Shown here piece by piece: positions 1 to 64,000 of a DNA stretch of 64,000 nucleotides. A model generated the notes under the pieces. That model was not told where the DNA came from. It was given only the letters and a program-made list of their open reading frames with translations, and ran no database searches. The translations under genes and the position numbers were made by a program. Numbering within the stretch: position 1 is the stretch's first letter; each line of letters opens with the position of its first letter. The DNA comes from Planctomicrobium piriforme (GTDB taxonomy: Bacteria; Planctomycetota; Planctomycetia; Planctomycetales; Planctomycetaceae), in contig CAMATH010000022.1 in assembly GCA_945860955.1 (NCBI GenBank), positions 1 to 64,000 on the forward strand, in the 5' to 3' direction.

Positions 1-821
1 TGGTCGCCAAGACGATGCCGCTCATCGAGCAGGCAGAGTCGGCGGAAGATCGACTGCGGTATCTGTTCCTGTTGCGGACCGCGAAACAGGGATGGACGCC
101 CGCGCTTCGTCGGCAGTACTTCGAACTTCTGAAGAGCCTCGACTATCACACCGGGGGAAATCTGTTGCCGGTGGCGCTCGACGCGCTGCGTAATGAAGTC
201 CTGACGACGCTGACGGACGCGGAGCGGCAGGAACTGGAGGCACTCTTCGCGCGCGACGACCGGGAAGCGGCCGAGGCGGCGGAGTTGCTTAAACAGCGGC
301 CGCTCGTCAAAAAATGGGCGCTGGCTGATCTGGAGGCGACTTTGAAAAATCCCGCCCGGCCCAACTTCGAAGCGGGGGAGCGACTGTTTCGTCAAGGACT
401 GTGCGTCCGTTGCCACCGTGTGGCGGGGGCGGGGGGAGCGGTCGGTCCCGAATTGAGCAAGGTCGCCAACCGCTTTGGTCCGCGCGATCTGCTGGAGATG
501 ATTCTCGACCCGTCGAAATCGATCGACGAGAAATACCGCCAGACACAGGTGGAGACCAAAGCGGGGAAAGTCATCACCGGTCGACTGGTGGGGGGTGATG
601 ACAAATCGCTGCTGCTCGCCCCCGACGCGCTCGCGCCCCGCACGACGACGCGAATCGCCAAAGACGAGATCGAATCGCAGTCGGTTTCGAACACTTCGCC
701 AATGCCCGCCGGGTTGTTGGATTCATTCACGCCCGACGAAATTCGCAATCTGCTCGCGTACCTCCGTGCGGGAGGCTCACGCGAACATGGGGTGTATTGG
801 GTAGAGTCGACACCGCGGTGA
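1..821 (+). CDS. C-terminal part of a Planctomycete-type c-type cytochrome (PVC heme-binding CxxCH protein), 5'-truncated by the window
   Basis: The reading frame is open to the left edge, so the first Met at position 15 is probably internal. The visible part has a helical, HEAT-like N-terminal half followed by a cytochrome c domain with the heme-attachment motif CVRCH. It continues with G-x-VGPELS, the segment LEMILDPSKSIDEKY, and a C-terminal LLAYLRAGG. This order is typical of the C-terminal end of the large PVC-superfamily proteins that fuse a membrane-bound dehydrogenase-like propeller and HEAT repeats to a cytochrome c. Such proteins are expected to be exported and to act in electron transfer at the cell envelope. 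The substrate is unknown. No neighbour clarifies its role, because the next gene is convergent. Confidence 0.85.
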   Translation, partial: VAKTMPLIEQAESAEDRLRYLFLLRTAKQGWTPALRRQYFELLKSLDYHTGGNLLPVALDALRNEVLTTLTDAERQELEALFARDDREAAEAAELLKQRPLVKKWALADLEATLKNPARPNFEAGERLFRQGLCVRCHRVAGAGGAVGPELSKVANRFGPRDLLEMILDPSKSIDEKYRQTQVETKAGKVITGRLVGGDDKSLLLAPDALAPRTTTRIAKDEIESQSVSNTSPMPAGLLDSFTPDEIRNLLAYLRAGGSREHGVYWVESTPR

Positions 822-1058
822 ACGTCTGGACCGACTTCATACTGTACAAGGAGTGTCAAATCGGGTGTATGTGGGAATACTGTCAGACGCTGAGCCAGCC
901 CGCAGTGTGGCGAGCGACGCAGATGTCCGTATCGACCAGCCACGGTTCACGTTTGACGGCATCGACTGAACTAACTCCAACGCCGACGAAAGCCGTGCTG
1001 GTCCCTTGATTATACGGTGTGCGATGTTGAACGGTGTTTCCGCTTCCAGGATGGAGAA

Positions 1059-2906
1059 CTATTCGGTTGGCACAATGTCAACGAATCCAATCATCATCTC
1101 CTGCCACGTTTGATCTCCCCAGCGGACCTCCTGGGTCGGATCGGGGTTGTTCGGATTTCCCGCCGAGTTGTCGAAATGGGCGGTGCATTCCAGCACCGTT
1201 CCCTTTGGCAGTCGCAGCGGCTGTTTGAGACCGTAGCCGGTCTGCCAGTTAAAGTCGTACTGCGGCATCGACATCAGCACTTCCGATTTTCCATCCGGGA
1301 AGATCGCTTTGTATTCGAAGTCTTTGCCGCGCAGGTGCATGTGGGGCGCGTAGGCGAGAATCTCCCCATTGAACGGCAGCGTCATCCGGGAGACGACCTT
1401 GTGGTTCGGATCCCCCGCGGGAATGCGAAACCGATTGTTCATCACCCCCATCATGTGCGCCTCGCGGGCCGGCTTTTCCTTGTGGAATTTGAGGGCGTAT
1501 TGCGACCGGTCTTTCTCCTCTTTGCCAGTGGCGGTGTAGTGCATTTCCCACACCAATGACGCGCCTGCGGGAATCCTGCGGCCGACCCCGACCGGGAACA
1601 TCAGCGGTGTGTTCCCGGGTGCCGACCCGTCGAGCCAGTTATCGCGGAAGTCGCGCTTTGTCTTCGCCCCCGGCACTTTGTAATAGAGGATGATGTGATG
1701 CACCGCAGCCCGATTCCCCGGTCGCGCTTCCGCCGCCTGCAGCCACATGTCTTCTTTAAAGTTCGTTGGGGTCTCGAAGTACAGGTACGGCACGACTCCC
1801 TTCGCGGGGATGGTCACTTCCTCGGGAATCTCGAACACAACGTCGGGAGTCCCAATGCGCCAGCCGTCGGGGTATTCGCGGGGAACGGGGGCATTTGCCA
1901 GATCCCCGGCGGGCATTCCGTCGTCGATCCAGGCGAGCAATGTGTCGAGTTCGGTTTGCGTCAGTCGGCGCTCGTCGACAAAGTCTCCGAACCGGGGGTC
2001 GGCATGCCAGGGGGGCATTCGCCGCTGTTGCACGACTTCGCGAATCATCTCGGCCCACTGTGTCGCATGTTCATACGTCTGCAACGAAAACGGAGCGGCG
2101 GTCTGGGGGTGATGGCAGCCGGCGCATTTCGTTTCCACAATGGCGGCAACCTGACCGGACCAGGTGATTTCGCCCTTGGGGGGGACGCGCCGGGTACGGG
2201 TCAGTTTGCAACCAGCGATTTCGGTAGACGCGACCGAAACCGGTTTTCCCGCGAGCAACTCATCGAGCGCGCTCGCCAGATCATCCCGGGTTGGCGCGTT
2301 GCGCTTCCCGGAATATTGAATCCGATCGTCGATGCGACCGCGGTATCGCACGATTTTTTGGGGATCGAGCACAAACGTCTCACACGTGCGGGTCGCGCCA
2401 AACACGTCAGCCGCCACTTGTTGTGGGTCACACAACACCGGGAACGAGATCCCGAATTCCTTCGCGTGTTTGGCGATCTCGGCGGCACTGTCCCCCGCGT
2501 GCGGATTGATTGCGAGAAACTGTACCTTCTGGTCTTTGTACTTATCTTGCAATTCGTTCAGGATCGGCAGGTACTGGTTGCTGATCGGACACGACGTGTT
2601 GAGAAACGTCACAACGAGATAGTTCTCTTCGTGGTAGTCGTACAAACCGATCTGTTCCCCTTCCGGGGTGGTGAACAGCAGACTGGGAATCCGTCGACCC
2701 AACGCCGTATCGCGCGGCGCGACCGCGGGCTGCGCCTCGACCGGCTTCACGGCGGTGGCCGACGGCGCGGCGTCGTCCGCGTGAGTTTGTGAACCGCTGA
2801 TTCCAACCCGGCTGACCCGTTCCGACCAATCGGCGACCGATGCCACGAGGAGGAGAGCCATCGCAGTGACACAGAGCCGAAGGAATCGGGAATTTGACAA
2901 ACTCAT
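1059..2906 (-). CDS. Secreted redoxin / cytochrome c / copper type II monooxygenase-like fusion protein
   Basis: The start is placed at the Met preceding SLSNSRFLRLCVTAMALLL, a clear signal peptide; an upstream in-frame Met would add 18 non-secretory residues. Three modules follow. The first is an AhpC/TSA-like thioredoxin fold with FLNTSCPISNQYLP, which has a single peroxidatic-type Cys. The second is a short cytochrome c segment with the heme motif CAGCH. The third is a C-terminal domain resembling the peptidylglycine/dopamine monooxygenase fold, with Cu-ligand candidates VHHI, the HxH of APHMHLRG, and the Met of QEMMIGF. The likely location is the periplasm, doing redox chemistry. Fusions of this kind occur in Planctomycetes and relatives, but the substrate is not known. 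The gene is monocistronic in view; the next minus-strand gene lies 147 bases upstream. Confidence 0.85.
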   Translation of the reverse strand: MSLSNSRFLRLCVTAMALLLVASVADWSERVSRVGISGSQTHADDAAPSATAVKPVEAQPAVAPRDTALGRRIPSLLFTTPEGEQIGLYDYHEENYLVVTFLNTSCPISNQYLPILNELQDKYKDQKVQFLAINPHAGDSAAEIAKHAKEFGISFPVLCDPQQVAADVFGATRTCETFVLDPQKIVRYRGRIDDRIQYSGKRNAPTRDDLASALDELLAGKPVSVASTEIAGCKLTRTRRVPPKGEITWSGQVAAIVETKCAGCHHPQTAAPFSLQTYEHATQWAEMIREVVQQRRMPPWHADPRFGDFVDERRLTQTELDTLLAWIDDGMPAGDLANAPVPREYPDGWRIGTPDVVFEIPEEVTIPAKGVVPYLYFETPTNFKEDMWLQAAEARPGNRAAVHHIILYYKVPGAKTKRDFRDNWLDGSAPGNTPLMFPVGVGRRIPAGASLVWEMHYTATGKEEKDRSQYALKFHKEKPAREAHMMGVMNNRFRIPAGDPNHKVVSRMTLPFNGEILAYAPHMHLRGKDFEYKAIFPDGKSEVLMSMPQYDFNWQTGYGLKQPLRLPKGTVLECTAHFDNSAGNPNNPDPTQEVRWGDQTWQEMMIGFVDIVPTE

Positions 2907-3053
2907 GGATGACACTCTCGACGGACGAATTGATGGGTGGTGTGGGGTGCGTCGACACATTCTGGCAGATTTACCCGATTCGCGGGAGATCGGTGTCGAA
3001 TCTCAACAGACATCGACCGGTTTTGATGCGATCATCGAATCCATCGACTCGCA

Positions 3054-4796
3054 CTAATCCGAAGTTGAGATCCGTTTCAATTCATCCATTGAAAGCGTCC
3101 CGCGATACAACCGAACGTCACTGAGTCGACCGCGGAATGTGTCGGTTGATCCCGCCCCGAGTTTCAATGGCAGGCTGGTCGAAAGGTCGTATTTCGCCGG
3201 ATCGAATTCCACGGAGCCCGCGACCGGTTTACCGTCGACGTACAGCTTCAGGCGATTGCCGATGCGGGACGCCGCGATGTGATGCCAGCCAGTGGGCAGC
3301 TCGCGATCGTGCGTCACGCTCGTTCCCCCCGCGAAGGACCAGACTTTGCCAGTGGGAAGCGTGCCGCAAAACAAGCGACCTTTGTACTGGGCCATCGTCC
3401 AGGCACGGCGGAATTTGACGTTCGGGGTCTCGTCGAGCTGAACAAGGCGGTTCCATTTTTCGCCGCCGGTGTAGCGATACACTTCCGCAAGCGGGAGCGT
3501 CCCAGCGTAGAGTTGCCCGTTGTGGACGAGCATCCCCATGACTTCGAGTTCCTGGCCCAGTCGGCCGCAATCGATCCACTCAGTCCCTCCACCATAGCGG
3601 AACACTTTGCCCCCCGCCCAGGTGCCGACGTACAGCCCTCCCTGATAGGCGGCGAACGAATACGTCTGAGTGGTCGTCGCGTCTCCCACCTGCCCCAGGT
3701 CCGACCAGGTCTCTCCGTTGTAGCGAAACACATGCCCCTGGTCATAACTGCCGGCGTAGAGCGCGTCGTTCCAGACCATCAGCGCTTCGACCCGCTTGCC
3801 GTTCGGCAGTGCGCACGCCTTCCACGCCTTGCCTCCCTGGTACTCGTAGAAACCAGCGGGTTTGTAGAGTGACGTGGCGTACAGTTTGCCGCGAAAAACG
3901 ACCAATCCACCGATAGCCTCGGCTTCGGGAATCTGCCCGCAATCGATCCATTTCTGGTCGCCGCCATAGCGGTACACCTTGCCCCCCAGATTCGGATTCT
4001 CGGACTCTGCGAGTGCCGAACCCGCCAGTCGGTATTTGGAGACCCCCGCGTAGAGTTCGCCGTTGAACGCGGCCAGGGCCGAGACCGAGTTGCAACGATC
4101 GGGTGCGCCACAATCGACCCACGTTGTGCCTTCAACGAATCGAAAGACCCGACCCGACTGAGTGGCACCCGATTCGCACGTTCCGGCATAGAGTGAACCG
4201 TCGTGTGTGCAGAGTGAGAAAATCAGCAGTGCCTCGCCCGGGCGTCCGTGATCGGTCCATTGAGGCTCGTCGTGACCGTTATCGATGCCAAATTCCAACT
4301 GACGGAAATTCGCCTGATTCGTCGTCACGCCGGTGTTGGTGGCGATTCCCAGCGAGAAGCCGCGGCGACGCTCAAGATCGAATCGGCTGGCGATGGAACC
4401 GGGAAGGTCGGAGGTCTCGCCGTCCACTTCGACCCAGGCCGACAGGGTGAAGTCGTCTGTTCCGGTGGAAAGTGTCGCTGCGGAGGGAATCTCGATGTAC
4501 GCTCCTTTGCCATCAAATCGGGCGGCGCTCTGGGCCGCTCCCTGCCGGTTGGTGGCGTTCAAGTCGGCACCATGGTTGATCCCGTGGTGGTTGTGACCGG
4601 AATGGTCCCGCACATCGCCGGCCAGCGGCCAGTGGCCGATCATGCGGGCCGGTTCGGCGGCTGTCGCGCTCAGACAAATGAAGAACAGAAAAAGGAGTCC
4701 GGAACTTGCCAGCACAACCTGCCGCAACGTCGGGCGGGCGGTCTGCGACACCCCGAGAATTCGCCTGCTATCAAGTTCGGGTCGGAGACGGTTCAT
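3054..4796 (-). CDS. Secreted LamG-domain protein with an inserted seven-repeat beta-propeller
   Basis: The 580-residue protein has a hydrophobic signal segment at about residues 25-47 ending ATAAEP. Residues ~52-172 look like the first half of a LamG/concanavalin A-like jelly roll (HWPLAGDVRDHSG, FTLSAWVEV). Residues ~500-575 supply the second half (GWHHIAASR, LKLYVDGKPV, GRLSDVRLY). Between them lie seven repeats of the pattern LYAGT...G-V-YRY...W-CG, with cores near residues 202, 248, 305, 347, 388, 430 and 476, consistent with a seven-bladed propeller. The function is probably carbohydrate or protein binding outside the cell; no catalytic residues are evident. It lies upstream of the redoxin fusion gene on the same strand but 147 bases away. 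Confidence 0.75.
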   Translation of the reverse strand: MNRLRPELDSRRILGVSQTARPTLRQVVLASSGLLFLFFICLSATAAEPARMIGHWPLAGDVRDHSGHNHHGINHGADLNATNRQGAAQSAARFDGKGAYIEIPSAATLSTGTDDFTLSAWVEVDGETSDLPGSIASRFDLERRRGFSLGIATNTGVTTNQANFRQLEFGIDNGHDEPQWTDHGRPGEALLIFSLCTHDGSLYAGTCESGATQSGRVFRFVEGTTWVDCGAPDRCNSVSALAAFNGELYAGVSKYRLAGSALAESENPNLGGKVYRYGGDQKWIDCGQIPEAEAIGGLVVFRGKLYATSLYKPAGFYEYQGGKAWKACALPNGKRVEALMVWNDALYAGSYDQGHVFRYNGETWSDLGQVGDATTTQTYSFAAYQGGLYVGTWAGGKVFRYGGGTEWIDCGRLGQELEVMGMLVHNGQLYAGTLPLAEVYRYTGGEKWNRLVQLDETPNVKFRRAWTMAQYKGRLFCGTLPTGKVWSFAGGTSVTHDRELPTGWHHIAASRIGNRLKLYVDGKPVAGSVEFDPAKYDLSTSLPLKLGAGSTDTFRGRLSDVRLYRGTLSMDELKRISTSD

Positions 4797-5286
4797 GTGA
4801 CGGACCTTCCAAGTCGAGGAACGGGTTCTTTCAGGAGATTGTAATCGTCTCTTGGGTGGAGTGGCAGGTTGGGGGAGGGACGCGTGGATTAAAATCCACG
4901 CGACGGACCCTTACCACCGCTTCCTCTCTTCAACCAAAATCCGTAGGGGGCGGATTTTTACAATTTTCTGAGAAAATAGCTCAACTGGGAAGACTCGGTC
5001 GACTTTTCCACCACGGAAAAGGTACGATTGGCGCAGTTGACCCTGTCATTCGTGTTATTCCGTTTGTGTCGGTTCGCTCGGATGTGCGTCAGCCCGCTGA
5101 ATCTTCCGGTGGTTCACGATCGCCTGCAAGCCGCCCATCGGTTTTGGTCGATCATATCGCCGACGGATCAACCGGTCGGGTGGCGTTGTCAGACGCCGTT
5201 CGACACGACGAGTTGATCGATGTCTCAGTCGCGTTTGGAAGCGGTCTTCCCCATTTACGGACAGAAGTTCGGGAGCTGACGTCATC
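4797..5286. other. Divergent intergenic region without a credible gene
   Basis: About 490 bases separate two divergently transcribed secreted-protein genes, so both promoters should lie here. I see one perfect inverted repeat (listed separately) and no tRNA. Long open frames exist on both strands, but their predicted proteins look like random high-GC translation. Confidence 0.6.
4881..4902. repeat. Perfect inverted repeat, 10-base arms
   Basis: The arms CGCGTGGATT and AATCCACGCG flank a two-base centre. The repeat lies 85 bases upstream of the LamG gene start, in the space between divergent genes. It could be a regulator-binding palindrome or a cruciform; nothing in the sequence identifies a cognate protein. 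Confidence 0.6.
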
Positions 5287-6537
5287 ATGAGTCTGCGCGC
5301 AATCGGGAGTCGGCTAGCCTGCGTGGCGGTGCTTGTGAGCGTCGTCTGCGGGCCGGCGTTCGGGCAGGACGTGGTTCGCAAATACGCAGCGATCCTCGAC
5401 CAGCCCGACCAGTTGCAGCGAATTCCGCAAAAAGACCTGATCGCGATCGCGATCCGTGAGACTTCCCGCAGAACCCTGGTCGCCGATTACCACACGCCGT
5501 GGCAGGTGGTTCACGGAATTCTCGCGCTCCGCTGGGATCTGAAACTCCGCGAAAAAGAGTCGGGGCAGATGATCAGCGGGGTCGAGTGGATCATGGGGGG
5601 GGCCTACTACGACAAGCAGCCGTTGTGGATGGAGACCCCCTACGGCGGGCAGGGTCATCCGTTCACACGCCCCTGGGCGTTCGAAGGACACCCGACGCAA
5701 TTCCTGGGCTACATGTGCCTGGCGAATATTCCGCTCGACTACGAAGTCGCGACGCCCACCAAGATCATCACAGTTCGCGACATCGTCGCGGACGCGAAGA
5801 TGCAGGTTCGCACAGGGCGCGAGATCACCTGGACCCTGTGGGCTCTCTCTCACTACGAACCCTCCGACGCGCAATGGACCAACGCCGCTGGCGAACCGTG
5901 GAGCATCGAACGGCTGCTGAAAATGCAGGTCGACGAACCGGTCACCTCGGGGGCCTGTGGCGGTTGCCATGGCCTGTTCGCGCTCGCCTACGCTCGCAAT
6001 CTCAAGATGGAGTCCGGCGAGCCGCTGCGTGGGGTCTGGCTGGAAGCGGATCAGAAGGTGAAACGCTATATTGAGGAAGCTCGTTCGTTGCAGAACGCGG
6101 ACGGGTCGTTCTCTTCGAATCATTTCCTCGGCCCGGGCCAGAGTCAGGAGTTCCTGAAGCGAATCACGACGTCGGGGCATCAACTGGAATGGCTGATGAT
6201 GGCGTTGCCGCAAAACCGGCTGAATGAAGAGTGGGTGCAGCGGGGAATCAACAGCGTGGCGAAAGACCTGATTGTGAATCGCAACGTCGAAGCCGACTGC
6301 GGTCCGCTGTACCACGCGTTGCACTCTCTGGTGTTGTATCGCCAGCGCACGGTTCCGGGCTATGAAGAGCCGAAGATCAATTCGCCGGTGAAACTCGCGG
6401 AGCGGAAGCACAAAGGGAAAGGGGCACCGGTGATCGAGCCGGCTCGGGTTCCTCAACCCGCCGCGAAGCCCAACCCGGCCGTTAAGTCGGCGAGTCGGGT
6501 TGTGGATCTGGATGAAGAAGTGAGTGCGAAGCAATAG
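5287..6537 (+). CDS. Conserved secreted protein, possibly an alpha/alpha toroid (prenyltransferase/squalene-cyclase-like)
   Basis: The N-terminus MSLRAIGSRLACVAVLVS...AFGQ is a signal peptide. The body is mostly helical, with segments such as SLQNADGSFSS that recall the LQ-DGSF repeats of squalene-cyclase/prenyltransferase toroids. Residues 224-228 read CGGCH, formally a CxxCH heme-binding motif. It sits inside a segment (SGACGGCHGLFALAYA) that does not otherwise resemble a cytochrome, so heme attachment is uncertain. The last ~60 residues are Pro/Lys/Ala-rich and probably disordered. I do not recognise a named family beyond a conserved planctomycete type. The small gene downstream (36-base gap) may share its transcript. 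Confidence 0.7.
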   Translation: MSLRAIGSRLACVAVLVSVVCGPAFGQDVVRKYAAILDQPDQLQRIPQKDLIAIAIRETSRRTLVADYHTPWQVVHGILALRWDLKLREKESGQMISGVEWIMGGAYYDKQPLWMETPYGGQGHPFTRPWAFEGHPTQFLGYMCLANIPLDYEVATPTKIITVRDIVADAKMQVRTGREITWTLWALSHYEPSDAQWTNAAGEPWSIERLLKMQVDEPVTSGACGGCHGLFALAYARNLKMESGEPLRGVWLEADQKVKRYIEEARSLQNADGSFSSNHFLGPGQSQEFLKRITTSGHQLEWLMMALPQNRLNEEWVQRGINSVAKDLIVNRNVEADCGPLYHALHSLVLYRQRTVPGYEEPKINSPVKLAERKHKGKGAPVIEPARVPQPAAKPNPAVKSASRVVDLDEEVSAKQ

Positions 6538-6572
6538 TCGCTGCTGGCCTGGAAAGATTAGGAGTTCGACCG

Positions 6573-6860
6573 ATGGCGGAATGGGAACTGGCGCAGACAC
6601 ACCCGTCGGAACAGCTCGCGCACTTGACCTTTTTCTCGATGAAAAAGGTGCAGCCCGAGGGCGAGGTCGAATTCCGCATCACCGTTCGTGAATTTATCAC
6701 GCAGCAGGACAAGTCGATGCGGTTCTTCGCCGAGGCCGACCGGCAGACGAACCAGAGCGTCGCCCCTTTCACGCCAACCGGTTGGGGCAGCACCCTGGTC
6801 AAGGCATTGTCGGAGTGCCTGCGGGCGATTCACAAATTCCCATACGAAGGGGAGCTGTGA
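6573..6860 (+). CDS. Small conserved hypothetical protein (95 aa)
   Basis: This short soluble protein has a plausible amphipathic composition (FFSMKKVQPEGEVEFRITVREF, shortened here to its central theme of alternating strand-like residues). It has no signal peptide, membrane segment or recognisable motif. It follows the secreted toroid-like gene by 36 bases on the same strand and ends 15 bases from the convergent AAA ATPase gene. The amino-acid composition and position make it a credible gene. The function is unknown. Confidence 0.6.
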   Translation: MAEWELAQTHPSEQLAHLTFFSMKKVQPEGEVEFRITVREFITQQDKSMRFFAEADRQTNQSVAPFTPTGWGSTLVKALSECLRAIHKFPYEGEL

Positions 6861-6875
6861 TCGTCGCGATTCGGG

Positions 6876-8879
6876 CTACTTCTGCTGGAGTTTGATCCGT
6901 GTCACGCGACCGAATCGACCGGCCGCGCCACCGGGGGCCGGCAGCAGTCTGAGTGCCGCCGGGAACCACATCGGGCGGGGTGAGCGTTCGTCGGTCAGTT
7001 CGGTGCGCAGGGGGAGCTTGACCGATTTGGCCGCGGACTTGTACGCGTCGACCGAAATCGGGTGGACATAGACTCGTCGATTGGCGATCAGTCCCGCCAG
7101 AGTCTCCGCGAGTTCCTGACTCATCCCGGTCCACAGAACCACGTTGGGATCCGAACGCAGTGCGAGTCCCAAGTCGCCATCGACCGGAAGGTATTTCGCG
7201 AATTTCTCATGAATCGTCGCGAAAGTCGCCGTGTCGTTGCGACGCAGGTATTCGACGATCCCCGCGTTGATCTGCCCATGTTCGGCCAGATCCTGCCACG
7301 GTTCGACCGGTTCGTCATCGTCGATGATCGGGGAAAGCGCCGCCTGGCGTTGTTCATCTTCGATCATCTGCGTGACCCGGCTGTCGAGGGTCGCCCGGCG
7401 ACAACGCGACGACGCCCACTCCCGCAATGCGAAGACCCGCTCTTCCATTGTCACCGACAGGGGAACGGTCTGCTCGCGCGAGCGTTCGAGATCCTCCTGG
7501 GCCAGTACCCGGCCATTGCCGAACGCGTCGATCATCGCCGCGACGACGATCTGTTCCAGCTCCGCACCACTAAAGCCCTCGGTCCGGTTCGCCAGATTGT
7601 GAATGTCGTATTTTTCGGGTTTCCAGCCACGTTTGGAAAGGTGGATGCCGAGAATGTCGCGGCGTTCGTGAAAATTGGGGAGATCGACGAAGAAGAGTTC
7701 GTCAAATCGGCCGCGTCGCAACATTTCGGGAGGGAGATTCGCGACGGAGTTCGCGGTCGCCACAACGAAAACCGGCTGTTTGCGGTTTTCCATCCAGGTG
7801 AGGAAGCTGCCGAAGAGTCGGGCCATGACCGCATCTTGCGACTTGTCACTTTCATTCCCGAGGCCGGCAAATCCCTTTTCGATTTCGTCGAGCCAGAGAA
7901 CCGCGGGGGCGATCGTCTCCATCAGCCGGAGAACGTCGCGGAGGTTGCGTTCTGAGGTTCCGCGGTCGGAAGAGAGCAGGTTGGCGACATCGAGCCGTAC
8001 GAGCGGGAAACTGAGGAGGCGGGCGGTGGCCCGGGCGGTGAGACTTTTCCCGCAACCTTGAACCCCCAGGAGCAGTAGCCCCTTGGGCATCGGGATTCCC
8101 TGCTCACGGGCACGTTCAGTGAACGCCTCGGCCCGTTTGCGGAGCCAGTCTTTCAGGACTTCCAGCCCACCAACGTCTTTGACCCCTTCGTCGATGTCGT
8201 AGAATTCGAGGAGGTCCGAGCCTTGAACCAGATGGCGTTTTTCGGAAACGAGCAGGCGAAATGCCTCGTCTTCAATCGTGTCGCGTCCCTGAATCACCAG
8301 TTGCAGCGCTTTGCGGGCTTCGCGCGCGGTGAGACCCAAGACGGCCTTCACCAGTTTCTCGGCGATAGCCGCGGAGATGACGAGCGGTCGGTCGCTACCT
8401 CGATTCCGCAGTTCCAAAGCCTCGACCAGTTCGGTCCGAACCTCTTCGATGCCAGGCAGGGGCAGATCGATTTCGAACGCCTCTTTTCTCAGATCGATCG
8501 GGATCTCGGAAACCGCTCCCAGAAAGAGAATGGTTTTGTTCTGGTCGGCGATTCGGGGGGCCAGATCGCGCAGTCGACGGACCACCCTGGGATCCTTCAG
8601 ATAGGGCTGAAAGTCCTTCAACAAAAAGACATGGTCGGGAGGATAGGTCTCGATCTGGTCGAGAAACGTCAAAGGATCAAACGGCGGATCGGAGTCGGCG
8701 GTGGGAGGGGGCTGAGGGCCAAAAGTGATGGTCCAGACGACCAGTCCCCGCTCGACTTCGAGCAAGACCTCGGCAAGCTCTGCTTCCCAGCGCTCCTCTT
8801 CCCAGGTCTTTAGGAAGAGCAGGCTGTAGCGGGAGAGAATGCGGGAACGAATCTGGTCGAGTGCTTCGGATGTGGTCAC
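6876..8879 (-). CDS. AAA-family ATPase, Ycf46/FtsH-AAA-like, with N- and C-terminal extensions
   Basis: The protein starts at a GTG. Residues ~1-200 form an N-terminal domain typical of Ycf46-like AAA proteins, probably a degenerate nucleotide-binding fold (KTILFLGAVSEIP). The AAA core follows, with Walker A GVQGCGKS, Walker B AVLWLDEIEK, sensor-1-like VVATANSVANLPPE, and the arginine-finger region LRRGRFDELFF. The C-terminal ~140 residues form an extension with a winged-helix-like helical stretch. The Ycf46 group has been linked to inorganic-carbon responses in cyanobacteria, but its biochemical role is unsettled. The gene's GTG start overlaps the stop of a 69-residue ORF (shared GTGA), which suggests translational coupling. 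Confidence 0.9.
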   Translation of the reverse strand: MTTSEALDQIRSRILSRYSLLFLKTWEEERWEAELAEVLLEVERGLVVWTITFGPQPPPTADSDPPFDPLTFLDQIETYPPDHVFLLKDFQPYLKDPRVVRRLRDLAPRIADQNKTILFLGAVSEIPIDLRKEAFEIDLPLPGIEEVRTELVEALELRNRGSDRPLVISAAIAEKLVKAVLGLTAREARKALQLVIQGRDTIEDEAFRLLVSEKRHLVQGSDLLEFYDIDEGVKDVGGLEVLKDWLRKRAEAFTERAREQGIPMPKGLLLLGVQGCGKSLTARATARLLSFPLVRLDVANLLSSDRGTSERNLRDVLRLMETIAPAVLWLDEIEKGFAGLGNESDKSQDAVMARLFGSFLTWMENRKQPVFVVATANSVANLPPEMLRRGRFDELFFVDLPNFHERRDILGIHLSKRGWKPEKYDIHNLANRTEGFSGAELEQIVVAAMIDAFGNGRVLAQEDLERSREQTVPLSVTMEERVFALREWASSRCRRATLDSRVTQMIEDEQRQAALSPIIDDDEPVEPWQDLAEHGQINAGIVEYLRRNDTATFATIHEKFAKYLPVDGDLGLALRSDPNVVLWTGMSQELAETLAGLIANRRVYVHPISVDAYKSAAKSVKLPLRTELTDERSPRPMWFPAALRLLPAPGGAAGRFGRVTRIKLQQK

Positions 8880-9085
8880 TTTGGGCTCGTCGCAAAATCA
8901 GGCAATAACTTCTTCAATGCGGCACACAGTTGAGACAATCGAACCGCACGGCGCGACTGTGATGGCTCAGGGAGTTTCCGCGGTCTCAGCCCGACCAGTG
9001 CGGCAATGGTCGGGCGTCCAAATCTTTCGGCCATTCCCAATTCGGTCATTACCCACGCAGTTTCGAGTGCTGCCGTGGTCATCAT
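8876..9085 (-). CDS. Possible small protein (69 aa) translationally coupled to the AAA ATPase
   Basis: This short ORF ends with TGA overlapping the GTG start of the AAA ATPase gene, the four-base overlap usual for coupled genes. The predicted product is basic and helical with no recognised domain. In its favour is the exact coupling geometry. Against it are its short length, the lack of a strong ribosome-binding site, and the possibility that the overlap is chance. It is reported at low confidence. Confidence 0.4.
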   Translation of the reverse strand: MMTTAALETAWVMTELGMAERFGRPTIAALVGLRPRKLPEPSQSRRAVRLSQLCAALKKLLPDFATSPK

Positions 9086-9234
9086 TCACGCCGAGTATTG
9101 TATCCAATTATCAAAAGGGCCGGCGAGTGTACAATTCGACTTCACCGCAAAGCGGCGTTTCTCTCCACAGTGGCGTTCATCGCCGCTTTCTCTAGAATAC
9201 TCCCCTCACACAAACTCGTCCGGGGAATCCACAG

Positions 9235-10497
9235 ATGGCCGTCGCGCTCAGTCAATTCGCACAGAATCTCAACGTCGAAACCGCGTTTACCGTCCTGGCG
9301 GTCGCCAAGCAATTGAAGGCGAAAGGTAAGGATGTCGTCGAACTCGAAATTGGTGACAGCCCGTTCCCCAGCACGGCCCACGCGAAAGAGGCGGGTGAGC
9401 AGGCCATTCGAAACAATCAGTCGCACTATTGCCCCTCCCCAGGGATTCCCGAATTCCGCGAGGCGGCCGCTCGTTTTGTCCGGGAAGAGTTTCACGTCCC
9501 CGCCGAAGCGAAGAACATCGTTGTCGGTCCCGGTGCCAAGATCTTCCAGCAGTTCTTCTGCGAAGCGTTCCTGAACCCGGGCGATGGCGCGCTCGTTTTC
9601 AGTCCGCATTTTCCCACGTTCCTTCCCAACATCGAGCGGCGGGGCGCTCGGGCCGTTCTGGCACCCCTGCGGCAGGAGAATGAGTTTCGGCCTGGTGTCG
9701 ATCTGATCGAGAAATTCCTGGCGCATGACGCGTCCCCCCGGGCGATCTTTCTCAACTCGCCCCATAATCCGACCGGGGGCGTGGCGACCGAACAGGATCT
9801 CCGAGACATCGCCGACTTGGTGCGCGGCAAGAACATAGCGGTCTTCAGCGACGAGCCGTACTGCCACATGGTCTGGAAGGGGCGTCATCGCTCGTTGCTG
9901 GAGCAGCCGGGGATGCTGAACCAGGCGGTCGGTGCGTACACGTTCAGCAAGTCGTACAGCATGAGCGGCTGGCGGCTGGGGTTCGCCGTCTCGAACGCTG
10001 AGATCACCGACGCGATTGGCAAGATGATCAACACCTGCCTGTCGTGCGTCCCGCCGATTGTGCAATTCGCGGGTGCCGCCGCCCTGACGCACGACCGTGC
10101 CGAGCGTGACCGCGTGATGCAACTGTTCCGCGAAAAGGTGGTGTTGCTGACCAATGGACTCAACAAGATCGAGGGCTTCAAAACCCTCGATCCCACCGCG
10201 ACGTTTTACGTTTTCCCGAGCGTCGCTCCGATCTGTAATCGGCTCGGGATCACGAGCCATGGCCTGGCGCTGTACCTGCTGGAGGGAGCCGACGACAAGT
10301 TCGGAGTCGCGTGCCTCGGGGGTGAGTGTTTCGGCGAGGCGGGGGCGGGTTTCCTGCGATTCAGTTGTGCCGAGCCGAACGAGCGGCTGCAACAAGCGAT
10401 TGACTTCCTGCCGGTGGCGATCTCCCGGACCGACCGGGTGAAAGCCTATCTCGATCAGCATCCCAAGTTCCGGTTGACGAAGCCGTACGCAGTCTAA
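9235..10497 (+). CDS. PLP-dependent aminotransferase, class I/II (aspartate aminotransferase superfamily)
   Basis: The 420-residue fold type I protein carries the expected signature residues: SPHNPTGG with Asn178, DEPY with Asp206 contacting the pyridine nitrogen, the Schiff-base lysine Lys239 in TFSKSYSMSGWRLGF, and Arg247 for phosphate binding. Family members transfer amino groups between amino acids and 2-oxo acids in the cytoplasm. The specific substrate cannot be read from sequence, and aspartate, alanine or aromatic specificity are all possible. The VanZ-like gene begins three bases after the stop codon, so the two are probably co-transcribed. Confidence 0.92.
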   Translation: MAVALSQFAQNLNVETAFTVLAVAKQLKAKGKDVVELEIGDSPFPSTAHAKEAGEQAIRNNQSHYCPSPGIPEFREAAARFVREEFHVPAEAKNIVVGPGAKIFQQFFCEAFLNPGDGALVFSPHFPTFLPNIERRGARAVLAPLRQENEFRPGVDLIEKFLAHDASPRAIFLNSPHNPTGGVATEQDLRDIADLVRGKNIAVFSDEPYCHMVWKGRHRSLLEQPGMLNQAVGAYTFSKSYSMSGWRLGFAVSNAEITDAIGKMINTCLSCVPPIVQFAGAAALTHDRAERDRVMQLFREKVVLLTNGLNKIEGFKTLDPTATFYVFPSVAPICNRLGITSHGLALYLLEGADDKFGVACLGGECFGEAGAGFLRFSCAEPNERLQQAIDFLPVAISRTDRVKAYLDQHPKFRLTKPYAV

Positions 10498-10500
10498 GCG

Positions 10501-10941
10501 ATGTCTGAACAGCCGCCTGTTTCACGTGCGCTGCGAATTTACCGCCGAGTCGTCACGGTCGGACTGGTGCTGTATTGGCTGATGATGATGACGGCTACGC
10601 ACGTTCCCGATGTTCCCAAAGAATTCGACACAGGTGTCGGCGACAAGACGGAACACAAAGTCGCGTATTGCCTGTTCGGATTGGGATTGGGAGTGGTCTG
10701 GTCCGCGTGGCGTGGACCGCTGCGCTGGCCGGTCGCGATTGGGTTGTTGGGGATTGCCGCGCTATACGGGGCGATCGATGAGAACACCCAGCCATTTTTT
10801 GGCAGGGATTGCGACCTTTACGACTGGTTCGCGGACCTTCAAGGGGGGGCGGTGGGTGTGGCGATCTCCCTGGTTTACGACTGGATTGTGCGAAAGAGTC
10901 GCTTGTTCGATCCTCGACGGTCTCCAGTGGACCCGAAGTGA
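10501..10941 (+). CDS. VanZ-family membrane protein
   Basis: The 146-residue protein has about four hydrophobic helices and the VanZ pattern: an early DKTEHKVAYCLFG segment, then DENTQPFFGRDCDLYDWFAD with the conserved acidic/aromatic loop, then a glycine-rich last helix. The family takes its name from a teicoplanin-resistance accessory protein, but most members are of unknown function in the inner membrane. It follows the aminotransferase gene by only three bases. There is no sign of a glycopeptide-resistance cluster nearby, so no resistance role is inferred. Confidence 0.85.
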   Translation: MSEQPPVSRALRIYRRVVTVGLVLYWLMMMTATHVPDVPKEFDTGVGDKTEHKVAYCLFGLGLGVVWSAWRGPLRWPVAIGLLGIAALYGAIDENTQPFFGRDCDLYDWFADLQGGAVGVAISLVYDWIVRKSRLFDPRRSPVDPK

Positions 10942-11041
10942 ACGCATTTTATGGACAGTGCGACAGTAATTGGTCGGCGGATCAATCCGCCCCGTCGTGG
11001 AAGACTCCATTTTCGGAAATTTTCAGGATAGAATCGGCCGC

Positions 11042-12196
11042 ATGTCGAAGCACGATTTCACCGCGGACGAATTTGCCAACCGACGTCGCCTGACCCGCGT
11101 CGCGATGGCCGAACAGGGACTCGACTGGCTGGTTGTGTTCCATCCGGTCTCGATCCATTGGCTCACCGGCTCGGACGCGAAGAGTTACCAGGAATTTCAA
11201 TGCCTATTCCTCTCCGCGAAGCCGGGTCCGTTGGTGGTTCTCACACGCAATGGCGAGCGGGACGAGTTCGAGTCCGACGCGCTGGTTGACGAGGTCGTGG
11301 GCTGGGGAGGCGGTGAGCCGGATGATCCCCTGGAGGCGTTCGAACAGGTCGGCCGACGGCACGGAGTTTTCGGATCGCGGGTGGGCATCGAAGTACCGGC
11401 GTACTACCTGCACCCGCATCACTACGTACAATTGCGACAGCTTCTGGAAACCAGTCTGGTTGCGGAACCGACGAATCTGATTGCCGATTTGAAACTGGTG
11501 AAGTCGCCCGCCGAGATCGCTTACATTCGCAAGGCGGCGGAGATCGCCGACGCGGGGATGGTCGCGTTTGGGGCCGCTCTCGCAGGGGGCAGATCGGAGC
11601 TGGAACTGGCGGGGGCCGTCTACCAGGCGATTCTGTCCGCAGGAAGCGGATTGGCCGCCAGCCCGATCAACCTGGTTTCGGGCGAGCGATCGTGCTACAG
11701 CCACGGTGCGCCGACGCGGAGAGTACTGGGCTGGGGGGATTTTGGCAGCATCGAATTCGGCGCGACCTGGAACCGCTACACATCGACCATCGGGCGACAA
11801 TTCTGCGTGGGGGAACCGAAGCAACGCATGCGGGAATTGTATGAACTTGTCTGTCGTGCTTCCGACGCCTGTATGGCCGAGATTCGCGCGGGAGTGCCGG
11901 CGATCGTTCCGCACGAAGCGGCCAAACGGGTGATCGCCGACGCGGGACTCGACTCGTCTCGCGTTCACACCACCGGTTATGGATTGGCCCCCGGATTCCC
12001 CCCGACCTGGGGCGAGCCACTGCACATGTTCGGCGGCAGCACCTACACGTTGCGGGCGGGGATGGTCGTCTCCGTGGAGCCCCCCGTATTTGTCGGTGCC
12101 GAGAAACTGGGGGCACGGATCATCGACAATGTTCTGGTGACCGAGACTGGATGTGAGGTTCTGTCGCGATTCGGGCGGGATCTGTTGATCGTATGA
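11042..12196 (+). CDS. M24-fold hydrolase, creatinase/ectoine-hydrolase-like, with a degenerate metal site
   Basis: The start is set at the ATG before SKHDFTADEF; an upstream in-frame start would add 24 unlikely residues. The protein has the creatinase N-terminal domain followed by a pita-bread domain. Compared with metal-dependent M24 peptidases, the five metal ligands are largely replaced. The first Asp is Glu (GSIEFGA), the second Asp is Thr (YTSTIGR), the ligand His is Tyr (TGYGLAPG) and the final Glu is Ile (ARIIDNVL), while the Glu of VEPP remains. The substrate-binding His of YSHGAP is kept. This fits a metal-independent creatinase or DoeA-type amidinohydrolase/hydrolase better than an Xaa-Pro aminopeptidase. 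Its substrate is unknown. Confidence 0.8.
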   Translation: MSKHDFTADEFANRRRLTRVAMAEQGLDWLVVFHPVSIHWLTGSDAKSYQEFQCLFLSAKPGPLVVLTRNGERDEFESDALVDEVVGWGGGEPDDPLEAFEQVGRRHGVFGSRVGIEVPAYYLHPHHYVQLRQLLETSLVAEPTNLIADLKLVKSPAEIAYIRKAAEIADAGMVAFGAALAGGRSELELAGAVYQAILSAGSGLAASPINLVSGERSCYSHGAPTRRVLGWGDFGSIEFGATWNRYTSTIGRQFCVGEPKQRMRELYELVCRASDACMAEIRAGVPAIVPHEAAKRVIADAGLDSSRVHTTGYGLAPGFPPTWGEPLHMFGGSTYTLRAGMVVSVEPPVFVGAEKLGARIIDNVLVTETGCEVLSRFGRDLLIV

Positions 12197-12366
12197 TCCG
12201 TTTTGGGGATGGGCCGGGCACGTGGACGAATGACTACGCGGCCGAATGTCGATATACTCGTGAGGCTGTCCGTGGTGCGATTTGCGACAGCCGCGCCGAT
12301 TCAACGACGAATGTCTCGCGATTCGACACGATTCTTTGAAGAATCCCTTCCGGAGTTGAGTTCCTG

Positions 12367-13452
12367 ATGGTTCGCCAACCGGTCATCCGCGGTTCCGAGG
12401 AAGGTCCGCCCGACCCGCCGCGTAAAACGCCGTTTGGCCCCACTGGCGGAGACGACGACCAGGATCGACTGGACGAGGAACTGCGCCCCCAGCGGCTCGA
12501 AGACATCGTCGGGCAGGGAGCGGTGGTCTCGCGGTTGCGGATCATGCTCAATGCCGCGCGAAAGCGGAAAGAACCGCTGGGGCATCTGTTGCTGGATGGC
12601 CCCCCGGGATTGGGAAAAACTACCTTCGCCACTGTCCTGCCGCGCGAGCTGGGGACCGAATGCCAGATCACCTCCGGCCCCGTGCTGTCGGCACCCAAAG
12701 ACCTGCTGCCCTATCTCACGAACGCCAGTTACGGTTCGGTCCTGTTTATCGACGAAATCCACCGGCTCCCGCACACCGTCGAAGAGTTCATCTACCCGGT
12801 GATGGAGGATTTTCGGGTCGATATTTCGCTGGGCGAGGGCTTGAACGCCCGCACAATCAACATGCGGTTGAAGCAGTTCACAGTCATCGGGGCGACGACC
12901 CGCTCGGGAATGTTGACCGCGCCTTTGCGGGACCGGTTCGTTCATCGCGAGCATCTCGACTTTTACACGATCGACGAATTGGGCGACATCGTGCGGCGTA
13001 ATGCCCGCAAGCTGCACACGACGATCAGCGATGACGCCTCGCACGAAATCGCGAAGCGGAGCCGGGGGACGCCACGGATCGCGAACAACCTCTTGCGTTG
13101 GACTCGAGATTTCGTCGACAGTGAAGCCGATGGCGAAATCACAACCGCCTTGGCGAACGAGGCGCTTGCGCGGCGGGAAGTCGACCTGCTGGGGTTGGAT
13201 CGGCAGGACCGGCGGTATCTCGAAACCCTGATCCGCGTGTTCGGCGGCGGCCCCGCCGGGGCACAGGCGATCGCGCACAGCATGAACCTCTCTCCCGACA
13301 CGCTGGAAGATGAAGTCGAACCGTTCCTTTTGCGTTGTGGCCTGTTGCTGCGAACGCCTCGCGGCCGCATGGCGACAGCCGAGGCGTTTGCGCACTTGGG
13401 AATGCGGCCACCCGACCCCGATAGCGGAGACCGACAAGGACGTCTGTTCTAA
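12367..13452 (+). CDS. ruvB: Holliday junction branch migration helicase subunit RuvB
   Basis: This is the AAA+ motor that drives branch migration with RuvA during recombinational repair. Walker [10 protein letters not shown] lies at residues 78-86, Walker B FIDEIHRL at 127-134, sensor 1 GATTRSG near 175-181, and the arginine finger is Arg188 in PLRDRF. The C-terminal winged helix ends with the family-typical [11 protein letters not shown]. About 30 extra acidic/Pro-rich residues precede the conserved [17 protein letters not shown] lies 13 bases upstream of the ATG. No ruvA or ruvC is adjacent, so the operon is dispersed here. Confidence 0.97.
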
Positions 13453-13470
13453 CGGTGTCTCCCCTGGAGT

Positions 13471-13488
13471 GCGGGGCCTTGTCCCCGC
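13471..13488. terminator. Short hairpin between convergent ruvB and glycosyltransferase genes
   Basis: The arms GCGGGG and CCCCGC pair around a six-base loop, 18 bases after the ruvB stop and in the gap between converging genes. There is no T-run, so any termination would be Rho-assisted or weak. Confidence 0.35.
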
Positions 13489-13605
13489 CTTCCCTTCATC
13501 CACCGTCGACTACCGGCAGGCATGTGAATCTTCCTTCCTGCCTGTCCCAGATTGGAATCGGCCTGGACAGAGTCGATCCTACCGCGTCCACCGAAACCAC
13601 GCCGT

Positions 13606-14790
13606 TCAGGTCCCTTTCCGCGTAACCGCCAATCTTCTGTCGGCCAGTACCCGCTCATAGACCTCGCGCAATCGCCGGGTCATCGTCTGATGCCGAAACT
13701 GTTCCGTGAATCGGGCGCGCCCCGTTTCCCCTAGTTTCGCCCGCAGGGCAGAGTCACCCGACAATCGCAAGATCGCTTGCGCCATGCCGGGAATGTCGTG
13801 TGGCGGGAGCAGAAAGCCGGTCTCTCCCGTGATCACCACTTCACGCGCACCATCGACGTCATAACTGATCACCGGTTTTCCTGCGATTAACCCCTGGGGC
13901 AGCACGCGAGCCAGTCCTTCCCTCAGACTGGCATGAACCACCATGTCGGAAGCGCCGAGCAACTCGGGGACGCGTTGCGGCGAGACCAGCCCGGTGAAGA
14001 CGAAGCGGTCGGCGAGTCCGGCGCTGGCGATTTCCCGTTCCAGTTCCGAATGCAGCAGACCGTCACCGATGAACAGGAATTTGACGTTCGGATCGGCCGT
14101 TCCCACCGTGCGGGCCGCCGCGATGACGTCGGCATGCCCCTTCAGTTCGAACAGTCGCGCGATCTTCGCAACCACCACGTCGGTCGGCGCGAAATGAAGT
14201 TCCTGCCGAACGACGTCTCGGGGTCGCGGCGGATTCAAAAAAGGATCGACCTCCATGCCACTGTAAACCGTTTCGAATTTCTCTCGATGGGCGACACCAG
14301 CGGCGACATATTGATCCGTCATCGCGTCGCAGACACTGATCAGTCGGTCGCACCGCCGCGCCGCCCAGCGCTCAAGTCCCCGATACAACTGGTAGGCGAT
14401 CCGCGACTGGTACGCGTGAAACGGCGAACCGTGAATCGTGTGGACCACCGGGATTCCCAGACTCCAGGCGGCCGCCCGCCCCAGGACGCCCGCTTTGGAG
14501 CTGTGGGTGTGGACAATTTCCGGGTTCAGATCGTGAAGCCACCGGCGGAGCGACTGGTAGCTATTCCAGTCGCGCCCCGGGTGAATCTCCCGCAGCATTT
14601 CGGGCAACACGCGAACGTCGCGTCCGCCAGCGGTGGCTCGGTCCAACAGACTGCCTTCCGGCCCCAGCGCGGGACCGGTGATCAATGTGACGGCGTCACC
14701 CCAGTCGTCCTGCTGCCCTTCCACCGAAAGCAGCGTGTTTTCCTGGGCCCCCCCCAAAATCAGTCGGGTGATGATATGGACGATTCTCAT
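13606..14790 (-). CDS. Glycosyltransferase family 4 (GT-B fold)
   Basis: The N-terminal Gly-rich start IITRLILGGAQENTL and the C-terminal donor domain (KIARLFELKGHADVI, FLFIGDGLL, VFTGLVSPQRVPELL) are typical of retaining GT4 enzymes that use nucleotide sugars. The usual EX7E motif reads EGLARVLPQ, so its second Glu is Gln. Some family members tolerate this change. The enzyme would act on the cytoplasmic face in polysaccharide or glycolipid assembly. The acceptor is unknown. It begins six bases after the stop of the lipoprotein-like gene upstream, so the two are likely one operon. Confidence 0.9.
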   Translation of the reverse strand: MRIVHIITRLILGGAQENTLLSVEGQQDDWGDAVTLITGPALGPEGSLLDRATAGGRDVRVLPEMLREIHPGRDWNSYQSLRRWLHDLNPEIVHTHSSKAGVLGRAAAWSLGIPVVHTIHGSPFHAYQSRIAYQLYRGLERWAARRCDRLISVCDAMTDQYVAAGVAHREKFETVYSGMEVDPFLNPPRPRDVVRQELHFAPTDVVVAKIARLFELKGHADVIAAARTVGTADPNVKFLFIGDGLLHSELEREIASAGLADRFVFTGLVSPQRVPELLGASDMVVHASLREGLARVLPQGLIAGKPVISYDVDGAREVVITGETGFLLPPHDIPGMAQAILRLSGDSALRAKLGETGRARFTEQFRHQTMTRRLREVYERVLADRRLAVTRKGT

Positions 14791-14796
14791 ACAACA

Positions 14797-16161
14797 TCAG
14801 GCCGGCCGCGTGAGGCGAAAGTGCCAGCGCTCAAGTTCGCGCCAGATCCATAACAGCAACAAGCCGGAGAGTCCACACGCCAACCCTGCCAGCGAGACGC
14901 GATTCCAGGTCCAGTAGCCCGGCACACTCGGGGCGGGAGGGGCATCCGCCTGCTGGACGACAGGCAATTCGGACAGCTCCTGATCCAAGGGATCGCCGGG
15001 AAGATCTTCCGCAAGTGCATTCGTTGGAATCGAGTCGGCGTCATTCGAATCGGCTTCGGGCTCCGGCGCTCCCGGAATGGACTCGGTTTCAGCGGTCGGA
15101 TCGGTGACAACCGGTGATGGGGGACGATCCGCCATCTTTGGAGAGTGTCGGGCGAGGTTCCGACGGTGCGCCGCCCGAACAAATCGTTTCGAGGTCGCAC
15201 CGATCGATTCAAGTTCCTCGCTGGTCAATGCGGGGATCTCGACTTCGATCGCTCCCGCGTCCGTGGCGACTTCCGCCGGTCGCCACGCAGCCTGTTGGGA
15301 TGTTGGTGTCGCGGATGGGTTCGCTTCCGGTTCGGGGAGAGGAACAGGTGCCGTTGTCGCGGAGTCTGCCGTTGTCGTGCGTGACGAGGAATCCGGATGT
15401 CGTTTCGTCACCGCAGTCGACGGAGTCGCACGCGTCTCGGAACGGCTGGGCGAATCACCCCGCAGCCGCATCAGAAACTTCGAAGGCCGTTCTTCGTCGG
15501 ACTCGTAAACCACCCGCTGCGAATGTTCCAAGCGCTCCGCGATCTGCGCCAGGCGGAGCGCTTCGTCCCGATGACCTTGTTCCAAATTGTGCCTGGCTCG
15601 CGCGAGCAGGCGGTCGGCCCGGAGTCGATCGGGGGTGGAGTTTGGGGCCTCGGTCACTGGCTCGACCGACTCTCCTTCTACGGAGGAGACGAGGACGACT
15701 TTGCGACGCTGTGGAGATCGCGCCGACACCTTTGCAACGGCTGCATTGTTGCCGTCGGGACGCACTTTTGAAGCCGATTCCTGGTGCGCAACCATCACAT
15801 CGGCAGGAGTGGCGGAATCGGGTTTGTGCGTGGCTACAGTGGCGGGTGTGCCGTTAGGCTCGCCGTCGGTGCGGACCGGCTTGGGTGTTTGCGGGGAGTG
15901 CGATGTGTGAAGGGAGGCGGTCGACTCAGACTTTGGCTTGGCGGAGTTCGGTTTTGGTTTGGAGTGAGTGACGGCGCGAGCGGAACCTGAGGCTTCCTGT
16001 TCCGGATTGGCGGGCAAATGGCGGTAGGGAGAGGCGACGTGCGCCTGGCGGACCGATTCCGTTCCCGCGCAGCCGGCGAGTGCCAACAGCAGAGAGAGGG
16101 CGGGGATGGCGACGCCAATTCCCCCCAAGCCTCCCAAGCAACCCGATTGACCGCGGCGCAT
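14797..16161 (-). CDS. Hypothetical lipoprotein-like protein with TPR-like and low-complexity regions and a C-terminal TM helix
   Basis: The start is placed at the Met before RRGQSGCLGGLGG, because the following hydrophobic segment ends LALAGCAG, a lipobox. An upstream in-frame Met would bury this signal. The middle is rich in Ser/Thr/Pro/Ala and probably disordered. Near its centre is a short TPR-like stretch (LARARHNLEQGHRDEALRLA). A transmembrane helix (LAGLACGLSGLLLLWIW) lies about 30 residues from the C-terminus. Six bases separate it from the glycosyltransferase gene, which suggests a shared role in envelope polysaccharide, but I do not recognise the family. Confidence 0.7.
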   Translation of the reverse strand: MRRGQSGCLGGLGGIGVAIPALSLLLALAGCAGTESVRQAHVASPYRHLPANPEQEASGSARAVTHSKPKPNSAKPKSESTASLHTSHSPQTPKPVRTDGEPNGTPATVATHKPDSATPADVMVAHQESASKVRPDGNNAAVAKVSARSPQRRKVVLVSSVEGESVEPVTEAPNSTPDRLRADRLLARARHNLEQGHRDEALRLAQIAERLEHSQRVVYESDEERPSKFLMRLRGDSPSRSETRATPSTAVTKRHPDSSSRTTTADSATTAPVPLPEPEANPSATPTSQQAAWRPAEVATDAGAIEVEIPALTSEELESIGATSKRFVRAAHRRNLARHSPKMADRPPSPVVTDPTAETESIPGAPEPEADSNDADSIPTNALAEDLPGDPLDQELSELPVVQQADAPPAPSVPGYWTWNRVSLAGLACGLSGLLLLWIWRELERWHFRLTRPA

Positions 16162-16446
16162 TCCGACACTCCCCCGGATGGGGCAGAACAAGGGCAAAGA
16201 ATCGATGTTGTCGTTTACATCGACTTTGCCGGCCGCGAAACATGAGTCAACCTTGCGGGGAGGCCGGGCAACTCGTGGTTGGGGTTGGGACGGTACCTGC
16301 GGCGCGCACGGCCCCACACGAAGCGGTGCCCAGGGTGATGAAAATTCGGTTTTGACGCCCGAGTTTTCCGTTTTGGGGTTCGGTGGTTTTGTTGCGCCGT
16401 CCCAGCGGCGCGATTCCATGGGGGATTAATGAGACATGCTCGCCGT

Positions 16447-17649
16447 TCAGTCACCCAACCGGTGCGTGGCCAGATCGAGGTGAAACAGGTCCATTCGATC
16501 CGCCCGGTCGCCGCCGGCGAGTGGGATCGCATAATACTTCCCCGTGATCCGTTGCGCCGTCACCTCCAGGCGCAGGAACCCGTGTCGGTCATCGGTGTAC
16601 GACTCCAGAACCGCCGGCACCCCTTCGACCCGATACGGTGTCCGCAACGGAATTCCCTGGGGGCGGCCCACGTGGTGCAGGTTTCGATACCCCCCGGCCC
16701 CGGCGACAATCACCGGGACCTCGCGTCCGCGCACGTGCCAAGTGAACCGCTGGTAGTTGTGCACGTGACCATGCAGCACCAAGTCCGGAACCCGGTCGCT
16801 GGCCGAAATCGCCTGTTCGAAAACCGCGTTGATCACGGGACTACCGCTATGCGACGTGTCGGCGGAAAACAACGGATGATGGACGGCGACAATCAATGCC
16901 CGGTCGGTCGGTGCGTGCCTCAATTCACCAATGAACCAGTCGAGCTGATTCTGTTCGATCACGCCCCCCTCGGGAACGTTGGAGCAGAGGCCGACGATTG
17001 TGGCCAGCGGGGTTTCCAGTGTGAAATACACATTGGGCTGCGTCATCGTGTGACGCCGAATGTGCAGCGCGTCGGGCGAATGGACCGGCGACGGAGAACA
17101 GAAGTTGCGGACGAAGGCGTCCAACGGCCGCAATCCCGGATTCACCTCGGCGTCGTGATTGCCCGGAATCGCGACAATCGGGGCGCGGTAGAATTCGTAG
17201 GCGTCGTAAAACTGGGGGTAGTAATTCGCCGCCTCCCCCTTGAAATAGACCACGTCCCCAAGGTGGAAGAAGAACGACGGAATATCCGCGACACTCGGCC
17301 GACGAAAATCCAACTCCATCAAGCGACCCACCTCGCGTTGAAACGTGTCGTTCACCGATCCGCCGGTGTCGCCGACGGCGTGAAACACCAGTTTCTTCGC
17401 ATCGACAATCCGCTGCATGTGGTCGGCCGCCAGTAACGACGACAGCGGAAGCCGATAGGGAGCCGAGCCGGTCGGGGCCGGCAGTGGCTGAAACCGGGAC
17501 TGCGTTTCGGGAATGCGGGCGAGCAGTCCAGCGGCCACGGTCGATTCGATTCCCTCGTCGTCCGGCGCGACAAACCGCACCGCGTGTTCCGAGGGACGGA
17601 CCGATCCGAAATAGCGGCCATTGCCAACGCCCAAATCCTGTGAGTTCAT
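16447..17649 (-). CDS. Calcineurin-like metallophosphoesterase
   Basis: All motifs of the dinuclear-metal phosphoesterase fold are present in order: a GDTGG variant of the first Asp motif, LGDVVY, PGNHD, VHHPLF and HGHVHNYQR. The domain is preceded by a small N-terminal region (VAPDDEGIEST). No signal peptide is obvious with the chosen Met start; earlier non-ATG starts would add up to 56 residues. The HGHVHNYQR ending recalls purple-acid-phosphatase-like members. The substrate (phosphomonoester, diester or nucleotide) cannot be assigned. It is divergent from the next gene, with a 167-base gap. Confidence 0.88.
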   Translation of the reverse strand: MNSQDLGVGNGRYFGSVRPSEHAVRFVAPDDEGIESTVAAGLLARIPETQSRFQPLPAPTGSAPYRLPLSSLLAADHMQRIVDAKKLVFHAVGDTGGSVNDTFQREVGRLMELDFRRPSVADIPSFFFHLGDVVYFKGEAANYYPQFYDAYEFYRAPIVAIPGNHDAEVNPGLRPLDAFVRNFCSPSPVHSPDALHIRRHTMTQPNVYFTLETPLATIVGLCSNVPEGGVIEQNQLDWFIGELRHAPTDRALIVAVHHPLFSADTSHSGSPVINAVFEQAISASDRVPDLVLHGHVHNYQRFTWHVRGREVPVIVAGAGGYRNLHHVGRPQGIPLRTPYRVEGVPAVLESYTDDRHGFLRLEVTAQRITGKYYAIPLAGGDRADRMDLFHLDLATHRLGD

Positions 17650-17816
17650 GCGAAGTTCCGCGTTGCAAAATGCGAAGGTGTCGTCGGGGCGAACAATCAC
17701 GTTATACCCGGCCCGGTGGAAATTGCGACATGGAACCCGGACCGTGGTTGCGAATCGACCGGGAACCGGGTATTTGCGTAGTGCCCCCGTCCCACTTTCC
17801 CACGAGCCCATCCGCA

Positions 17817-18506
17817 ATGGCCCACCACGTTTTCGCCTGGCTTTCTGGATATGGCTGGACGGTCATGCCGTACGCACCGTACCGACTCCTGCAAGTGCCT
17901 GGTGAGCCGCGAGCCGTGATCGCCCAATACGTCGGCGTCTGGGGACGACGACGGGCCAAGGTGTCGATCTCAGAAAACGGCGAGAATTTCACCCGGTCGC
18001 GCGTTGGAATAACGCTGTTCCCAAAAACCGTGGCAGATGTTTTCCCAGGGGCGGCCCGGCCGCATATCGCCGGCCAGGCGCAGTCCGATCATTGGCGGAT
18101 CGACTGCGAGATTTTCTCGATCCGCTGGCCGGAAGGCTTCACTCTGGAATCGACCGCCGAATTCCCTCCACCATTTGAGCTGGTGGGAGACGAAGACGCG
18201 CGACTCTGGATCCAGGGACCGGTCCAGCAGGAGATTCTGCCCTCGCTCGCGGAGATGAAGACTGAGGATCAAACCATCACAGCCATTTCCACGTGCGGAG
18301 AACATCCGCTGGTGGAAATGGCTTATGAGTTCGATGGACAGCAATGGCTGATGATTCACGTCGTGGTGAATCGGGATCCGGTGTATTCCGTTGTGGTGTC
18401 GGGACAGGCTCCCCAGTCGCAACGGGAGAACTTGCTGCGAGGGGTGGAACTGATCGCGACCAGTTTTGTTTTCCACCCGCTGCCTTCACCAAACGTCACG
18501 GGCTGA
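17817..18506 (+). CDS. Conserved protein of unknown function (229 aa)
   Basis: The start at the ATG before AHHVFAWLSG is one choice; an in-frame ATG at 17730 is also possible. The predicted protein is soluble and strand-rich, with no signal peptide and no recognised catalytic motif. The C-terminal part (FDGQQWLMIHVVVNRD, then SQRENLLRGVELIATSF) looks like a globular alpha/beta domain. It overlaps the 3' end of the convergent secreted-protein gene by 11 bases. I do not assign a function. Confidence 0.6.
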   Translation: MAHHVFAWLSGYGWTVMPYAPYRLLQVPGEPRAVIAQYVGVWGRRRAKVSISENGENFTRSRVGITLFPKTVADVFPGAARPHIAGQAQSDHWRIDCEIFSIRWPEGFTLESTAEFPPPFELVGDEDARLWIQGPVQQEILPSLAEMKTEDQTITAISTCGEHPLVEMAYEFDGQQWLMIHVVVNRDPVYSVVVSGQAPQSQRENLLRGVELIATSFVFHPLPSPNVTG

Positions 18507-19560
18507 CGGCTGGGGCGAACAGGAAGTAACCACCCGTCACCGCAGCCCCCTGCACGATCGCCGCTTCCGTGTTCCACGGAATCTGGTAGTAGCGGTACGG
18601 GACACACGCTCCCGGCCGATGCCAGCCCAGAACGTACCGCTTCTTGCACACGGGGTCGATCGTCATCTGATAGGGAAGCCCCAGCAGTTGCGTGGCGAAC
18701 AACCCGGTGGAGAAGAACGGCTGCACCAGGTGATGCCGCGTGTGGCCGTAGCGCTCCAGTGCGAAATCTTCGAAATAGATCGGGAGGTGATACAGATTGC
18801 TCGGCTCCCAGCAGTAGTTGATCTGACCGAACGAACGCTGACCGATCGCCGCAACGTTGCTGTTGTGCGGATCGACATCAACCAGGCGTTTTTCCTCCGG
18901 GCATTCCGGGCACGCTTCGGCGTTGTATTCAGTCCCCGCTGGGGGGCAGTCGGGACAATCGACACCGGCCGGACGCGGGCAGAGGTTGTCACACCGCTTG
19001 CCCGTCCCGTCGGGAGAATAGTCGTAGTGGGGCAGAATCTCGTTGATCTTTTTGAACCTCCGATTCACCTGTTGGGTAGGAACCGGTTCGAGGTCGGCTT
19101 CGTCGGCGCTGACCTGCCGAACCAGACTGTCTACGCCGGCCGACGGGGCGAGAGCTGCGTTGCGGGGGGCGTCCGCCGGGGGCGCCTTGGGAGGATAATT
19201 CGCCGCCGTCGTACGGGGGACGTACCCCGCAGGGCTGGAAGAATCCACTTCGGGAACCGCGACTTTGGCTTGAGACCCGGTCGCCGGGGCGGTCGCGGCG
19301 GAATTCCGCGCGGGCTGCGCTAACTGCTGGGGTTGTTCATTTGCCGGCGGGTGCGATCGATAGGCGGTGCCGGACCGGTTCAAAGTCGGCAACGTCCGGA
19401 GCGATCGCTGAATTGGCTGCACCCCCTTGGGGGGGGCCGCCTCGAGTGTGGCGGCCCCCACGCACAGGAGGGCGATTGAGGCGAGCCAGCCGGCCCGCTT
19501 ACCGAACGTCGACGTGTTCGGCGGTGTAATTGGGCGCTTCTTGTGTGATGACGATGTCAT
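18496..19560 (-). CDS. Secreted Pro/Ala-rich protein of unknown function with a Cys-rich segment
   Basis: The N-terminus has a signal peptide ([21 protein letters not shown]). Residues ~50-140 are Pro/Ala/Ser-rich and likely disordered. A Cys-rich stretch follows ([19 protein letters not shown], then CPECPEE), and the last ~130 residues form a compact aromatic-rich domain ([19 protein letters not shown]). This layout is familiar from planctomycete exported proteins, but no function is known. The ATG lies inside the 3' end of guaB, a 62-base same-strand overlap, so the true start may be a later non-ATG codon. Confidence 0.65.
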
Positions 19561-20980
19561 GCGGGTGGTTCTCCCTCACCGAGGCCGGTGTGACCTGTAT
19601 GAATTTCGCTTCCGTGCGCAATTCCGCAATGGACCTGACGCCGCAGTATCCCATCCCCGCTCGCAATCCACCGATGAGCTGGTACAGGAACTGGTGCAGG
19701 TTCCCCTTGTAGGGGACGCGTCCCTCGACCCCTTCGGGCACGAGTTTCGCCGCTCGTTTGGGATCGTCCGACGACACCGCCTGTCGATAGCGGTCGGCGC
19801 TTCCCTGAACCATGGCACCAAGCGAACCCATGCCACGGTACTGTTTGAAGCTTCGACCCTGAAACAGGATCATGTCGCCAGGGCTCTCCTCCAACCCTGC
19901 CAGCAAGCCCCCCAACATGACGCAGTGGGCACCGGCCGCCAGGGCCTTCGTAATGTCTCCGCTGAATCGGATGCCGCCGTCCGCGATGATCGGCACGTCG
20001 GAATCGACGACCGCGCGGGCGGCGTTGGCGACCGCGGTCAATTGCGGCACGCCGACGCCCGAAATGATTCTGGTGGTACAAATCGACCCGGGACCGATCC
20101 CAACTTTGATGGCATCGGCACCGGCCCGCATCAGGGCCGCCGCTCCCTCCTCCGTCGCAACATTGCCGGCGATCACATCGATCGCCCAGCGTTTCTTGAT
20201 TTCGCGAACGGTGTCGATCACGTTCTTGGTGTGGCCGTGGGCGCTGTCGACCACCACCACATCCAGACCCTTGTCGATCAACATTTCGATTCGGGCGTAA
20301 TCATGAACACCGACGGCGGCACCAACCCGCAGTCGGCCGCGCGCATCTTTCGACGCGTGCGGGAACCGCAGGTTCTTGTCGATGTCCTTGATCGTGATCA
20401 ATCCCTTCAACTGATAATCTTCGTCAACCAGGAGAAGTTTCTCGACCTTATTTTCCCGGAGAATCCGTTGAGCCGTCTCCAGGCTGGTGTTTTCGGGCGC
20501 GGTCACCAGTTTGTCTTTGGTCATGACCTCCGAGATTCGGGTGCTCTGGGACTCCAGAAACCGCAGATCCCGCCGTGTGAGTATCCCCCGCAACTTGCCA
20601 TTTTCGGTGATCGGAACACCACCAATGTTGCGGGAGTCCATGATGTGGCACGCCTCCCCCACGGTCGCATCGGGGGGAAGCGTCACAGGGTCGACAATCA
20701 CCCCGTGTTCACTCCGCTTCACCCGGTCGACTTCGAGCGCCTGCTGCTCGATCGCCATGTTCTTGTGAATGATGCCGATTCCCCCTTCCTGTGCCAGGGC
20801 GATCGCCATCTCACTTTCGGTCACTGTATCCATGGGGCTGGATACGATGGGAACGTTGATCCCAATGTTGCGCGTCAGCCGGGTCGACACATCGACACTC
20901 GACGGCAACAGCTCGCTGTAGGCTGGCTCCAGCAGAACATCGTCGAATGTCATTCCTCGAGAGACAATGCGATCTTCCAT
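19499..20980 (-). CDS. guaB: Inosine-5'-monophosphate dehydrogenase
   Basis: IMPDH oxidises IMP to XMP with NAD+, the first committed step of guanine nucleotide synthesis. The TIM barrel carries the catalytic cysteine in [15 protein letters not shown] and the flap segment [12 protein letters not shown]. Two CBS domains are inserted after SPMDTVTES. The start is chosen at the Met of [14 protein letters not shown] because an AAGGAG lies just upstream; the longer frame adds 29 unlikely residues. It follows rsmA by 47 bases on the same strand. Confidence 0.97.
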
Positions 20981-21027
20981 GGAAACAGCTCCTTGTGAGT
21001 GGTTCGAGACGACAGGGGACGAAAGTA

Positions 21028-21993
21028 TCAACGCGCGGAATCTGACAGGTCGGTCGGGTCGGCACACCGCGTGACGCCCGCCGGCTCACACGCCGCGACA
21101 CTGCGAACCTGCACGGCTCGCGACAACGCGACCAATTCCGGAACGGGCAACTGCTCGGCACGCGAATCGGCGGCGACCCCCGCCTCCAATAACGCCGCGT
21201 CGAGTTGGACGCGATCGAAATCGGGGTACATGCCGGAAAGCACCTTGCGGACGACCTTGCGGCGTTGTTGAAACAGCCGCCGCACGAATTCGTGAAAGAA
21301 GCCGCGGTCACCCAGCTCGTGCCGTTTTGCCAGGTCCGGGACGATGCGTACGATCGCGGAATCGACTTTGGGACGTGGCCAAAAGGCGGCGGGACCGAGT
21401 TTTTTGACGATCTTGACGTCGCACTGCGCTTGCAGCCAAACGGCGAGCGAACCGTAATCGTTGGTCCCGGGAGCGCCCCGCATCCGGTCGGCGAGTTCCC
21501 ACTGAATCGTCACCACCATCCGCTGCCAGTTCAATTCGCTCGCCACCAGATTCGAAATCACGGGTGTCGCGACCGAATACGGCAGATTGGCGATCAGCTT
21601 CAACCGCGCGTCGGGAATCGCGGCGAGCCGCTCGGTGACGACCTCCAAAACCTGCGGCGACAGTTGATTCTTCGTCGCGAGGATGTCGGTCAGGAGCAGA
21701 GTGGCGTTGGGAAACGGAGCGAGTTTGTCGCACGCCAGACCATGGACCCGCGGATCGATTTCCACCGAAACGACCGCCCCCGCCTGCTCGGCGAGAAAAG
21801 CCGTCATCCCTCCCGTCCCGGTTCCGACCTCCAGAACCACATCTTGCGCCGTCAGTTCGGCCTCGGCGACCACGAACTCCAACAGGTTCAGGTCGATGAG
21901 GAAATTCTGACCGAGATCGTGGCGCGGATGGAACCCATGTTCATTGAACAGGTCCATGAGGCGGGTTCGCGTTTGTCGTTCGGCTTCAGGCAT
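21028..21993 (-). CDS. rsmA: 16S rRNA (adenine(1518)-N(6)/adenine(1519)-N(6))-dimethyltransferase RsmA/KsgA
   Basis: This enzyme dimethylates two adjacent adenines in the 3' terminal hairpin of 16S rRNA during 30S maturation. It has the SAM-binding loop [15 protein letters not shown], the substrate motif [10 protein letters not shown] and the family start [10 protein letters not shown]. About 45 residues at the C-terminus exceed the usual length and are Arg/Ala-rich. The start codon lies within the last eight bases of ribE, so the two are probably translationally coupled. Confidence 0.95.
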
Positions 21994-22603
21994 TGCCCGC
22001 TCCCGCCGACCCCGGCAGTTGAATCAGCTTCAGGACGTACTTCCCGAGAATATCGGTCTCGATATTCACGGTATCGCCGACCTGACGCCGGCCCAGTGTG
22101 GTCGCCAGCATCGTGTGCGGAATCAACATCACACTGAATCGCAACGACTCCACTTGTACAAGCGTTAGACTGACGCCGTCGACCGCGATCGAGCCTTTGG
22201 GAACCATCCCGAGCGAAAGCCCGGCGGGGACCCGAAACCACATCGTGCACCACTCACCATCGTGCGTGATCGAGTCGACGATTCCGACACCATCCACGTG
22301 CCCCTGGACGAAATGTCCGCCGAGCCGACCATCGACCGGAAGCGCGCGCTCCCAGTTGACGAACTGACCGGAAAACAACTCCCCCAGATTCGTCTTCGCC
22401 AGTGTCTCGAACCCCGCCTGGAACCACCAGCCGACCGGGTCGCTGGCGACCAGAGTGAGGCAGCAGCCATTCAGTGCGACGCTATCGCCGATTTTCGTGG
22501 ATTTTGCCGGCTCGGGTCCGGCAGCCACACAGACCCGCCGGGCGCTCCCCTCGGGGAGAACCACCTTGACCTCAGCGAGACCTTCGACTAGACCAGTGAA
22601 CAT
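21986..22603 (-). CDS. ribE: Riboflavin synthase alpha chain
   Basis: The start MFTGLVEGLAEV is the family hallmark. Two tandem lumazine-binding barrels follow, with DSVALNGCCLTLV in the first and GSIAVDGVSLTLV in the second, and HFVQGHVDGVG between them. The enzyme dismutates two 6,7-dimethyl-8-ribityllumazine molecules to riboflavin. The 206-residue length is normal. It lies 143 bases downstream of the NusG-like gene and overlaps rsmA by eight bases. No FMN-riboswitch-like conserved sequence is evident in the 143-base gap. Confidence 0.96.
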   Translation of the reverse strand: MFTGLVEGLAEVKVVLPEGSARRVCVAAGPEPAKSTKIGDSVALNGCCLTLVASDPVGWWFQAGFETLAKTNLGELFSGQFVNWERALPVDGRLGGHFVQGHVDGVGIVDSITHDGEWCTMWFRVPAGLSLGMVPKGSIAVDGVSLTLVQVESLRFSVMLIPHTMLATTLGRRQVGDTVNIETDILGKYVLKLIQLPGSAGAGNA

Positions 22604-22746
22604 GGTCGGCCGAGTATAGTCGATCGAGGGAGATTCGCGCAGGTCTGCGACGATTTTTTGGATCGATTCGACGCGACCCGATTTGAGACGATGGCTGAGA
22701 CCTTCGCCAGGAAACCCCATCCGACTTCGGTGCTGTTGCTATTTCT

Positions 22747-23313
22747 TCAAAACGAGATGGGTTCGACCTGACATCCCTCCAGCGAGAACGAGATCCCTTG
22801 TTGGACGTAGCGAATGGAAACCAACAATCTGTCACCCGACTGCCGTTTGACAACGGTCCCTTCAAATCCCTGAAACGCCCCCGAAATAATCCGGACCGGC
22901 GTCCCGGGTTCCAGTTTCGCTTCCAATTCCAGCGGCGCACCGGATTTCGTCAGTTGCAGCACCTGCCTGAGATCGAATTCCAATTCGTCCGGGATCGTCA
23001 CCGGCAGTAATTGCGAAACGCAATTGGTTTGCAGAATCGAAGTGCGTTCCCCTTCGCCAGCCCGCAGGAAGACATACCCTGGGAAAAGCGGCAAAAACGC
23101 CGTCTGTCTTCGACCCGAGGGACTGCGAAACTGCTGCTGGACTATCGGCAGATAAAACGGAATCTGTTTGGTGAACAGCTTTCTCGCCAGGTCTTTTTCA
23201 CGCCGTGAAATCGTGTAGGCGACAAGCCACGACCGCTCGGGATCGATTTCGACTCCGCGTCCATCCAACAGATTGTCGGGAAAAATCGTCGGCTCTGACT
23301 TCAGAATCGGCAT
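22747..23313 (-). CDS. NusG-like transcription elongation factor paralogue (RfaH/UpxY type)
   Basis: The protein has an NGN domain (WLVAYTISRREKDLARKL, FPGYVFLRAG) followed by a KOW-type domain (GTPVRIISGAFQGFEGTV). Specialised NusG paralogues bind RNA polymerase and prevent early termination in long operons, often those for surface polysaccharide. The Met of MPILKSEP is chosen because GGAGGG precedes it by about 10 bases. It is the third gene after the UDP-sugar dehydrogenase and epimerase genes, which supports a polysaccharide link. The housekeeping nusG, normally next to secE and rplK, is not in the window. Confidence 0.88.
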   Translation of the reverse strand: MPILKSEPTIFPDNLLDGRGVEIDPERSWLVAYTISRREKDLARKLFTKQIPFYLPIVQQQFRSPSGRRQTAFLPLFPGYVFLRAGEGERTSILQTNCVSQLLPVTIPDELEFDLRQVLQLTKSGAPLELEAKLEPGTPVRIISGAFQGFEGTVVKRQSGDRLLVSIRYVQQGISFSLEGCQVEPISF

Positions 23314-23347
23314 GGTGGCGGATCCCTCCTGCGATCCAAACAAGTAC

Positions 23348-24304
23348 TCACGCGATCTTCCGTGATCGCAGATGTTCCGCCGCGTACCAGCGCACGGTCT
23401 CCTCCAACCCCGCCTCCAGTGGCATTTCCACCTGGTACCCCAGGTCTTTGCGGACCGCGGAAATGTCCGCCCAGGAATGAAGAATATCGCCGGTCCTTGG
23501 CGGGGCGAATTCCGGATCGAACGGACGATCGAGAATCCGGCAAATCTGCCGCAGCAGCTCGGCCACGCTCAACGATTCCCCACAGGCCAGGTTGTATACC
23601 CGACCCGAAATTCCGGGAACGGTCGCCGCAAGCAGATTCGCGGCGACCACATTGGCGACATGGGTGAAGTCCCTTGACTGTGTTCCATCGCCAAAGATTT
23701 TGGGACGACGTCCGTCGAGCAGAGCCGCGACGAACAGCGGAATGACGGCGGCGTACGGCCCCTTCGGATCCTGCCGGGGACCAAAGACGTTGAAGTACCG
23801 CAAGCGAACGGTTTCCAGTCCGTACGTATGAGCGAACGCCTCGACATACAGCTCCCCTGCCAATTTGGCCGCGCCGTAGGGAGAGAGCGCCATCAGCAGG
23901 TGGTTCTCCCGTTTGGGCATCTCGGGGACATCGCCGTAGCAACTGCTGGAGGCGGCGTAAACCAGCCGCTTGACGCCGGCACGACGACAGGCGTCGAGCA
24001 ACACCAACGTTCCCGTGGCGCAGGCCGCATGAGTGTCCAGCGGTCGATCGACGGACAACGGGACCGAGGCGAGCGCCGCCTCGTGAAACACGACATCGAC
24101 CCCCTCCACCGCGCGCTGACACGCGGCCGGATCCTGGACGGTACCCTGTATGAGTTCGACCGAGTCGCGGTGCGGTTCGATGTTCGCGAGTTTTCCCGTT
24201 GAGAGATCGTCGAGAACGCGCACGCTGTGCGCATCCCGAACCAGCCGGTCGACCAGATGAGAGCCAATAAATCCGGCTCCGCCGGTGACAAGAAAACGGG
24301 TCAC
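23348..24304 (-). CDS. NAD-dependent nucleotide-sugar epimerase/dehydratase (extended SDR family)
   Basis: The Rossmann start [16 protein letters not shown] and the catalytic SSSCYGD/SPYGAAK (Tyr-x3-Lys) identify an extended short-chain dehydrogenase. Similar proteins are UDP-GlcNAc or UDP-glucose C4-epimerases and UDP-glucuronate-modifying enzymes. The final specificity is not readable. It starts at a GTG preceded by AAGGGA. It sits 47 bases after the UDP-sugar dehydrogenase gene and 34 bases before the NusG-like gene, consistent with an operon supplying uronic-acid or epimerised sugars for an envelope polymer. Confidence 0.92.
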
Positions 24305-24351
24305 TGTGGGGATCCCTTGATGAAACGCGCCCGCTCTGGAGGGGCGAGCGC

Positions 24352-25719
24352 TCAGTTAACGATGTGTTCGCGCGGTCCTGAAATCTTCCCGCAGGCATTC
24401 CGCGGATCGATGACCAGTCGCGAATGACGCGCCACGAGATTCCAGTCCACCGCCGAGTGATCGGTGACGATCAACGTGCAGTCCAGACTCTCCAACCATC
24501 CCGTGGACAGCGTCTGGCTGTTCAACCGGATGTCGTGCTTCCGCATTTTCGGTAACACCGGAACATGCGGATCGTGGTAGGAAAGGTCCGCACCAAAGTG
24601 CAGCAGCTCTTCGATGATTTCAAACGCCGGCGACTCGCGGGGGTCGTCGACATCCTTTTTGTAGGCGATGCCGATGATGCCGATCTTTGACCCGCGAACC
24701 GACTTGCTGTGTCGATTCAATCCGCTGATCACCTGTTCGACCACATAGCGCGGCATCCGCGTATTGACCTCGCCCGCCAGCTCAATGAACCGCGTGTTCA
24801 AGCCATAGCGTTTCGCGAGCCAGGTGAGATAGAACGGATCGATCGGGATGCAGTGTCCGCCCAATCCCGGGCCGGGATAAAACGCCTGGAAGCCGAAGGG
24901 CTTGGTCTTGGCCGCCTCGATCACTTCCCAGATGCTCAGTCCCATCCGGTCGAACACGACCTTCAGCTCATTCACCAGGGCGATATTCACCGCGCGGTAG
25001 GTGTTTTCGAGAATCTTGCACGCCTCGGCAACCTCCATCGAGCTGACCCCCACCACTTTGGGGACCACCTGGCCGTAGAGCGCCATAGACACCGCTTGAG
25101 ATTCGCGGTCGAGTCCACCCACCACCTTGGGGATATTCGACGTCGAGAAATTCGGATTCCCTGGATCTTCGCGCTCCGGGCTGTAGCCCAGGAAGAAATC
25201 CACCCCCGCTTTCAGGCCCGATCCCTGTTCCAAAATCGGCCGCAACACTTCTTCGGTCGTTCCCGGGTACGTCGTGCTTTCCAGCACCACCAGTTGCCCC
25301 CGACGGATATGGGGCGCCAAATTGCGCCCGGTCGATTCGATGAACGACAGGTCGGGATCGCGGTAATCATTGAGAGGCGTGGGAACGCAAATCGATACCG
25401 TGTCGATTTCCCGCATCTTCGAAAAGTCGGTCGTGGGCTGAAACCGCCCGTCAGCAACCAACTCTTGAACCCGCGCATCGGGAATGTGGCCAATGTAGCT
25501 TCGCCCCGCCTTCAGTGAATCGACCTTCCGCTGGTCGATGTCGAAGCCGACGACCTGAAATCCCTTTTTATGACACAAATTCACCAGCGGCAGCCCGACG
25601 TACCCCAGGCCCACCACGCCGACAATCGCCGTCTTATTTTCCAATCGACTGATCAGTCGACGACTCAATTCGGAATAGTCGATCGCGTCCGTACCGCGAT
25701 CCGCTGCTAGACTGCTCAT
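24352..25719 (-). CDS. Nucleotide-sugar 6-dehydrogenase (UDP-glucose/UDP-GlcNAc dehydrogenase family)
   Basis: The NAD-binding segment [14 protein letters not shown] is near residue 35, the central helix reads [14 protein letters not shown], and the catalytic cysteine is in [11 protein letters not shown]. The C-terminal domain ([16 protein letters not shown]) is present, so all three family domains are intact. The enzyme makes a UDP-uronic acid in two NAD-dependent oxidations. Similarity of the GGHCIPIDP and [11 protein letters not shown] segments suggests the UDP-HexNAc (WbpA/TuaD-like) branch, but this is inference. It is first in the run with the epimerase and NusG paralogue. Confidence 0.93.
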
Positions 25720-25920
25720 GGAAGAAGAATTCGTGATCTGCTGGAACTCTCGCGAATGGAGAATCCGGCTCTGGACAGGAAAAGCGAAAGGAACACTCGC
25801 CAACCCCGCAGGGCGGCGCGAACCTCACTTTAGTCACTCGGCGTAGCGACGGGTAGGGATGGGAACTGCGTTTTTCTTCTCCGTCCCCGTCTTCACCTGT
25901 TCTTCAGCGCCCTTTCCGAC

Positions 25921-26811
25921 TCACGACGCCTCTTTCCCGGTGAACGGCCGTTGCCCCCACGGAATCGGCATGGTGGGCGGAGTTCGGTGCAGATCCCGCC
26001 GCACGTCACGCGGCCGGGGATGCCAGTAATTCACGAAATTCACCAACTGCTTCACCGCCTCGCCATACGCTCGCTCCCCTTTTTCCTTTGTGGCGAGAGC
26101 GGCCGCTCCCAGCACGCCCGTCTCCGAATAACTGCTGGTCCACGAGACAATCGTCGCCGGCCCGGCCGCGAACAAATCCACCCAATTGAACGGGCTTTCG
26201 TCCGCGTTGAACGAAATCTCGCCACTCTGCACCATATCTTTTCGTACGTTGTCTTCATCCAGGTAGAGATACAACGAAGTCTCCAGCTCACAGGCGTGAG
26301 CACACCCTCCTGGAAACTTGCTTTCCCGCCAACTGGGAAGAAATGTCTTGTCAACGGTCAACAGATTCCACCATGCCGTCACGACACACTCGGCGTCCGT
26401 CTCCAGATTGGTCCTTCGGGCAGCCAGATCAAGATTCGGCATATTGGAACCATGCCCGTTGAGCAGCATGATCTTCTTGAATCCGTGGTACGCCAGCGAT
26501 TTCGTCACGTCCAGCACATGTTCAATGAACGTGTTGTAATGCCCATTGATCGTCCCCGGAAAATCCATCACGTGCCCCGTATACCCATACGTCATCACGG
26601 GAAGCACCAGGATCTTTCCGGGCAAGGTCTGTCCCGCCCCCCGGGCGATGCCGACAGGGCACACAATGTCGACATCCAACGGCAGGTGCGGACCGTGCTG
26701 CTCCACCGAACCGACCGGCAGAATGCAGACCTTTCCCAGATCGACCGCGTCATTGATCTCGGGCCAGGTCAGCTTCTCATAGCGGTACTCGGTGGCGGCG
26801 CGACTCGTCAT
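25921..26811 (-). CDS. Creatininase-family protein
   Basis: The chosen Met (MTSRAATEYRYEKLTWPE) begins the conserved domain; an in-frame upstream Met adds 49 Pro/Arg-rich residues. Family metal-binding motifs are visible: LPVGSVEQHGPHLPLDVD, then LLNGHGSNMP, and HACELETSLYL later. Members are metal-dependent amidohydrolases acting on creatinine or on cyclic amides in cofactor synthesis (for example the mycofactocin MftE and FAPy-hydrolase branches). The substrate here is unknown and no mycofactocin genes are adjacent. It is divergent from the AroE-like gene, with a 262-base gap. Confidence 0.88.
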   Translation of the reverse strand: MTSRAATEYRYEKLTWPEINDAVDLGKVCILPVGSVEQHGPHLPLDVDIVCPVGIARGAGQTLPGKILVLPVMTYGYTGHVMDFPGTINGHYNTFIEHVLDVTKSLAYHGFKKIMLLNGHGSNMPNLDLAARRTNLETDAECVVTAWWNLLTVDKTFLPSWRESKFPGGCAHACELETSLYLYLDEDNVRKDMVQSGEISFNADESPFNWVDLFAAGPATIVSWTSSYSETGVLGAAALATKEKGERAYGEAVKQLVNFVNYWHPRPRDVRRDLHRTPPTMPIPWGQRPFTGKEAS

Positions 26812-27073
26812 GTTCAATGTCCGGCGGGGGTAGGGCAGGGGGCGGGGGAATGGCGGAATCTTCCATTCCGGAGTCCGCGGGAGGGACACGGCGGTCGGCT
26901 CCGTCGCTTTCGTTCTTCTACCACGGTCGGCTTGAAAAATGGAAGGGACACGATTCACTCAAAGTGGCTCCCGCACCAACTCCCAGTCCGCCCCAACTTG
27001 CGAACCGAACCGTCAACTCGCTATTCGTTCGGCTGACGAACAACATTCCATTCTTCCACGGGAAACCACCACA

Positions 27074-27946
27074 ATGTCCGTTTCAGCCCGCTTTCTCCAC
27101 GAACTTGTCGGCTCCATGTCCCAGGGAGCCGCCGGCAATCCCACGGTCGCCATGATCGAGGCGGCGTTTCGACATCATGGACTGCACTGGCGCTATGTGA
27201 ACATGGAGGTCGAGCCAGTGAAACTCGGGGACGCGGTGAAGGGGGCCAAGGCAATGGGCTTCCGCGGTTTCAACTGCAGTCTGCCTCACAAGGTGACCGT
27301 GATTCCTCATCTCGATGGCCTGGGTGAGTCGGCCGCTGTGATGGGGGCGGTGAATTGCGTCGTCCGTCGTGGCAACCAGTTCATCGGTGAAAACACCGAT
27401 GGCAAGGGCTTCCTGCGTTCGCTGCAATCGGTGATCGACCCGCTCGGCAAGAACGTCGTCTTGTTCGGAGCCGGTGGAGCGTCGCGGGCTCTGGCGGTGG
27501 AACTCGGTCTGGCGGGAGTCAACCAGATCACCATCGTGAACCGGTCTCCCGAACGGGGGGAAGATCTGGTGAAGATCCTCGCCGGCAAATTGAAGCTCGA
27601 CGCACGCTTGGAAATCTGGAAGGGTGACTACGCGATCCCCGCAGGAACCGACGTGGTGATCAACGGAACCTCGATCGGCCTCTACGACGGCGAGGCTCGT
27701 TTGCCACTGGTTGTCGATTCCCTACAGCTCGGCATGGTCGTCGCCGACGTGATTTTCAGTCCGCCGATGACACGGCTATTGCGCGATGCGCAATCGCGCG
27801 GTTGCCAGATTCTCGACGGTCTGGGAATGATCGTGAATCAAGGGGTGATCGGCGTGCAGTACTGGACCGGAATCGAGCCGGACTCGGCCGTCATGCGACA
27901 AGCCGTGGAAGAGGCGCTGGGCCTTTCGGCTGAGTCTCCGCGTTGA
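27074..27946 (+). CDS. aroE: Shikimate dehydrogenase-family oxidoreductase with a divergent substrate loop
   Basis: Canonical AroE reduces 3-dehydroshikimate with NADPH. This protein keeps the catalytic Lys73 (NCSLPHK) and Asp109 (GENTDGKGF) and the NADP fold (FGAGGASRALAVELG). However, the substrate-binding Ser-x-Ser-Pro-x-x-His-Asn segment is replaced by GNPTVAMIEAAF. The start at the ATG before SVSARFLHEL removes 45 residues of the longest frame. It could be the housekeeping enzyme of this lineage or a paralogue acting on a related acid. No other aromatic-pathway gene adjoins it except trpF 9 kb away. Confidence 0.85.
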   Translation: MSVSARFLHELVGSMSQGAAGNPTVAMIEAAFRHHGLHWRYVNMEVEPVKLGDAVKGAKAMGFRGFNCSLPHKVTVIPHLDGLGESAAVMGAVNCVVRRGNQFIGENTDGKGFLRSLQSVIDPLGKNVVLFGAGGASRALAVELGLAGVNQITIVNRSPERGEDLVKILAGKLKLDARLEIWKGDYAIPAGTDVVINGTSIGLYDGEARLPLVVDSLQLGMVVADVIFSPPMTRLLRDAQSRGCQILDGLGMIVNQGVIGVQYWTGIEPDSAVMRQAVEEALGLSAESPR

Positions 27947-27958
27947 GACTTACCGATC

Positions 27959-28014
27959 GAGCCGCGCCCGTCAGGAAGCGGTATCAAAGTCCCGCTCCCT
28001 GACAGGCGCGGCTC
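27959..28014. repeat. Dispersed palindromic element, copy 1 (bidirectional 3'-end hairpin)
   Basis: The left arm GAGCCGCGCCCGTCAGGAAG pairs with the right arm CTCCCTGACAGGCGCGGCTC with two mismatches. It lies between the converging aroE-like and DUF1501 genes. Copies 2 and 3 are at 43974 and 57006. It is probably a terminator or REP-like element. Confidence 0.8.
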
Positions 28015-28041
28015 CCCGAAATGGTCTCGTTTCCGGCCGTG

Positions 28042-28054
28042 AGCGGTATCAAAG
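28042..28054. repeat. Partial second copy of the palindrome's inner sequence
   Basis: The 13 bases AGCGGTATCAAAG repeat bases 27977-27989 exactly, 65 bases downstream. This suggests local duplication of the palindromic element. Confidence 0.5.
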
Positions 28055-28068
28055 CGAACTGGCGGCAG

Positions 28069-29571
28069 TCAAACCAAAATCTCGTCAATCACCCGGCCAT
28101 TGACGTCGGTCAGTCGCAGATCCCGGCCACCGAATCGGTAGGTGAGCCGGGTGTGGTCAATCCCCAGCAGGTGCAGCATCGTCGCGTGCAGATCGTGGAT
28201 TTCGAGCCGATCGACCACCGCCTTGTAACCCCATTCGTCGGTCTCGCCGAAACTGATTCCCCCCCGCACGCCTCCTCCCGCCAGCCACTGCGAAAAACCA
28301 TGCTCGTTGTGGTCGCGCCCGTCGGAGCCTTGAGCGAACGGCGTGCGGCCGAATTCGCCCGAGAAGACGACGAGGGTTTCGTCGAGCAGTCCGCGCTGGC
28401 GCAGATCAACCAATAGCGCCCGGATCGGCTGGTCGACCGCGCGGGCGTTGTTGCCGTGATTGGTCACCAGTCCGCCATGAGCGTCCCACCGGTCGTATCC
28501 CCCGATGCGTGGACAGGTGAGTTCCACGAAGCGCACGCCTCGTTCGACAAGTCGCCGCGCGGTGAGGCACTGGCGGGCGTAACTGCGGGTGAATTCAAAC
28601 TCGGAATCGAGCCCGTACAGGTGGTGCGTCTCCTTTGTTTCGCCATCGAGATTGAGCAGCTCGGGAACGGTCAATTGCATGCGGGCCGCCAACTCATGAT
28701 TCGCGATCGCCGACTCCAGCGCGTCGAGTTTGCCAACGTCGGCGAGGGTGCGCTGATCGAGGTCACGAATCAGCGATTGCTTGAGCGCCTGCAACCGAGA
28801 GTTCTTCTCCAGCGGACGGATGTTGGCAAGGGGCGGGTCTTTGGGTTCGAGTACCGATGCCTGGTAGGTCGCCGGGAGGAACCCGCTGTTAAAATTGTCG
28901 AGCCCTCCCGAAGGGATCAGCCCGCCATTGAGCAGCACGAATCCCGGGACGTTTTGATTTTCGCTCCCCAGGCCATAGGTCGCCCAGGCACCCATACTGG
29001 GACGGCCCTGTAGCCCTGTGCCGGAATGCAGGAAATAGTTGGCGCTGGTGTGTTCGGGGAATTTCGAAGTCATGGACTTCAAAATGCACAGGCTGTCGAT
29101 CTCCTGGTTGACCTGTGGAAACAGGTCGCTGGTCCACAGGCCGCTTTGGCCGCGCTGCGCGAACGCCCACGGCGATTTCATCACTGTGCCGATGTTCTCG
29201 AACTGGGTCTTTTCGAGTTTGCCAATTGCCTTTCGGGGATCCTGGCCGTGATATTTCTCCAGGTTCGGCTTGTAGTCGAAACTGTCGACCTGCGAGACGC
29301 CCCCATCCATATACAGGAAGATCACGTTCCGAGCGGTCGGCGGATGGTGCGGCAGGCGCGTCGTCGCCGCGTCGCTTCGCTCATCCCCGCGCGACTCGCT
29401 GTGTCCAAACAGCGCCGCGTACGCCAGGGCAGCGAAGCCGCCCGCGGACCGTGCGAGCGCCTCCCGGCGGGTGACACCGGTTGACGAACCGCGACGCGTG
29501 ATGGGGCCGAGCAGGCTGGATTCGAATTCAGACTTCAATTTCGACTCGCGTGTTTGGGGTGTCCACGACAT
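28069..29571 (-). CDS. DUF1501 protein, TAT-exported, sulfatase-like alkaline-phosphatase-superfamily fold
   Basis: The chosen start is 36 bases after the upstream stop. A twin-arginine motif TRREALARSAGGFAALAYA directs Tat export of a folded, probably metal-containing protein. The DUF1501 domain shows NVIFLYMDGGVSQVDSFD near the start, VFSGEFGRTPFAQG and the ending DHNEHGFSQWLAGGG, which resemble sulfatase/phosphatase metal motifs. It follows the DUF1549/DUF1553 gene, an adjacency found very many times in planctomycete genomes, where the pair is thought to act on complex, often sulfated, polysaccharides. The true activity is unproven. Confidence 0.92.
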   Translation of the reverse strand: MSWTPQTRESKLKSEFESSLLGPITRRGSSTGVTRREALARSAGGFAALAYAALFGHSESRGDERSDAATTRLPHHPPTARNVIFLYMDGGVSQVDSFDYKPNLEKYHGQDPRKAIGKLEKTQFENIGTVMKSPWAFAQRGQSGLWTSDLFPQVNQEIDSLCILKSMTSKFPEHTSANYFLHSGTGLQGRPSMGAWATYGLGSENQNVPGFVLLNGGLIPSGGLDNFNSGFLPATYQASVLEPKDPPLANIRPLEKNSRLQALKQSLIRDLDQRTLADVGKLDALESAIANHELAARMQLTVPELLNLDGETKETHHLYGLDSEFEFTRSYARQCLTARRLVERGVRFVELTCPRIGGYDRWDAHGGLVTNHGNNARAVDQPIRALLVDLRQRGLLDETLVVFSGEFGRTPFAQGSDGRDHNEHGFSQWLAGGGVRGGISFGETDEWGYKAVVDRLEIHDLHATMLHLLGIDHTRLTYRFGGRDLRLTDVNGRVIDEILV

Positions 29572-29606
29572 CGGACTCAATTTCGCCGACACTCTCGGCA
29601 CAAAAA

Positions 29607-32600
29607 TCATCGGACGAACAGAAACTCTTTCACAGCGAACATCGCGTGACACAATTCGGTCCACGATTCCAGGGTCGGTTCCTTCACTCCCAACACTTCG
29701 GCGGTCTGCTGTAACAGCTCTTCGCACCGTGCGACTTCTTCGGCCGACGGTTCCCGGCTGAGCGCGCTCAGAAACAGCGACCGAACGCGCGGGGCGGTCG
29801 AGTTGGCGGGAACGTCGGCAAGTAGCCGCCGCGCCCAGACCTGCGACTGCTCATGAACAAACGGGTCGTTCATCAAGAACAGCATCTGTCCGGGGACGTT
29901 CGACACGTTCCGCCGGCCGACCGTGGTAAAAGGAGTCGGGGTGTCGAACGCGGTCATCATGGTCGGGAGGAAGTTGCGGCGGGCCGCGACATAAAGACTG
30001 CGACGCCCCCCACCGTCGAGCGGCCCTCGTTCACCACGCAGACCTCGCGCCTCGATGAACTGCGACGGATGCAGCGGAACCGAAACACCTCCCATGCGGT
30101 CATCGAGTCGTCCCGAGACCATCAGGATCGCGTCGCGAATCGCCTCTCCTTCGAGCCGTTTCAGATTCATGCGGTGCAGCAACACATTCTCGGGATCGTT
30201 TTGCTCGGCCGCCGCGTCGTCGGGATCGCTCGACATGGCGAAGGCCCGCGACAAAACCAGTTTGCGAATCAGCCGTTTTAACGACCACTGGTCATCGGAA
30301 ACAAAGGTCGCCGCCAAGTCGTCCAACAGTTCGGGATGTGTGGCGCGCATTCCCAGCACGCCAAAGTTGTCGGGGGTGGCGACGATGCCGCGGCCGAAGA
30401 GGTAGTGCCAGACGCGATTCACGATCACCCGGCCGATCAGCGAATTGCGGGGATCGGTGAGTTCGCGGGCGAGTTCGAACCGTCCGCTGCCAGCGGCATG
30501 GGCCAGCGGTTCGGGGCCGCTGAGTGCTTCGAGCGAGCGCCGCGGGACCAGTCCCTTCGTTCGCTGGTGCTTGCCGCGAACCAGCAGGTATTCGTCGACG
30601 CCGTTTCCGTCGATCATTGCGGGGACGGTGCGCGACTGCCACGGGACGCGCTTCAAGATCGTTTCGCGTTCCTGTTGGTACGCCGCGAGTTTTTGCGAGA
30701 CCGATTCGGGCCACTCACCGTCGCGGCCGGAAATCAGTTCCGGGTGCTGAGTGAGCCAGCGGGCGATTTCCGGCAGGCTATGGCTTCGTTGGTCTTCGCG
30801 AAGAATATATTGAGCGCCGATCAGTTCTCGAAGATTTGCCGGGTATTGCCGATACCGCCGTTCGATCGGCAATTCCGTGGAATTGACGGCCATCAGAAGC
30901 AATTTCTGGTAGAAGCCAACTAGCGACTCTGTGCCGGAAATCCGATTTTCAGTCGCAGACTGTGCGACAAACCGTCCGGCGGTTAACGGCTCCCGCGGCG
31001 GAGTGTCGCTCTCGACGATCAATGCGATCGAAGTGTCAAATTCATTGTGCGGTGAAAACTCAATCGCGACTCGGTGCCCCTGGTAAGCCGACAAATCATG
31101 AGAGATCCAGTGCCATTGATCATTGAAACCCCATTCGCGAACGATCCCGGTATGGATCGGACCGGTCACCAGCCGCTGGGAATCAACCGCAGCCAAGACC
31201 CGACCCGACCCGCGAACGAGGTAATACAGTCGACCTGTCTGGAGTTCGAACTTGGGTGAACGCAACATTGCGCCGTCGCGGTTCCAAGATCCGTAAATCG
31301 TCGGCTCACGCTCAGTTCCTGGAGCGAGATCCAGTCGCCGCCAGTCGGGTTCCGTGTTCGCACTGGCGATTGTCACGACCCGCACCGTCGGACGTGCCAT
31401 TTCAGCAGCGGGCAAAAAGCGCAGTGCGAACACCGCTGACGGTCCCGTTCCGAAAGCCATTCCATCCATTGACCAGTCCGAGCCCGGGGACGTCACCTCG
31501 CGATAATCCACAACGATTCGCGCTGAATCATCCAGTCCGATCTCCTGACGCTTACTTGTCGACGGTTCGTTTGGAACCTCCTGCGACGTCGCCGATCGAG
31601 CCAGGGCGTGCAGTGCGTCATTCCGATCATTCACCGCATTCCACAACACGGCGACCCACTGTTTCAGCAACGGCGCGGAAATGGTGGCTTCCACGGCCAG
31701 CCGATCCAAAGCGTCATTCGCTGGCTGGGTGAACTCGCCAGGGCGAATTTTCTTGCCCGGTTCGGGGGCCGGCAAACCGGCGGTCTGTAACCCCTTGATG
31801 GCGACTGTCAGATAGACCTTCAACTGCTTCAGAACGGCGACCTGCGCCTCGCGAATCGCTGCCTTAAGTTCCGGTTCCCGTTTCTTGTGCAGTTCCGCCA
31901 GTTCCAGCGCCGCCTCGCGTTCCTGCTCCATCGCTTCGAACCGCGCGAGCCGCTGGCCGGTGCTGATGAAGAAGCCGGCGAGCGCGTAGTAGTCGCGCTG
32001 CGAGATCGCATCAAACTTGTGGTCGTGACAGCGGGCGCAGCTCACTGTCAGTCCCAGAAAGGTTTTCGACAACACGTCGATGCGGTTGTCGATCCGCTCG
32101 GTTTCGTCGAGCCGGGTATCGACCGGAGCGTGAATCTCTTCCCCCAGAAACGCCCAGCCGGTCGCGATGATGGATTCATTCGCCCCCGTGGTCGGATTGC
32201 GCCGCGGCAGGGGGAGGAGGTCCCCCGCGAGATGCTCGCGGACGAATTCATCGTACGGCAGGTCGGCGTTGAGCGCCCGCACGATGTAGTCGCGGTATTC
32301 ATACGCGTTGGGAATAATGAAGTCACTTTCATGCCCCCGCGACTCGGCGTACCGGACCAGATCCAGCCAGTGCCGGGCCCAGCGCTCGCCGAATCGGGGC
32401 GAGTCGAGCAGTCGGTCGACAACCCGCTCACGAGCGGCAAGCGACGGATCCCGGAGGAAATCGGCAAGTTCCGTGGGAGTGGGAGGAAGCCCCACGAGCG
32501 CGAAGTGAACCCGTCGCAACCAGATGTGCGGCGGAGCATCGGGTGCCGGAGCGAGTCCCGCCAACTCAAGTCGACTGAGTAGAAAACTGTCGCTGGCGGC

Positions 32601-33125
32601 GCGGGGCCAGTCGGCTTGGCGAACGGTCGGTCGTGGGTTTTTCGTCGGCGTTTCCCAGATCCAGGGGAGTTCCCTTTTTCGTGACGCCAAGTCGAAACTC
32701 TCGCTTTTCGCCTCCGTCGTCTCTTCTTCGGGCCAGGCCGCTCCGTTCGCGATCCACTCGCGAAAGTCGTCGATCACCTTGTCGTCGAGTTTCGGTTTCT
32801 CCAACGGCATCTTGAGGTCCGCGTCGCGGTGCGTGATCGCCGAGAACAGAATGCTCTCTTCCGGTTTGCCGGGAACGACCGCAGCCCCCAGATCGCCCCC
32901 TTTCAACAACCCGTCGCGGCGGTCGAGTCGCAAGTTGCCGCGCACCGGCTGACTCTTGGCCCCGTGGCACCCCTGACACTGTTCCACCAGAACCGGACGG
33001 ATCTTCGCTTCAAAGAACTCGATGTGTGCGGCATCACGCTCCCCGGCGCGCGCCCCAACCGGTATCGCGAGCAGCCATCCGCAAATCAGTCCGCTCCACA
33101 CAAATCGCTTCAACACAGACATCAT
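29607..33125 (-). CDS. Planctomycete cytochrome C / DUF1549 / DUF1553 protein
   Basis: After a signal peptide (FVWSGLICGWLLAIPVGARA), an N-terminal planctomycete cytochrome domain has CQGCH and the RLDRRDGLLKGGDLG signature. DUF1549 follows (RHWLDLVRYAESRGHE), including a second CxxCH, CARCHDHKFD. A central region of about 350 residues looks like a jelly-roll or carbohydrate-binding insert. DUF1553 then ends the protein (NRVWHYLFGRGIVATPDNFG, LFLMNDPFV). At 1173 residues it is within the usual range. It pairs with the DUF1501 gene 35 bases downstream and probably works with it in the periplasm. Confidence 0.93.
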   Translation of the reverse strand: MMSVLKRFVWSGLICGWLLAIPVGARAGERDAAHIEFFEAKIRPVLVEQCQGCHGAKSQPVRGNLRLDRRDGLLKGGDLGAAVVPGKPEESILFSAITHRDADLKMPLEKPKLDDKVIDDFREWIANGAAWPEEETTEAKSESFDLASRKRELPWIWETPTKNPRPTVRQADWPRAASDSFLLSRLELAGLAPAPDAPPHIWLRRVHFALVGLPPTPTELADFLRDPSLAARERVVDRLLDSPRFGERWARHWLDLVRYAESRGHESDFIIPNAYEYRDYIVRALNADLPYDEFVREHLAGDLLPLPRRNPTTGANESIIATGWAFLGEEIHAPVDTRLDETERIDNRIDVLSKTFLGLTVSCARCHDHKFDAISQRDYYALAGFFISTGQRLARFEAMEQEREAALELAELHKKREPELKAAIREAQVAVLKQLKVYLTVAIKGLQTAGLPAPEPGKKIRPGEFTQPANDALDRLAVEATISAPLLKQWVAVLWNAVNDRNDALHALARSATSQEVPNEPSTSKRQEIGLDDSARIVVDYREVTSPGSDWSMDGMAFGTGPSAVFALRFLPAAEMARPTVRVVTIASANTEPDWRRLDLAPGTEREPTIYGSWNRDGAMLRSPKFELQTGRLYYLVRGSGRVLAAVDSQRLVTGPIHTGIVREWGFNDQWHWISHDLSAYQGHRVAIEFSPHNEFDTSIALIVESDTPPREPLTAGRFVAQSATENRISGTESLVGFYQKLLLMAVNSTELPIERRYRQYPANLRELIGAQYILREDQRSHSLPEIARWLTQHPELISGRDGEWPESVSQKLAAYQQERETILKRVPWQSRTVPAMIDGNGVDEYLLVRGKHQRTKGLVPRRSLEALSGPEPLAHAAGSGRFELARELTDPRNSLIGRVIVNRVWHYLFGRGIVATPDNFGVLGMRATHPELLDDLAATFVSDDQWSLKRLIRKLVLSRAFAMSSDPDDAAAEQNDPENVLLHRMNLKRLEGEAIRDAILMVSGRLDDRMGGVSVPLHPSQFIEARGLRGERGPLDGGGRRSLYVAARRNFLPTMMTAFDTPTPFTTVGRRNVSNVPGQMLFLMNDPFVHEQSQVWARRLLADVPANSTAPRVRSLFLSALSREPSAEEVARCEELLQQTAEVLGVKEPTLESWTELCHAMFAVKEFLFVR

Positions 33126-33239
33126 GCGGCTCACTGTCTCGACGTGGTCGGGAATTCTCACTCGATGATATGGCGGTGGGCGCAAATCGCAAAGCCAGTC
33201 ACATCAACCGAAGTCGCGGATGGGCCGGAGCCCCCGCCG

Positions 33240-34631
33240 CTAAAACTCCGCGTGTTTCGGAGTTCGCGGAAACGGAATCACATCGCGGATATTCGTCATT
33301 CCCGTGAGCAGCAGCAGCACGCGTTCGAGTCCCAGACCGAATCCGGCGTGAGGCACGGTCCCGTATCGCCTCAGATCGACGTACCACCAGTATTGCTCGG
33401 GATCGAGGTGACACTCGGCCATCCGCGCCAGCAACACATCGAGCCGTTCTTCGCGCTGACTGCCACCGATGATCTCCCCCGCGCGCGGCACGAGGACGTC
33501 CATCGCCCGCACGGTTGTTCCATCATCGTTGCAGCGCATGTAAAACGGTTTGAACGACCGCGGGTAGTTGTACAGAATCACCGGCTTGCCGAATTTCACT
33601 TCGGTAAGATAGCGTTCGTGTTCCGACTGCAAATCGAGTCCCCACTCCACCGGGTATTCGAATGTCTGTCCTGAATTCTTCAGGATCTCAATCGCTTCGG
33701 TGTACGAAACCCGTTCGAACTCGTGGTTGATGATGTTCTCAACCGTCTCCAGCACCTGCTTGTCAATGCGATCGACGAAGAACTTCATGTCGTCGGGGCA
33801 ACGCTCGATCGCCCGTTTCAGAACGAATTGGATGAACTCCTGGGCGAGCCGCATGTTGTCTTCGAGGTCATAGAACGCCATTTCCGGCTCAACCATCCAG
33901 AACTCGGACAGATGGCGGGTGGTGTTCGAATTCTCGGCCCGGAAGGTGGGGCCAAAAGTGTAAACGTCCCCGAGTCCGCAGGCGAACGTCTCGGCTTCCA
34001 GTTGCCCGCTGACCGTGAGCGACGCCTGTTTGCCGAAAAAATCCTGCGTGAAGTCCAGCGATCTCTTTTGCTGCGCCAAAAGCGCCAGGTCGAGCGTGGT
34101 GACCTGGAACATCTGCCCGGCCCCTTCGCAATCGCTGGTGGTGATGATCGGGGTGTGAACGTAGAGGAAGCCCCGCGACTGGTAGAACTCGTGGATCGCG
34201 GCACAGACGGCGTTCCGCACGCGGGCGATGGCACCGAAGGTGTTGGTACGGGGCCGCAGGTGGGCGATGTCCCGCAGGAATTCGAAGCTGTGCCCCTTTT
34301 TCTGAAGCGGGTATTTGTCGGCGTCGGCGGATCCGTAGACGTGAACCTCCGCCGCGTGGACTTCCACCACCTGGCCTTTCGCAGGAGAAGCTTTTAATTC
34401 GCCCACAACCCGGACACTGCTCCCCGTGGTCAGGAGTTTCAGGAACTGGTCATAGCCGGGAACCGACTTGTCGATCACCACCTGCAGGTTGGCGAAGCTG
34501 CTTCCGTCGTTGAGTTCGACAAAGGCGAACCCTTGTTTGGATTCGCGTCGGGTGCGGACCCAGCCGCGAACATCGACGGAACTTCCGACTGGACGGTTCA
34601 CCAACAATTGGGCAACTTTCAGCCTGATCAC
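33240..34631 (-). CDS. asnS: Asparaginyl-tRNA synthetase
   Basis: This class IIb enzyme charges tRNA-Asn. An N-terminal OB-fold ([19 protein letters not shown]) binds the anticodon. Class II motif 2 is [19 protein letters not shown] and motif 3 is [15 protein letters not shown]. The Asn-specific pattern distinguishes it from AspRS, and its length of 463 is normal. The start is GTG with an AAAGGA ribosome-binding site. Presence of AsnRS means direct charging of tRNA-Asn is available. It lies 114 bases upstream of the DUF1549 gene on the same strand, functionally unrelated. Confidence 0.97.
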
Positions 34632-34825
34632 CGGGAAATCCTTTCAAAGTGTGGTCGTCTCGACGAGCGGTTCATCGACGCATCCGGATTGGCCACGCGC
34701 GGGTCGGAGCCAACCGCGGTTCCGGTTCAAAGGGACCGAAATCGGCGCGACGTCGCAGAGCGTCGTCTCCGCGAACGAGGTCGACCGCCAGTTGCCGCAG
34801 TAGGCGTAGCTTGCAGTTCAACCCG

Positions 34826-34847
34826 GTCCGCCTAAGATAAGGCGGAC
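34826..34847. promoter_or_regulatory. Hairpin upstream of the di-heme peroxidase gene
   Basis: The arms GTCCGCCT and AGGCGGAC flank a six-base loop and end 36 bases before the start codon. It could be a 5' UTR structure or an operator. There is no T-run, so an intrinsic terminator is unlikely. Confidence 0.4.
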
Positions 34848-34883
34848 AAGCTTTCGTACTCGTTTCTTGAGAGGACCGCAACC

Positions 34884-35975
34884 ATGAATGGCCGATCCGC
34901 AGTCGACGCGGGAAACGTCGACACACAGTCCCACCGTCCCCGCTGCATCCACGCATCTCGATCGGCGTGGACGCTGGGGACTGCCCTTGTTGTCGCAGGG
35001 TTGGTCGGAGCGGCCAACCTGCGAGGTGCCGATGCGCCGGCGAAGCTCCCGCTGGGACTGCCGCCGATCCCCGTTCCCAAAGACAATCCCCAAACCCCCG
35101 AAAAGATCGCCCTGGGAAAGCAACTCTACTTCGACAGACGACTGTCGGCCGACGATTCGGTTTCGTGCGCCGACTGCCATGACCCGAAGAAGGGCTTCAG
35201 CAACGGCGAGCAGTTCGCCACCGGTGTCAAAGGGCAAAAGGGGGGACGCAATTCCCCCACGGTGTTGAACGCCGCCTACCAGAAATTCCAATTCTGGGAC
35301 GGCAGAGCCGCCACCCTGGAGGACCAGGCGCTGGGGCCAATCGCCAATCCCATCGAAATGTCGATGACCCTTCCGGAAATGACGCTTAAAGTCAGCGGAA
35401 TCGGCGGCTACCGGAAGCAGTTTCAAAAGGTGTTCGGCGTCGACAAGATCACACCAGCGGAAGTGGCCAAGGCGATCGCCAGCTACGAACGGACGATTCT
35501 CTCGGGCAATTCCCCTTACGATCACTTCAAGCAGGGGGAAGTTGAGGCGATGTCAGAGTCGGCCCGGTCGGGGATGAAGTTGTTCTTCGGCAAGGCGAAT
35601 TGCGGCTCCTGCCACGCGGGACCGAACTTCACTGACAACGCGTTCCACAATATCGGGGTCGGAATGGACCAACCGAATCCCGACGTCGGACGCGAAGCGA
35701 TCAGCAAGCTCGAAGGGGATCGGGGAGCGTTCAAGACTCCCACGGTCCGCGATATCGCCCATTCCGGCCCGTACATGCATGACGGGAGCATGAAGACACT
35801 GGCCGAGGTGGTGGAACATTACAATAAGGGGGGGACACCCAACCCTTGGCTCGACGAAGAACTCTTCCCGTTGAAATTGACGGCGGAAGAGAAGGCGGAT
35901 CTGGTGAAGTTTATGGAAGAGGGGTTGACAAGCCCACCTACCAAGGAACACGACGCTCCCAAGTTGCCCGATTAA
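34884..35975 (+). CDS. Di-heme cytochrome c peroxidase / MauG family protein
   Basis: Two c-type heme motifs are present, CADCH and CGSCH, each in the expected domain, with the distal-side signature RNSPTVLNAAY and an axial-Met region PYMHDGSMKTL. A hydrophobic export segment (LGTALVVAGLVGAANL) precedes them after an unusually long, polar N-terminus. The family reduces hydrogen peroxide in the periplasm or, in MauG-type members, oxidises protein substrates. Which of these applies is not decidable. The propeller gene follows 76 bases downstream on the same strand and may be co-expressed. Confidence 0.92.
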   Translation: MNGRSAVDAGNVDTQSHRPRCIHASRSAWTLGTALVVAGLVGAANLRGADAPAKLPLGLPPIPVPKDNPQTPEKIALGKQLYFDRRLSADDSVSCADCHDPKKGFSNGEQFATGVKGQKGGRNSPTVLNAAYQKFQFWDGRAATLEDQALGPIANPIEMSMTLPEMTLKVSGIGGYRKQFQKVFGVDKITPAEVAKAIASYERTILSGNSPYDHFKQGEVEAMSESARSGMKLFFGKANCGSCHAGPNFTDNAFHNIGVGMDQPNPDVGREAISKLEGDRGAFKTPTVRDIAHSGPYMHDGSMKTLAEVVEHYNKGGTPNPWLDEELFPLKLTAEEKADLVKFMEEGLTSPPTKEHDAPKLPD

Positions 35976-36051
35976 TGGACTGGCCATTCCGCCGGTTCGA
36001 GACTTTTCGCTGTTCAGATTCCCCCCCCATCCTCACCCGAGAGATTTCTCC

Positions 36052-37074
36052 ATGTTTCGTCGATTCCTACCCCAAGCCGGCGCGCTGCTGCTGGCCGCCC
36101 TGTCTGTCGCCCCGGCATCCGCCGAGGTCAAGGTGTCCACCGTCCTCGATGGGCTCGACAATCCCAGCGGTGTGGCGATTCACGCCAAGACCGGCCATCT
36201 GTTTGTCGCCACCCACCCGGCGGTGTTGCGCGTCGCCCCAGGGAACCCCGCCAAGAAGTTTGTCGAAGTCGACGCCTTCAAGACCGACATCTACGGCAAA
36301 GGCCCGAAGTACGAGATCGGCCCCCTGGGAGTCGCGCTGCTGGGTGAAGACCATTTGATCGTGGGTGATGGCAGTCTGGCCGACGCGGCAGAACTCGTGC
36401 GAGTGTTCAAGATCGGAGCCACTCCTCTCGAAAAGCCGACCGCCGCGGACAACGCCGAATTCAAGCTCGGACCCATCGGCCCGGGCGATGAGTCGGCCAA
36501 GGGAGAAGGAAACTTCTACGCGATCGCTGTCGGTCCCAAGGCGTTCTACGTCACTTCGAATGGCGACGACACCAAGGGCTGGATCCTGAAGTGCGAAATC
36601 AAGGACGGCAAGCCGGGGAAACTGGTGCCGTTCATCGCCACGAAGCCGCTGGTGAACACCGACGCACCCGTCGCGATCACGTTCAGTCCCGATGGCAAGC
36701 AACTGGTCGTGGGCCAGATGGGTGAAGTGAACATGGCGAGTGACAGCCAGCTCAGCTTCTACAATCCCGAAGATGGCAAGCTGTTGAAGAACCACGCGGC
36801 CGGCCTCAATGACATCGCCGGCCTCGCCTACAGCCCCAAGACTGGCAAACTGTATGCCGTCGACTATTCGTGGGTTGACGCGAAGAATGGCGGGTTGTTC
36901 CGCCTTGACGTAACCGCCGAGGGGGTAAAGGCCGAGAAGATTGTCTCGCTCGACAAGCCGACCGCGCTGGTGTTCGACAAAGAGGGTGCCCTGTACATCA
37001 CCCTGTTTGGCACCGCCGCCGAAGGGAGCAAAGGACCGGCCGGGAAACTGGTGAAGATCGCTCCGGAATTGTAG
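36052..37074 (+). CDS. Secreted beta-propeller protein (SMP-30/NHL-like), unknown function
   Basis: A signal peptide (LLLAALSVAPASAE) is followed by repeating strand-turn units such as DNPSGVAIHAKTGHLFVA, TFSPDGKQLVVGQM and GLAYSPKTGKLYAVD. These are characteristic of six-bladed SMP-30/NHL or WD-like propellers. No catalytic signature is visible. It lies directly downstream of the di-heme peroxidase gene and is closed off by a strong intrinsic terminator, so the pair may form a two-gene unit in the cell envelope. Confidence 0.75.
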   Translation: MFRRFLPQAGALLLAALSVAPASAEVKVSTVLDGLDNPSGVAIHAKTGHLFVATHPAVLRVAPGNPAKKFVEVDAFKTDIYGKGPKYEIGPLGVALLGEDHLIVGDGSLADAAELVRVFKIGATPLEKPTAADNAEFKLGPIGPGDESAKGEGNFYAIAVGPKAFYVTSNGDDTKGWILKCEIKDGKPGKLVPFIATKPLVNTDAPVAITFSPDGKQLVVGQMGEVNMASDSQLSFYNPEDGKLLKNHAAGLNDIAGLAYSPKTGKLYAVDYSWVDAKNGGLFRLDVTAEGVKAEKIVSLDKPTALVFDKEGALYITLFGTAAEGSKGPAGKLVKIAPEL

Positions 37075-37129
37075 GTCGATGGACACCGCGTAAAGGAACA
37101 CGCGGGTGATTCAGTCGAGTCGATCAAGC

Positions 37130-37168
37130 AACCGCCATGTGGCCTTCCAGTGCCACATGGCGGTTTTT
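37130..37168 (+). terminator. Rho-independent terminator
   Basis: A perfect 14-base-pair stem (AACCGCCATGTGGC with GCCACATGGCGGTT), an eight-base loop and a following T-run form a textbook intrinsic terminator. It lies 56 bases after the propeller gene and 19 bases before the trpF start. It ends the peroxidase/propeller transcript and isolates trpF. Confidence 0.9.
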
Positions 37169-37186
37169 GTCGTTGAGGCATCAATC

Positions 37187-37852
37187 ATGTGGATCAAAAT
37201 CTGCGGCATTCGAGACTTGCCCACGGCTCGAATCGCCGTCGAGGCGGGCGCTGACGCGTTGGGCTTCAACTTCTACACCCCGAGTCCGCGTGCCGTCGCA
37301 GTGGACGTCGCACGGGAGATCGTCGCACAGCTCCCCGACCGGGTCGAAGCGGTCGGGTTGTTCGTGAATCATTCGTTGGAATTCGTCCGGGAAACGAGTC
37401 GCCACTGCGGGTTGCGAACTGTTCAATTGCACGGAGACGAGTCCCCCGATTATGTGGCACAAGTCGCCGCGGAGTTCCCTGTGATCCGCGCGTTTCGGGT
37501 GGGCGATGCCGGGCTGGGGGAGGTCGCCGGTTATTTGGCGCGGTTGAGCGAGTTGGGGGTCACTCTCCGAGCGGCGATTGTTGATGCGAAGGTCGCCGGG
37601 ACGTATGGCGGGACCGGCCACACGGCTCCCTGGGACGTGTTGAGCGCTGGCTGGAATCGCGAGCAATGGCCGCAGTTGGTGCTGGCGGGGGGGCTGACGC
37701 CGGTCAATGTCGAACAGGCGATTGGAGTCGTCCACCCCTGGGGCGTGGATGTCGCCGGCGGGGTCGAGTCGGCAGTCGCTTGCAAAGATCCGGCATTGGT
37801 GAGAGAGTTTGTCTCTCGCGCACGGGAAGCCGGGGGGCGGATCGATTCCTGA
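37187..37852 (+). CDS. trpF: Phosphoribosylanthranilate isomerase
   Basis: TrpF converts N-(5'-phosphoribosyl)anthranilate to CdRP in tryptophan synthesis. The TIM-barrel motifs are intact: KICGIRD with the catalytic Cys, ADALGFNFYTPSPR, VQLHGDE, the catalytic-Asp region AAIVDAK, LAGGLTPVNV and GVDVAGGVES for phosphate binding. The start is chosen at the Met of MWIKICGIRD, downstream of the terminator hairpin. No other trp gene is adjacent. The DUF1015 gene follows 108 bases later. Confidence 0.96.
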   Translation: MWIKICGIRDLPTARIAVEAGADALGFNFYTPSPRAVAVDVAREIVAQLPDRVEAVGLFVNHSLEFVRETSRHCGLRTVQLHGDESPDYVAQVAAEFPVIRAFRVGDAGLGEVAGYLARLSELGVTLRAAIVDAKVAGTYGGTGHTAPWDVLSAGWNREQWPQLVLAGGLTPVNVEQAIGVVHPWGVDVAGGVESAVACKDPALVREFVSRAREAGGRIDS

Positions 37853-37960
37853 CGGGGCGTGTTCCGCATCCGTGTGGATGTCCCCCCCACGTGTTGGTTT
37901 CCCGTCGTTCCGTTTTCGCGCGGTTTGTTCCGTTGGTGATCGTTCAGGATCCGTTCTCTC

Positions 37961-39265
37961 ATGGCTCAGGTGTTTCCGTTCAGTGGTCTGCGATACGACG
38001 TGGCTCAGGTCGGTGATTTGTCCGACGTGACCTGCCCCCCCTACGACGTCATCGACGCGGCATTTCAGACCCAGTTGTACGAACGGCATCCCTGCAATGT
38101 CATTCGCCTGGAGCTGAACCGTGACGAGCCGTCCGACGAAAGCGCCGACAAGAAATACGAGCGGGCCGCCGAGTTTCTGAAGACCTGGCTCCGCCTCGGC
38201 GTGCTGCGCCACGAACCCGAAGACGCACTGTACGTCTACCATCAGATTTTCGACTGGGGGGGGGAATCGTACACCCGCCGGGGTTTTTTGGGGCGGATCC
38301 GCCTTGAACGGTTTGGCGAAGGCAAGGTGTATCCGCACGAGCAGACGATGTCTGGACCGAAAGCCGACCGGCTGAAGCTGTTGCAATACACCAAAACGAA
38401 TCTCTCGCCGATTTTTGGGCTGTTTCCCGATACCAACGGGGCGGTGCAGCTTCCGTTGGAACAGAACATCAGCCGTCGGCCGCCGGCGGAAGCGGTCGAC
38501 CACCTGGGAGTTCGGCATCGACTGTGGGCGGTCACCGATCACAACGCGATCGAACAGGTCCGCAAGCTCATTTGGGAGAAGCCGGTCTTCATCGCCGACG
38601 GTCACCATCGGTACGAAACGGCAATCAACTACCGCGACAGTCTGGACGCCGCCGGCGAGTTGGAAGGCCCCGACGCCTCTCCCAATTTTGTGATGATGCA
38701 CTTCGTTGGCATGAGTGACCCGGGATTGGTGATTCTGCCGACGCACCGCCTGGCGACGGGCCTAACAGGCCTGACCTTCGAGCGGTTGAAGGAACTGCTG
38801 TCGCCCAATTTTGAAGTCGAAATGGTGGGGCACGGCCCGGCCGCCGCTCATGAGACGTGGGATCTCATCGACGCCGAGGGAGGGCAGGGGGTTCTGGGGT
38901 TCGGCACCCAGGGGGACAACGCCTGGTGTCTGGCCCGACTCACCGATGGCAGCCCGATGAAAGAGCTGGCTCCCGATCAAAGTGAAGAATGGCGCGAGTT
39001 GGGCGTGAGCCTGCTGCACAAGCTGGTGTTGGAACACCTGCTGAAGCCCGCGCATGCCGGTTCGCCTCCGAAATGCACCTACGTGCATCTCGTGGGAGAA
39101 GTGACCGAGGCACAGTCGCAAGGCCGATGCGATCTCGCCTGCCTCGTTCCGCCGGCTCAGATCGAGCATGTCGAGCAGATCGCCGAGAAGCTCGAAAAAA
39201 TGCCGCCGAAGAGTACGTACTTCTACCCGAAGCTCCAGACGGGGATGGTGTTCAACCAGTTGTAG
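37961..39265 (+). CDS. DUF1015 family protein
   Basis: The protein begins with the family pattern (FPFSGLRYD, VTCPPYDVID, CNVIRLELNRD) and contains ADGHHRYETAINYRD, a conserved His-rich motif that resembles a ParB/Srx-like nucleotide site or a metal site. The family is widespread in bacteria, usually of ~420 residues, with no settled activity; it is sometimes placed near serine or phosphoserine metabolism. It is soluble and cytoplasmic. It follows trpF and precedes a methyltransferase gene on the same strand, with loose spacing, so a shared function is not implied. Confidence 0.9.
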   Translation: MAQVFPFSGLRYDVAQVGDLSDVTCPPYDVIDAAFQTQLYERHPCNVIRLELNRDEPSDESADKKYERAAEFLKTWLRLGVLRHEPEDALYVYHQIFDWGGESYTRRGFLGRIRLERFGEGKVYPHEQTMSGPKADRLKLLQYTKTNLSPIFGLFPDTNGAVQLPLEQNISRRPPAEAVDHLGVRHRLWAVTDHNAIEQVRKLIWEKPVFIADGHHRYETAINYRDSLDAAGELEGPDASPNFVMMHFVGMSDPGLVILPTHRLATGLTGLTFERLKELLSPNFEVEMVGHGPAAAHETWDLIDAEGGQGVLGFGTQGDNAWCLARLTDGSPMKELAPDQSEEWRELGVSLLHKLVLEHLLKPAHAGSPPKCTYVHLVGEVTEAQSQGRCDLACLVPPAQIEHVEQIAEKLEKMPPKSTYFYPKLQTGMVFNQL

Positions 39266-39445
39266 ATTCCTCTCTGAGGACGGACTCAGCCGGTCGCCCC
39301 CTTTTTGAGGGTGTGGATCGGCTGTTTGAATTCAACGCGAACCTCCCCGGGGCACTGCGCGTCCATTGTGATGTGGGTAACACTCAGGTCCGATACCCGT
39401 GCTACCCGGCGAATATCGAGTTTTTCACCGCGTGAAGAATCATTG

Positions 39446-40282
39446 ATGGCGACCCCAGACTCCCGCTTGATTTCTCCCCGATTTCCCCGCTCGGGAAAGT
39501 ACAATCCCGACTGGGTGATCGCCAACAGTTTTGGCGGCCCGGTGTTGTGGTTGACCGAGTGGCTGACCGACTCACTCGACCTGCGCCCCGGAATGCGGGT
39601 GCTGGATCTGGGTTGTGGTCGCTGCGTCTCTTCGGTCTATCTGGCGCGGGAATTTGGCGTGCAGGTCTGGGGGGCCGACCTGTGGGTCGCGGCGAACGAG
39701 AATCTGCACCGGGTCAAAGAGGCCGGATTGGGGGACCAGATTTTTCCGCTACATTGCGACGCCCGTTCTCTCCCGTTCGGGGGCGGGTTCTTCGACGCGA
39801 TCATTTGCGTCGACGCGTTTTCTTATTTCGGGACCGACAGTCTGTATCTCAACTATCTGGCGCATTTCGTCCGCGAGGGAGGGCAAATCGCGATCGCGGG
39901 AGCAGGCTTGCTGAAGGAATTCGAGCAAAAGGTTCCCGAGCATTTGCGCCAGATCTGGACGCAAGACTTCTGGTGCATCCATTCCGCCGACTGGTGGCGC
40001 CGATTGTGGGAACCGACCGGCATCGTGGCGATTGAGGTGTCAGACGCGATGACGGACGGGGGACAGGTCTGGGTCGATTGGCAGTCGACCGCGTATCCCT
40101 CCAATCGCGAAGAACTCGAGGCGATTCGCGCCGACGCCGGGCGCAACTTGGGGTACGTTCGGCAAATCGGTCGCCGCCAGAAGAACATTGAACTGGCGGC
40201 CTATTGTTTCCCGGACACACTTCGGACGATGCTCCCCGAGCAGTTGATTTCGCATCCAGTGCTGCGAACGGCCGAAAGCTGA
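39446..40282 (+). CDS. SAM-dependent class I methyltransferase
   Basis: Motif I is VLDLGCGRCVSSVYLA, followed by an acidic residue (WGADLW) and the post-motif region DARSLPFGGGFFDAIICVDAF. This is the usual order of a small-molecule methyltransferase of the UbiE/COQ5-like type. Met at the ATG before ATPDSRLISPRF is preferred; the longer frame adds 47 residues unlike the family. The substrate is not evident. It is the last gene of a plus-strand run and faces the convergent Ntn-hydrolase gene 63 bases away. Confidence 0.88.
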   Translation: MATPDSRLISPRFPRSGKYNPDWVIANSFGGPVLWLTEWLTDSLDLRPGMRVLDLGCGRCVSSVYLAREFGVQVWGADLWVAANENLHRVKEAGLGDQIFPLHCDARSLPFGGGFFDAIICVDAFSYFGTDSLYLNYLAHFVREGGQIAIAGAGLLKEFEQKVPEHLRQIWTQDFWCIHSADWWRRLWEPTGIVAIEVSDAMTDGGQVWVDWQSTAYPSNREELEAIRADAGRNLGYVRQIGRRQKNIELAAYCFPDTLRTMLPEQLISHPVLRTAES

Positions 40283-40345
40283 CTGCTGTGACAAGTGGTG
40301 GATTACCGACGGTCATTCGTTGTGATAACCGATCAGATTTCCACG

Positions 40346-41479
40346 CTATTTCTTCGTCGCTTCGTATTTACCGCCGAGCGATGCGAACACAAAGAGCTTG
40401 GCCTCGACGAACTTGTCTGCGGCGTTTCCATTGTATGTCTTGCCGCCAACCAGTTCCAACTTCTTCACCGGTGCGCCGGGCTTCAGATCGAGTTCGTCGA
40501 GCTTGACCCAAAAGCTTGCCGCAGTCGTGGCCGAGTCGAACATCACGATGCGGTTGGTGCTGTCGCTGATGGTTCGCCAGACGGTCGACGAAACCCAGGG
40601 CTGGTCGTCGATGTTGATTCCCAGCGGCGTGCCGACGCTCCGCATGACCGACAGCACTGACATCATTGCCTGAAAGTGAAACTTTTGTTCCGCCACGGCG
40701 CTGATGTACTTCGGGTTAGCTTCGGTCGGGATCGCCTCCAACAGAAAGGTTGCCCGGACGAAGCGGTCCGCGGCACTGGAGGTTCCCGGGAGGGATTTCG
40801 TCAGCCCGCCAGCGTCTCGCCAGTACTGCATGATGGCCAACTGCTTGTCGTAGGTCGGCGAGTTGGTCATCACCTTGTTCTCTTTGCCGTGGTGGATGAC
40901 GAGTTTCCCCTGCACGTACTCAATGATGGCCGAGTCCCCGCTCGGATCGGCGAGACACAAGTGCATGTTCGCGGGCCGACCGGTCGGGAGTACCACGGTT
41001 TGGACCTGGAAATTCTCTTTCTTCAAGTCGGCGACGGCCTCAGCCACGGTGGCGTGGCTGTCCAAAATGTACTGCGCCCAAGTGCTGAGACAGATGACTT
41101 TGGCACTTTCCGGCGGTCTCCCGTAGTCGGACTCGACCAAGGCGAGCATATTGACGACCAGCCCCTTCTCGTTCATCCCTTCCGAGGTCCCGATATCGTA
41201 GCCACTCACGATCAGACTGCCGTACTTCGACTCCCAAGCAATGCTGTTCTTCCCCCCCATGCCGTCCCGCTTCATCCCACGCGGCAGCGCCCACATATTG
41301 GACTTCAAGTCCTCGCCCCAGTCCATCGAACGCCCGGTGATGACCGTGCCATCTGTCGCCACAAACAGCACCCTGGTGCAGGCGGCGACACGGGGCGTGT
41401 TGACGGTCGATAGGACCGCGACGATCCCAAAGATCACGAGTTTGAAGGATGCATGGCCAGCGTACATACTCGACTCCAT
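40346..41479 (-). CDS. Secreted linear amide C-N hydrolase (choloylglycine/penicillin V acylase family)
   Basis: This is a signal-peptide-bearing Ntn hydrolase. Cleavage after VAA exposes Cys34 (CTRVLF) as the N-terminal nucleophile. Family motifs follow: GRSMDWGED with Arg and Asp, NMWALPRG, and VMTNSPTYDKQL with the catalytic Asn. Members deconjugate bile salts, cleave penicillin V or degrade N-acyl homoserine lactones. In an environmental planctomycete an acyl-amide or quorum-signal role is more likely than bile-salt use, but this is inference. It is monocistronic. Confidence 0.9.
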   Translation of the reverse strand: MESSMYAGHASFKLVIFGIVAVLSTVNTPRVAACTRVLFVATDGTVITGRSMDWGEDLKSNMWALPRGMKRDGMGGKNSIAWESKYGSLIVSGYDIGTSEGMNEKGLVVNMLALVESDYGRPPESAKVICLSTWAQYILDSHATVAEAVADLKKENFQVQTVVLPTGRPANMHLCLADPSGDSAIIEYVQGKLVIHHGKENKVMTNSPTYDKQLAIMQYWRDAGGLTKSLPGTSSAADRFVRATFLLEAIPTEANPKYISAVAEQKFHFQAMMSVLSVMRSVGTPLGINIDDQPWVSSTVWRTISDSTNRIVMFDSATTAASFWVKLDELDLKPGAPVKKLELVGGKTYNGNAADKFVEAKLFVFASLGGKYEATKK

Positions 41480-41658
41480 TTTGAAACTGGGCGAATCAAT
41501 TCACCTCGCAGGTGATTCCTGTCACTTCTCGACTGCCGATTCGCGTCATTCTATACTCCACCCGGCCGATAACGCGACTTTGAATCCGAGCGGGATGGCG
41601 TTTGCGGCGGGTGGAAGGGGACTTAAGCAAGCCTGATGGCGGCTGGTGTTGGCGACGG

Positions 41659-41683
41659 CCCCATCCGCCTTGAGCGGATGGGG
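41659..41683 (-). terminator. Perfect hairpin downstream of ribF
   Basis: The arms CCCCATCCGC and GCGGATGGGG pair around a five-base loop, 144 bases past the ribF stop on the minus strand. It lacks a T-run; it could terminate weakly or stabilise the transcript. Confidence 0.5.
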
Positions 41684-41728
41684 AGAAAGATCGATGGCTA
41701 GCCCCAAAACCACCTTGCGCAGTCAAGG

Positions 41729-41753
41729 CCCCATCCACCTTGTGTGGATTGGT
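41729..41753 (-). repeat. Imperfect sister of the upstream hairpin
   Basis: The arms CCCCATCCAC and GTGGATTGGT are a mismatched variant of the hairpin 70 bases away, suggesting a duplicated element between ribF and the hydrolase gene. Confidence 0.45.
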
Positions 41754-41826
41754 GAATCAGATCTTCGCTCTGTCTGCGACGCATGACGTCGGTAACCAAG
41801 TCAACGGTTGCCACCCACTCCCCAGT

Positions 41827-42744
41827 TCACACCCGCACCAGCTCCCGCGTTCGCGCCACATCGTGTCGCAACTGTCCGACGAGTTCTTCAATTCCCGAAA
41901 ACGGCCTCGTCCCGCGCAGCCTCTCGATCCATTCGACCCGCACGGTCTGCCCGTAGAGATCACCGGCGAAATCCAGCAGATGCGCTTCGAATTTTCTGAT
42001 CATCCCCCCAAACGTGGGATTGGTTCCCAGGTTGATCGCCGCCGCGAACGTCCCGGCGGCACAGTGACAACGGCCGGCATAGACGCCATCGGCGGGGAGC
42101 AGAGTCTCAACGTGTTCGATATTCGCCGTCGGGAAGCCAATTTTCGCTCCCCGGGCGTCTCCATGAGCGACAATTCCGCTGACGAGATAGGGTGTCGCCA
42201 GAAATTCGGCGGCCTGAGCGACATCCCCACGGTTGATCTGTTCGCGAATCGACGATGACGACACTACTGCCCCACCATGCGTCAAGGGCGGAATGATCTC
42301 GCAGGCTAATCCCGCGTCATCGCACCAGCGGGTGAGAAGCTCCACCGTTCCCCCGCGGTTTTTTCCGAAGCAGAAATTCGTCCCCTCGACCAGGCCGCGA
42401 ACCTCCAACTGGTTGCGAATCACCCGGTCGAAAAATTCGCGGGCCGACAATTGCAACAGTTGCCGATCGGTCGGATAGACAATCACACAATCGACGTCGC
42501 ACGCCCCGATCAGTTCCAGGCGTCGGTCAAGTGTTGTGAGCGGGGCGGGAACTTGGCCCGGCCGCAGCACCGCGATCGGATGCGGGTCAAACGTGACGAC
42601 GATCGCCGGGACGCGGGCCTCGGTCGCCCGGGCGCGCAGCCGCCCCAGCATGGCACGATGGCCCAGATGCACGCCGTCAAAATTGCCAATCGCCACGAAT
42701 CCCCCGTGGCACGCCGGGTCGTTGAACCCGTTCAGAACCTTCAT
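41827..42744 (-). CDS. ribF: Bifunctional riboflavin kinase / FMN adenylyltransferase
   Basis: The N-terminal adenylyltransferase domain has GNFDGVHLGHRAML and SSSSIREQI. The C-terminal riboflavin kinase domain has GDARGAKIGFPTANI and NLGTNPTFGG. The protein makes FMN and FAD from riboflavin, and its 305-residue length is normal. Its ATG overlaps the TGA of the upstream enolase-superfamily gene (ATGA), implying coupled translation. Its riboflavin-pathway partner ribE lies 20 kb away in this window. Confidence 0.96.
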   Translation of the reverse strand: MKVLNGFNDPACHGGFVAIGNFDGVHLGHRAMLGRLRARATEARVPAIVVTFDPHPIAVLRPGQVPAPLTTLDRRLELIGACDVDCVIVYPTDRQLLQLSAREFFDRVIRNQLEVRGLVEGTNFCFGKNRGGTVELLTRWCDDAGLACEIIPPLTHGGAVVSSSSIREQINRGDVAQAAEFLATPYLVSGIVAHGDARGAKIGFPTANIEHVETLLPADGVYAGRCHCAAGTFAAAINLGTNPTFGGMIRKFEAHLLDFAGDLYGQTVRVEWIERLRGTRPFSGIEELVGQLRHDVARTRELVRV

Positions 42745-43859
42745 GTCACGCGGTATCTCTTCAACTTGTCGTGATCGAGTTCCACCCCCAACCCTGGCTT
42801 CTGTGGAATCTTCAGGAACCCCTCGGCGTCAATTTCGAACGGCTCGGTCGTCAGATTTTCGATGTAATCGCACGGAGTGAGGTATTCCACGTACCGCGCG
42901 ACCGGCTGGGCGGCCGCCAACTGCAGGTCGGCCGCCACACCGATGGCGGTGTTCCAGCCATGCGGCACCATCAACACGTTGTGGTCAAACGCACACCACG
43001 CGATCTTCCGGGATTCCGAAAGACCGCCATTCTTCGTGCAGTCGGGTTGAATGATGTCCACCGCCCGACGTTCGATCCAGGGCAGAAACGACTGGCGTCG
43101 CGTCAGCACCTCACCCGTAGCGATCGGCACGGGGGACTGCTTCGTCAATTCGATGAACCCCTCAATGTCATCGGGCGGCAGCGCCTCTTCAAACCAGGTG
43201 ATGTCATAATTCGCGAGCATCTTCGCGGTTTCCCGCGCCCAGTTCAGTCCATGGGGCCAGAACTGCTCACTCCCTCCCGCGTCGACCATCAGTTCGATGT
43301 TCGGCCCCACGGTCTCGCGCGCGGTCTTCACCAGCAGTTCATCGTACTTGCGATCCTGGCGTCCAAACGGCCGCCAACCCATCTTGATCGCCTTGAAGCC
43401 GGTCGAAACCACCTGCTCCAGCTTCCACCGCAGCGCGTCGGGTTCATCGAACAGAATCGACCCGTACGGCTTGATACGATCGCGATAGTTGCCCCCCAGC
43501 AGTCGCGAGACCGGCTGTCCACACGCCTTGCCGAAAATGTCCCACAGGGCGATATCCAAACCGCTGATCGTATGCTCGACCGACCCGCCTCTGCCCTGCC
43601 AGAAAGAAGACTGGCGTAGTTTTTCGGTGACCCGCTCGGGTTCCAATGCGGACTCGTTCCGCAGGATCGGCCACAACAGCCCGATCGAACCCTCGACCAG
43701 TGCCCCCGATGTAAAAACACTGCCAACCCCGGTGATTCCCTCGTCGGTGTGAACCTCCAGCAACGTATGGAGGTTTTCCTTCTTCTCATGTCCCTGGGGC
43801 CAGCCGCCATCGACGGTTCCGCCGACCAGCGGAATGATCTCAACGTGCTTGATTTTCAT
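42741..43859 (-). CDS. Enolase-superfamily dehydratase (mandelate racemase/galactonate dehydratase type)
   Basis: The barrel carries the metal ligands in LMVDAGGSEQFW (Asp), WFEEALPPDD (Glu) and IATGEVLTRR (Glu), a general-base region in KAIKMGWRPFG, and a catalytic His in VPHGWNTA. This arrangement fits the mandelate racemase subgroup, whose members dehydrate acid sugars. The exact sugar acid is unknown. The start at the Met of MKIKHVEIIPLV excludes 30 non-conserved residues. Its stop overlaps the ribF start. Confidence 0.92.
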   Translation of the reverse strand: MKIKHVEIIPLVGGTVDGGWPQGHEKKENLHTLLEVHTDEGITGVGSVFTSGALVEGSIGLLWPILRNESALEPERVTEKLRQSSFWQGRGGSVEHTISGLDIALWDIFGKACGQPVSRLLGGNYRDRIKPYGSILFDEPDALRWKLEQVVSTGFKAIKMGWRPFGRQDRKYDELLVKTARETVGPNIELMVDAGGSEQFWPHGLNWARETAKMLANYDITWFEEALPPDDIEGFIELTKQSPVPIATGEVLTRRQSFLPWIERRAVDIIQPDCTKNGGLSESRKIAWCAFDHNVLMVPHGWNTAIGVAADLQLAAAQPVARYVEYLTPCDYIENLTTEPFEIDAEGFLKIPQKPGLGVELDHDKLKRYRVT

Positions 43860-44176
43860 GCGAATCGCGGCGGACGGTTGTCTGCGAGGGTCAAGGGAGG
43901 GAGGGGGATCGGCGAGCAGTGACGCATCGCGCCGCTGTCGATTCGACACGGCGGAACGAGCGACACGATGTCAGAGCCGCGCCCGTAAGGAAGCGGGAAA
44001 CGGCTTCCGTTTTCTGACGGGCGCGGCTCGGCGTAGACATCCCGGTTTGTGGCGCACGACGTATAGTCTACCGACGCGTCCAGCGGTCGGAAAGCGGGCT
44101 GGTTTGAAACTTGCCCACATCACTGCGACTGTCGCTATGCGTCCGACAACCGTCTCAATCGGCCCGGTTACTGGAG
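43860..44176. other. Intergenic region carrying palindromic element copy 2
   Basis: The 317 bases between the aldo/keto reductase gene start side and the dehydratase start hold one copy of the dispersed palindrome. No gene is evident. Confidence 0.6.
43974..44029. repeat. Dispersed palindromic element, copy 2
   Basis: The 13-base perfect outer arms GAGCCGCGCCCGT and ACGGGCGCGGCTC enclose an imperfect inner stem. The element is the same length (56 bases) as copy 1 and is close to it in sequence. It lies 115 bases upstream of the dehydratase gene. Confidence 0.8.
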
Positions 44177-45166
44177 TCAGCCACGCAGCGGGTCGTTCTG
44201 ACGCCACGGCGGCGGACAGACGGCGTTGATTCGCGCGACATGCTCCGGTGGAATCGCCACCTGCACCGCCGCCAGGGCGTCATCAATCTGGGCCACTGAT
44301 TTCACACCGACAATCAACGAAGACATTGCCGGCTGTGTCAATGTCCACGCCAGAGCGTAACGGGCCGGGGTTGTCTCCGCTTCGGCCGCCAGCTTCTCCA
44401 CCGCCTCCAGTTTGTCAAACAGCCCCTCGTTCACCGGCCACATCCATTCGGGCTTCTCGGCCAGACGCGAATCGGTCGGGGCCGCGGTTCCGCGACGGTA
44501 CTTTCCGGTCAGCAAGCCCCCTTGCAGCGACTGATACGGAGTGACGCCTACATGGCGTTTCTGGCAGTATTCGAGATCGTGCTGGAATTCCCGACGTAGG
44601 AGGCTGAACGGTATCTGCGATGAGACCGGACTGGGCCAACCATGTCGCTCGGCCAGAGCCCGCAGCTCGGCGATCTGCCACGCCGCATGGTTGGAAACAC
44701 CAAACGACCGGATCTTCCCCTGTTTCAGCGCGACCTCGATCGCCGACAGGGTCGTCTCCAACGGGACTTCGCGATCGGGCCAGTGGATGATGTAGAGGTC
44801 AATGGTGTCGGTCTGTAACCGCTTCAGACTGCGATCGACTTCGCGGAGAATATGAACGGGAGACAACCCGCGATCTTGCGGACCCGGCCCGACCGGCGCA
44901 CCGACCTTCGTCGCCAGAATCGCCTTATCGCGCCGGTCGCGCAGCGCTTTCCCGACAATCTCCTCCGCGACCCCTCCCGGACTCCCGAGAAATCGCTTGT
45001 ATCCCTCATACACGTTGGCGGTATCGACGAAGTTGATTCCCTTGTCGAGGGCCGCGTGGATCAGACCGATCGCCTCGCGTTCGGGAACCGGACTGCCGAA
45101 CGTCATCGTTCCGAGGCAGATGGGAGAAACCAATAGGCCGCTGGAGCCAAGTGGGCGAAGTTTCAT
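44177..45166 (-). CDS. Aldo/keto reductase
   Basis: The catalytic tetrad is visible in order: Asp and Tyr in DTANVYEGYK, Lys in ILATKVGAP and His in IIHWPD. The start MKLRPLGSSGLLVSPICLGT is standard for the family, and C-terminal NADPH-binding residues follow. These soluble enzymes reduce aldehydes or ketones using NADPH. The close resemblance in layout to the Tas/YajO group is noted, but the substrate is unknown. It lies 88 bases downstream of the U32 gene on the same strand. Confidence 0.94.
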   Translation of the reverse strand: MKLRPLGSSGLLVSPICLGTMTFGSPVPEREAIGLIHAALDKGINFVDTANVYEGYKRFLGSPGGVAEEIVGKALRDRRDKAILATKVGAPVGPGPQDRGLSPVHILREVDRSLKRLQTDTIDLYIIHWPDREVPLETTLSAIEVALKQGKIRSFGVSNHAAWQIAELRALAERHGWPSPVSSQIPFSLLRREFQHDLEYCQKRHVGVTPYQSLQGGLLTGKYRRGTAAPTDSRLAEKPEWMWPVNEGLFDKLEAVEKLAAEAETTPARYALAWTLTQPAMSSLIVGVKSVAQIDDALAAVQVAIPPEHVARINAVCPPPWRQNDPLRG

Positions 45167-45254
45167 GACGAGTCTCTGAAGCAGTGGTGGGGAAATTCCC
45201 CGCAGGATACTTCAGCGAGAGCCGGGATGCACCGGAGTCACGCGGAACGGCACG

Positions 45255-47873
45255 CTACGCGAATTCCAACGTCCCGCGGGTGATTCCCACCTGGTTCAGA
45301 ACCTTCAATTCCTGCCAGACGCTGGGACCGGTCGAGCGCCCCGCCAGGACCAGTGCGTACTGCGTGAGGAGTCCCAGGGTGTCCGTTCGATCTTCGCGCA
45401 TCAGTTCCACACGGAAGTGGGCGACCCCACGTTCTTTCAGCCGGGGAACATACGGAGCGGCTGACTGTGCCCGGGCGTTGAACACGGTATTTCGGCAGCC
45501 CACGTCAGCGACCAGCGGATGCGCCTCACCAACATGATCCCGCAATTCCACGCGATGCCGGTCACACGGCCGACCACAATCGTGAAAGTCCTTGCCATTC
45601 GACAGCACGTGCGAAAAGACGCAATGCTCCATATGAAACATGGGGACGTGCTGATGGAGGACCACTTCGAACCGCGTGGGATCAAAGTTGTTCAGCAGGT
45701 CGAGCAACTGTTCCAGATTGAGGTCGTAGCTGGGGACCAGTCGTTCCAGACCGCTTTCAATCAACAGGTCGGCTGTCAGTTCGTTGGCGACGTTGAGAGA
45801 GTAATCTCCTATCAAGCCCAGCTTCGGCCACTTCTCACGGAAGTAACTGAGTGCCGCCAGATTCCGGACAAGAACTGCGTCTGGTTCACTCTTGGCGACT
45901 TGCAGCAGCAACGCTTCTTCCGTCGGCTTGATCACACGGGGAGTGGCGACTGCCACCGGCATTCCCGCCGTCCGACACTGCTCGACCGCTCCCGCCGTCC
46001 GACGCACCTCTTCGAAATCACAGTAGATCCGCTCGATGCCTGGCAATCCTTCCGGAGCCTGCCAATCGAGAACCGCAGACACCTGGTCGCGTGTGCGACA
46101 AAGCACCGACATGGTCGCCGACCGTTCGGGATCGGCGGCTTCGACGCGAGTCGCGGGGGAATGTCGGGTGGAGATTTCGACCCGCAGTCGCTCGAGTGCC
46201 GCTTCGTCGATTGATTGCGGTTGTGCCCGCCGGGCCCGTTCCACTTCCAGCCGCGCGACCGCCTGCCGCCGCAGGTCGTTGAGCACACTCTTGGGTACCA
46301 TCACGGGGAGTGAGTCGACATTCTGCTCGGTGGGCGATTCACCGTTCTCGTCGGAGGGAGACGTCTCTCCCGCGAAGCGAAACGCGACCTTGGCGAGAAA
46401 GTACGGCGTTCCCCCAAGCCGGCCAAACTGCTCCTGAATCAGATTCGCTGTGATCGGATGTTTGCGAGCCTGTTCCAGTGGAGCGGGGGTCGTCACTCGA
46501 ACGTGGCTGCCGCGGTTGTCGGAGACATCAATGGAAAGGGGCTGCCCCGGGGCACCGGTGACGATCGCGGTGAGGGGAATGTGCTGTGTGACGACATCGC
46601 GGTTGAACGACTGTTCCAACCGGCGGCGCAGCGCCGGATCGTCGGTTCGCCAAACTGTCGCCCCGACGACGATCGCCTTGACATTCAGATCCCCCCGGCC
46701 AAACGTCAGCGCGACGCCCCGCACACCCGACGCGGTCTTGGTTTCACACACCTCGTACAGCCGTCCCCCCTGTTCGTCCTGTTCCGGACGTCCCTCGTCG
46801 AAGACCACCCCGTCACCGGGCTTCAAAGGCAACACCGCGACCGACTGGTGATCGGTCGCCAGTTCGACCAGCACTTCGGTCGAAGTCACCGCCTCGACCG
46901 TTCCCACCTTCACACCGCGGTGTTTTGGAAACCGCCCTTGAACCAGTTCCTGATGATTGACACCGTCCAGAAATCCATGGGTGAAACCCCGCGAAAAACT
47001 CTGCGCGAGGTCGAGCTGCTGTTGATGATCGAGCGTGAATGGCTTCCCTTCCGCAGCGGCGTCGAGCGCGGCGCGGTAGGTCTGGGTGGTCGCCGCCACG
47101 TAATGCGCGCTTTTTAGCCTCCCTTCAATTTTCAGGCTGCACACTCCGGAACGGGCCAATTCGGGAACCAGATCCCATGACGAGAGATCTTGCGGACTGA
47201 GCAGATAATTCTTGCCGTTCAGCTCGCGTTGTTCTCCATCCACAATCAGATCGTACGGCTGTCGGCACGCCTGCGCGCACTGTCCCCGATTCGCGCTTCT
47301 CCCCCCCAGCGATTCGCTGGTCAGGCATTGTCCACTGTACGCGACGCACAGGGCACCGTGTACAAACACTTCCAGAGGCACGGTGGTCTCCCGCCCGATC
47401 CGCTCGATCTCGGCGATCGACAACTCGCGGGCGACGATCACACGTTCGACCCCCAGGCTCCGGACGAACTCCATGCCGCGAGGTTCCGTCAGAGTCATCT
47501 GGGTCGAACCATGCACGGCGAATCGCGGGGCCATCGCCTGAATCAGACGGGCGATCCCCAGATCCTGCACAATGACCGCATCCGCGCCAGCGCGAATGAT
47601 CGCCGCGAGATACGCCACCGCCCGTTCGAGTTCCCCGGAAAAGACCAGCGTGTTGAATGTGACATATCCGCGCACTCCGTGCGTTCGCAGATAGGCCATC
47701 GTCTCGGGGAGGGAGGCGAGGGTGAAATTCTCGGCACGATGACGGGCATTGAAGTCGTCAAGGCCGAAGTAGACGGCGTTCGCGCCATTGGCAACAGCCG
47801 CGCGGAGCGCTTCCGGATCACCGGCAGGAGACAGAAGTTCAGGAATCGAGACGGACCGGGAGCCAGACGCCAT
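45255..47873 (-). CDS. U32-family protein with C-terminal DUF3656 (RlhA-like tRNA/rRNA hydroxylation family)
   Basis: The long form (872 residues) has the U32 signature EVFVHGALCVAYSGQC with the Cys residues of LTSESLGGRSANRGQC, which bind an Fe-S cluster in characterised relatives. The start reads PELLSPAGDPEALRAAV, typical of the family, and the DUF3656 domain follows. E. coli RlhA, of similar build, is needed for 5-hydroxycytidine at 23S rRNA position 2501, and TrhP acts on tRNA. Originally called peptidases, many members are RNA-modification enzymes using prephenate. An RNA role is favoured here. Confidence 0.9.
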   Translation of the reverse strand: MASGSRSVSIPELLSPAGDPEALRAAVANGANAVYFGLDDFNARHRAENFTLASLPETMAYLRTHGVRGYVTFNTLVFSGELERAVAYLAAIIRAGADAVIVQDLGIARLIQAMAPRFAVHGSTQMTLTEPRGMEFVRSLGVERVIVARELSIAEIERIGRETTVPLEVFVHGALCVAYSGQCLTSESLGGRSANRGQCAQACRQPYDLIVDGEQRELNGKNYLLSPQDLSSWDLVPELARSGVCSLKIEGRLKSAHYVAATTQTYRAALDAAAEGKPFTLDHQQQLDLAQSFSRGFTHGFLDGVNHQELVQGRFPKHRGVKVGTVEAVTSTEVLVELATDHQSVAVLPLKPGDGVVFDEGRPEQDEQGGRLYEVCETKTASGVRGVALTFGRGDLNVKAIVVGATVWRTDDPALRRRLEQSFNRDVVTQHIPLTAIVTGAPGQPLSIDVSDNRGSHVRVTTPAPLEQARKHPITANLIQEQFGRLGGTPYFLAKVAFRFAGETSPSDENGESPTEQNVDSLPVMVPKSVLNDLRRQAVARLEVERARRAQPQSIDEAALERLRVEISTRHSPATRVEAADPERSATMSVLCRTRDQVSAVLDWQAPEGLPGIERIYCDFEEVRRTAGAVEQCRTAGMPVAVATPRVIKPTEEALLLQVAKSEPDAVLVRNLAALSYFREKWPKLGLIGDYSLNVANELTADLLIESGLERLVPSYDLNLEQLLDLLNNFDPTRFEVVLHQHVPMFHMEHCVFSHVLSNGKDFHDCGRPCDRHRVELRDHVGEAHPLVADVGCRNTVFNARAQSAAPYVPRLKERGVAHFRVELMREDRTDTLGLLTQYALVLAGRSTGPSVWQELKVLNQVGITRGTLEFA

Positions 47874-48217
47874 GGAACAAGGGGCCAGAGAGGGCGGAAG
47901 AGGTCAAACCTCCATCATAACCACCACCACTCGGGTTTCATACGTCTGCGAATTGAGGTCGTGGACTAACGCCCAATGCCACTTACTGACAGTGGCCGAC
48001 AGTCGGCGGTTCCGTTACTCAAATGATTTTCGTTCCAATCGCGTGGAGGTTGCAATCCCACCGAGAATGGGGAAGAATGTTTCACCCTCCAGGATCTGCC
48101 CGATGGGACCGCCGGAAATGTGTTTCCGAGACGCCGTCCTGCTCCTCGGTATACTGCGATCAATCTCAATGACGCATTCTGTATTTCGGGGGTGAGATTC
48201 CGGGTTGTCAAAAGTGG
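47874..48217. other. Divergent intergenic region upstream of the NRPS gene
   Basis: The 344 bases between the U32 gene and the NRPS gene must carry both promoters. I see a small perfect palindrome (listed separately) and no gene. Confidence 0.6.
47995..48007. promoter_or_regulatory. Short perfect palindrome, possible operator
   Basis: GCCGAC and GTCGGC are separated by one base, about 210 bases upstream of the NRPS start, immediately beside the small hairpin CCACT...AGTGG. The evidence is symmetry only. Confidence 0.3.
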
Positions 48218-51200
48218 TTGTCCGTGACTCAGACTGCCACGAAGACTCTTCAGACTCCAACACCGCACGGCGAGCCAAATCTCTTGGATTCCTGCCCCCG
48301 ATTGCTTTTACCCACCGATTCGCCCCGAGGAGTCGAAAATGGTGGAGAGACCGCGTACTTTGACTTCGACTGGGTTTTCGACCGGACACAATTCGGCCTG
48401 GGGGACTCGTCACCGTTCGCGATCACTCTCTCGGCCTATGCCGTGTTGTTATACCGGTACACCGGCCAGCAGGACTTTCAAGTTGCCTGTTCACTACGAG
48501 AAGAAAACCCGCGGAATTCCGATGACCCTGGTCAGGTGCGCCACTGTGGCGTCGTGAGATTGCAACCCCAGTCCACGAAATCATTTCGCCAGTTACTCGG
48601 TGAGACGCGAGTTGTGGAGTCGGCACTGCGAATTGGTGGTTTCAGCGGATCGACAACTCAGGACGGTGAGAACTCTCCATCGAATCCCGGAAGTCCAGCC
48701 CGATCCTGCGAAGTGGCGTTTGTTCTGTCGGGTACCGACTCCGACTGCCTCGCAGCAGGCGAGGACATGGTTACACACGATCTTTTCGCCGGCATAGGCG
48801 TCGAATTGGCGCTGGAACTGGTTCCGAACCGATCGGGATTCCGTGGTCGAATCAGGTACCGGCGGAAATTGTGGTGTCGCGACTCAATCGCGCGACTTTG
48901 GGGGAATTTTCAGACTCTGGTCGAGGAAGCGACGGCAAACCCCGACCAATTGGTCTCGCGACTACCAATTCTGACATCCGCAGAACGACGCCAACTCCTG
49001 GTCGACTGGAATCAATCGTCCGCGCCGTATCCCACGATGCGCTGTGTTCATCACGTGTTTGAAGCGGTCGTGGAACGAGTCCCCAACGCGACCGCCATCG
49101 TCTGCGGCGACTCGATGTTGAGTTACCAGGACCTGAACGCTCAATCGAATCGACTGGCCCGGTACCTTGTATCCCGGGGAGTGCGTTCTGGTGATTTGGT
49201 CGCGGTTTGCCTTGAGAAGACCCCCGAGCTGATCGTGTCGATTCTGGCGATTCTGAAGGCGGGGGCCGCCTATCTCCCGCTTGACGCCGATTTCCCCCAC
49301 CGGCGTTTGGCGACAATGGTCCAAGACGCGCGGCCAATCGTACTGATCACTTCCAATCGCCAGTCCGCGAAATTGGTCGATCTCGACGTCCCGTTTGTTT
49401 GGCTGCATGAGGACGCACTCCGGATTGCTGAAGGTGACACCCACAATCTGGAAATGAACGGATCGCCAGAATCCGTCGCGTACGTCATGTATACCTCCGG
49501 ATCGTCGGGGATCCCCAAGGGGGTCGAGGTACTCCATCGGGGTATCACCCGGCTGTTTTGCGGGACGAACTATGCGGAATTCGCCCCGTCCCAGCGAATC
49601 GCACAGTTGGCACCCATTTCGTTTGACGCGTCAACGTTCGAAATCTGGGGGGCGCTCCTCAACGGTGGCTGCTCCGTGCTGATACCACCGGATGTCGCCT
49701 CTGATTTTGCCGAACTGGAGAAGTCCTTCACCCGGCATCGCGTGAAAACGGTGTGGCTGACGGCATCGTTGTTTAACGCGATCATTGACGAACGCCCGGA
49801 GACGCTTCGCGGCATGTCGCAGATTCTGACCGGTGGCGAGTCGCTCTCGGTTCGACATGTGCGACGCGCACTGGAATTTCTGGGGACTGAAACGAGACTG
49901 ATCAACGGCTACGGACCGACGGAAAACACGACGTTCACCTGCTGCCATTCGATTCCGAACGCACCAAGCGCCGACGCGGTTTCAGTACCGATCGGCCGAC
50001 CGATCGTCAACACGCAGGTCTATCTTCTCGACGCACAACGCCAGCTCGTGCCCATCGGTGTCTCCGGGGAACTTTACACCGGGGGAGCCGGGGTGGCCCG
50101 CGGTTACCTGAACCGCCCGGAATTGACGGCGGAGAAATTCGTCGACAATCCGTTCGATGAATCTCCCGGATCGAAACTCTATCGTACCGGCGATATCTGT
50201 CGTTGGCGCGCGGACGGGGAGATCGAGTTTCTGGGACGTGCCGACCGGCAGATCAAACTCCGCGGATTCCGCATCGAACCGGGCGAGATCGAGTCGCGAA
50301 TGTGTGAGCATCCCGCCGTCGCACAGGGGATCGTCGTTCTGCGCGACGATCGTCCCGGAGATCCGCGACTGGTCGCGTATTTCGTCCGTTCACAGGGAGC
50401 GACGCGCATCGACCACGCCGAATTGACGCGCTACCTGCGGGACCGCGTTCCCGAGTTCATGGTCCCCTCGCGATTTATCGAACTGCGGAAGTTCGAACTC
50501 AGCGCCAATGGAAAATTGGACCGCAGTCAGTTGCCCCCCCCGGGTAGATCGAGGCCCGAACTTTCGACAGACTTTGTCCCCCCCCGCAATGCCGTCGAAG
50601 CGGCGTTGGTTCCCGTTTGGGAAGATCTTCTGGGTCTGGATGGCATCGGCATTCATGACAATTTCTTCGAGTTGGGGGGGACTTCCCTCACCGCGATGCA
50701 GTTGCTTTCGCGGGCGATTGGTGGTTTTGACACCCGGGTCTCGGTCCGCACGTTTTTCGAAGGTCCGACGATCGCGGATTTCGCGGCGCGGATTCAATTG
50801 GTTCGTGGTGGTCCCGAATCGGAAGAGACATCAGAGATTTCAATCGTCGATCGCACGGGATCGATGAAAATTCCATTGTCGGCAGGACAGCGGAGTTTGT
50901 GGTTTCTCGATCAACTCGAGAAAGCGAGTTGCGCCTACAATCTGCCCCGTTCGGTGCGAATTCGTGGAGACCTCGACAATGAAGCGTTGCGCCGGGCATG
51001 CGAATTTCTCGTGCATCGCCATGCGGCGCTTCGGACAGTCTTTCGCCCCGACAAGGCGGGTGATCCGGTTCAGATCATCTTGCCGCCTGGCCGATTCGAA
51101 ATTCCAGGCGAAGACCTGCGAAACGTCGTCCCTACCGAACGCGAAGCGTTGGCGGCGACACGCACGGAATTTGAGTCGCGCAAACCGTTTGATTTGAATG

Positions 51201-54200
51201 GCGACCTCATGCTGAGAGCCGCGTTGCTGCGGACCACGGATGCCGACTCCCTGCTGTTGCTGACGGTTCACCACATCGCCGCCGACGGCTGGTCGATGAA
51301 CATCCTGTGGCGGGAGTTGAGCGCCGCCTATGACGCCTACTCCCAGGGGGGGACTCCGTCGCTGCCTGAGCTGAGAATTCAGTACGCGGACTATGCCGTC
51401 TGGCAACGCGACCAACAGGACGGCGAGCGTCGAATCCGACTCATTGGGTACTGGAAGCAAAAACTTGCCGGACTGGAAACTCTGGCGTTTCCCACGGACC
51501 GACCGCGCCCGTCCACTCAGTCCTCGCACGGCGCCGCGGTCGCGTTCTCGATTCCCGGGGAACTCGCGGAGCGACTCAGCGCTCTCTCGCGATCCGTGCG
51601 GGCCACTCTCAATATGACTCTGCTGGCGGCGTTTCAAGTTCTGTTGGCGCGATATAGCGGCCAACAGGATCTCGCCGTCGGTGTCCCCAGCGCGGGTCGG
51701 AGTCGCGAAGAATTGGAAAGCCTGATCGGATTTTTCGTGAATATGCTCGTACTCCGCGCGGACTTGACAGGCGAGCCTTCGTTCCACCAATTCCTGGCGC
51801 AGGTTCGCGAGACGGCGCTGGAAGCGTACGACCACCAGGATTTGCCGTTTGATTCCCTTGTGGAGTCGCTGCAGCCGGACCGCCAGCCGGGGTGCAATCC
51901 GCTGTTTCAAACATCGTTCCAACTGTTCGATCACCTGGAGGTGGGGCCCTCACTGGCGGGCGTTGATGCGCAAATCACCTCGGAACCCGAGACCGGCGTG
52001 CGCATCGATCTGGAAATGCATCTGTGGCGGCAGTCGGACCGGATCCAGGGAAGTTTGAACTATCGCCCGGAATTATTCGACGCCTCGACAATTGAGCGGT
52101 TCGCGGGTCACTACCTGACGCTCCTAAAGGGCATCGTTGACGACCCCGACTCGTCCGTCTGGCAGTTGCCGCTCCTGACACATCCCGAACGACGTCAACT
52201 GCTGTTTGACTGGAATCACACAACAGTCGAAATCCCCTTAGAACAGGGAATCCATGATCTGTTCGCGGAACAGGCCCGCCAAACCCCGACGGCCGTCGCG
52301 GTGGAAGCCGATGACCGCGTCGTGAGTTACCAGGAACTCAATGCACAGGCGAACTTATTGGCGCGACGGATTTCCGAGTTGGGTGTGGTTCCGGGAGACA
52401 TCGTCGGAATCTGCATGGGGCGGTCGCCGGAAATGATCGCGGCGCTCTTGGCGATCTTGAAATCCGGTGGTGCCTATTTGCCGTTGGACGCCACCCTTCC
52501 CATGGCGCGGCTGTCGATCCTGGCAGCCGACTCGCGACCACGGTTGATTTTGACCGACCGGTCGCGATTTTCGAGCTTGTCGCCACTGGGGATTCCGTTG
52601 CACGTTCCCGAGCGGGATTGGTCCGTCGCGACGAACTCCGTGGAGAATTCGTCCGCTGGAACTTCCCGAGAAAACCAACCGGAGCGTGCCGCGTACGTCA
52701 TGTACACCTCCGGTTCAACCGGAACACCAAAAGGTGTGGTTGTCCCCCACCGCGCAGTCATCCGGCTGGTGCGGGGAGTCGACTACGCACGGCTCGATTC
52801 CTCCTCGCGAGTCGTTCAACTTGGGCCGTTGTCGTTTGACGCGTCGACGTTTGAGATTTGGGGTCCGCTTCTCAACGGGGGATGTCTCCTGCTCCCCCCT
52901 GACGGTCCGTCCGATTTTGGAGAATTGGAGAGATTCTTCGCGAAACATCGGGTTCAGACTGTCTGGCTGACCGCGGCGCTGTTCAATGCGATCGTCGATG
53001 AACGACCGCAGATGTTGCGTGGTGTCTCGCAAATCCTGACGGGGGGCGAAGCCCTGTCTGTGCCGCATGTCCGCCGGGCATTTGATCGGCTGGACGGTGA
53101 GACTCGACTGATCAACGGCTATGGTCCGACGGAGAACACCACATTCACCTGCTGCCACACGATTTCACCGACGCTCGATGCGCGCACCGTTTCCGTTCCG
53201 ATTGGTCGACCGATCGCCAATACCCGGGTCTACCTGCTCGATTCCCACTGTCAACCTGTTCCAGTCGGCGTGGTCGGGGAACTTTATACCGGTGGGGCAG
53301 GGGTCGCGCTGGGTTATCTGAATCAATCAGAATTGACCGCGGAGCGATTCATCCCAAACCCGATCGAGGGGACTCCGCGGGAGACCCTTTATCGCACGGG
53401 AGATCTGTGCCGATGGCGGGTTGACGGTACGATCGAATTCATCGGACGGGTCGATCAACAGATCAAATTGCGGGGTTTTCGCATTGAGCCCGGGGAGATC
53501 GAGACCGCATTGTGCGGCCATGTGTCGGTGGGGCAAGCGTTCGTCATGTTGCGGGAGGATCACCCGGGAGACAGGCGACTGGTCGCCTATTGCACGCCAT
53601 CCGATCCCCGGCGCGCCATCAATTCGGACGAACTCGTCACGTTTCTGAAGGAGACCCTGCCCGACTTCATGATTCCCTCAACCATCATCGGGTTGTCGAC
53701 GCTGCCGCGAAACATCAACGGCAAGATCGACCGCGGGGAGTTGCCACTCCCTCCCGATCGCGCTTCCGATCCGCGGACCGGGGACTTGCCTCGAAATCCG
53801 GTGGAGGCCACTCTGGTTCAAATCTGGAAACAACTGCTTGGGACGCAATCCCTGGGGATTCACGATTCCTTTTTCGAGCTCGGTGGAAACTCACTGCTCG
53901 CGATGCGTCTGGTTGGGGAAATTGAGCGACATTTCCAAAAGCGGCTTCCGGTCGCATTGCTGTTTCAGCACGGAACGGTGTTTGAAATCGCGCGCGTTCT
54001 GGGGCGTCCCGACCAGAGCCGACCGGCGTCCGTTGTCGTCGTTCAGCCGGGGGACCGGAATCGGCGAGGTCTCTTTTTGTTGCCCTCCATGGGGGGCGAG
54101 CTCCTCGATTTCACCCGTGTGATCGGTCACATTGATTCCTCAATTCCCATCTGGGGCATCCAACCTGGACTCTCTCCCGAAACCACCGATCGCTTCGACA

Positions 54201-54916
54201 GTTTTCGAACATTCGCGAGCTGGTTCGTGGCGGCCCTGCGGGAGTTTCAACCGCACTGCCCGTTTGCACTGGCTGGTTATTCATTCGGCGGAATGCTGGC
54301 CTATGAGGTCGCCAGTCAACTGATCGAGCTCGGGGAGACGGTGGATCTTCTGACGATCATCGACGCGGGTCCAGCCCCTCGGGCCGTCAAACGGAATCGG
54401 CTGGATCCACTGAGACAAATCGGCCGGATCGCGTCGAATGTTCCAAATTGGCTCCGTGACGACGTCTTCCAGACTTCTCCCCAGCGGTTCATCGTACGGG
54501 CGCGACGGTTCGTTCGGGCTCTCGTGCGACGCCTTTCGCGACGGGTACGAAATCGCGCCGATCTGCTGGAATTGGAGGACATTCGCGAAGTCGCACGAAT
54601 CTCGACGCAGAATCTGGCGCTTCGTCGCAAGCTGTTTCGCGAGTTTCAACTGCACCGTCCCGCGCCGGCCCCGGTTCGAATTGTGTTGCTGCGGGCGAGA
54701 ACACGCCCATTGCTCTCGGGAGCCCCACCCGACTTGAATTGGGAGCCGTTCGCCCGCGAAGGAGTCGAAATCATCGAACTACCATCGGACCATTTTCAAC
54801 TGATGAAGGAACCGACCGCTGCGCTCGTCGCACAGGAACTCGAACGCAGGGTTCGGGAACTCGCTCCGGGAGCGACCAGCGGACCCACCAATGAGGGATC
54901 TGAGAAGATCCCGTGA
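48218..54916 (+). CDS. Dimodular non-ribosomal peptide synthetase with truncated starter condensation domain and thioesterase
   Basis: The order of domains is: C-terminal lobe of a condensation domain only (residues ~20-235, no HHxxxDG); A1 (~252-790, YVMYTSGSSG near 422); carrier T1 (Ser823 in ELGGTS); full C (~887-1310, HHIAADG at 1018-1024); A2 (~1320-1860, YVMYTSGSTG near 1493); carrier T2 (Ser1892 in ELGGNS); thioesterase (Ser2022 in GYSFGG, Asp2049, His2192). Reading the A-domain pocket positions gives the same code in both modules, D-A-F-W-L-G-G-T-F-K, close to valine-type codes. A dipeptide or diketopiperazine-type product is therefore possible. The start is TTG at 48218 or GTG at 48224. 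No phosphopantetheinyl transferase, MbtH, transporter or tailoring gene adjoins it. Confidence 0.92.
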   Translation: MSVTQTATKTLQTPTPHGEPNLLDSCPRLLLPTDSPRGVENGGETAYFDFDWVFDRTQFGLGDSSPFAITLSAYAVLLYRYTGQQDFQVACSLREENPRNSDDPGQVRHCGVVRLQPQSTKSFRQLLGETRVVESALRIGGFSGSTTQDGENSPSNPGSPARSCEVAFVLSGTDSDCLAAGEDMVTHDLFAGIGVELALELVPNRSGFRGRIRYRRKLWCRDSIARLWGNFQTLVEEATANPDQLVSRLPILTSAERRQLLVDWNQSSAPYPTMRCVHHVFEAVVERVPNATAIVCGDSMLSYQDLNAQSNRLARYLVSRGVRSGDLVAVCLEKTPELIVSILAILKAGAAYLPLDADFPHRRLATMVQDARPIVLITSNRQSAKLVDLDVPFVWLHEDALRIAEGDTHNLEMNGSPESVAYVMYTSGSSGIPKGVEVLHRGITRLFCGTNYAEFAPSQRIAQLAPISFDASTFEIWGALLNGGCSVLIPPDVASDFAELEKSFTRHRVKTVWLTASLFNAIIDERPETLRGMSQILTGGESLSVRHVRRALEFLGTETRLINGYGPTENTTFTCCHSIPNAPSADAVSVPIGRPIVNTQVYLLDAQRQLVPIGVSGELYTGGAGVARGYLNRPELTAEKFVDNPFDESPGSKLYRTGDICRWRADGEIEFLGRADRQIKLRGFRIEPGEIESRMCEHPAVAQGIVVLRDDRPGDPRLVAYFVRSQGATRIDHAELTRYLRDRVPEFMVPSRFIELRKFELSANGKLDRSQLPPPGRSRPELSTDFVPPRNAVEAALVPVWEDLLGLDGIGIHDNFFELGGTSLTAMQLLSRAIGGFDTRVSVRTFFEGPTIADFAARIQLVRGGPESEETSEISIVDRTGSMKIPLSAGQRSLWFLDQLEKASCAYNLPRSVRIRGDLDNEALRRACEFLVHRHAALRTVFRPDKAGDPVQIILPPGRFEIPGEDLRNVVPTEREALAATRTEFESRKPFDLNGDLMLRAALLRTTDADSLLLLTVHHIAADGWSMNILWRELSAAYDAYSQGGTPSLPELRIQYADYAVWQRDQQDGERRIRLIGYWKQKLAGLETLAFPTDRPRPSTQSSHGAAVAFSIPGELAERLSALSRSVRATLNMTLLAAFQVLLARYSGQQDLAVGVPSAGRSREELESLIGFFVNMLVLRADLTGEPSFHQFLAQVRETALEAYDHQDLPFDSLVESLQPDRQPGCNPLFQTSFQLFDHLEVGPSLAGVDAQITSEPETGVRIDLEMHLWRQSDRIQGSLNYRPELFDASTIERFAGHYLTLLKGIVDDPDSSVWQLPLLTHPERRQLLFDWNHTTVEIPLEQGIHDLFAEQARQTPTAVAVEADDRVVSYQELNAQANLLARRISELGVVPGDIVGICMGRSPEMIAALLAILKSGGAYLPLDATLPMARLSILAADSRPRLILTDRSRFSSLSPLGIPLHVPERDWSVATNSVENSSAGTSRENQPERAAYVMYTSGSTGTPKGVVVPHRAVIRLVRGVDYARLDSSSRVVQLGPLSFDASTFEIWGPLLNGGCLLLPPDGPSDFGELERFFAKHRVQTVWLTAALFNAIVDERPQMLRGVSQILTGGEALSVPHVRRAFDRLDGETRLINGYGPTENTTFTCCHTISPTLDARTVSVPIGRPIANTRVYLLDSHCQPVPVGVVGELYTGGAGVALGYLNQSELTAERFIPNPIEGTPRETLYRTGDLCRWRVDGTIEFIGRVDQQIKLRGFRIEPGEIETALCGHVSVGQAFVMLREDHPGDRRLVAYCTPSDPRRAINSDELVTFLKETLPDFMIPSTIIGLSTLPRNINGKIDRGELPLPPDRASDPRTGDLPRNPVEATLVQIWKQLLGTQSLGIHDSFFELGGNSLLAMRLVGEIERHFQKRLPVALLFQHGTVFEIARVLGRPDQSRPASVVVVQPGDRNRRGLFLLPSMGGELLDFTRVIGHIDSSIPIWGIQPGLSPETTDRFDSFRTFASWFVAALREFQPHCPFALAGYSFGGMLAYEVASQLIELGETVDLLTIIDAGPAPRAVKRNRLDPLRQIGRIASNVPNWLRDDVFQTSPQRFIVRARRFVRALVRRLSRRVRNRADLLELEDIREVARISTQNLALRRKLFREFQLHRPAPAPVRIVLLRARTRPLLSGAPPDLNWEPFAREGVEIIELPSDHFQLMKEPTAALVAQELERRVRELAPGATSGPTNEGSEKIP

Positions 54917-55079
54917 AACTTCGGAAAAATGTGAGAAGTACGAGCGAAAGTCACTGCGTGACATCACTCGCCTTCTGCGATTTTCATTAAATTCAACCTC
55001 GCGATTGTCACCAAACTGTTCCTCGAAATTCTGGTCTAGCGCGTGCGTTCGGCCAAGGGAGAGAAGGTTGAAGTCGGCG

Positions 55080-56993
55080 ATGGACACGAACGACGGTTTG
55101 GGACTCGACAGCGCGGATATTGAACTCGTTCTGGATGAGCTGTCCGCGATTCGGAAAGAGATGGCCGAGGGGCCTGCGGGAGAGCAATCGCGACTGGCCA
55201 GGGTTCACCCGAATTATCAGCTCAGCGCGCGAAATCTGCTCCACTACATGGTGCTTCGACGTCGCGACCTGCGGCCGTTGCAGCTTCGACTGGCGGCACT
55301 CGGGCTATCGTCTTTGGGACGGGCCGAGTCGCATGTGTTGGCGACGGTTGACGCGGTGCTGGGTGCCCTGCGCCGCCTGGTCAACCACCCGGCTCAGCCC
55401 CCTGTTGAGGTGCATGATGTCGTCGATTTCACGAAAGGGCGACACCTGTTGACCGAGCATACCGAAGCGTTGTTCGGTCCAGAGCCTGCCAGTCGCCGCG
55501 TTCGGATCATGGTCACGCTGCCGAGCGAGGCGGCCGAAGATTCCCTGCTCGTTCATCAACTGCTGCAACACGGAATGGATTGTCTTCGAATCAATTGCGC
55601 CCATGACGACTCGGCGGCCTGGTTGCGAATGATCCAGCATCTGCGGAAGGCCGAGCAAACCTTGGGGCGGCGCTGCCGGGTCGTCATGGATCTGGCCGGT
55701 CCCAAGTTGCGAACCGGGCCGCTTGAGCCGGGGCCTGCGGTGGTGCGAATTCGCCCCGATCGCGACCCCCTGGGTCGGGTCACCGTTCCGGAGCGCGTTT
55801 GGTTGACGGCAGTCGAGTCCCCGCAAGTGGCTCCCACGCCCGTAGGGGTCAGGTTGCCTGTGCCGGGAGAGTGGCTGACACGAATGGCTCCTGGCGACCG
55901 CGTGAAATTCCTGGATGCTCGCGGCTCCAAGCGGTCGATGACGATCGTCGACGTGACCCACGGCGGCTGCTGGGCGGAAGCGAGCGCGACGGCGTACATC
56001 GTGCCCGGTACCATCCTGCGACATGAACCGGAAGTCGCCACCGAAAAGGAGTACCTCGCCCGAGTCGGCGAGCTGCCATGTGGCGAGAACGCGATTCTGC
56101 TCAAGCCGGGAGACGTGTTGATTCTTACGCGGGATCTTCAACCGGGTCGGTCGGCGACTCACGACGGTATCGGGCAAGTCCTGACGCCCGCGACGGTTGG
56201 TTGCACAATTCCCGAGGTATTTGAGGACGTTCTCCCGGGGGAATCGATCTGGTTTGACGATGGGAAGATTGGTGGTGTCGTTGAAAAGGTGGAGGCCGCG
56301 CGCGTTTTGGTGCGAATCACCCAGGCGCGACCAGAGGGTGACAAGCTGCGAGCCGACAAGGGGATCAATCTCCCGGAAAGTGACCTCAAGCTGGCTGCCA
56401 TGACCGATAAAGACCGCGAGGATCTGGTCTTCGCGGTCCAGCACGCCGACGTCGTCGAGTTGTCGTTCGCGAACACCGCCCAGGATGTGCTGGCATTGCG
56501 TGAGCAACTGATCCGTCTGGGAGACCGCCAACCGGCGATCGTCCTCAAAATCGAAACACGCCGCGGCTTCGAAAACCTGCCCGATATGTTGCTGACGGCG
56601 ATGCAGTCGCCGTGTTGTGGGGTGATGATCGCCCGGGGCGATCTCGCCGTCGAAGCGGGGTTCGAACGCCTCGCGGAGATTCAGGAAGAGATTCTGTGGA
56701 TGTGCGAGGCGGCACACGTCCCCGTGATCTGGGCGACCCAGGTTCTCGAAAGGCTGGCAAAAGACGGGATTCCTTCACGTGCCGAGATTACCGACGCGGC
56801 GATGGGGGAGCGTGCCGAGTGTGTCATGCTCAACAAAGGACCGCATGTCGTCACCGCGGTCCGAATGCTGGACGGAATTCTGACCCGCATGCAGGCGCAT
56901 CATGTCAAAAACCGGTCCATGCTGCGGGAATTGCGGATGGCGCATCTGCTGTCCGCGCCGATCGAGAACGATACTCAGTGCGGCGGAAAATAG
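55080..56993 (+). CDS. Pyruvate-kinase-like protein with expanded B domain and no C-terminal regulatory domain
   Basis: Pyruvate kinase motifs are visible: MDLAGPKLRTG, the lysine/glutamate pair in VLKIET, IARGDLAVE, WATQVLE and PSRAE. About 105 residues of helical sequence precede the barrel. The B-domain segment between KLRTG and VLKIET is far longer than usual, and the usual C-terminal allosteric domain is absent, the protein ending soon after LNKGPHVVTAVRMLDG. The start is set at 55080, where GGGAGAGAAGG precedes the ATG; the longer frame adds 63 residues. It could still transfer phosphate between PEP and ADP, or act on another enol phosphate. Confidence 0.8.
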   Translation: MDTNDGLGLDSADIELVLDELSAIRKEMAEGPAGEQSRLARVHPNYQLSARNLLHYMVLRRRDLRPLQLRLAALGLSSLGRAESHVLATVDAVLGALRRLVNHPAQPPVEVHDVVDFTKGRHLLTEHTEALFGPEPASRRVRIMVTLPSEAAEDSLLVHQLLQHGMDCLRINCAHDDSAAWLRMIQHLRKAEQTLGRRCRVVMDLAGPKLRTGPLEPGPAVVRIRPDRDPLGRVTVPERVWLTAVESPQVAPTPVGVRLPVPGEWLTRMAPGDRVKFLDARGSKRSMTIVDVTHGGCWAEASATAYIVPGTILRHEPEVATEKEYLARVGELPCGENAILLKPGDVLILTRDLQPGRSATHDGIGQVLTPATVGCTIPEVFEDVLPGESIWFDDGKIGGVVEKVEAARVLVRITQARPEGDKLRADKGINLPESDLKLAAMTDKDREDLVFAVQHADVVELSFANTAQDVLALREQLIRLGDRQPAIVLKIETRRGFENLPDMLLTAMQSPCCGVMIARGDLAVEAGFERLAEIQEEILWMCEAAHVPVIWATQVLERLAKDGIPSRAEITDAAMGERAECVMLNKGPHVVTAVRMLDGILTRMQAHHVKNRSMLRELRMAHLLSAPIENDTQCGGK

Positions 56994-57005
56994 ATCCTCA
57001 AGTCC

Positions 57006-57054
57006 GAGCCGCGCCCGTCAGGAAGCGGCCATTGGCTACCGCTTCCTGACGGCT
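57006..57054. repeat. Dispersed palindromic element, copy 3 (between convergent genes)
   Basis: The left arm GAGCCGCGCCCGTCAGGAAG is identical to copy 1; the right arm is shortened. A perfect 12-base inner stem (GTCAGGAAGCGG with CCGCTTCCTGAC) remains. It is 13 bases after the pyruvate-kinase-like stop and 5 bases from the convergent kinase stop. Confidence 0.8.
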
Positions 57055-57058
57055 GGTA

Positions 57059-58144
57059 TTACCGCTGGACGCGGGCCGAACCACCCTTCGCGAGCGATTC
57101 CACTTCGGCGAGCTTCGCCATCGTGACGTCACCCGGGAACGTGGTCAGCAGGGCACCGTGCGCCCAGCCGAGCCGCAGCGCCTCTTCAGGAGTCTTTCCG
57201 GCGATCAACCCGTAGAACAGGCCAGCGGCGAAGCCGTCACCGCCACCAATGCGGTCGATGACATCGAGTTCCATCGTGGGGCTGACGTACGTCTTGCCAT
57301 CGAGCCACAGCACAGCGGCCCAATCGTGCCGATTCGTCGAGTGAACTTCGCGCAGCGTCGTCGCCACCATCCGGATATTGGGGAACTTTTTGACGGCCTG
57401 GTCGATCATCGAGAAGAACGCGTCGGGATCGAGCTTCGATTTGGTTGAGGCGACTTCGGGGCCTTTGATCCCCAGGCCTTTTTGCAGGTCTTCTTCGTTT
57501 CCGACGAGGGCGTCGACCTGTTCGACAATCGTGCGAATCACCTGTTGTCCCTTTTCGTCACCGCCAATCGCCGCCCACAGTTTCGCGCGGTAATTGAGGT
57601 CGAACGAGTTGACCGCACCCGCCGCCTTCGCGGCTTTCATCCCCTCGACAATCAAGGGAGCCGTCGTTTCGGACAGGGCGGAGAAGATGCCTCCCGAATG
57701 GAACCAGCGGACTCCCTTGGCAAAGATTGAAGCCCAGTCGAAATCACCCGGCTTCAGCATCGCCCCGGCTTCATTGGCCCGGTTGTAGAACACCACCGGC
57801 GCACGCACCCCCTGGCCCCGGTCACTGTAGACCGTCGCGATATTGGGACCACGGACGCCATCGTGCTTGAACCACTTGTAGAACGGCTTGACCCCCATTT
57901 CCCGGACACGCGCCTGCACCAGTTCGCCAATCCCGTAATCGACCATGGCGGTGGCGACACCGGTCTTCAGGCCGAAGCAGTCGGAGAGGTTGGCGGCGAC
58001 GTTGTATTCGCCTCCCGACACATGGATATCGAGCGATTTCGCCTTGCGAAAGGGAATGACGCCCGGATCAAGCCGATGGACGAGCGCGCCCAAAGACAGG
58101 AAATCGAGATCGCAGGCATCGTGACGAATGGACAAACCGCTCAT
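57059..58144 (-). CDS. PfkB-family carbohydrate kinase (2-keto-3-deoxygluconate kinase-like)
   Basis: The start is set at the Met of MSGLSIRHDACD, preceded by AGGAG; a longer frame adds 80 residues. Ribokinase-fold signatures are visible: GGEYNVAANLSD near the N-terminus and RIGGGDGFAAGLFYG near the C-terminus, with the catalytic Asp in GGGDGFAAG. Family enzymes phosphorylate sugars; similarity of FLSLGALVHRLDPG to KdgK enzymes suggests 2-keto-3-deoxygluconate, but this is inference. If so, it could work with sugar-acid dehydratases such as the enolase-superfamily protein 14 kb upstream. It converges with the pyruvate-kinase-like gene. Confidence 0.9.
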   Translation of the reverse strand: MSGLSIRHDACDLDFLSLGALVHRLDPGVIPFRKAKSLDIHVSGGEYNVAANLSDCFGLKTGVATAMVDYGIGELVQARVREMGVKPFYKWFKHDGVRGPNIATVYSDRGQGVRAPVVFYNRANEAGAMLKPGDFDWASIFAKGVRWFHSGGIFSALSETTAPLIVEGMKAAKAAGAVNSFDLNYRAKLWAAIGGDEKGQQVIRTIVEQVDALVGNEEDLQKGLGIKGPEVASTKSKLDPDAFFSMIDQAVKKFPNIRMVATTLREVHSTNRHDWAAVLWLDGKTYVSPTMELDVIDRIGGGDGFAAGLFYGLIAGKTPEEALRLGWAHGALLTTFPGDVTMAKLAEVESLAKGGSARVQR

Positions 58145-58535
58145 GAAAACTCCTGGAATGGAACCGGGCGCAGGCAAAGAACAGGGCATGACCCTGCGCG
58201 GGATTGTAGCGATTGCGGCTCTATCCGTGAACGAATTCCGGTCACACTCCGGGATGAGACCGGGCCGGTCGGATGCGGGAATCCAGCCGGCCCGGAGGTG
58301 GGAGTGGGGATGTGACACAAAGAGGAATGGAGGCCCGTTTCTCAGGCGGGCCGGTGGGCAAACCGGCAACGTTCCCGCGAACACCGGTTCGAGACACGGG
58401 TGAATGCAGTCCGCGTGCCAGCTTGCTGTCCGTGCAATCGGATTGGCTGTAACCAGTGTGTAGCCATGGGTTTGTGGAATTCTGCCATGCTCGGGTTGCG
58501 GGGAGTGAGGGGTTTTTTGGGAACGAAACTACATT

Positions 58536-58561
58536 CCGGTTTGGTCGTTTCTCCAAACCGG
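58536..58561. repeat. Perfect 9-base-pair hairpin
   Basis: CCGGTTTGG and CCAAACCGG pair around an eight-base loop within the gene-poor region. There is no T-run; function unknown. Confidence 0.5.
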
Positions 58562-58864
58562 TTCTGAAATCGGATGTTTGACGTGAAATCCAATGACTGT
58601 TAGGCAGGTAACCCGAAGTGAATACCGGGAAGTTGGCATTTGACTCTGGAGAGGATTTCCGATGCGCGCCGTTTTGATGTGAAACGTGGCAGTTTTCGTG
58701 GGGCTGTCCGTGGTGGCTGGTGGCATCCATTTCGACGAGAAGTCTGAGCCGAACGCGGTTCCCGCTTTGGCAATCACATTCTCGTTAATGGACCGGAATG
58801 GAACGATTCACGGCCGCGAACAGAACGACGACCGGCTGGTTCGGGTGTTTGTCTTCCGCACTCT

Positions 58865-58879
58865 CCGAGTGCGCGGCCC
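58865..58879. repeat. Direct repeat, copy A
   Basis: The 15 bases CCGAGTGCGCGGCCC recur exactly at 59104-59118. Confidence 0.6.
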
Positions 58880-59103
58880 ACTGTGCGATCTCCGGCGCTC
58901 GACGCGCTCGGGGCTGGCGCAACCCCCCGAGCGAGCCGACCGTCGGCTGATAAATCCGACGCCGCACGGTCCCAGTGGAGAAATGAACCGCGAGTCGAAA
59001 TCGGATGCCTATGCTTCGGTGTGAGTCCTGGGGCAGCCCCCAGCGCGTCGTCTTGACGGTGGAGGCACATTGGGCCAGTCTTTCAGAGAAAGACGGCTAC
59101 ATT

Positions 59104-59118
59104 CCGAGTGCGCGGCCC
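59104..59118. repeat. Direct repeat, copy B
   Basis: Second copy of CCGAGTGCGCGGCCC, 225 bases downstream of copy A. Confidence 0.6.
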
Positions 59119-59672
59119 GCAGTGCTGAGTCCGTGATGTCGCGGCACGCGATGTTTGGGGACGAGTAGCCGAGCCACGGGAGGGCGAAGCTCCTGCTGAG
59201 CCGCCGCTGCGTCTTCTCGGAGAAAAGACGCGTACTCCGGGCGGCAATCGACCGATATTCCTCCAAAATTATCATGCTCACCTACCGCGGCTCGGCTCGG
59301 ATTTCGCGATCGGTCCCATGGCTGAAGCCTCCCATCGGGAAGCCGGCTGAAGGCTGGCTGGGCTCGTTGGTTTTCCATTGCCACCACCAGTACCGGGCAC
59401 CCAAACCATTGGACTCTGGACCCATGCCTCCAAAATCCCAGGGGGGGGCTGGGGAAAACAGAGTCGCACCCAGCTTCCGCTCAACGGCTTGATCACAGGT
59501 AGGGACATCGCCGCTGGAAGACTCAACACGAACTCTGGTGCCCCGGGCCCCGTTCCGCGAGTCTTGTCTTAACCGAACTCGATTGACACACTCCCGTCCG
59601 TCGCCGAGTATCGAATACTGACGCGAACCTCCAGTTTCCGCATTCCTCCGTCAGCCCGCGTGGGTTCCAAGC

Positions 59673-61664
59673 ATGTCCGACTCCGACTGTGTCGTCTTTT
59701 GCCGCCTGCTCTTTTTGAAGAAACAATCGGCGACCAATCAAAACCACTATTGCGTGAAACACCTGCGGGATCTCGTCCGGGAGGCGATTTCGCCATTCCC
59801 CGCTGCGACCGCTCACAGCAGCGTGTACGGCAGGTTCGTCGTTATCCCCGTTCAACCACAATTGGCGATCGATCTGGCAACAACTCTCATGTCAGCCGCG
59901 GCGAAGTGCCAAGTCGCCCTCTCGATCGGCATCGCGAAAGGTCGCATTGAACAAACGCACGATGTTGTGGGAACGAATCTAGCGGGAAAGCCGATCAATC
60001 TGGCGGCGCGGTTGGCGCACGTGCAAGACCGCGAGTGCCGAATCGCCGTGGAAAAGGAGGTTGTCGAATACTTGCGTCGCGCAGACACGCGATTCGAAAA
60101 CACCTTCAAAAAATGCCAGAAAACGAAAGTGAAGCGAACGGAAGTTCAATTTCACTACATGAAGGACCATTTCCCTGAACCAACGGAAATGCCGGGGCTG
60201 GGCGGCGGCTCGCGAGATTCGCATGTGGTCGCAGTCGACATTGTGCGCTACTCGGAAAAGTCCCTCGCCCACATGGTCGACACGGCCGAGGGGTTGCTCA
60301 GGCATCGCGTTCCACGCGCCTTGGAGGCGGCGGGTGGACCGGCAGCGCTCTTAGGGAAAAACGCACTCTACTACGCTCCGGGTGGCGATGGGGGCATTTT
60401 CGTATTCGACGCGGTGAAATCTGGAGGCGCGCGCGCCGCCTGGGCATTTGCAAAAAGCCTGCGAACACACTGCCGCGGCGATGTCGACATTCGGATTGGC
60501 ATCGACTCCGGCCCGGTGGTCACGCTGGACGACGACTATCCGGTCGGAACTGCGATCCTCAAAGCCGAGGAACTCTCCGGGCTGCCTGCGGATGGCGAGA
60601 TTTGCAGTTCCAAGGCGTTCTGGAACTGCGTCGAAGAGGACGCCACCAAGGAAAATTGGTCTGCCGAACCCGTTTCTAAGCGAACCGACGCGTTCCTGCT
60701 CAAGGATTCAGTCGCGTCCGGTGAAAATCCCAGCAGCTCCGGGGGAGCGCCACCCCCAGGTTGGAGTCCTGCGTCTCTCGCACGCTACGGCACTGAGATC
60801 ACAAACGTCCTGAATGGTTTTCCAGACCTGTCTCCCGTCAATGAGATTGCCAGCGAACTGAAGGTCACGGCGCGTCCGAGTGCGAAGCACGACGAGGTTT
60901 CTCAAGCGATTTCCGCAGCGTTGCTAAAGGATCGCGGATCTCCAATCGATCGCAGGATCGCTGAATTCTGCGAACTTCGCAAACGCTGGTACAATCATGG
61001 CAGGCGCGATGACGTCGTCCGCCTGGATCTCTTGATCGATTGGGTGTTGCCCATTCGATTCGACGAGGAGAGCGTCAATCGACTTGCCCGTGATTTCCAG
61101 TCGAGCGATGTGGCCATAATGACCGGAACGGTGACACGCGCGGGAACAGCCGTCGCTTTGTCGCGGGCCCTGGGGGGCCATCCGGTCCTGGATCAAGACA
61201 AGCCTCCAGTGAAACCGGGCTTCCGTACTCATCCATTAAGCGGACCGGACGGTGAGCGTTCTGTCGATATCGATGGGTCGCTCACGGTACAGCCACTGCC
61301 GCTCGACGCAACGGAAAATCACGCCCTGTTGTTGCTGAAGGAGGTCGCACGTGAGATCGGCGTGGACGGCAATGTTTCCAATCTCAACGACCCCGATGAA
61401 CTCGCATTCCAAATTCAGGTGGCGCTGGAATTCTTCCTCATGACATATCGAAGACTGTACTACGTTTTCCTTGACGCCACAGGCAACGCCTCGAATGACT
61501 CCTCCGAAAGCGGCGACGCGGTGTACTTGAAAATCCGACAACGCGCGCCGTTGCTGATGTTCGTGCGGCTGAACCCCAATGCACTCACCCGTACGCATGA
61601 GAATTTACTCACCCTGCTGTTAAAGGACCGCATCGAAAACCCGGTCCCTCGATCCGCCCCATGA
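59673..61664 (+). CDS. Tandem class III nucleotidyl-cyclase-like protein with complementary half-sites and an unknown C-terminal domain
   Basis: The protein has two cyclase-like domains in tandem. Domain 1 (residues ~5-165) has SIGIAKGRIE and the transition-state motif INLAARL with Asn109 and Arg113 kept. Its two metal-Asp positions are Arg: Arg11 in FCRLLF and Arg54 in YGRFVV. Domain 2 (~182-320) has both metal Asp, Asp189 in VDIVRYS and Asp239 in GGDGGIFVF, but the Asn/Arg positions are Leu296 and Glu300 (AILKAEEL). Paired, they would form one complete site. A Ser/Pro/Gly linker (~346-368) leads to a C-terminal ~250-residue region that I do not recognise. There is no membrane segment. The stop overlaps the MoxR start (ATGA). 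Confidence 0.8.
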   Translation: MSDSDCVVFCRLLFLKKQSATNQNHYCVKHLRDLVREAISPFPAATAHSSVYGRFVVIPVQPQLAIDLATTLMSAAAKCQVALSIGIAKGRIEQTHDVVGTNLAGKPINLAARLAHVQDRECRIAVEKEVVEYLRRADTRFENTFKKCQKTKVKRTEVQFHYMKDHFPEPTEMPGLGGGSRDSHVVAVDIVRYSEKSLAHMVDTAEGLLRHRVPRALEAAGGPAALLGKNALYYAPGGDGGIFVFDAVKSGGARAAWAFAKSLRTHCRGDVDIRIGIDSGPVVTLDDDYPVGTAILKAEELSGLPADGEICSSKAFWNCVEEDATKENWSAEPVSKRTDAFLLKDSVASGENPSSSGGAPPPGWSPASLARYGTEITNVLNGFPDLSPVNEIASELKVTARPSAKHDEVSQAISAALLKDRGSPIDRRIAEFCELRKRWYNHGRRDDVVRLDLLIDWVLPIRFDEESVNRLARDFQSSDVAIMTGTVTRAGTAVALSRALGGHPVLDQDKPPVKPGFRTHPLSGPDGERSVDIDGSLTVQPLPLDATENHALLLLKEVAREIGVDGNVSNLNDPDELAFQIQVALEFFLMTYRRLYYVFLDATGNASNDSSESGDAVYLKIRQRAPLLMFVRLNPNALTRTHENLLTLLLKDRIENPVPRSAP

Positions 61665-62662
61665 CCCACACCGACCATCAACGGTTCGTTTCCCTCGACC
61701 TCGCCGAGCCGGTCTGGCTGGTCAATCGCGAGGGGGTGCCGGAACAGGCTCATCTGTTTGATGACAAGCATGTGCTGGCAATTCGCTCGGCTCTCGCCGC
61801 CAGGCGGCCACTGTTGGTGCGCGGCGAACCTGGGTGCGGAAAGACGCAGCTCGCGGCGGCCGCCGCCCGCGTGCTGCAACGTCCACTGGTGTCGCTCGTC
61901 GTTGATGCCCGGACCGAGTCGACCGATCTGATGTGGCGCTTCGATTCCGTCCGCAGGCTTGCCGAAGCCCAACTGTGCGGCACACTCAATCTGAAACCCG
62001 AACAGATCGAAGAGCGACTGGCGATTGCGCGATTTGTCACGCCGGGGCCGCTCTGGTGGGGGTTCGACTGGGAACAGGCAGCACTGCATGTCGCGGAACA
62101 CAAACTCCCGGTGCGCGCCGCGGATGCGGGGACCAGCGCGGCGAACGGTTGCGTCGTGTTGATCGACGAAATCGACAAGGCCGACAGCGATGTCCCCAAC
62201 GGGCTGCTCGAAGCGCTTGGATCCGGCGAATTCACACCCGATGGCTGCGCCGCTGTGCGCGTTGGCAAGCGTCCCCCGCTGGTGATTGTCACCACCAATG
62301 AAGAACGCGCCTTGCCCGACGCGTTCGTCCGCCGCTGCTTGGTGTTGCGGGTGCAGTTGCCTGCCGCCGACAAGTTGAAACAACATCTGGTGGATCGGGG
62401 CCGGGCGCATTTTCAGCGCGTGCCGCAAGTCGCGGGAATCGCTCCTCTGCCCCCTCTCGACGACAAACTACTCGAAGATGCGGCGACCATGCTGATCAGC
62501 GACCGATCCGCCGGAGTTCTGCCGCTTCCGGGGCTGGCCGAGTATCTGGATCTGCTGCGTGCTGTGCGTGAACTGGCGGCGGAAGGGGCGGGACCGCCCG
62601 AAGAACTACTGGACGCGGTCCGCAGTTTCACTTTGCGAAAGCACATGGGCGATACCGTATGA
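61661..62662 (+). CDS. MoxR-type AAA+ ATPase of a conflict-like cassette
   Basis: The Walker A motif is GEPGCGKTQ at residues 55-63, Walker B is VVLIDEIDKAD starting at 165, sensor 1 is the VTTNEE stretch near 210-215, and Arg224/Arg225 in FVRRC are arginine-finger candidates. The segment between Walker A and B is long and includes LMWRFDSVRRLAEAQ and TPGPLWWGFDW, a feature I associate with the MoxR subfamily in predicted ternary conflict systems. MoxR proteins usually remodel partners containing vWA domains. Both ends are coupled by ATGA overlaps to the cyclase-like and vWA-like genes, so the three products probably form one complex or pathway. Confidence 0.9.
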   Translation: MTHTDHQRFVSLDLAEPVWLVNREGVPEQAHLFDDKHVLAIRSALAARRPLLVRGEPGCGKTQLAAAAARVLQRPLVSLVVDARTESTDLMWRFDSVRRLAEAQLCGTLNLKPEQIEERLAIARFVTPGPLWWGFDWEQAALHVAEHKLPVRAADAGTSAANGCVVLIDEIDKADSDVPNGLLEALGSGEFTPDGCAAVRVGKRPPLVIVTTNEERALPDAFVRRCLVLRVQLPAADKLKQHLVDRGRAHFQRVPQVAGIAPLPPLDDKLLEDAATMLISDRSAGVLPLPGLAEYLDLLRAVRELAAEGAGPPEELLDAVRSFTLRKHMGDTV

Positions 62663-64000
62663 AACGCCCCACAACCGGTCGTGCCGACCTGCTGCGGGCC
62701 TTTTGCGCCGGTGGCGAATTGCGACAGTACCTTGCGAGTGAACTCGGGTTCGAACCGCACGTTGAGAGCCTCCCCCGGTCGCCCCAACGGGAAAAGTGGG
62801 CAGGTTCCGAGGTGCCCGCAGCTTCCCCGGCGATTCCCGCAGAGCGTGTAACTCGGTCGGCGGAAATCCAACACTTCCTGCGCGTGGAGTCGTATCGCTG
62901 TCGCGACGAGACATTTCCTGAGAAGTCGGCGGAAGAACTGACTCTCGAATCGGACGGCCCCGCGCGGATCGCGACGCCGATTCCGTTCGAACCGCTCGCG
63001 CCGCTGTCGCGAATTGTCGCGCGACTGCGACGGTTGGCGGGGGGGCGGACTTTATCTCGCGCGCTGGATCTAAAACGGTTGATTCAGCAGTTGGCTCGTG
63101 GCCAGATGCCGCGGCATATCCCCAAACGATTGCGCCCTGCCTGGGCTTCCGAATTTCATATTGTCGACGATCTGGCCGAGCGGTTGATTCCCTATCGAGA
63201 GGACCAGATTCACCTGTGGCGCGAGTTGAGCAAGCTCATTCCCGCGCACGCATTGACCCGATCGCAATTGCTGGATCGCGAGCGGGTGCCGTACGTTGTC
63301 GCGCCGCGACAGCGCAGGGGCGACAGCTTTTTCCCGCAACCCGGTGCGACGGTTCTGGCACTCAGCGATTTGGGGAGTCTGAGCGCGCGTCCATCGGATT
63401 CCGAGAATTGGCGTCGAATGGGAGAGTGGCTGGTGACGCGGGGCTGTGTTTGCGTGGCGCTGGTGCCCTGTCGCACCGACGACGTCTCGGCGGAAGTCTC
63501 AATCCACTGGCGGGTACTTCCGTGGGAGCAGGGGAATCCCACTGCTGGGATCGCCGACGCAGTGCGTGGGGAGATTCTCGAGCGACTGCTGGTGGCGCTC
63601 TCTCACGCGGTGCGCGTGGAACCGAGATTGCTGCGGCGGGTTCGACGTCTGCTGCCCGGCGGACGCGACGACGCCGGGCTGGAGTCGCGATTCTGGCAAC
63701 ACGACGCTCTGTCGAGCCGGCACAGCGTCGCCGCCAGTTTCGATGTCACTTTGGTCAACCAGTTGCGCGCGAAATGGCAAACGCTGGATGAGGAGTTTCG
63801 CACGCGGGTCTTGGCGCAGATCTTCGCGGAACATGGCGGCAGGTATGAGGGGATCTGGCATTTGGAAACGTTGAATCTGGGAGCCGACGGGCAGCACCTG
63901 ATTCCGCCGACTGAGATTGCCGCCGCGCGACGCTGGTTTTCGGAAGTGGAACGGGAACTCCGGCGGGACGTACGACGGACCGACTCGTCGGCGGTCGACT
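62659..64000 (+). CDS. Third cassette gene, N-terminal part: probable degenerate vWA-like protein (3'-truncated by the window)
   Basis: The frame starts at the ATG overlapping the MoxR stop and stays open to the window end (447 codons). Residues ~130-190 read LSRALDLKRLIQQLARG, then a segment with FHIVDDLAERLIPYREDQ. Residues ~229-285 have ATVLALSDLGSLSARP followed by ALVPCRTDD. I associate this pattern with vWA-like regions that lack a normal DxSxS metal site and precede effector domains such as formylglycine-generating-enzyme-like modules. That assignment is from memory of families, not a search. The C-terminal domain, likely to define the system's output, is outside the window. Confidence 0.65.
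   Translation, partial: MKRPTTGRADLLRAFCAGGELRQYLASELGFEPHVESLPRSPQREKWAGSEVPAASPAIPAERVTRSAEIQHFLRVESYRCRDETFPEKSAEELTLESDGPARIATPIPFEPLAPLSRIVARLRRLAGGRTLSRALDLKRLIQQLARGQMPRHIPKRLRPAWASEFHIVDDLAERLIPYREDQIHLWRELSKLIPAHALTRSQLLDRERVPYVVAPRQRRGDSFFPQPGATVLALSDLGSLSARPSDSENWRRMGEWLVTRGCVCVALVPCRTDDVSAEVSIHWRVLPWEQGNPTAGIADAVRGEILERLLVALSHAVRVEPRLLRRVRRLLPGGRDDAGLESRFWQHDALSSRHSVAASFDVTLVNQLRAKWQTLDEEFRTRVLAQIFAEHGGRYEGIWHLETLNLGADGQHLIPPTEIAAARRWFSEVERELRRDVRRTDSSAVD

Follow-up and report, generated by a model that had tools for sequence, protein, structure and literature searches.

A truncated condensation domain ahead of the first A domain in a planctomycete dimodular NRPS: a candidate natural initiation module

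What is half of a condensation (C) domain doing at the very beginning of an NRPS? The window, a stretch of 64,000 nucleotides of Planctomicrobium piriforme DNA, contains an NRPS gene (48218..54916, + strand) that raises this question. The original prediction offered two answers, erosion of a once-complete starter C domain or a structural platform. The reading preferred here, at a probability of roughly 0.6, is a natural acceptor-lobe-plus-A initiation module in an A-initiated dimodular NRPS, with the half-C acting as a non-catalytic clamp on A1.

Domain organization of the synthetase

The gene encodes a protein of 2,232 residues from a TTG start codon at 48218, which ORF analysis, Pfam, and a C-domain HMM resolve into half-C, A1, T1, C2, A2, T2, and TE, all on the + strand. 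Within the first 254 residues, Pfam matches positions 391–448 of a 456-position profile at 29.7 bits, against a cut-off of 30.6. The C-domain HMM (454 positions), which was built for this analysis, lengthens the match to residues 26–266 (48293..49015; HMM 205–453, 82 bits) and bears out the original prediction that the protein opens with the C-terminal, or acceptor, lobe only. The LLYRYTGQQDF segment (residues 77–87), previously aligned with LLARYSGQQDL of the second C domain (residues 1142–1152), occupies equivalent positions, and the single HHxxxDG motif of the protein lies at residue 1018 in that second domain, so that the corresponding lobe is indeed missing from the N terminus. What stands directly before A1 (residue 275) is a C fragment without HHxxxDG, as in truncated-C (C*) initiation modules of the ThdA type.

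The remaining domains are conventional. A1 (residues 275–726; 49040..50395) carries the motif-anchored code DAFWLGGTFK, which is Val-like and given as Val in PMC9113097. It is followed by the carrier domain T1 (approximate limits 50585..50791) with a GGTS serine motif at residues 820–824, the first of two stretches matched by the PP-binding profile. C2 (50861..52222) is complete, harbors HHIAADG at residues 1018–1024, and forms the second of two Condensation stretches in Pfam (residues 884–1329). A2 (52241..53605) shares 58.7% identity with A1 and has the identical code; T2 (53810..53998) matches the PP-binding profile and shows a GGNS motif. The protein ends in a type I thioesterase (54071..54814; PF00975, E 1.5e-19) with GYSFGG and SDHF motifs. 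The core motifs of A, T, C, A, T, and TE are all intact, as in an A-initiated type I NRPS with TE release. Because the domains other than the half-C retain these motifs, the gene most likely encodes a working A-initiated dipeptide synthetase that uses a Val-like code twice. It is an ordinary small synthetase, and the substrates and product suggested by the codes probably amount to a Val-Val-type dipeptide. A1 would activate the first, Val-like amino acid and load it onto T1, C2 would couple this residue to a second Val-like residue loaded onto T2 by A2, and the TE would free the dipeptide in linear or cyclised form.

The gene stands alone without an upstream partner gene. As originally predicted, a PPTase, an MbtH protein, and a transporter are absent from the 12 neighbouring ORFs scanned. 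One of these ORFs, ~7 kb downstream, is an AAA ATPase with a sigma-54-activator match below threshold. MbtH is missing from the whole genome. Two ACPS-family genes are encoded, both on other contigs, and one of them (a 292-aa ORF on contig C23) appears, when read by eye, to be Sfp-type. These PPTase candidates support the view that activation comes from elsewhere. An Rfam search of 47800–59800 gave no match.

Search for the missing N-lobe

A frame error or an overlooked upstream lobe, which the original prediction had named as grounds for abandoning it, was looked for and neither was found. Loss of the N-lobe through an assembly or sequencing error is suggested by the draft state of the source assembly (282 contigs), but is very improbable. 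The DNA is continuous into a divergent U32 peptidase gene (45255..47873, − strand; ORF and Pfam scan) that bounds the upstream space, and the gap of about 345 bp between its start at 47873 and the NRPS gene is insufficient for a lobe of ~180 aa. The open frame extends above the TTG by 15 codons only (2,247 versus 2,232 codons). In six frames of 3 kb upstream no N-lobe or fragment thereof is found, the best match in the window having an E-value of 2.4 and overlapping the gene's own start. The continuous DNA and the empty upstream region lead us to reject a frame error, and the same class of start in nine other loci also argues against an artifact.

A split C domain, with the N-lobe supplied by another gene and assembled in trans, is hardly credible. 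Three of the other half-C loci (L029, L075, and L087) do carry a C domain in the preceding ORF, at most 3 kb upstream, though these are complete domains and not N-lobes. In the present genome, which is 98.9% complete, PF00668 at E 0.001 yields three matches (the half-C, C2, and one complete C domain on another contig). None of them is an isolated N-lobe, and a partner in trans is therefore rejected for this genome. Since the N-lobe is missing from the gene, the upstream DNA, and the genome, a "starter C domain", as the term is strictly used for lipoinitiation, is without support, and the assignment as Cs, a complete HHxxxDG domain that acylates the first residue, is rejected as well.

Reading frame and sequence conservation

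The half-C region spans 273 codons without a stop, while the other five frames hold 4, 4, 9, 8, and 4 stops; judged by base composition, the chance of a 273-codon open frame is ~6e-5. The frame has stayed open despite strong divergence, the terminal branch of the half-C in the C-lobe tree being 1.62 substitutions per site long. This bears on the start codon. If translation began at ATG 49037 (Met274), which immediately precedes A1, the protein would be a normal A-first NRPS and the half-C DNA an untranslated leader relic. A-first starts are common, no Met precedes the half-C in the window NRPS, and codon-position bias in the half-C is weak (GC1/2/3 of 0.61/0.50/0.60, compared with 0.64/0.46/0.69 in A1 and 0.58/0.50/0.54 in intergenic DNA). 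The open frame makes this start improbable all the same, and a Met is present before the half-C in eight of the nine other half-C ORFs. By eye, no clear ribosome-binding site precedes ATG 49037, and none precedes TTG 48218 either.

The main rival is erosion, according to which the half-C is a dispensable relic of a longer NRPS whose 5′ part was lost, still translated because of its in-frame fusion to A1. We regard this as unlikely, although several features speak for it. In addition to the weak codon bias, the middle segment of the half-C (C5–C7) has fallen to 18% consensus identity between flanks at 39% and 46%, and among 406 complete C domains a last-minus-middle difference this large occurs in just 1.7%. 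Across the ten half-Cs found here, this difference is positive in seven, with one at just +1, and the other three show values near or below zero; middle-segment decay is thus not general among them. Against erosion, the frame remains open, and the A-facing end (HMM 391–453) is conserved at 46% identity, compared with a median of 48% in the same 406 domains.

Recurrence of half-C starts

The original prediction had proposed a look at relatives, and the same half-C start was found in nine other loci from cyanobacteria, Thermoactinomyces, Pseudomonas, Methylococcaceae, Aminicenantes, and the window's own class. All ten half-Cs begin at HMM 172–213, approximately at the lobe boundary, which again counts against erosion. 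They are not independent of each other and fall into about six lineages in the tree, in which 101 complete C-lobes sampled from 395 are included. Four half-Cs from cyanobacteria and an Aminicenantes MAG form a clade with a support of 0.998, which implies long persistence in lineages other than the window's and counts against a dispensable relic. In favor of erosion, the half-Cs of L066 and L083 each neighbor, on the tree, a complete C domain of their own synthetase, so truncation is recent in both, and a graded series leads from the half-C in the window to a ~55-residue tail in the same-genus cousin module L092.

The wider loci were chosen by resemblance to the window NRPS protein and the class loci comprise 60 regions chosen from the strongest C matches plus six contigs, so the survey ratios should not be read as population rates. 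Among the class regions, L163 and L164 overlap, and L095 is the window's own genome. Before counting, 51 ORFs whose 5′ end was open were excluded, together with 11 that lack an A domain, 1 with a partial A domain, and 22 with A but no C. A-first ORFs without a C domain ahead of A number 43 in the class set and 15 in the wider set, and being this common they indicate that a half-C is not generally required. Some of the A-first ORFs follow other NRPS ORFs in tandem and are perhaps not initiators.

No orthologous NRPS was found with an 11-kb query in the genomes G001, G002, and G003, where 40 of 196 G002 candidates were scored; the best NRPS match among these is 68% over 900 bp on G002 contig C9. 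A 1.3-kb query covering the half-C region has no match in G001 or G002 and matches 145 bp in G003, all within U32. The G003 DNA flanking U32 and PfkB shows no similarity to the window NRPS or its PK-like neighbour, and the G002 contigs break beside both genes. The closest A1-T1 among those compared (53.6% identical) belongs to a same-genus starter in G002 that retains the last ~55 C residues only. L092 of G002 was rejected as an orthologue; it is a cousin whose A2 fragment prefers other synthetases.

Predicted structure and proposed role of the half-C

An AF2 model of half-C plus A1 (mean pLDDT 87.7, pTM 0.88) superposes on SrfA-C over residues 22–701 (Z 57.4, 645 aligned, 3.6 Å) and on Txo1 over residues 15–676 (Z 56.6, 644 aligned, 3.2 Å). 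The half-C is accordingly predicted to fold onto A1 in the canonical C-A platform orientation of these proteins. The 80 alignment rows include 70 complete C-A modules from other loci, the protein's own C2-A2, and eight of the nine other half-Cs (without L083), so the modelled interface may be inherited from complete modules. A model from half-C rows only is weaker (pLDDT 65.7, pTM 0.68) and matches C-lobes of solved C domains with Z 16–18 among the best 50 listed, covering residues up to 29–271.

Of the two original answers, the platform is favored and erosion is demoted to the lesser reading, because the frame is open despite strong divergence, the A-facing end is normal, a C-A fold is predicted, and the start recurs at the lobe boundary. 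In the proposed mechanism, the half-C would descend from an elongation C domain of which the acceptor-side lobe is left. It cannot condense, since the HHxxxDG lobe is missing, and no donor is required, since module 1 initiates. The lobe may have been retained because it forms a rigid C-A platform by which the A domain is held in place and tuned; the same start, cut at a similar place in other bacteria, makes such a brace the most likely reason for its upkeep, and an influence on A1 would follow. As a tentative generalization, to which we give less than even odds, NRPSs may repeatedly turn into initiators when a cut at the lobe boundary removes their donor lobe; the acceptor lobe would then persist, in some lineages spanning more than one phylum, with the dedicated, non-catalytic task of regulating A-domain specificity.

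Comparison with known systems

LgrA is Val-initiating and carries a formylation domain as an extra domain before A1. This subunit of linear gramicidin synthetase is the top-ranked PDB sequence match (6mfy and others), with a score that sums two stretches. It resembles the window NRPS in being dimodular with an extra domain ahead of A1, but has the formylation domain where the window NRPS has the half-C. F-A structures also occur among the structural matches of the half-C plus A1 model. The 43 A-first ORFs of the class, not all of them dimodular or initiating, place A-T ahead of the first C domain as the window NRPS does, but lack a C-lobe before A1.

In the fungal fmq cluster, the C* stands at the start of FmqA. 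PMC10212144 describes the C domain of the fmq NRPSs as truncated and presumably inactive; these enzymes differ from the window NRPS in being fungal and in release by a CT domain. Another precedent is ThdA, the starter NRPS of thermoactinoamide in Thermoactinomyces vulgaris, whose "C*" is described in PMC7253712 as truncated, probably inactive, and located before the loading A domain, in a cluster with a chemically confirmed product. By the same account, ThdA is trimodular, partnered by ThdB, and encoded in a cluster without a TE, whereas the window NRPS is one dimodular gene ending in a TE. The comparison draws on the published description and on L081 (Thermoactinomyces mirandus), which has a ThdA-like layout and starts at HMM 172. 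In the passages available, other truncated or incomplete C domains are no precedents for an NRPS start and were rejected: those of PalD and LovB are terminal, that from Scedosporium lies in an A-T-C module, that of HcpA is internal, and that of the lasonolide paper comes from a 1.1-kb contig. The half-C start is thus a known, if little studied, layout, with precedents here from the open-licence literature, to which subscription literature may add more.

The function proposed for the half-C has its counterpart in engineering. According to the review PMC11546977, a co-expressed C-terminal subdomain alone restricts the profile of the McyB A domain, and XUC exchange units are defined as CAsub-A-PCP-CDsub. 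These constructs delimit the same unit as the window NRPS, acceptor lobe plus A plus T, but they are engineered, while the half-C is natural, lies at the initiation end, and has decayed catalytic-tunnel motifs. If the half-C is a clamp, such proteins would be natural models on which initiation modules could be built, and they would allow a clean test of the share of a C domain that an A domain requires. Nature would then have cut repeatedly as NRPS engineers did, leaving the acceptor subdomain with its A domain, and recurrent half-C initiation, if true, would correspond in nature to the engineers' CAsub-A-T exchange unit.

Domain organization of the NRPS

The ORF at 48218-54916 (+) encodes a nonribosomal peptide synthetase (NRPS) of 2,232 residues. 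Domain searches place the C-terminal lobe of a condensation (C) domain (half-C, residues 26-266) at its start, followed by module 1 with A1 (275-726) and T1 (around 790-858), module 2 with C2 (882-1335), A2 (1342-1796), and T2 (1865-1927), and a thioesterase (TE, 1952-2199). Downstream of the half-C no domain looks broken: the carrier motifs are intact (GGTS in T1, GGNS in T2), C2 contains HHIAADG, YTSGS-G and NGK-DR are present in both A domains, and the TE carries GYSFGG and a late SDHF. Pfam alone covers only the last part of the half-C (profile 391-448/456, 29.7 bits); a C-domain HMM trained on the C domains of the loci gathered in this analysis widens the match to positions 205-453/454 (82 bits). 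The half domain named in the original prediction is borne out, and the segment quoted for it (LLYRYTGQQDF/LLARYSGQQDL) is correct. The predicted absence of the N-lobe holds as well. Across all six reading frames, the preceding 3 kb contain no match to it and no missed frame that restores it, the frame is open for just 15 codons above the TTG start, the divergent gene begins 345 bp away, and no isolated N-lobe is among the three matches to PF00668 in the genome, which is 98.9% complete.

Genomic setting

To one side of the NRPS gene lies the divergent gene, which encodes a U32 peptidase, and to the other a pyruvate-kinase-like gene (54891-56993) with an unusual N-terminus. By our reading, if the latter started later, at 55080 (MDTNDG), a gap of ~160 bp would be left. 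A search of 12 further genomes turned up a comparably long form of this gene in G040 alone (41% identity across 78-687), with matches of at most 246 residues in ten and none in G007. Neither the NRPS nor its pyruvate-kinase-like neighbor has related sequence next to U32 or PfkB in G003, a genome of the same genus, and the two genes therefore look accessory.

Two intergenic elements lie nearby. A dispersed repeat of ~150 bp (58856-59010), for which no Rfam family was found, gives at least 48 match rows in its own genome (own copy included, 75-100% identical, 40 of 103 candidates scored) and has many copies in the same-genus genome G002. A short palindromic element (57003-57052; 14-bp perfect inverted repeat 57015-57028/57039-57052) gives at least 21 match rows at 15 or more places in G002. 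PF07596 (SBP_bac_10), whose abundance is associated with planctomycetes, has 48 matches in the own genome versus 0 in 14 controls, suggesting that the source is a planctomycete. The genome's second NRPS (L095, contig C81, 7377-13247) is dimodular and A-first, without a half-C; its first A domain scores lower.

Half-C starts in other synthetases

The half-C start is not unique to this NRPS. ORFs with a closed 5′ end, at least 250 residues, and both A and C domains were counted in two sets of selected loci, the wider one chosen for resemblance to this protein and the class one mainly for strong C matches; their ratios are not population rates. The 77 wider loci hold 83 complete-C-first ORFs, 15 A-first ORFs without a C before the A, eight half-Cs, and one C tail only; the 66 loci of the same class hold 29, 43, one, and one, respectively. 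With the present NRPS this makes ten half-Cs: L015 (Microcoleus), L081 (Thermoactinomyces), L037 (Acaryochloris), L066 (Pseudomonas), L075 (Plectonema), L083 (Methylococcaceae, interrupted inside A1), L029 (Nostoc), L087 (Aminicenantes, extending past the edge of its locus), and L153 from the same class (4572-9758; half-C, A, T, C, T, TE, the second module lacking an A domain). All ten begin at HMM positions 172-213, the two C tails at 398 and 421, and the remaining 112 C domains within the first 40 positions.

The half-Cs do not form one group in a tree built from 111 C-lobes, of which ten are half-Cs and 101 are complete (drawn from 395). L083 and L066 are each sister to a complete C from the same synthetase (support 0.998 and 0.997), and L029/L037/L075/L087 form one clade (0.998). 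The present half-C is sister to L153 (0.93), to be taken with caution as both branches are long; L015 (0.63) and L081 (0.06) are weakly placed beside complete C domains. The ten may be read as about six lineages. Recurrence near the lobe boundary favors retention for function, and it speaks against erosion, in which the half-C would be a relic.

NRPS ORFs opening with a complete C come after the half-C ORF in L015, L029, L037, L066, and L081, as expected for an initiator. A complete C also occurs in a preceding ORF in L029, L075, and L087, which is less expected. In two cyanobacteria, separate ~470-aa ORFs with one complete C domain each (L075 7875-9296, L029 2229-3632) sit 1.3-2.3 kb upstream of the half-C-first genes; a functional pairing is possible.

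Preservation and predicted structure

Erosion is kept alive by the numerous A-first ORFs without any C before the A and by the state of the half-C itself. Its consensus identity (gaps excluded) is 39/18/46% over HMM positions 205-276, 277-390, and 391-453. The last-minus-middle difference of +28 is reached by 1.7% of 406 complete C domains (mean -1.2, s.d. 10.8), and on this comparison the middle segment, where we place motifs C5-C7, has decayed and the end leading into A1 is normal. L015 and L153 share the bias, which is absent from the cyanobacterial-Aminicenantes clade and from L066. The half-C also shows weak codon-position bias, with values near those of intergenic DNA, as would fit a relic. 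The frame nevertheless runs for 273 codons without a stop (chance ~6e-5 from base composition), with 4, 4, 9, 8, and 4 stops in the remaining frames.

An AlphaFold2 model of half-C plus A1 (pLDDT 87.7, pTM 0.88; low confidence at 1-21, 143-161, and 176-178) can be superposed along most of the chain on the C-A structures of SrfA-C (Z 57.4, 645 residues, 3.6 Å) and Txo1 (Z 56.6, 644 residues, 3.2 Å). As 71 of 80 alignment rows were taken from complete C-A modules, the predicted half-C/A1 interface does not count as evidence in its own right. A second model, built solely from the ten half-C rows, is weaker (pLDDT 65.7, pTM 0.68) and still resembles C-lobes from experimental C-domain structures (Z 16-18 among the 50 matches listed).

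Proposed function and comparison with known systems

Both A domains carry the code DAFWLGGTFK, at positions that we assigned from conserved motifs; the string is given as Val in PMC9113097. The two domains share 58.7% identity, and apart from itself A2 has no stronger match in the set than A1. Module 1 would initiate, because there is no upstream donor and no acylating lobe; C2 would then condense, and the TE would free a dipeptide, linear or cyclized. The PPTase would be supplied from elsewhere, in line with the predicted activation from outside the locus; MbtH was not found in the genome. The half-C most likely serves as a rigid C-side brace for A1.

The half-C start is confirmed, as an architecture already known and under-described. 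According to the review PMC11546977, the A-domain profile of McyB is narrowed when the C-terminal subdomain alone is co-expressed, and XUC engineering handles donor and acceptor subdomains as separable. In PMC7253712 the start of ThdA is termed "C*, truncated condensation domain, probably inactive"; the paper suggests that this C* could affect A-domain selectivity.
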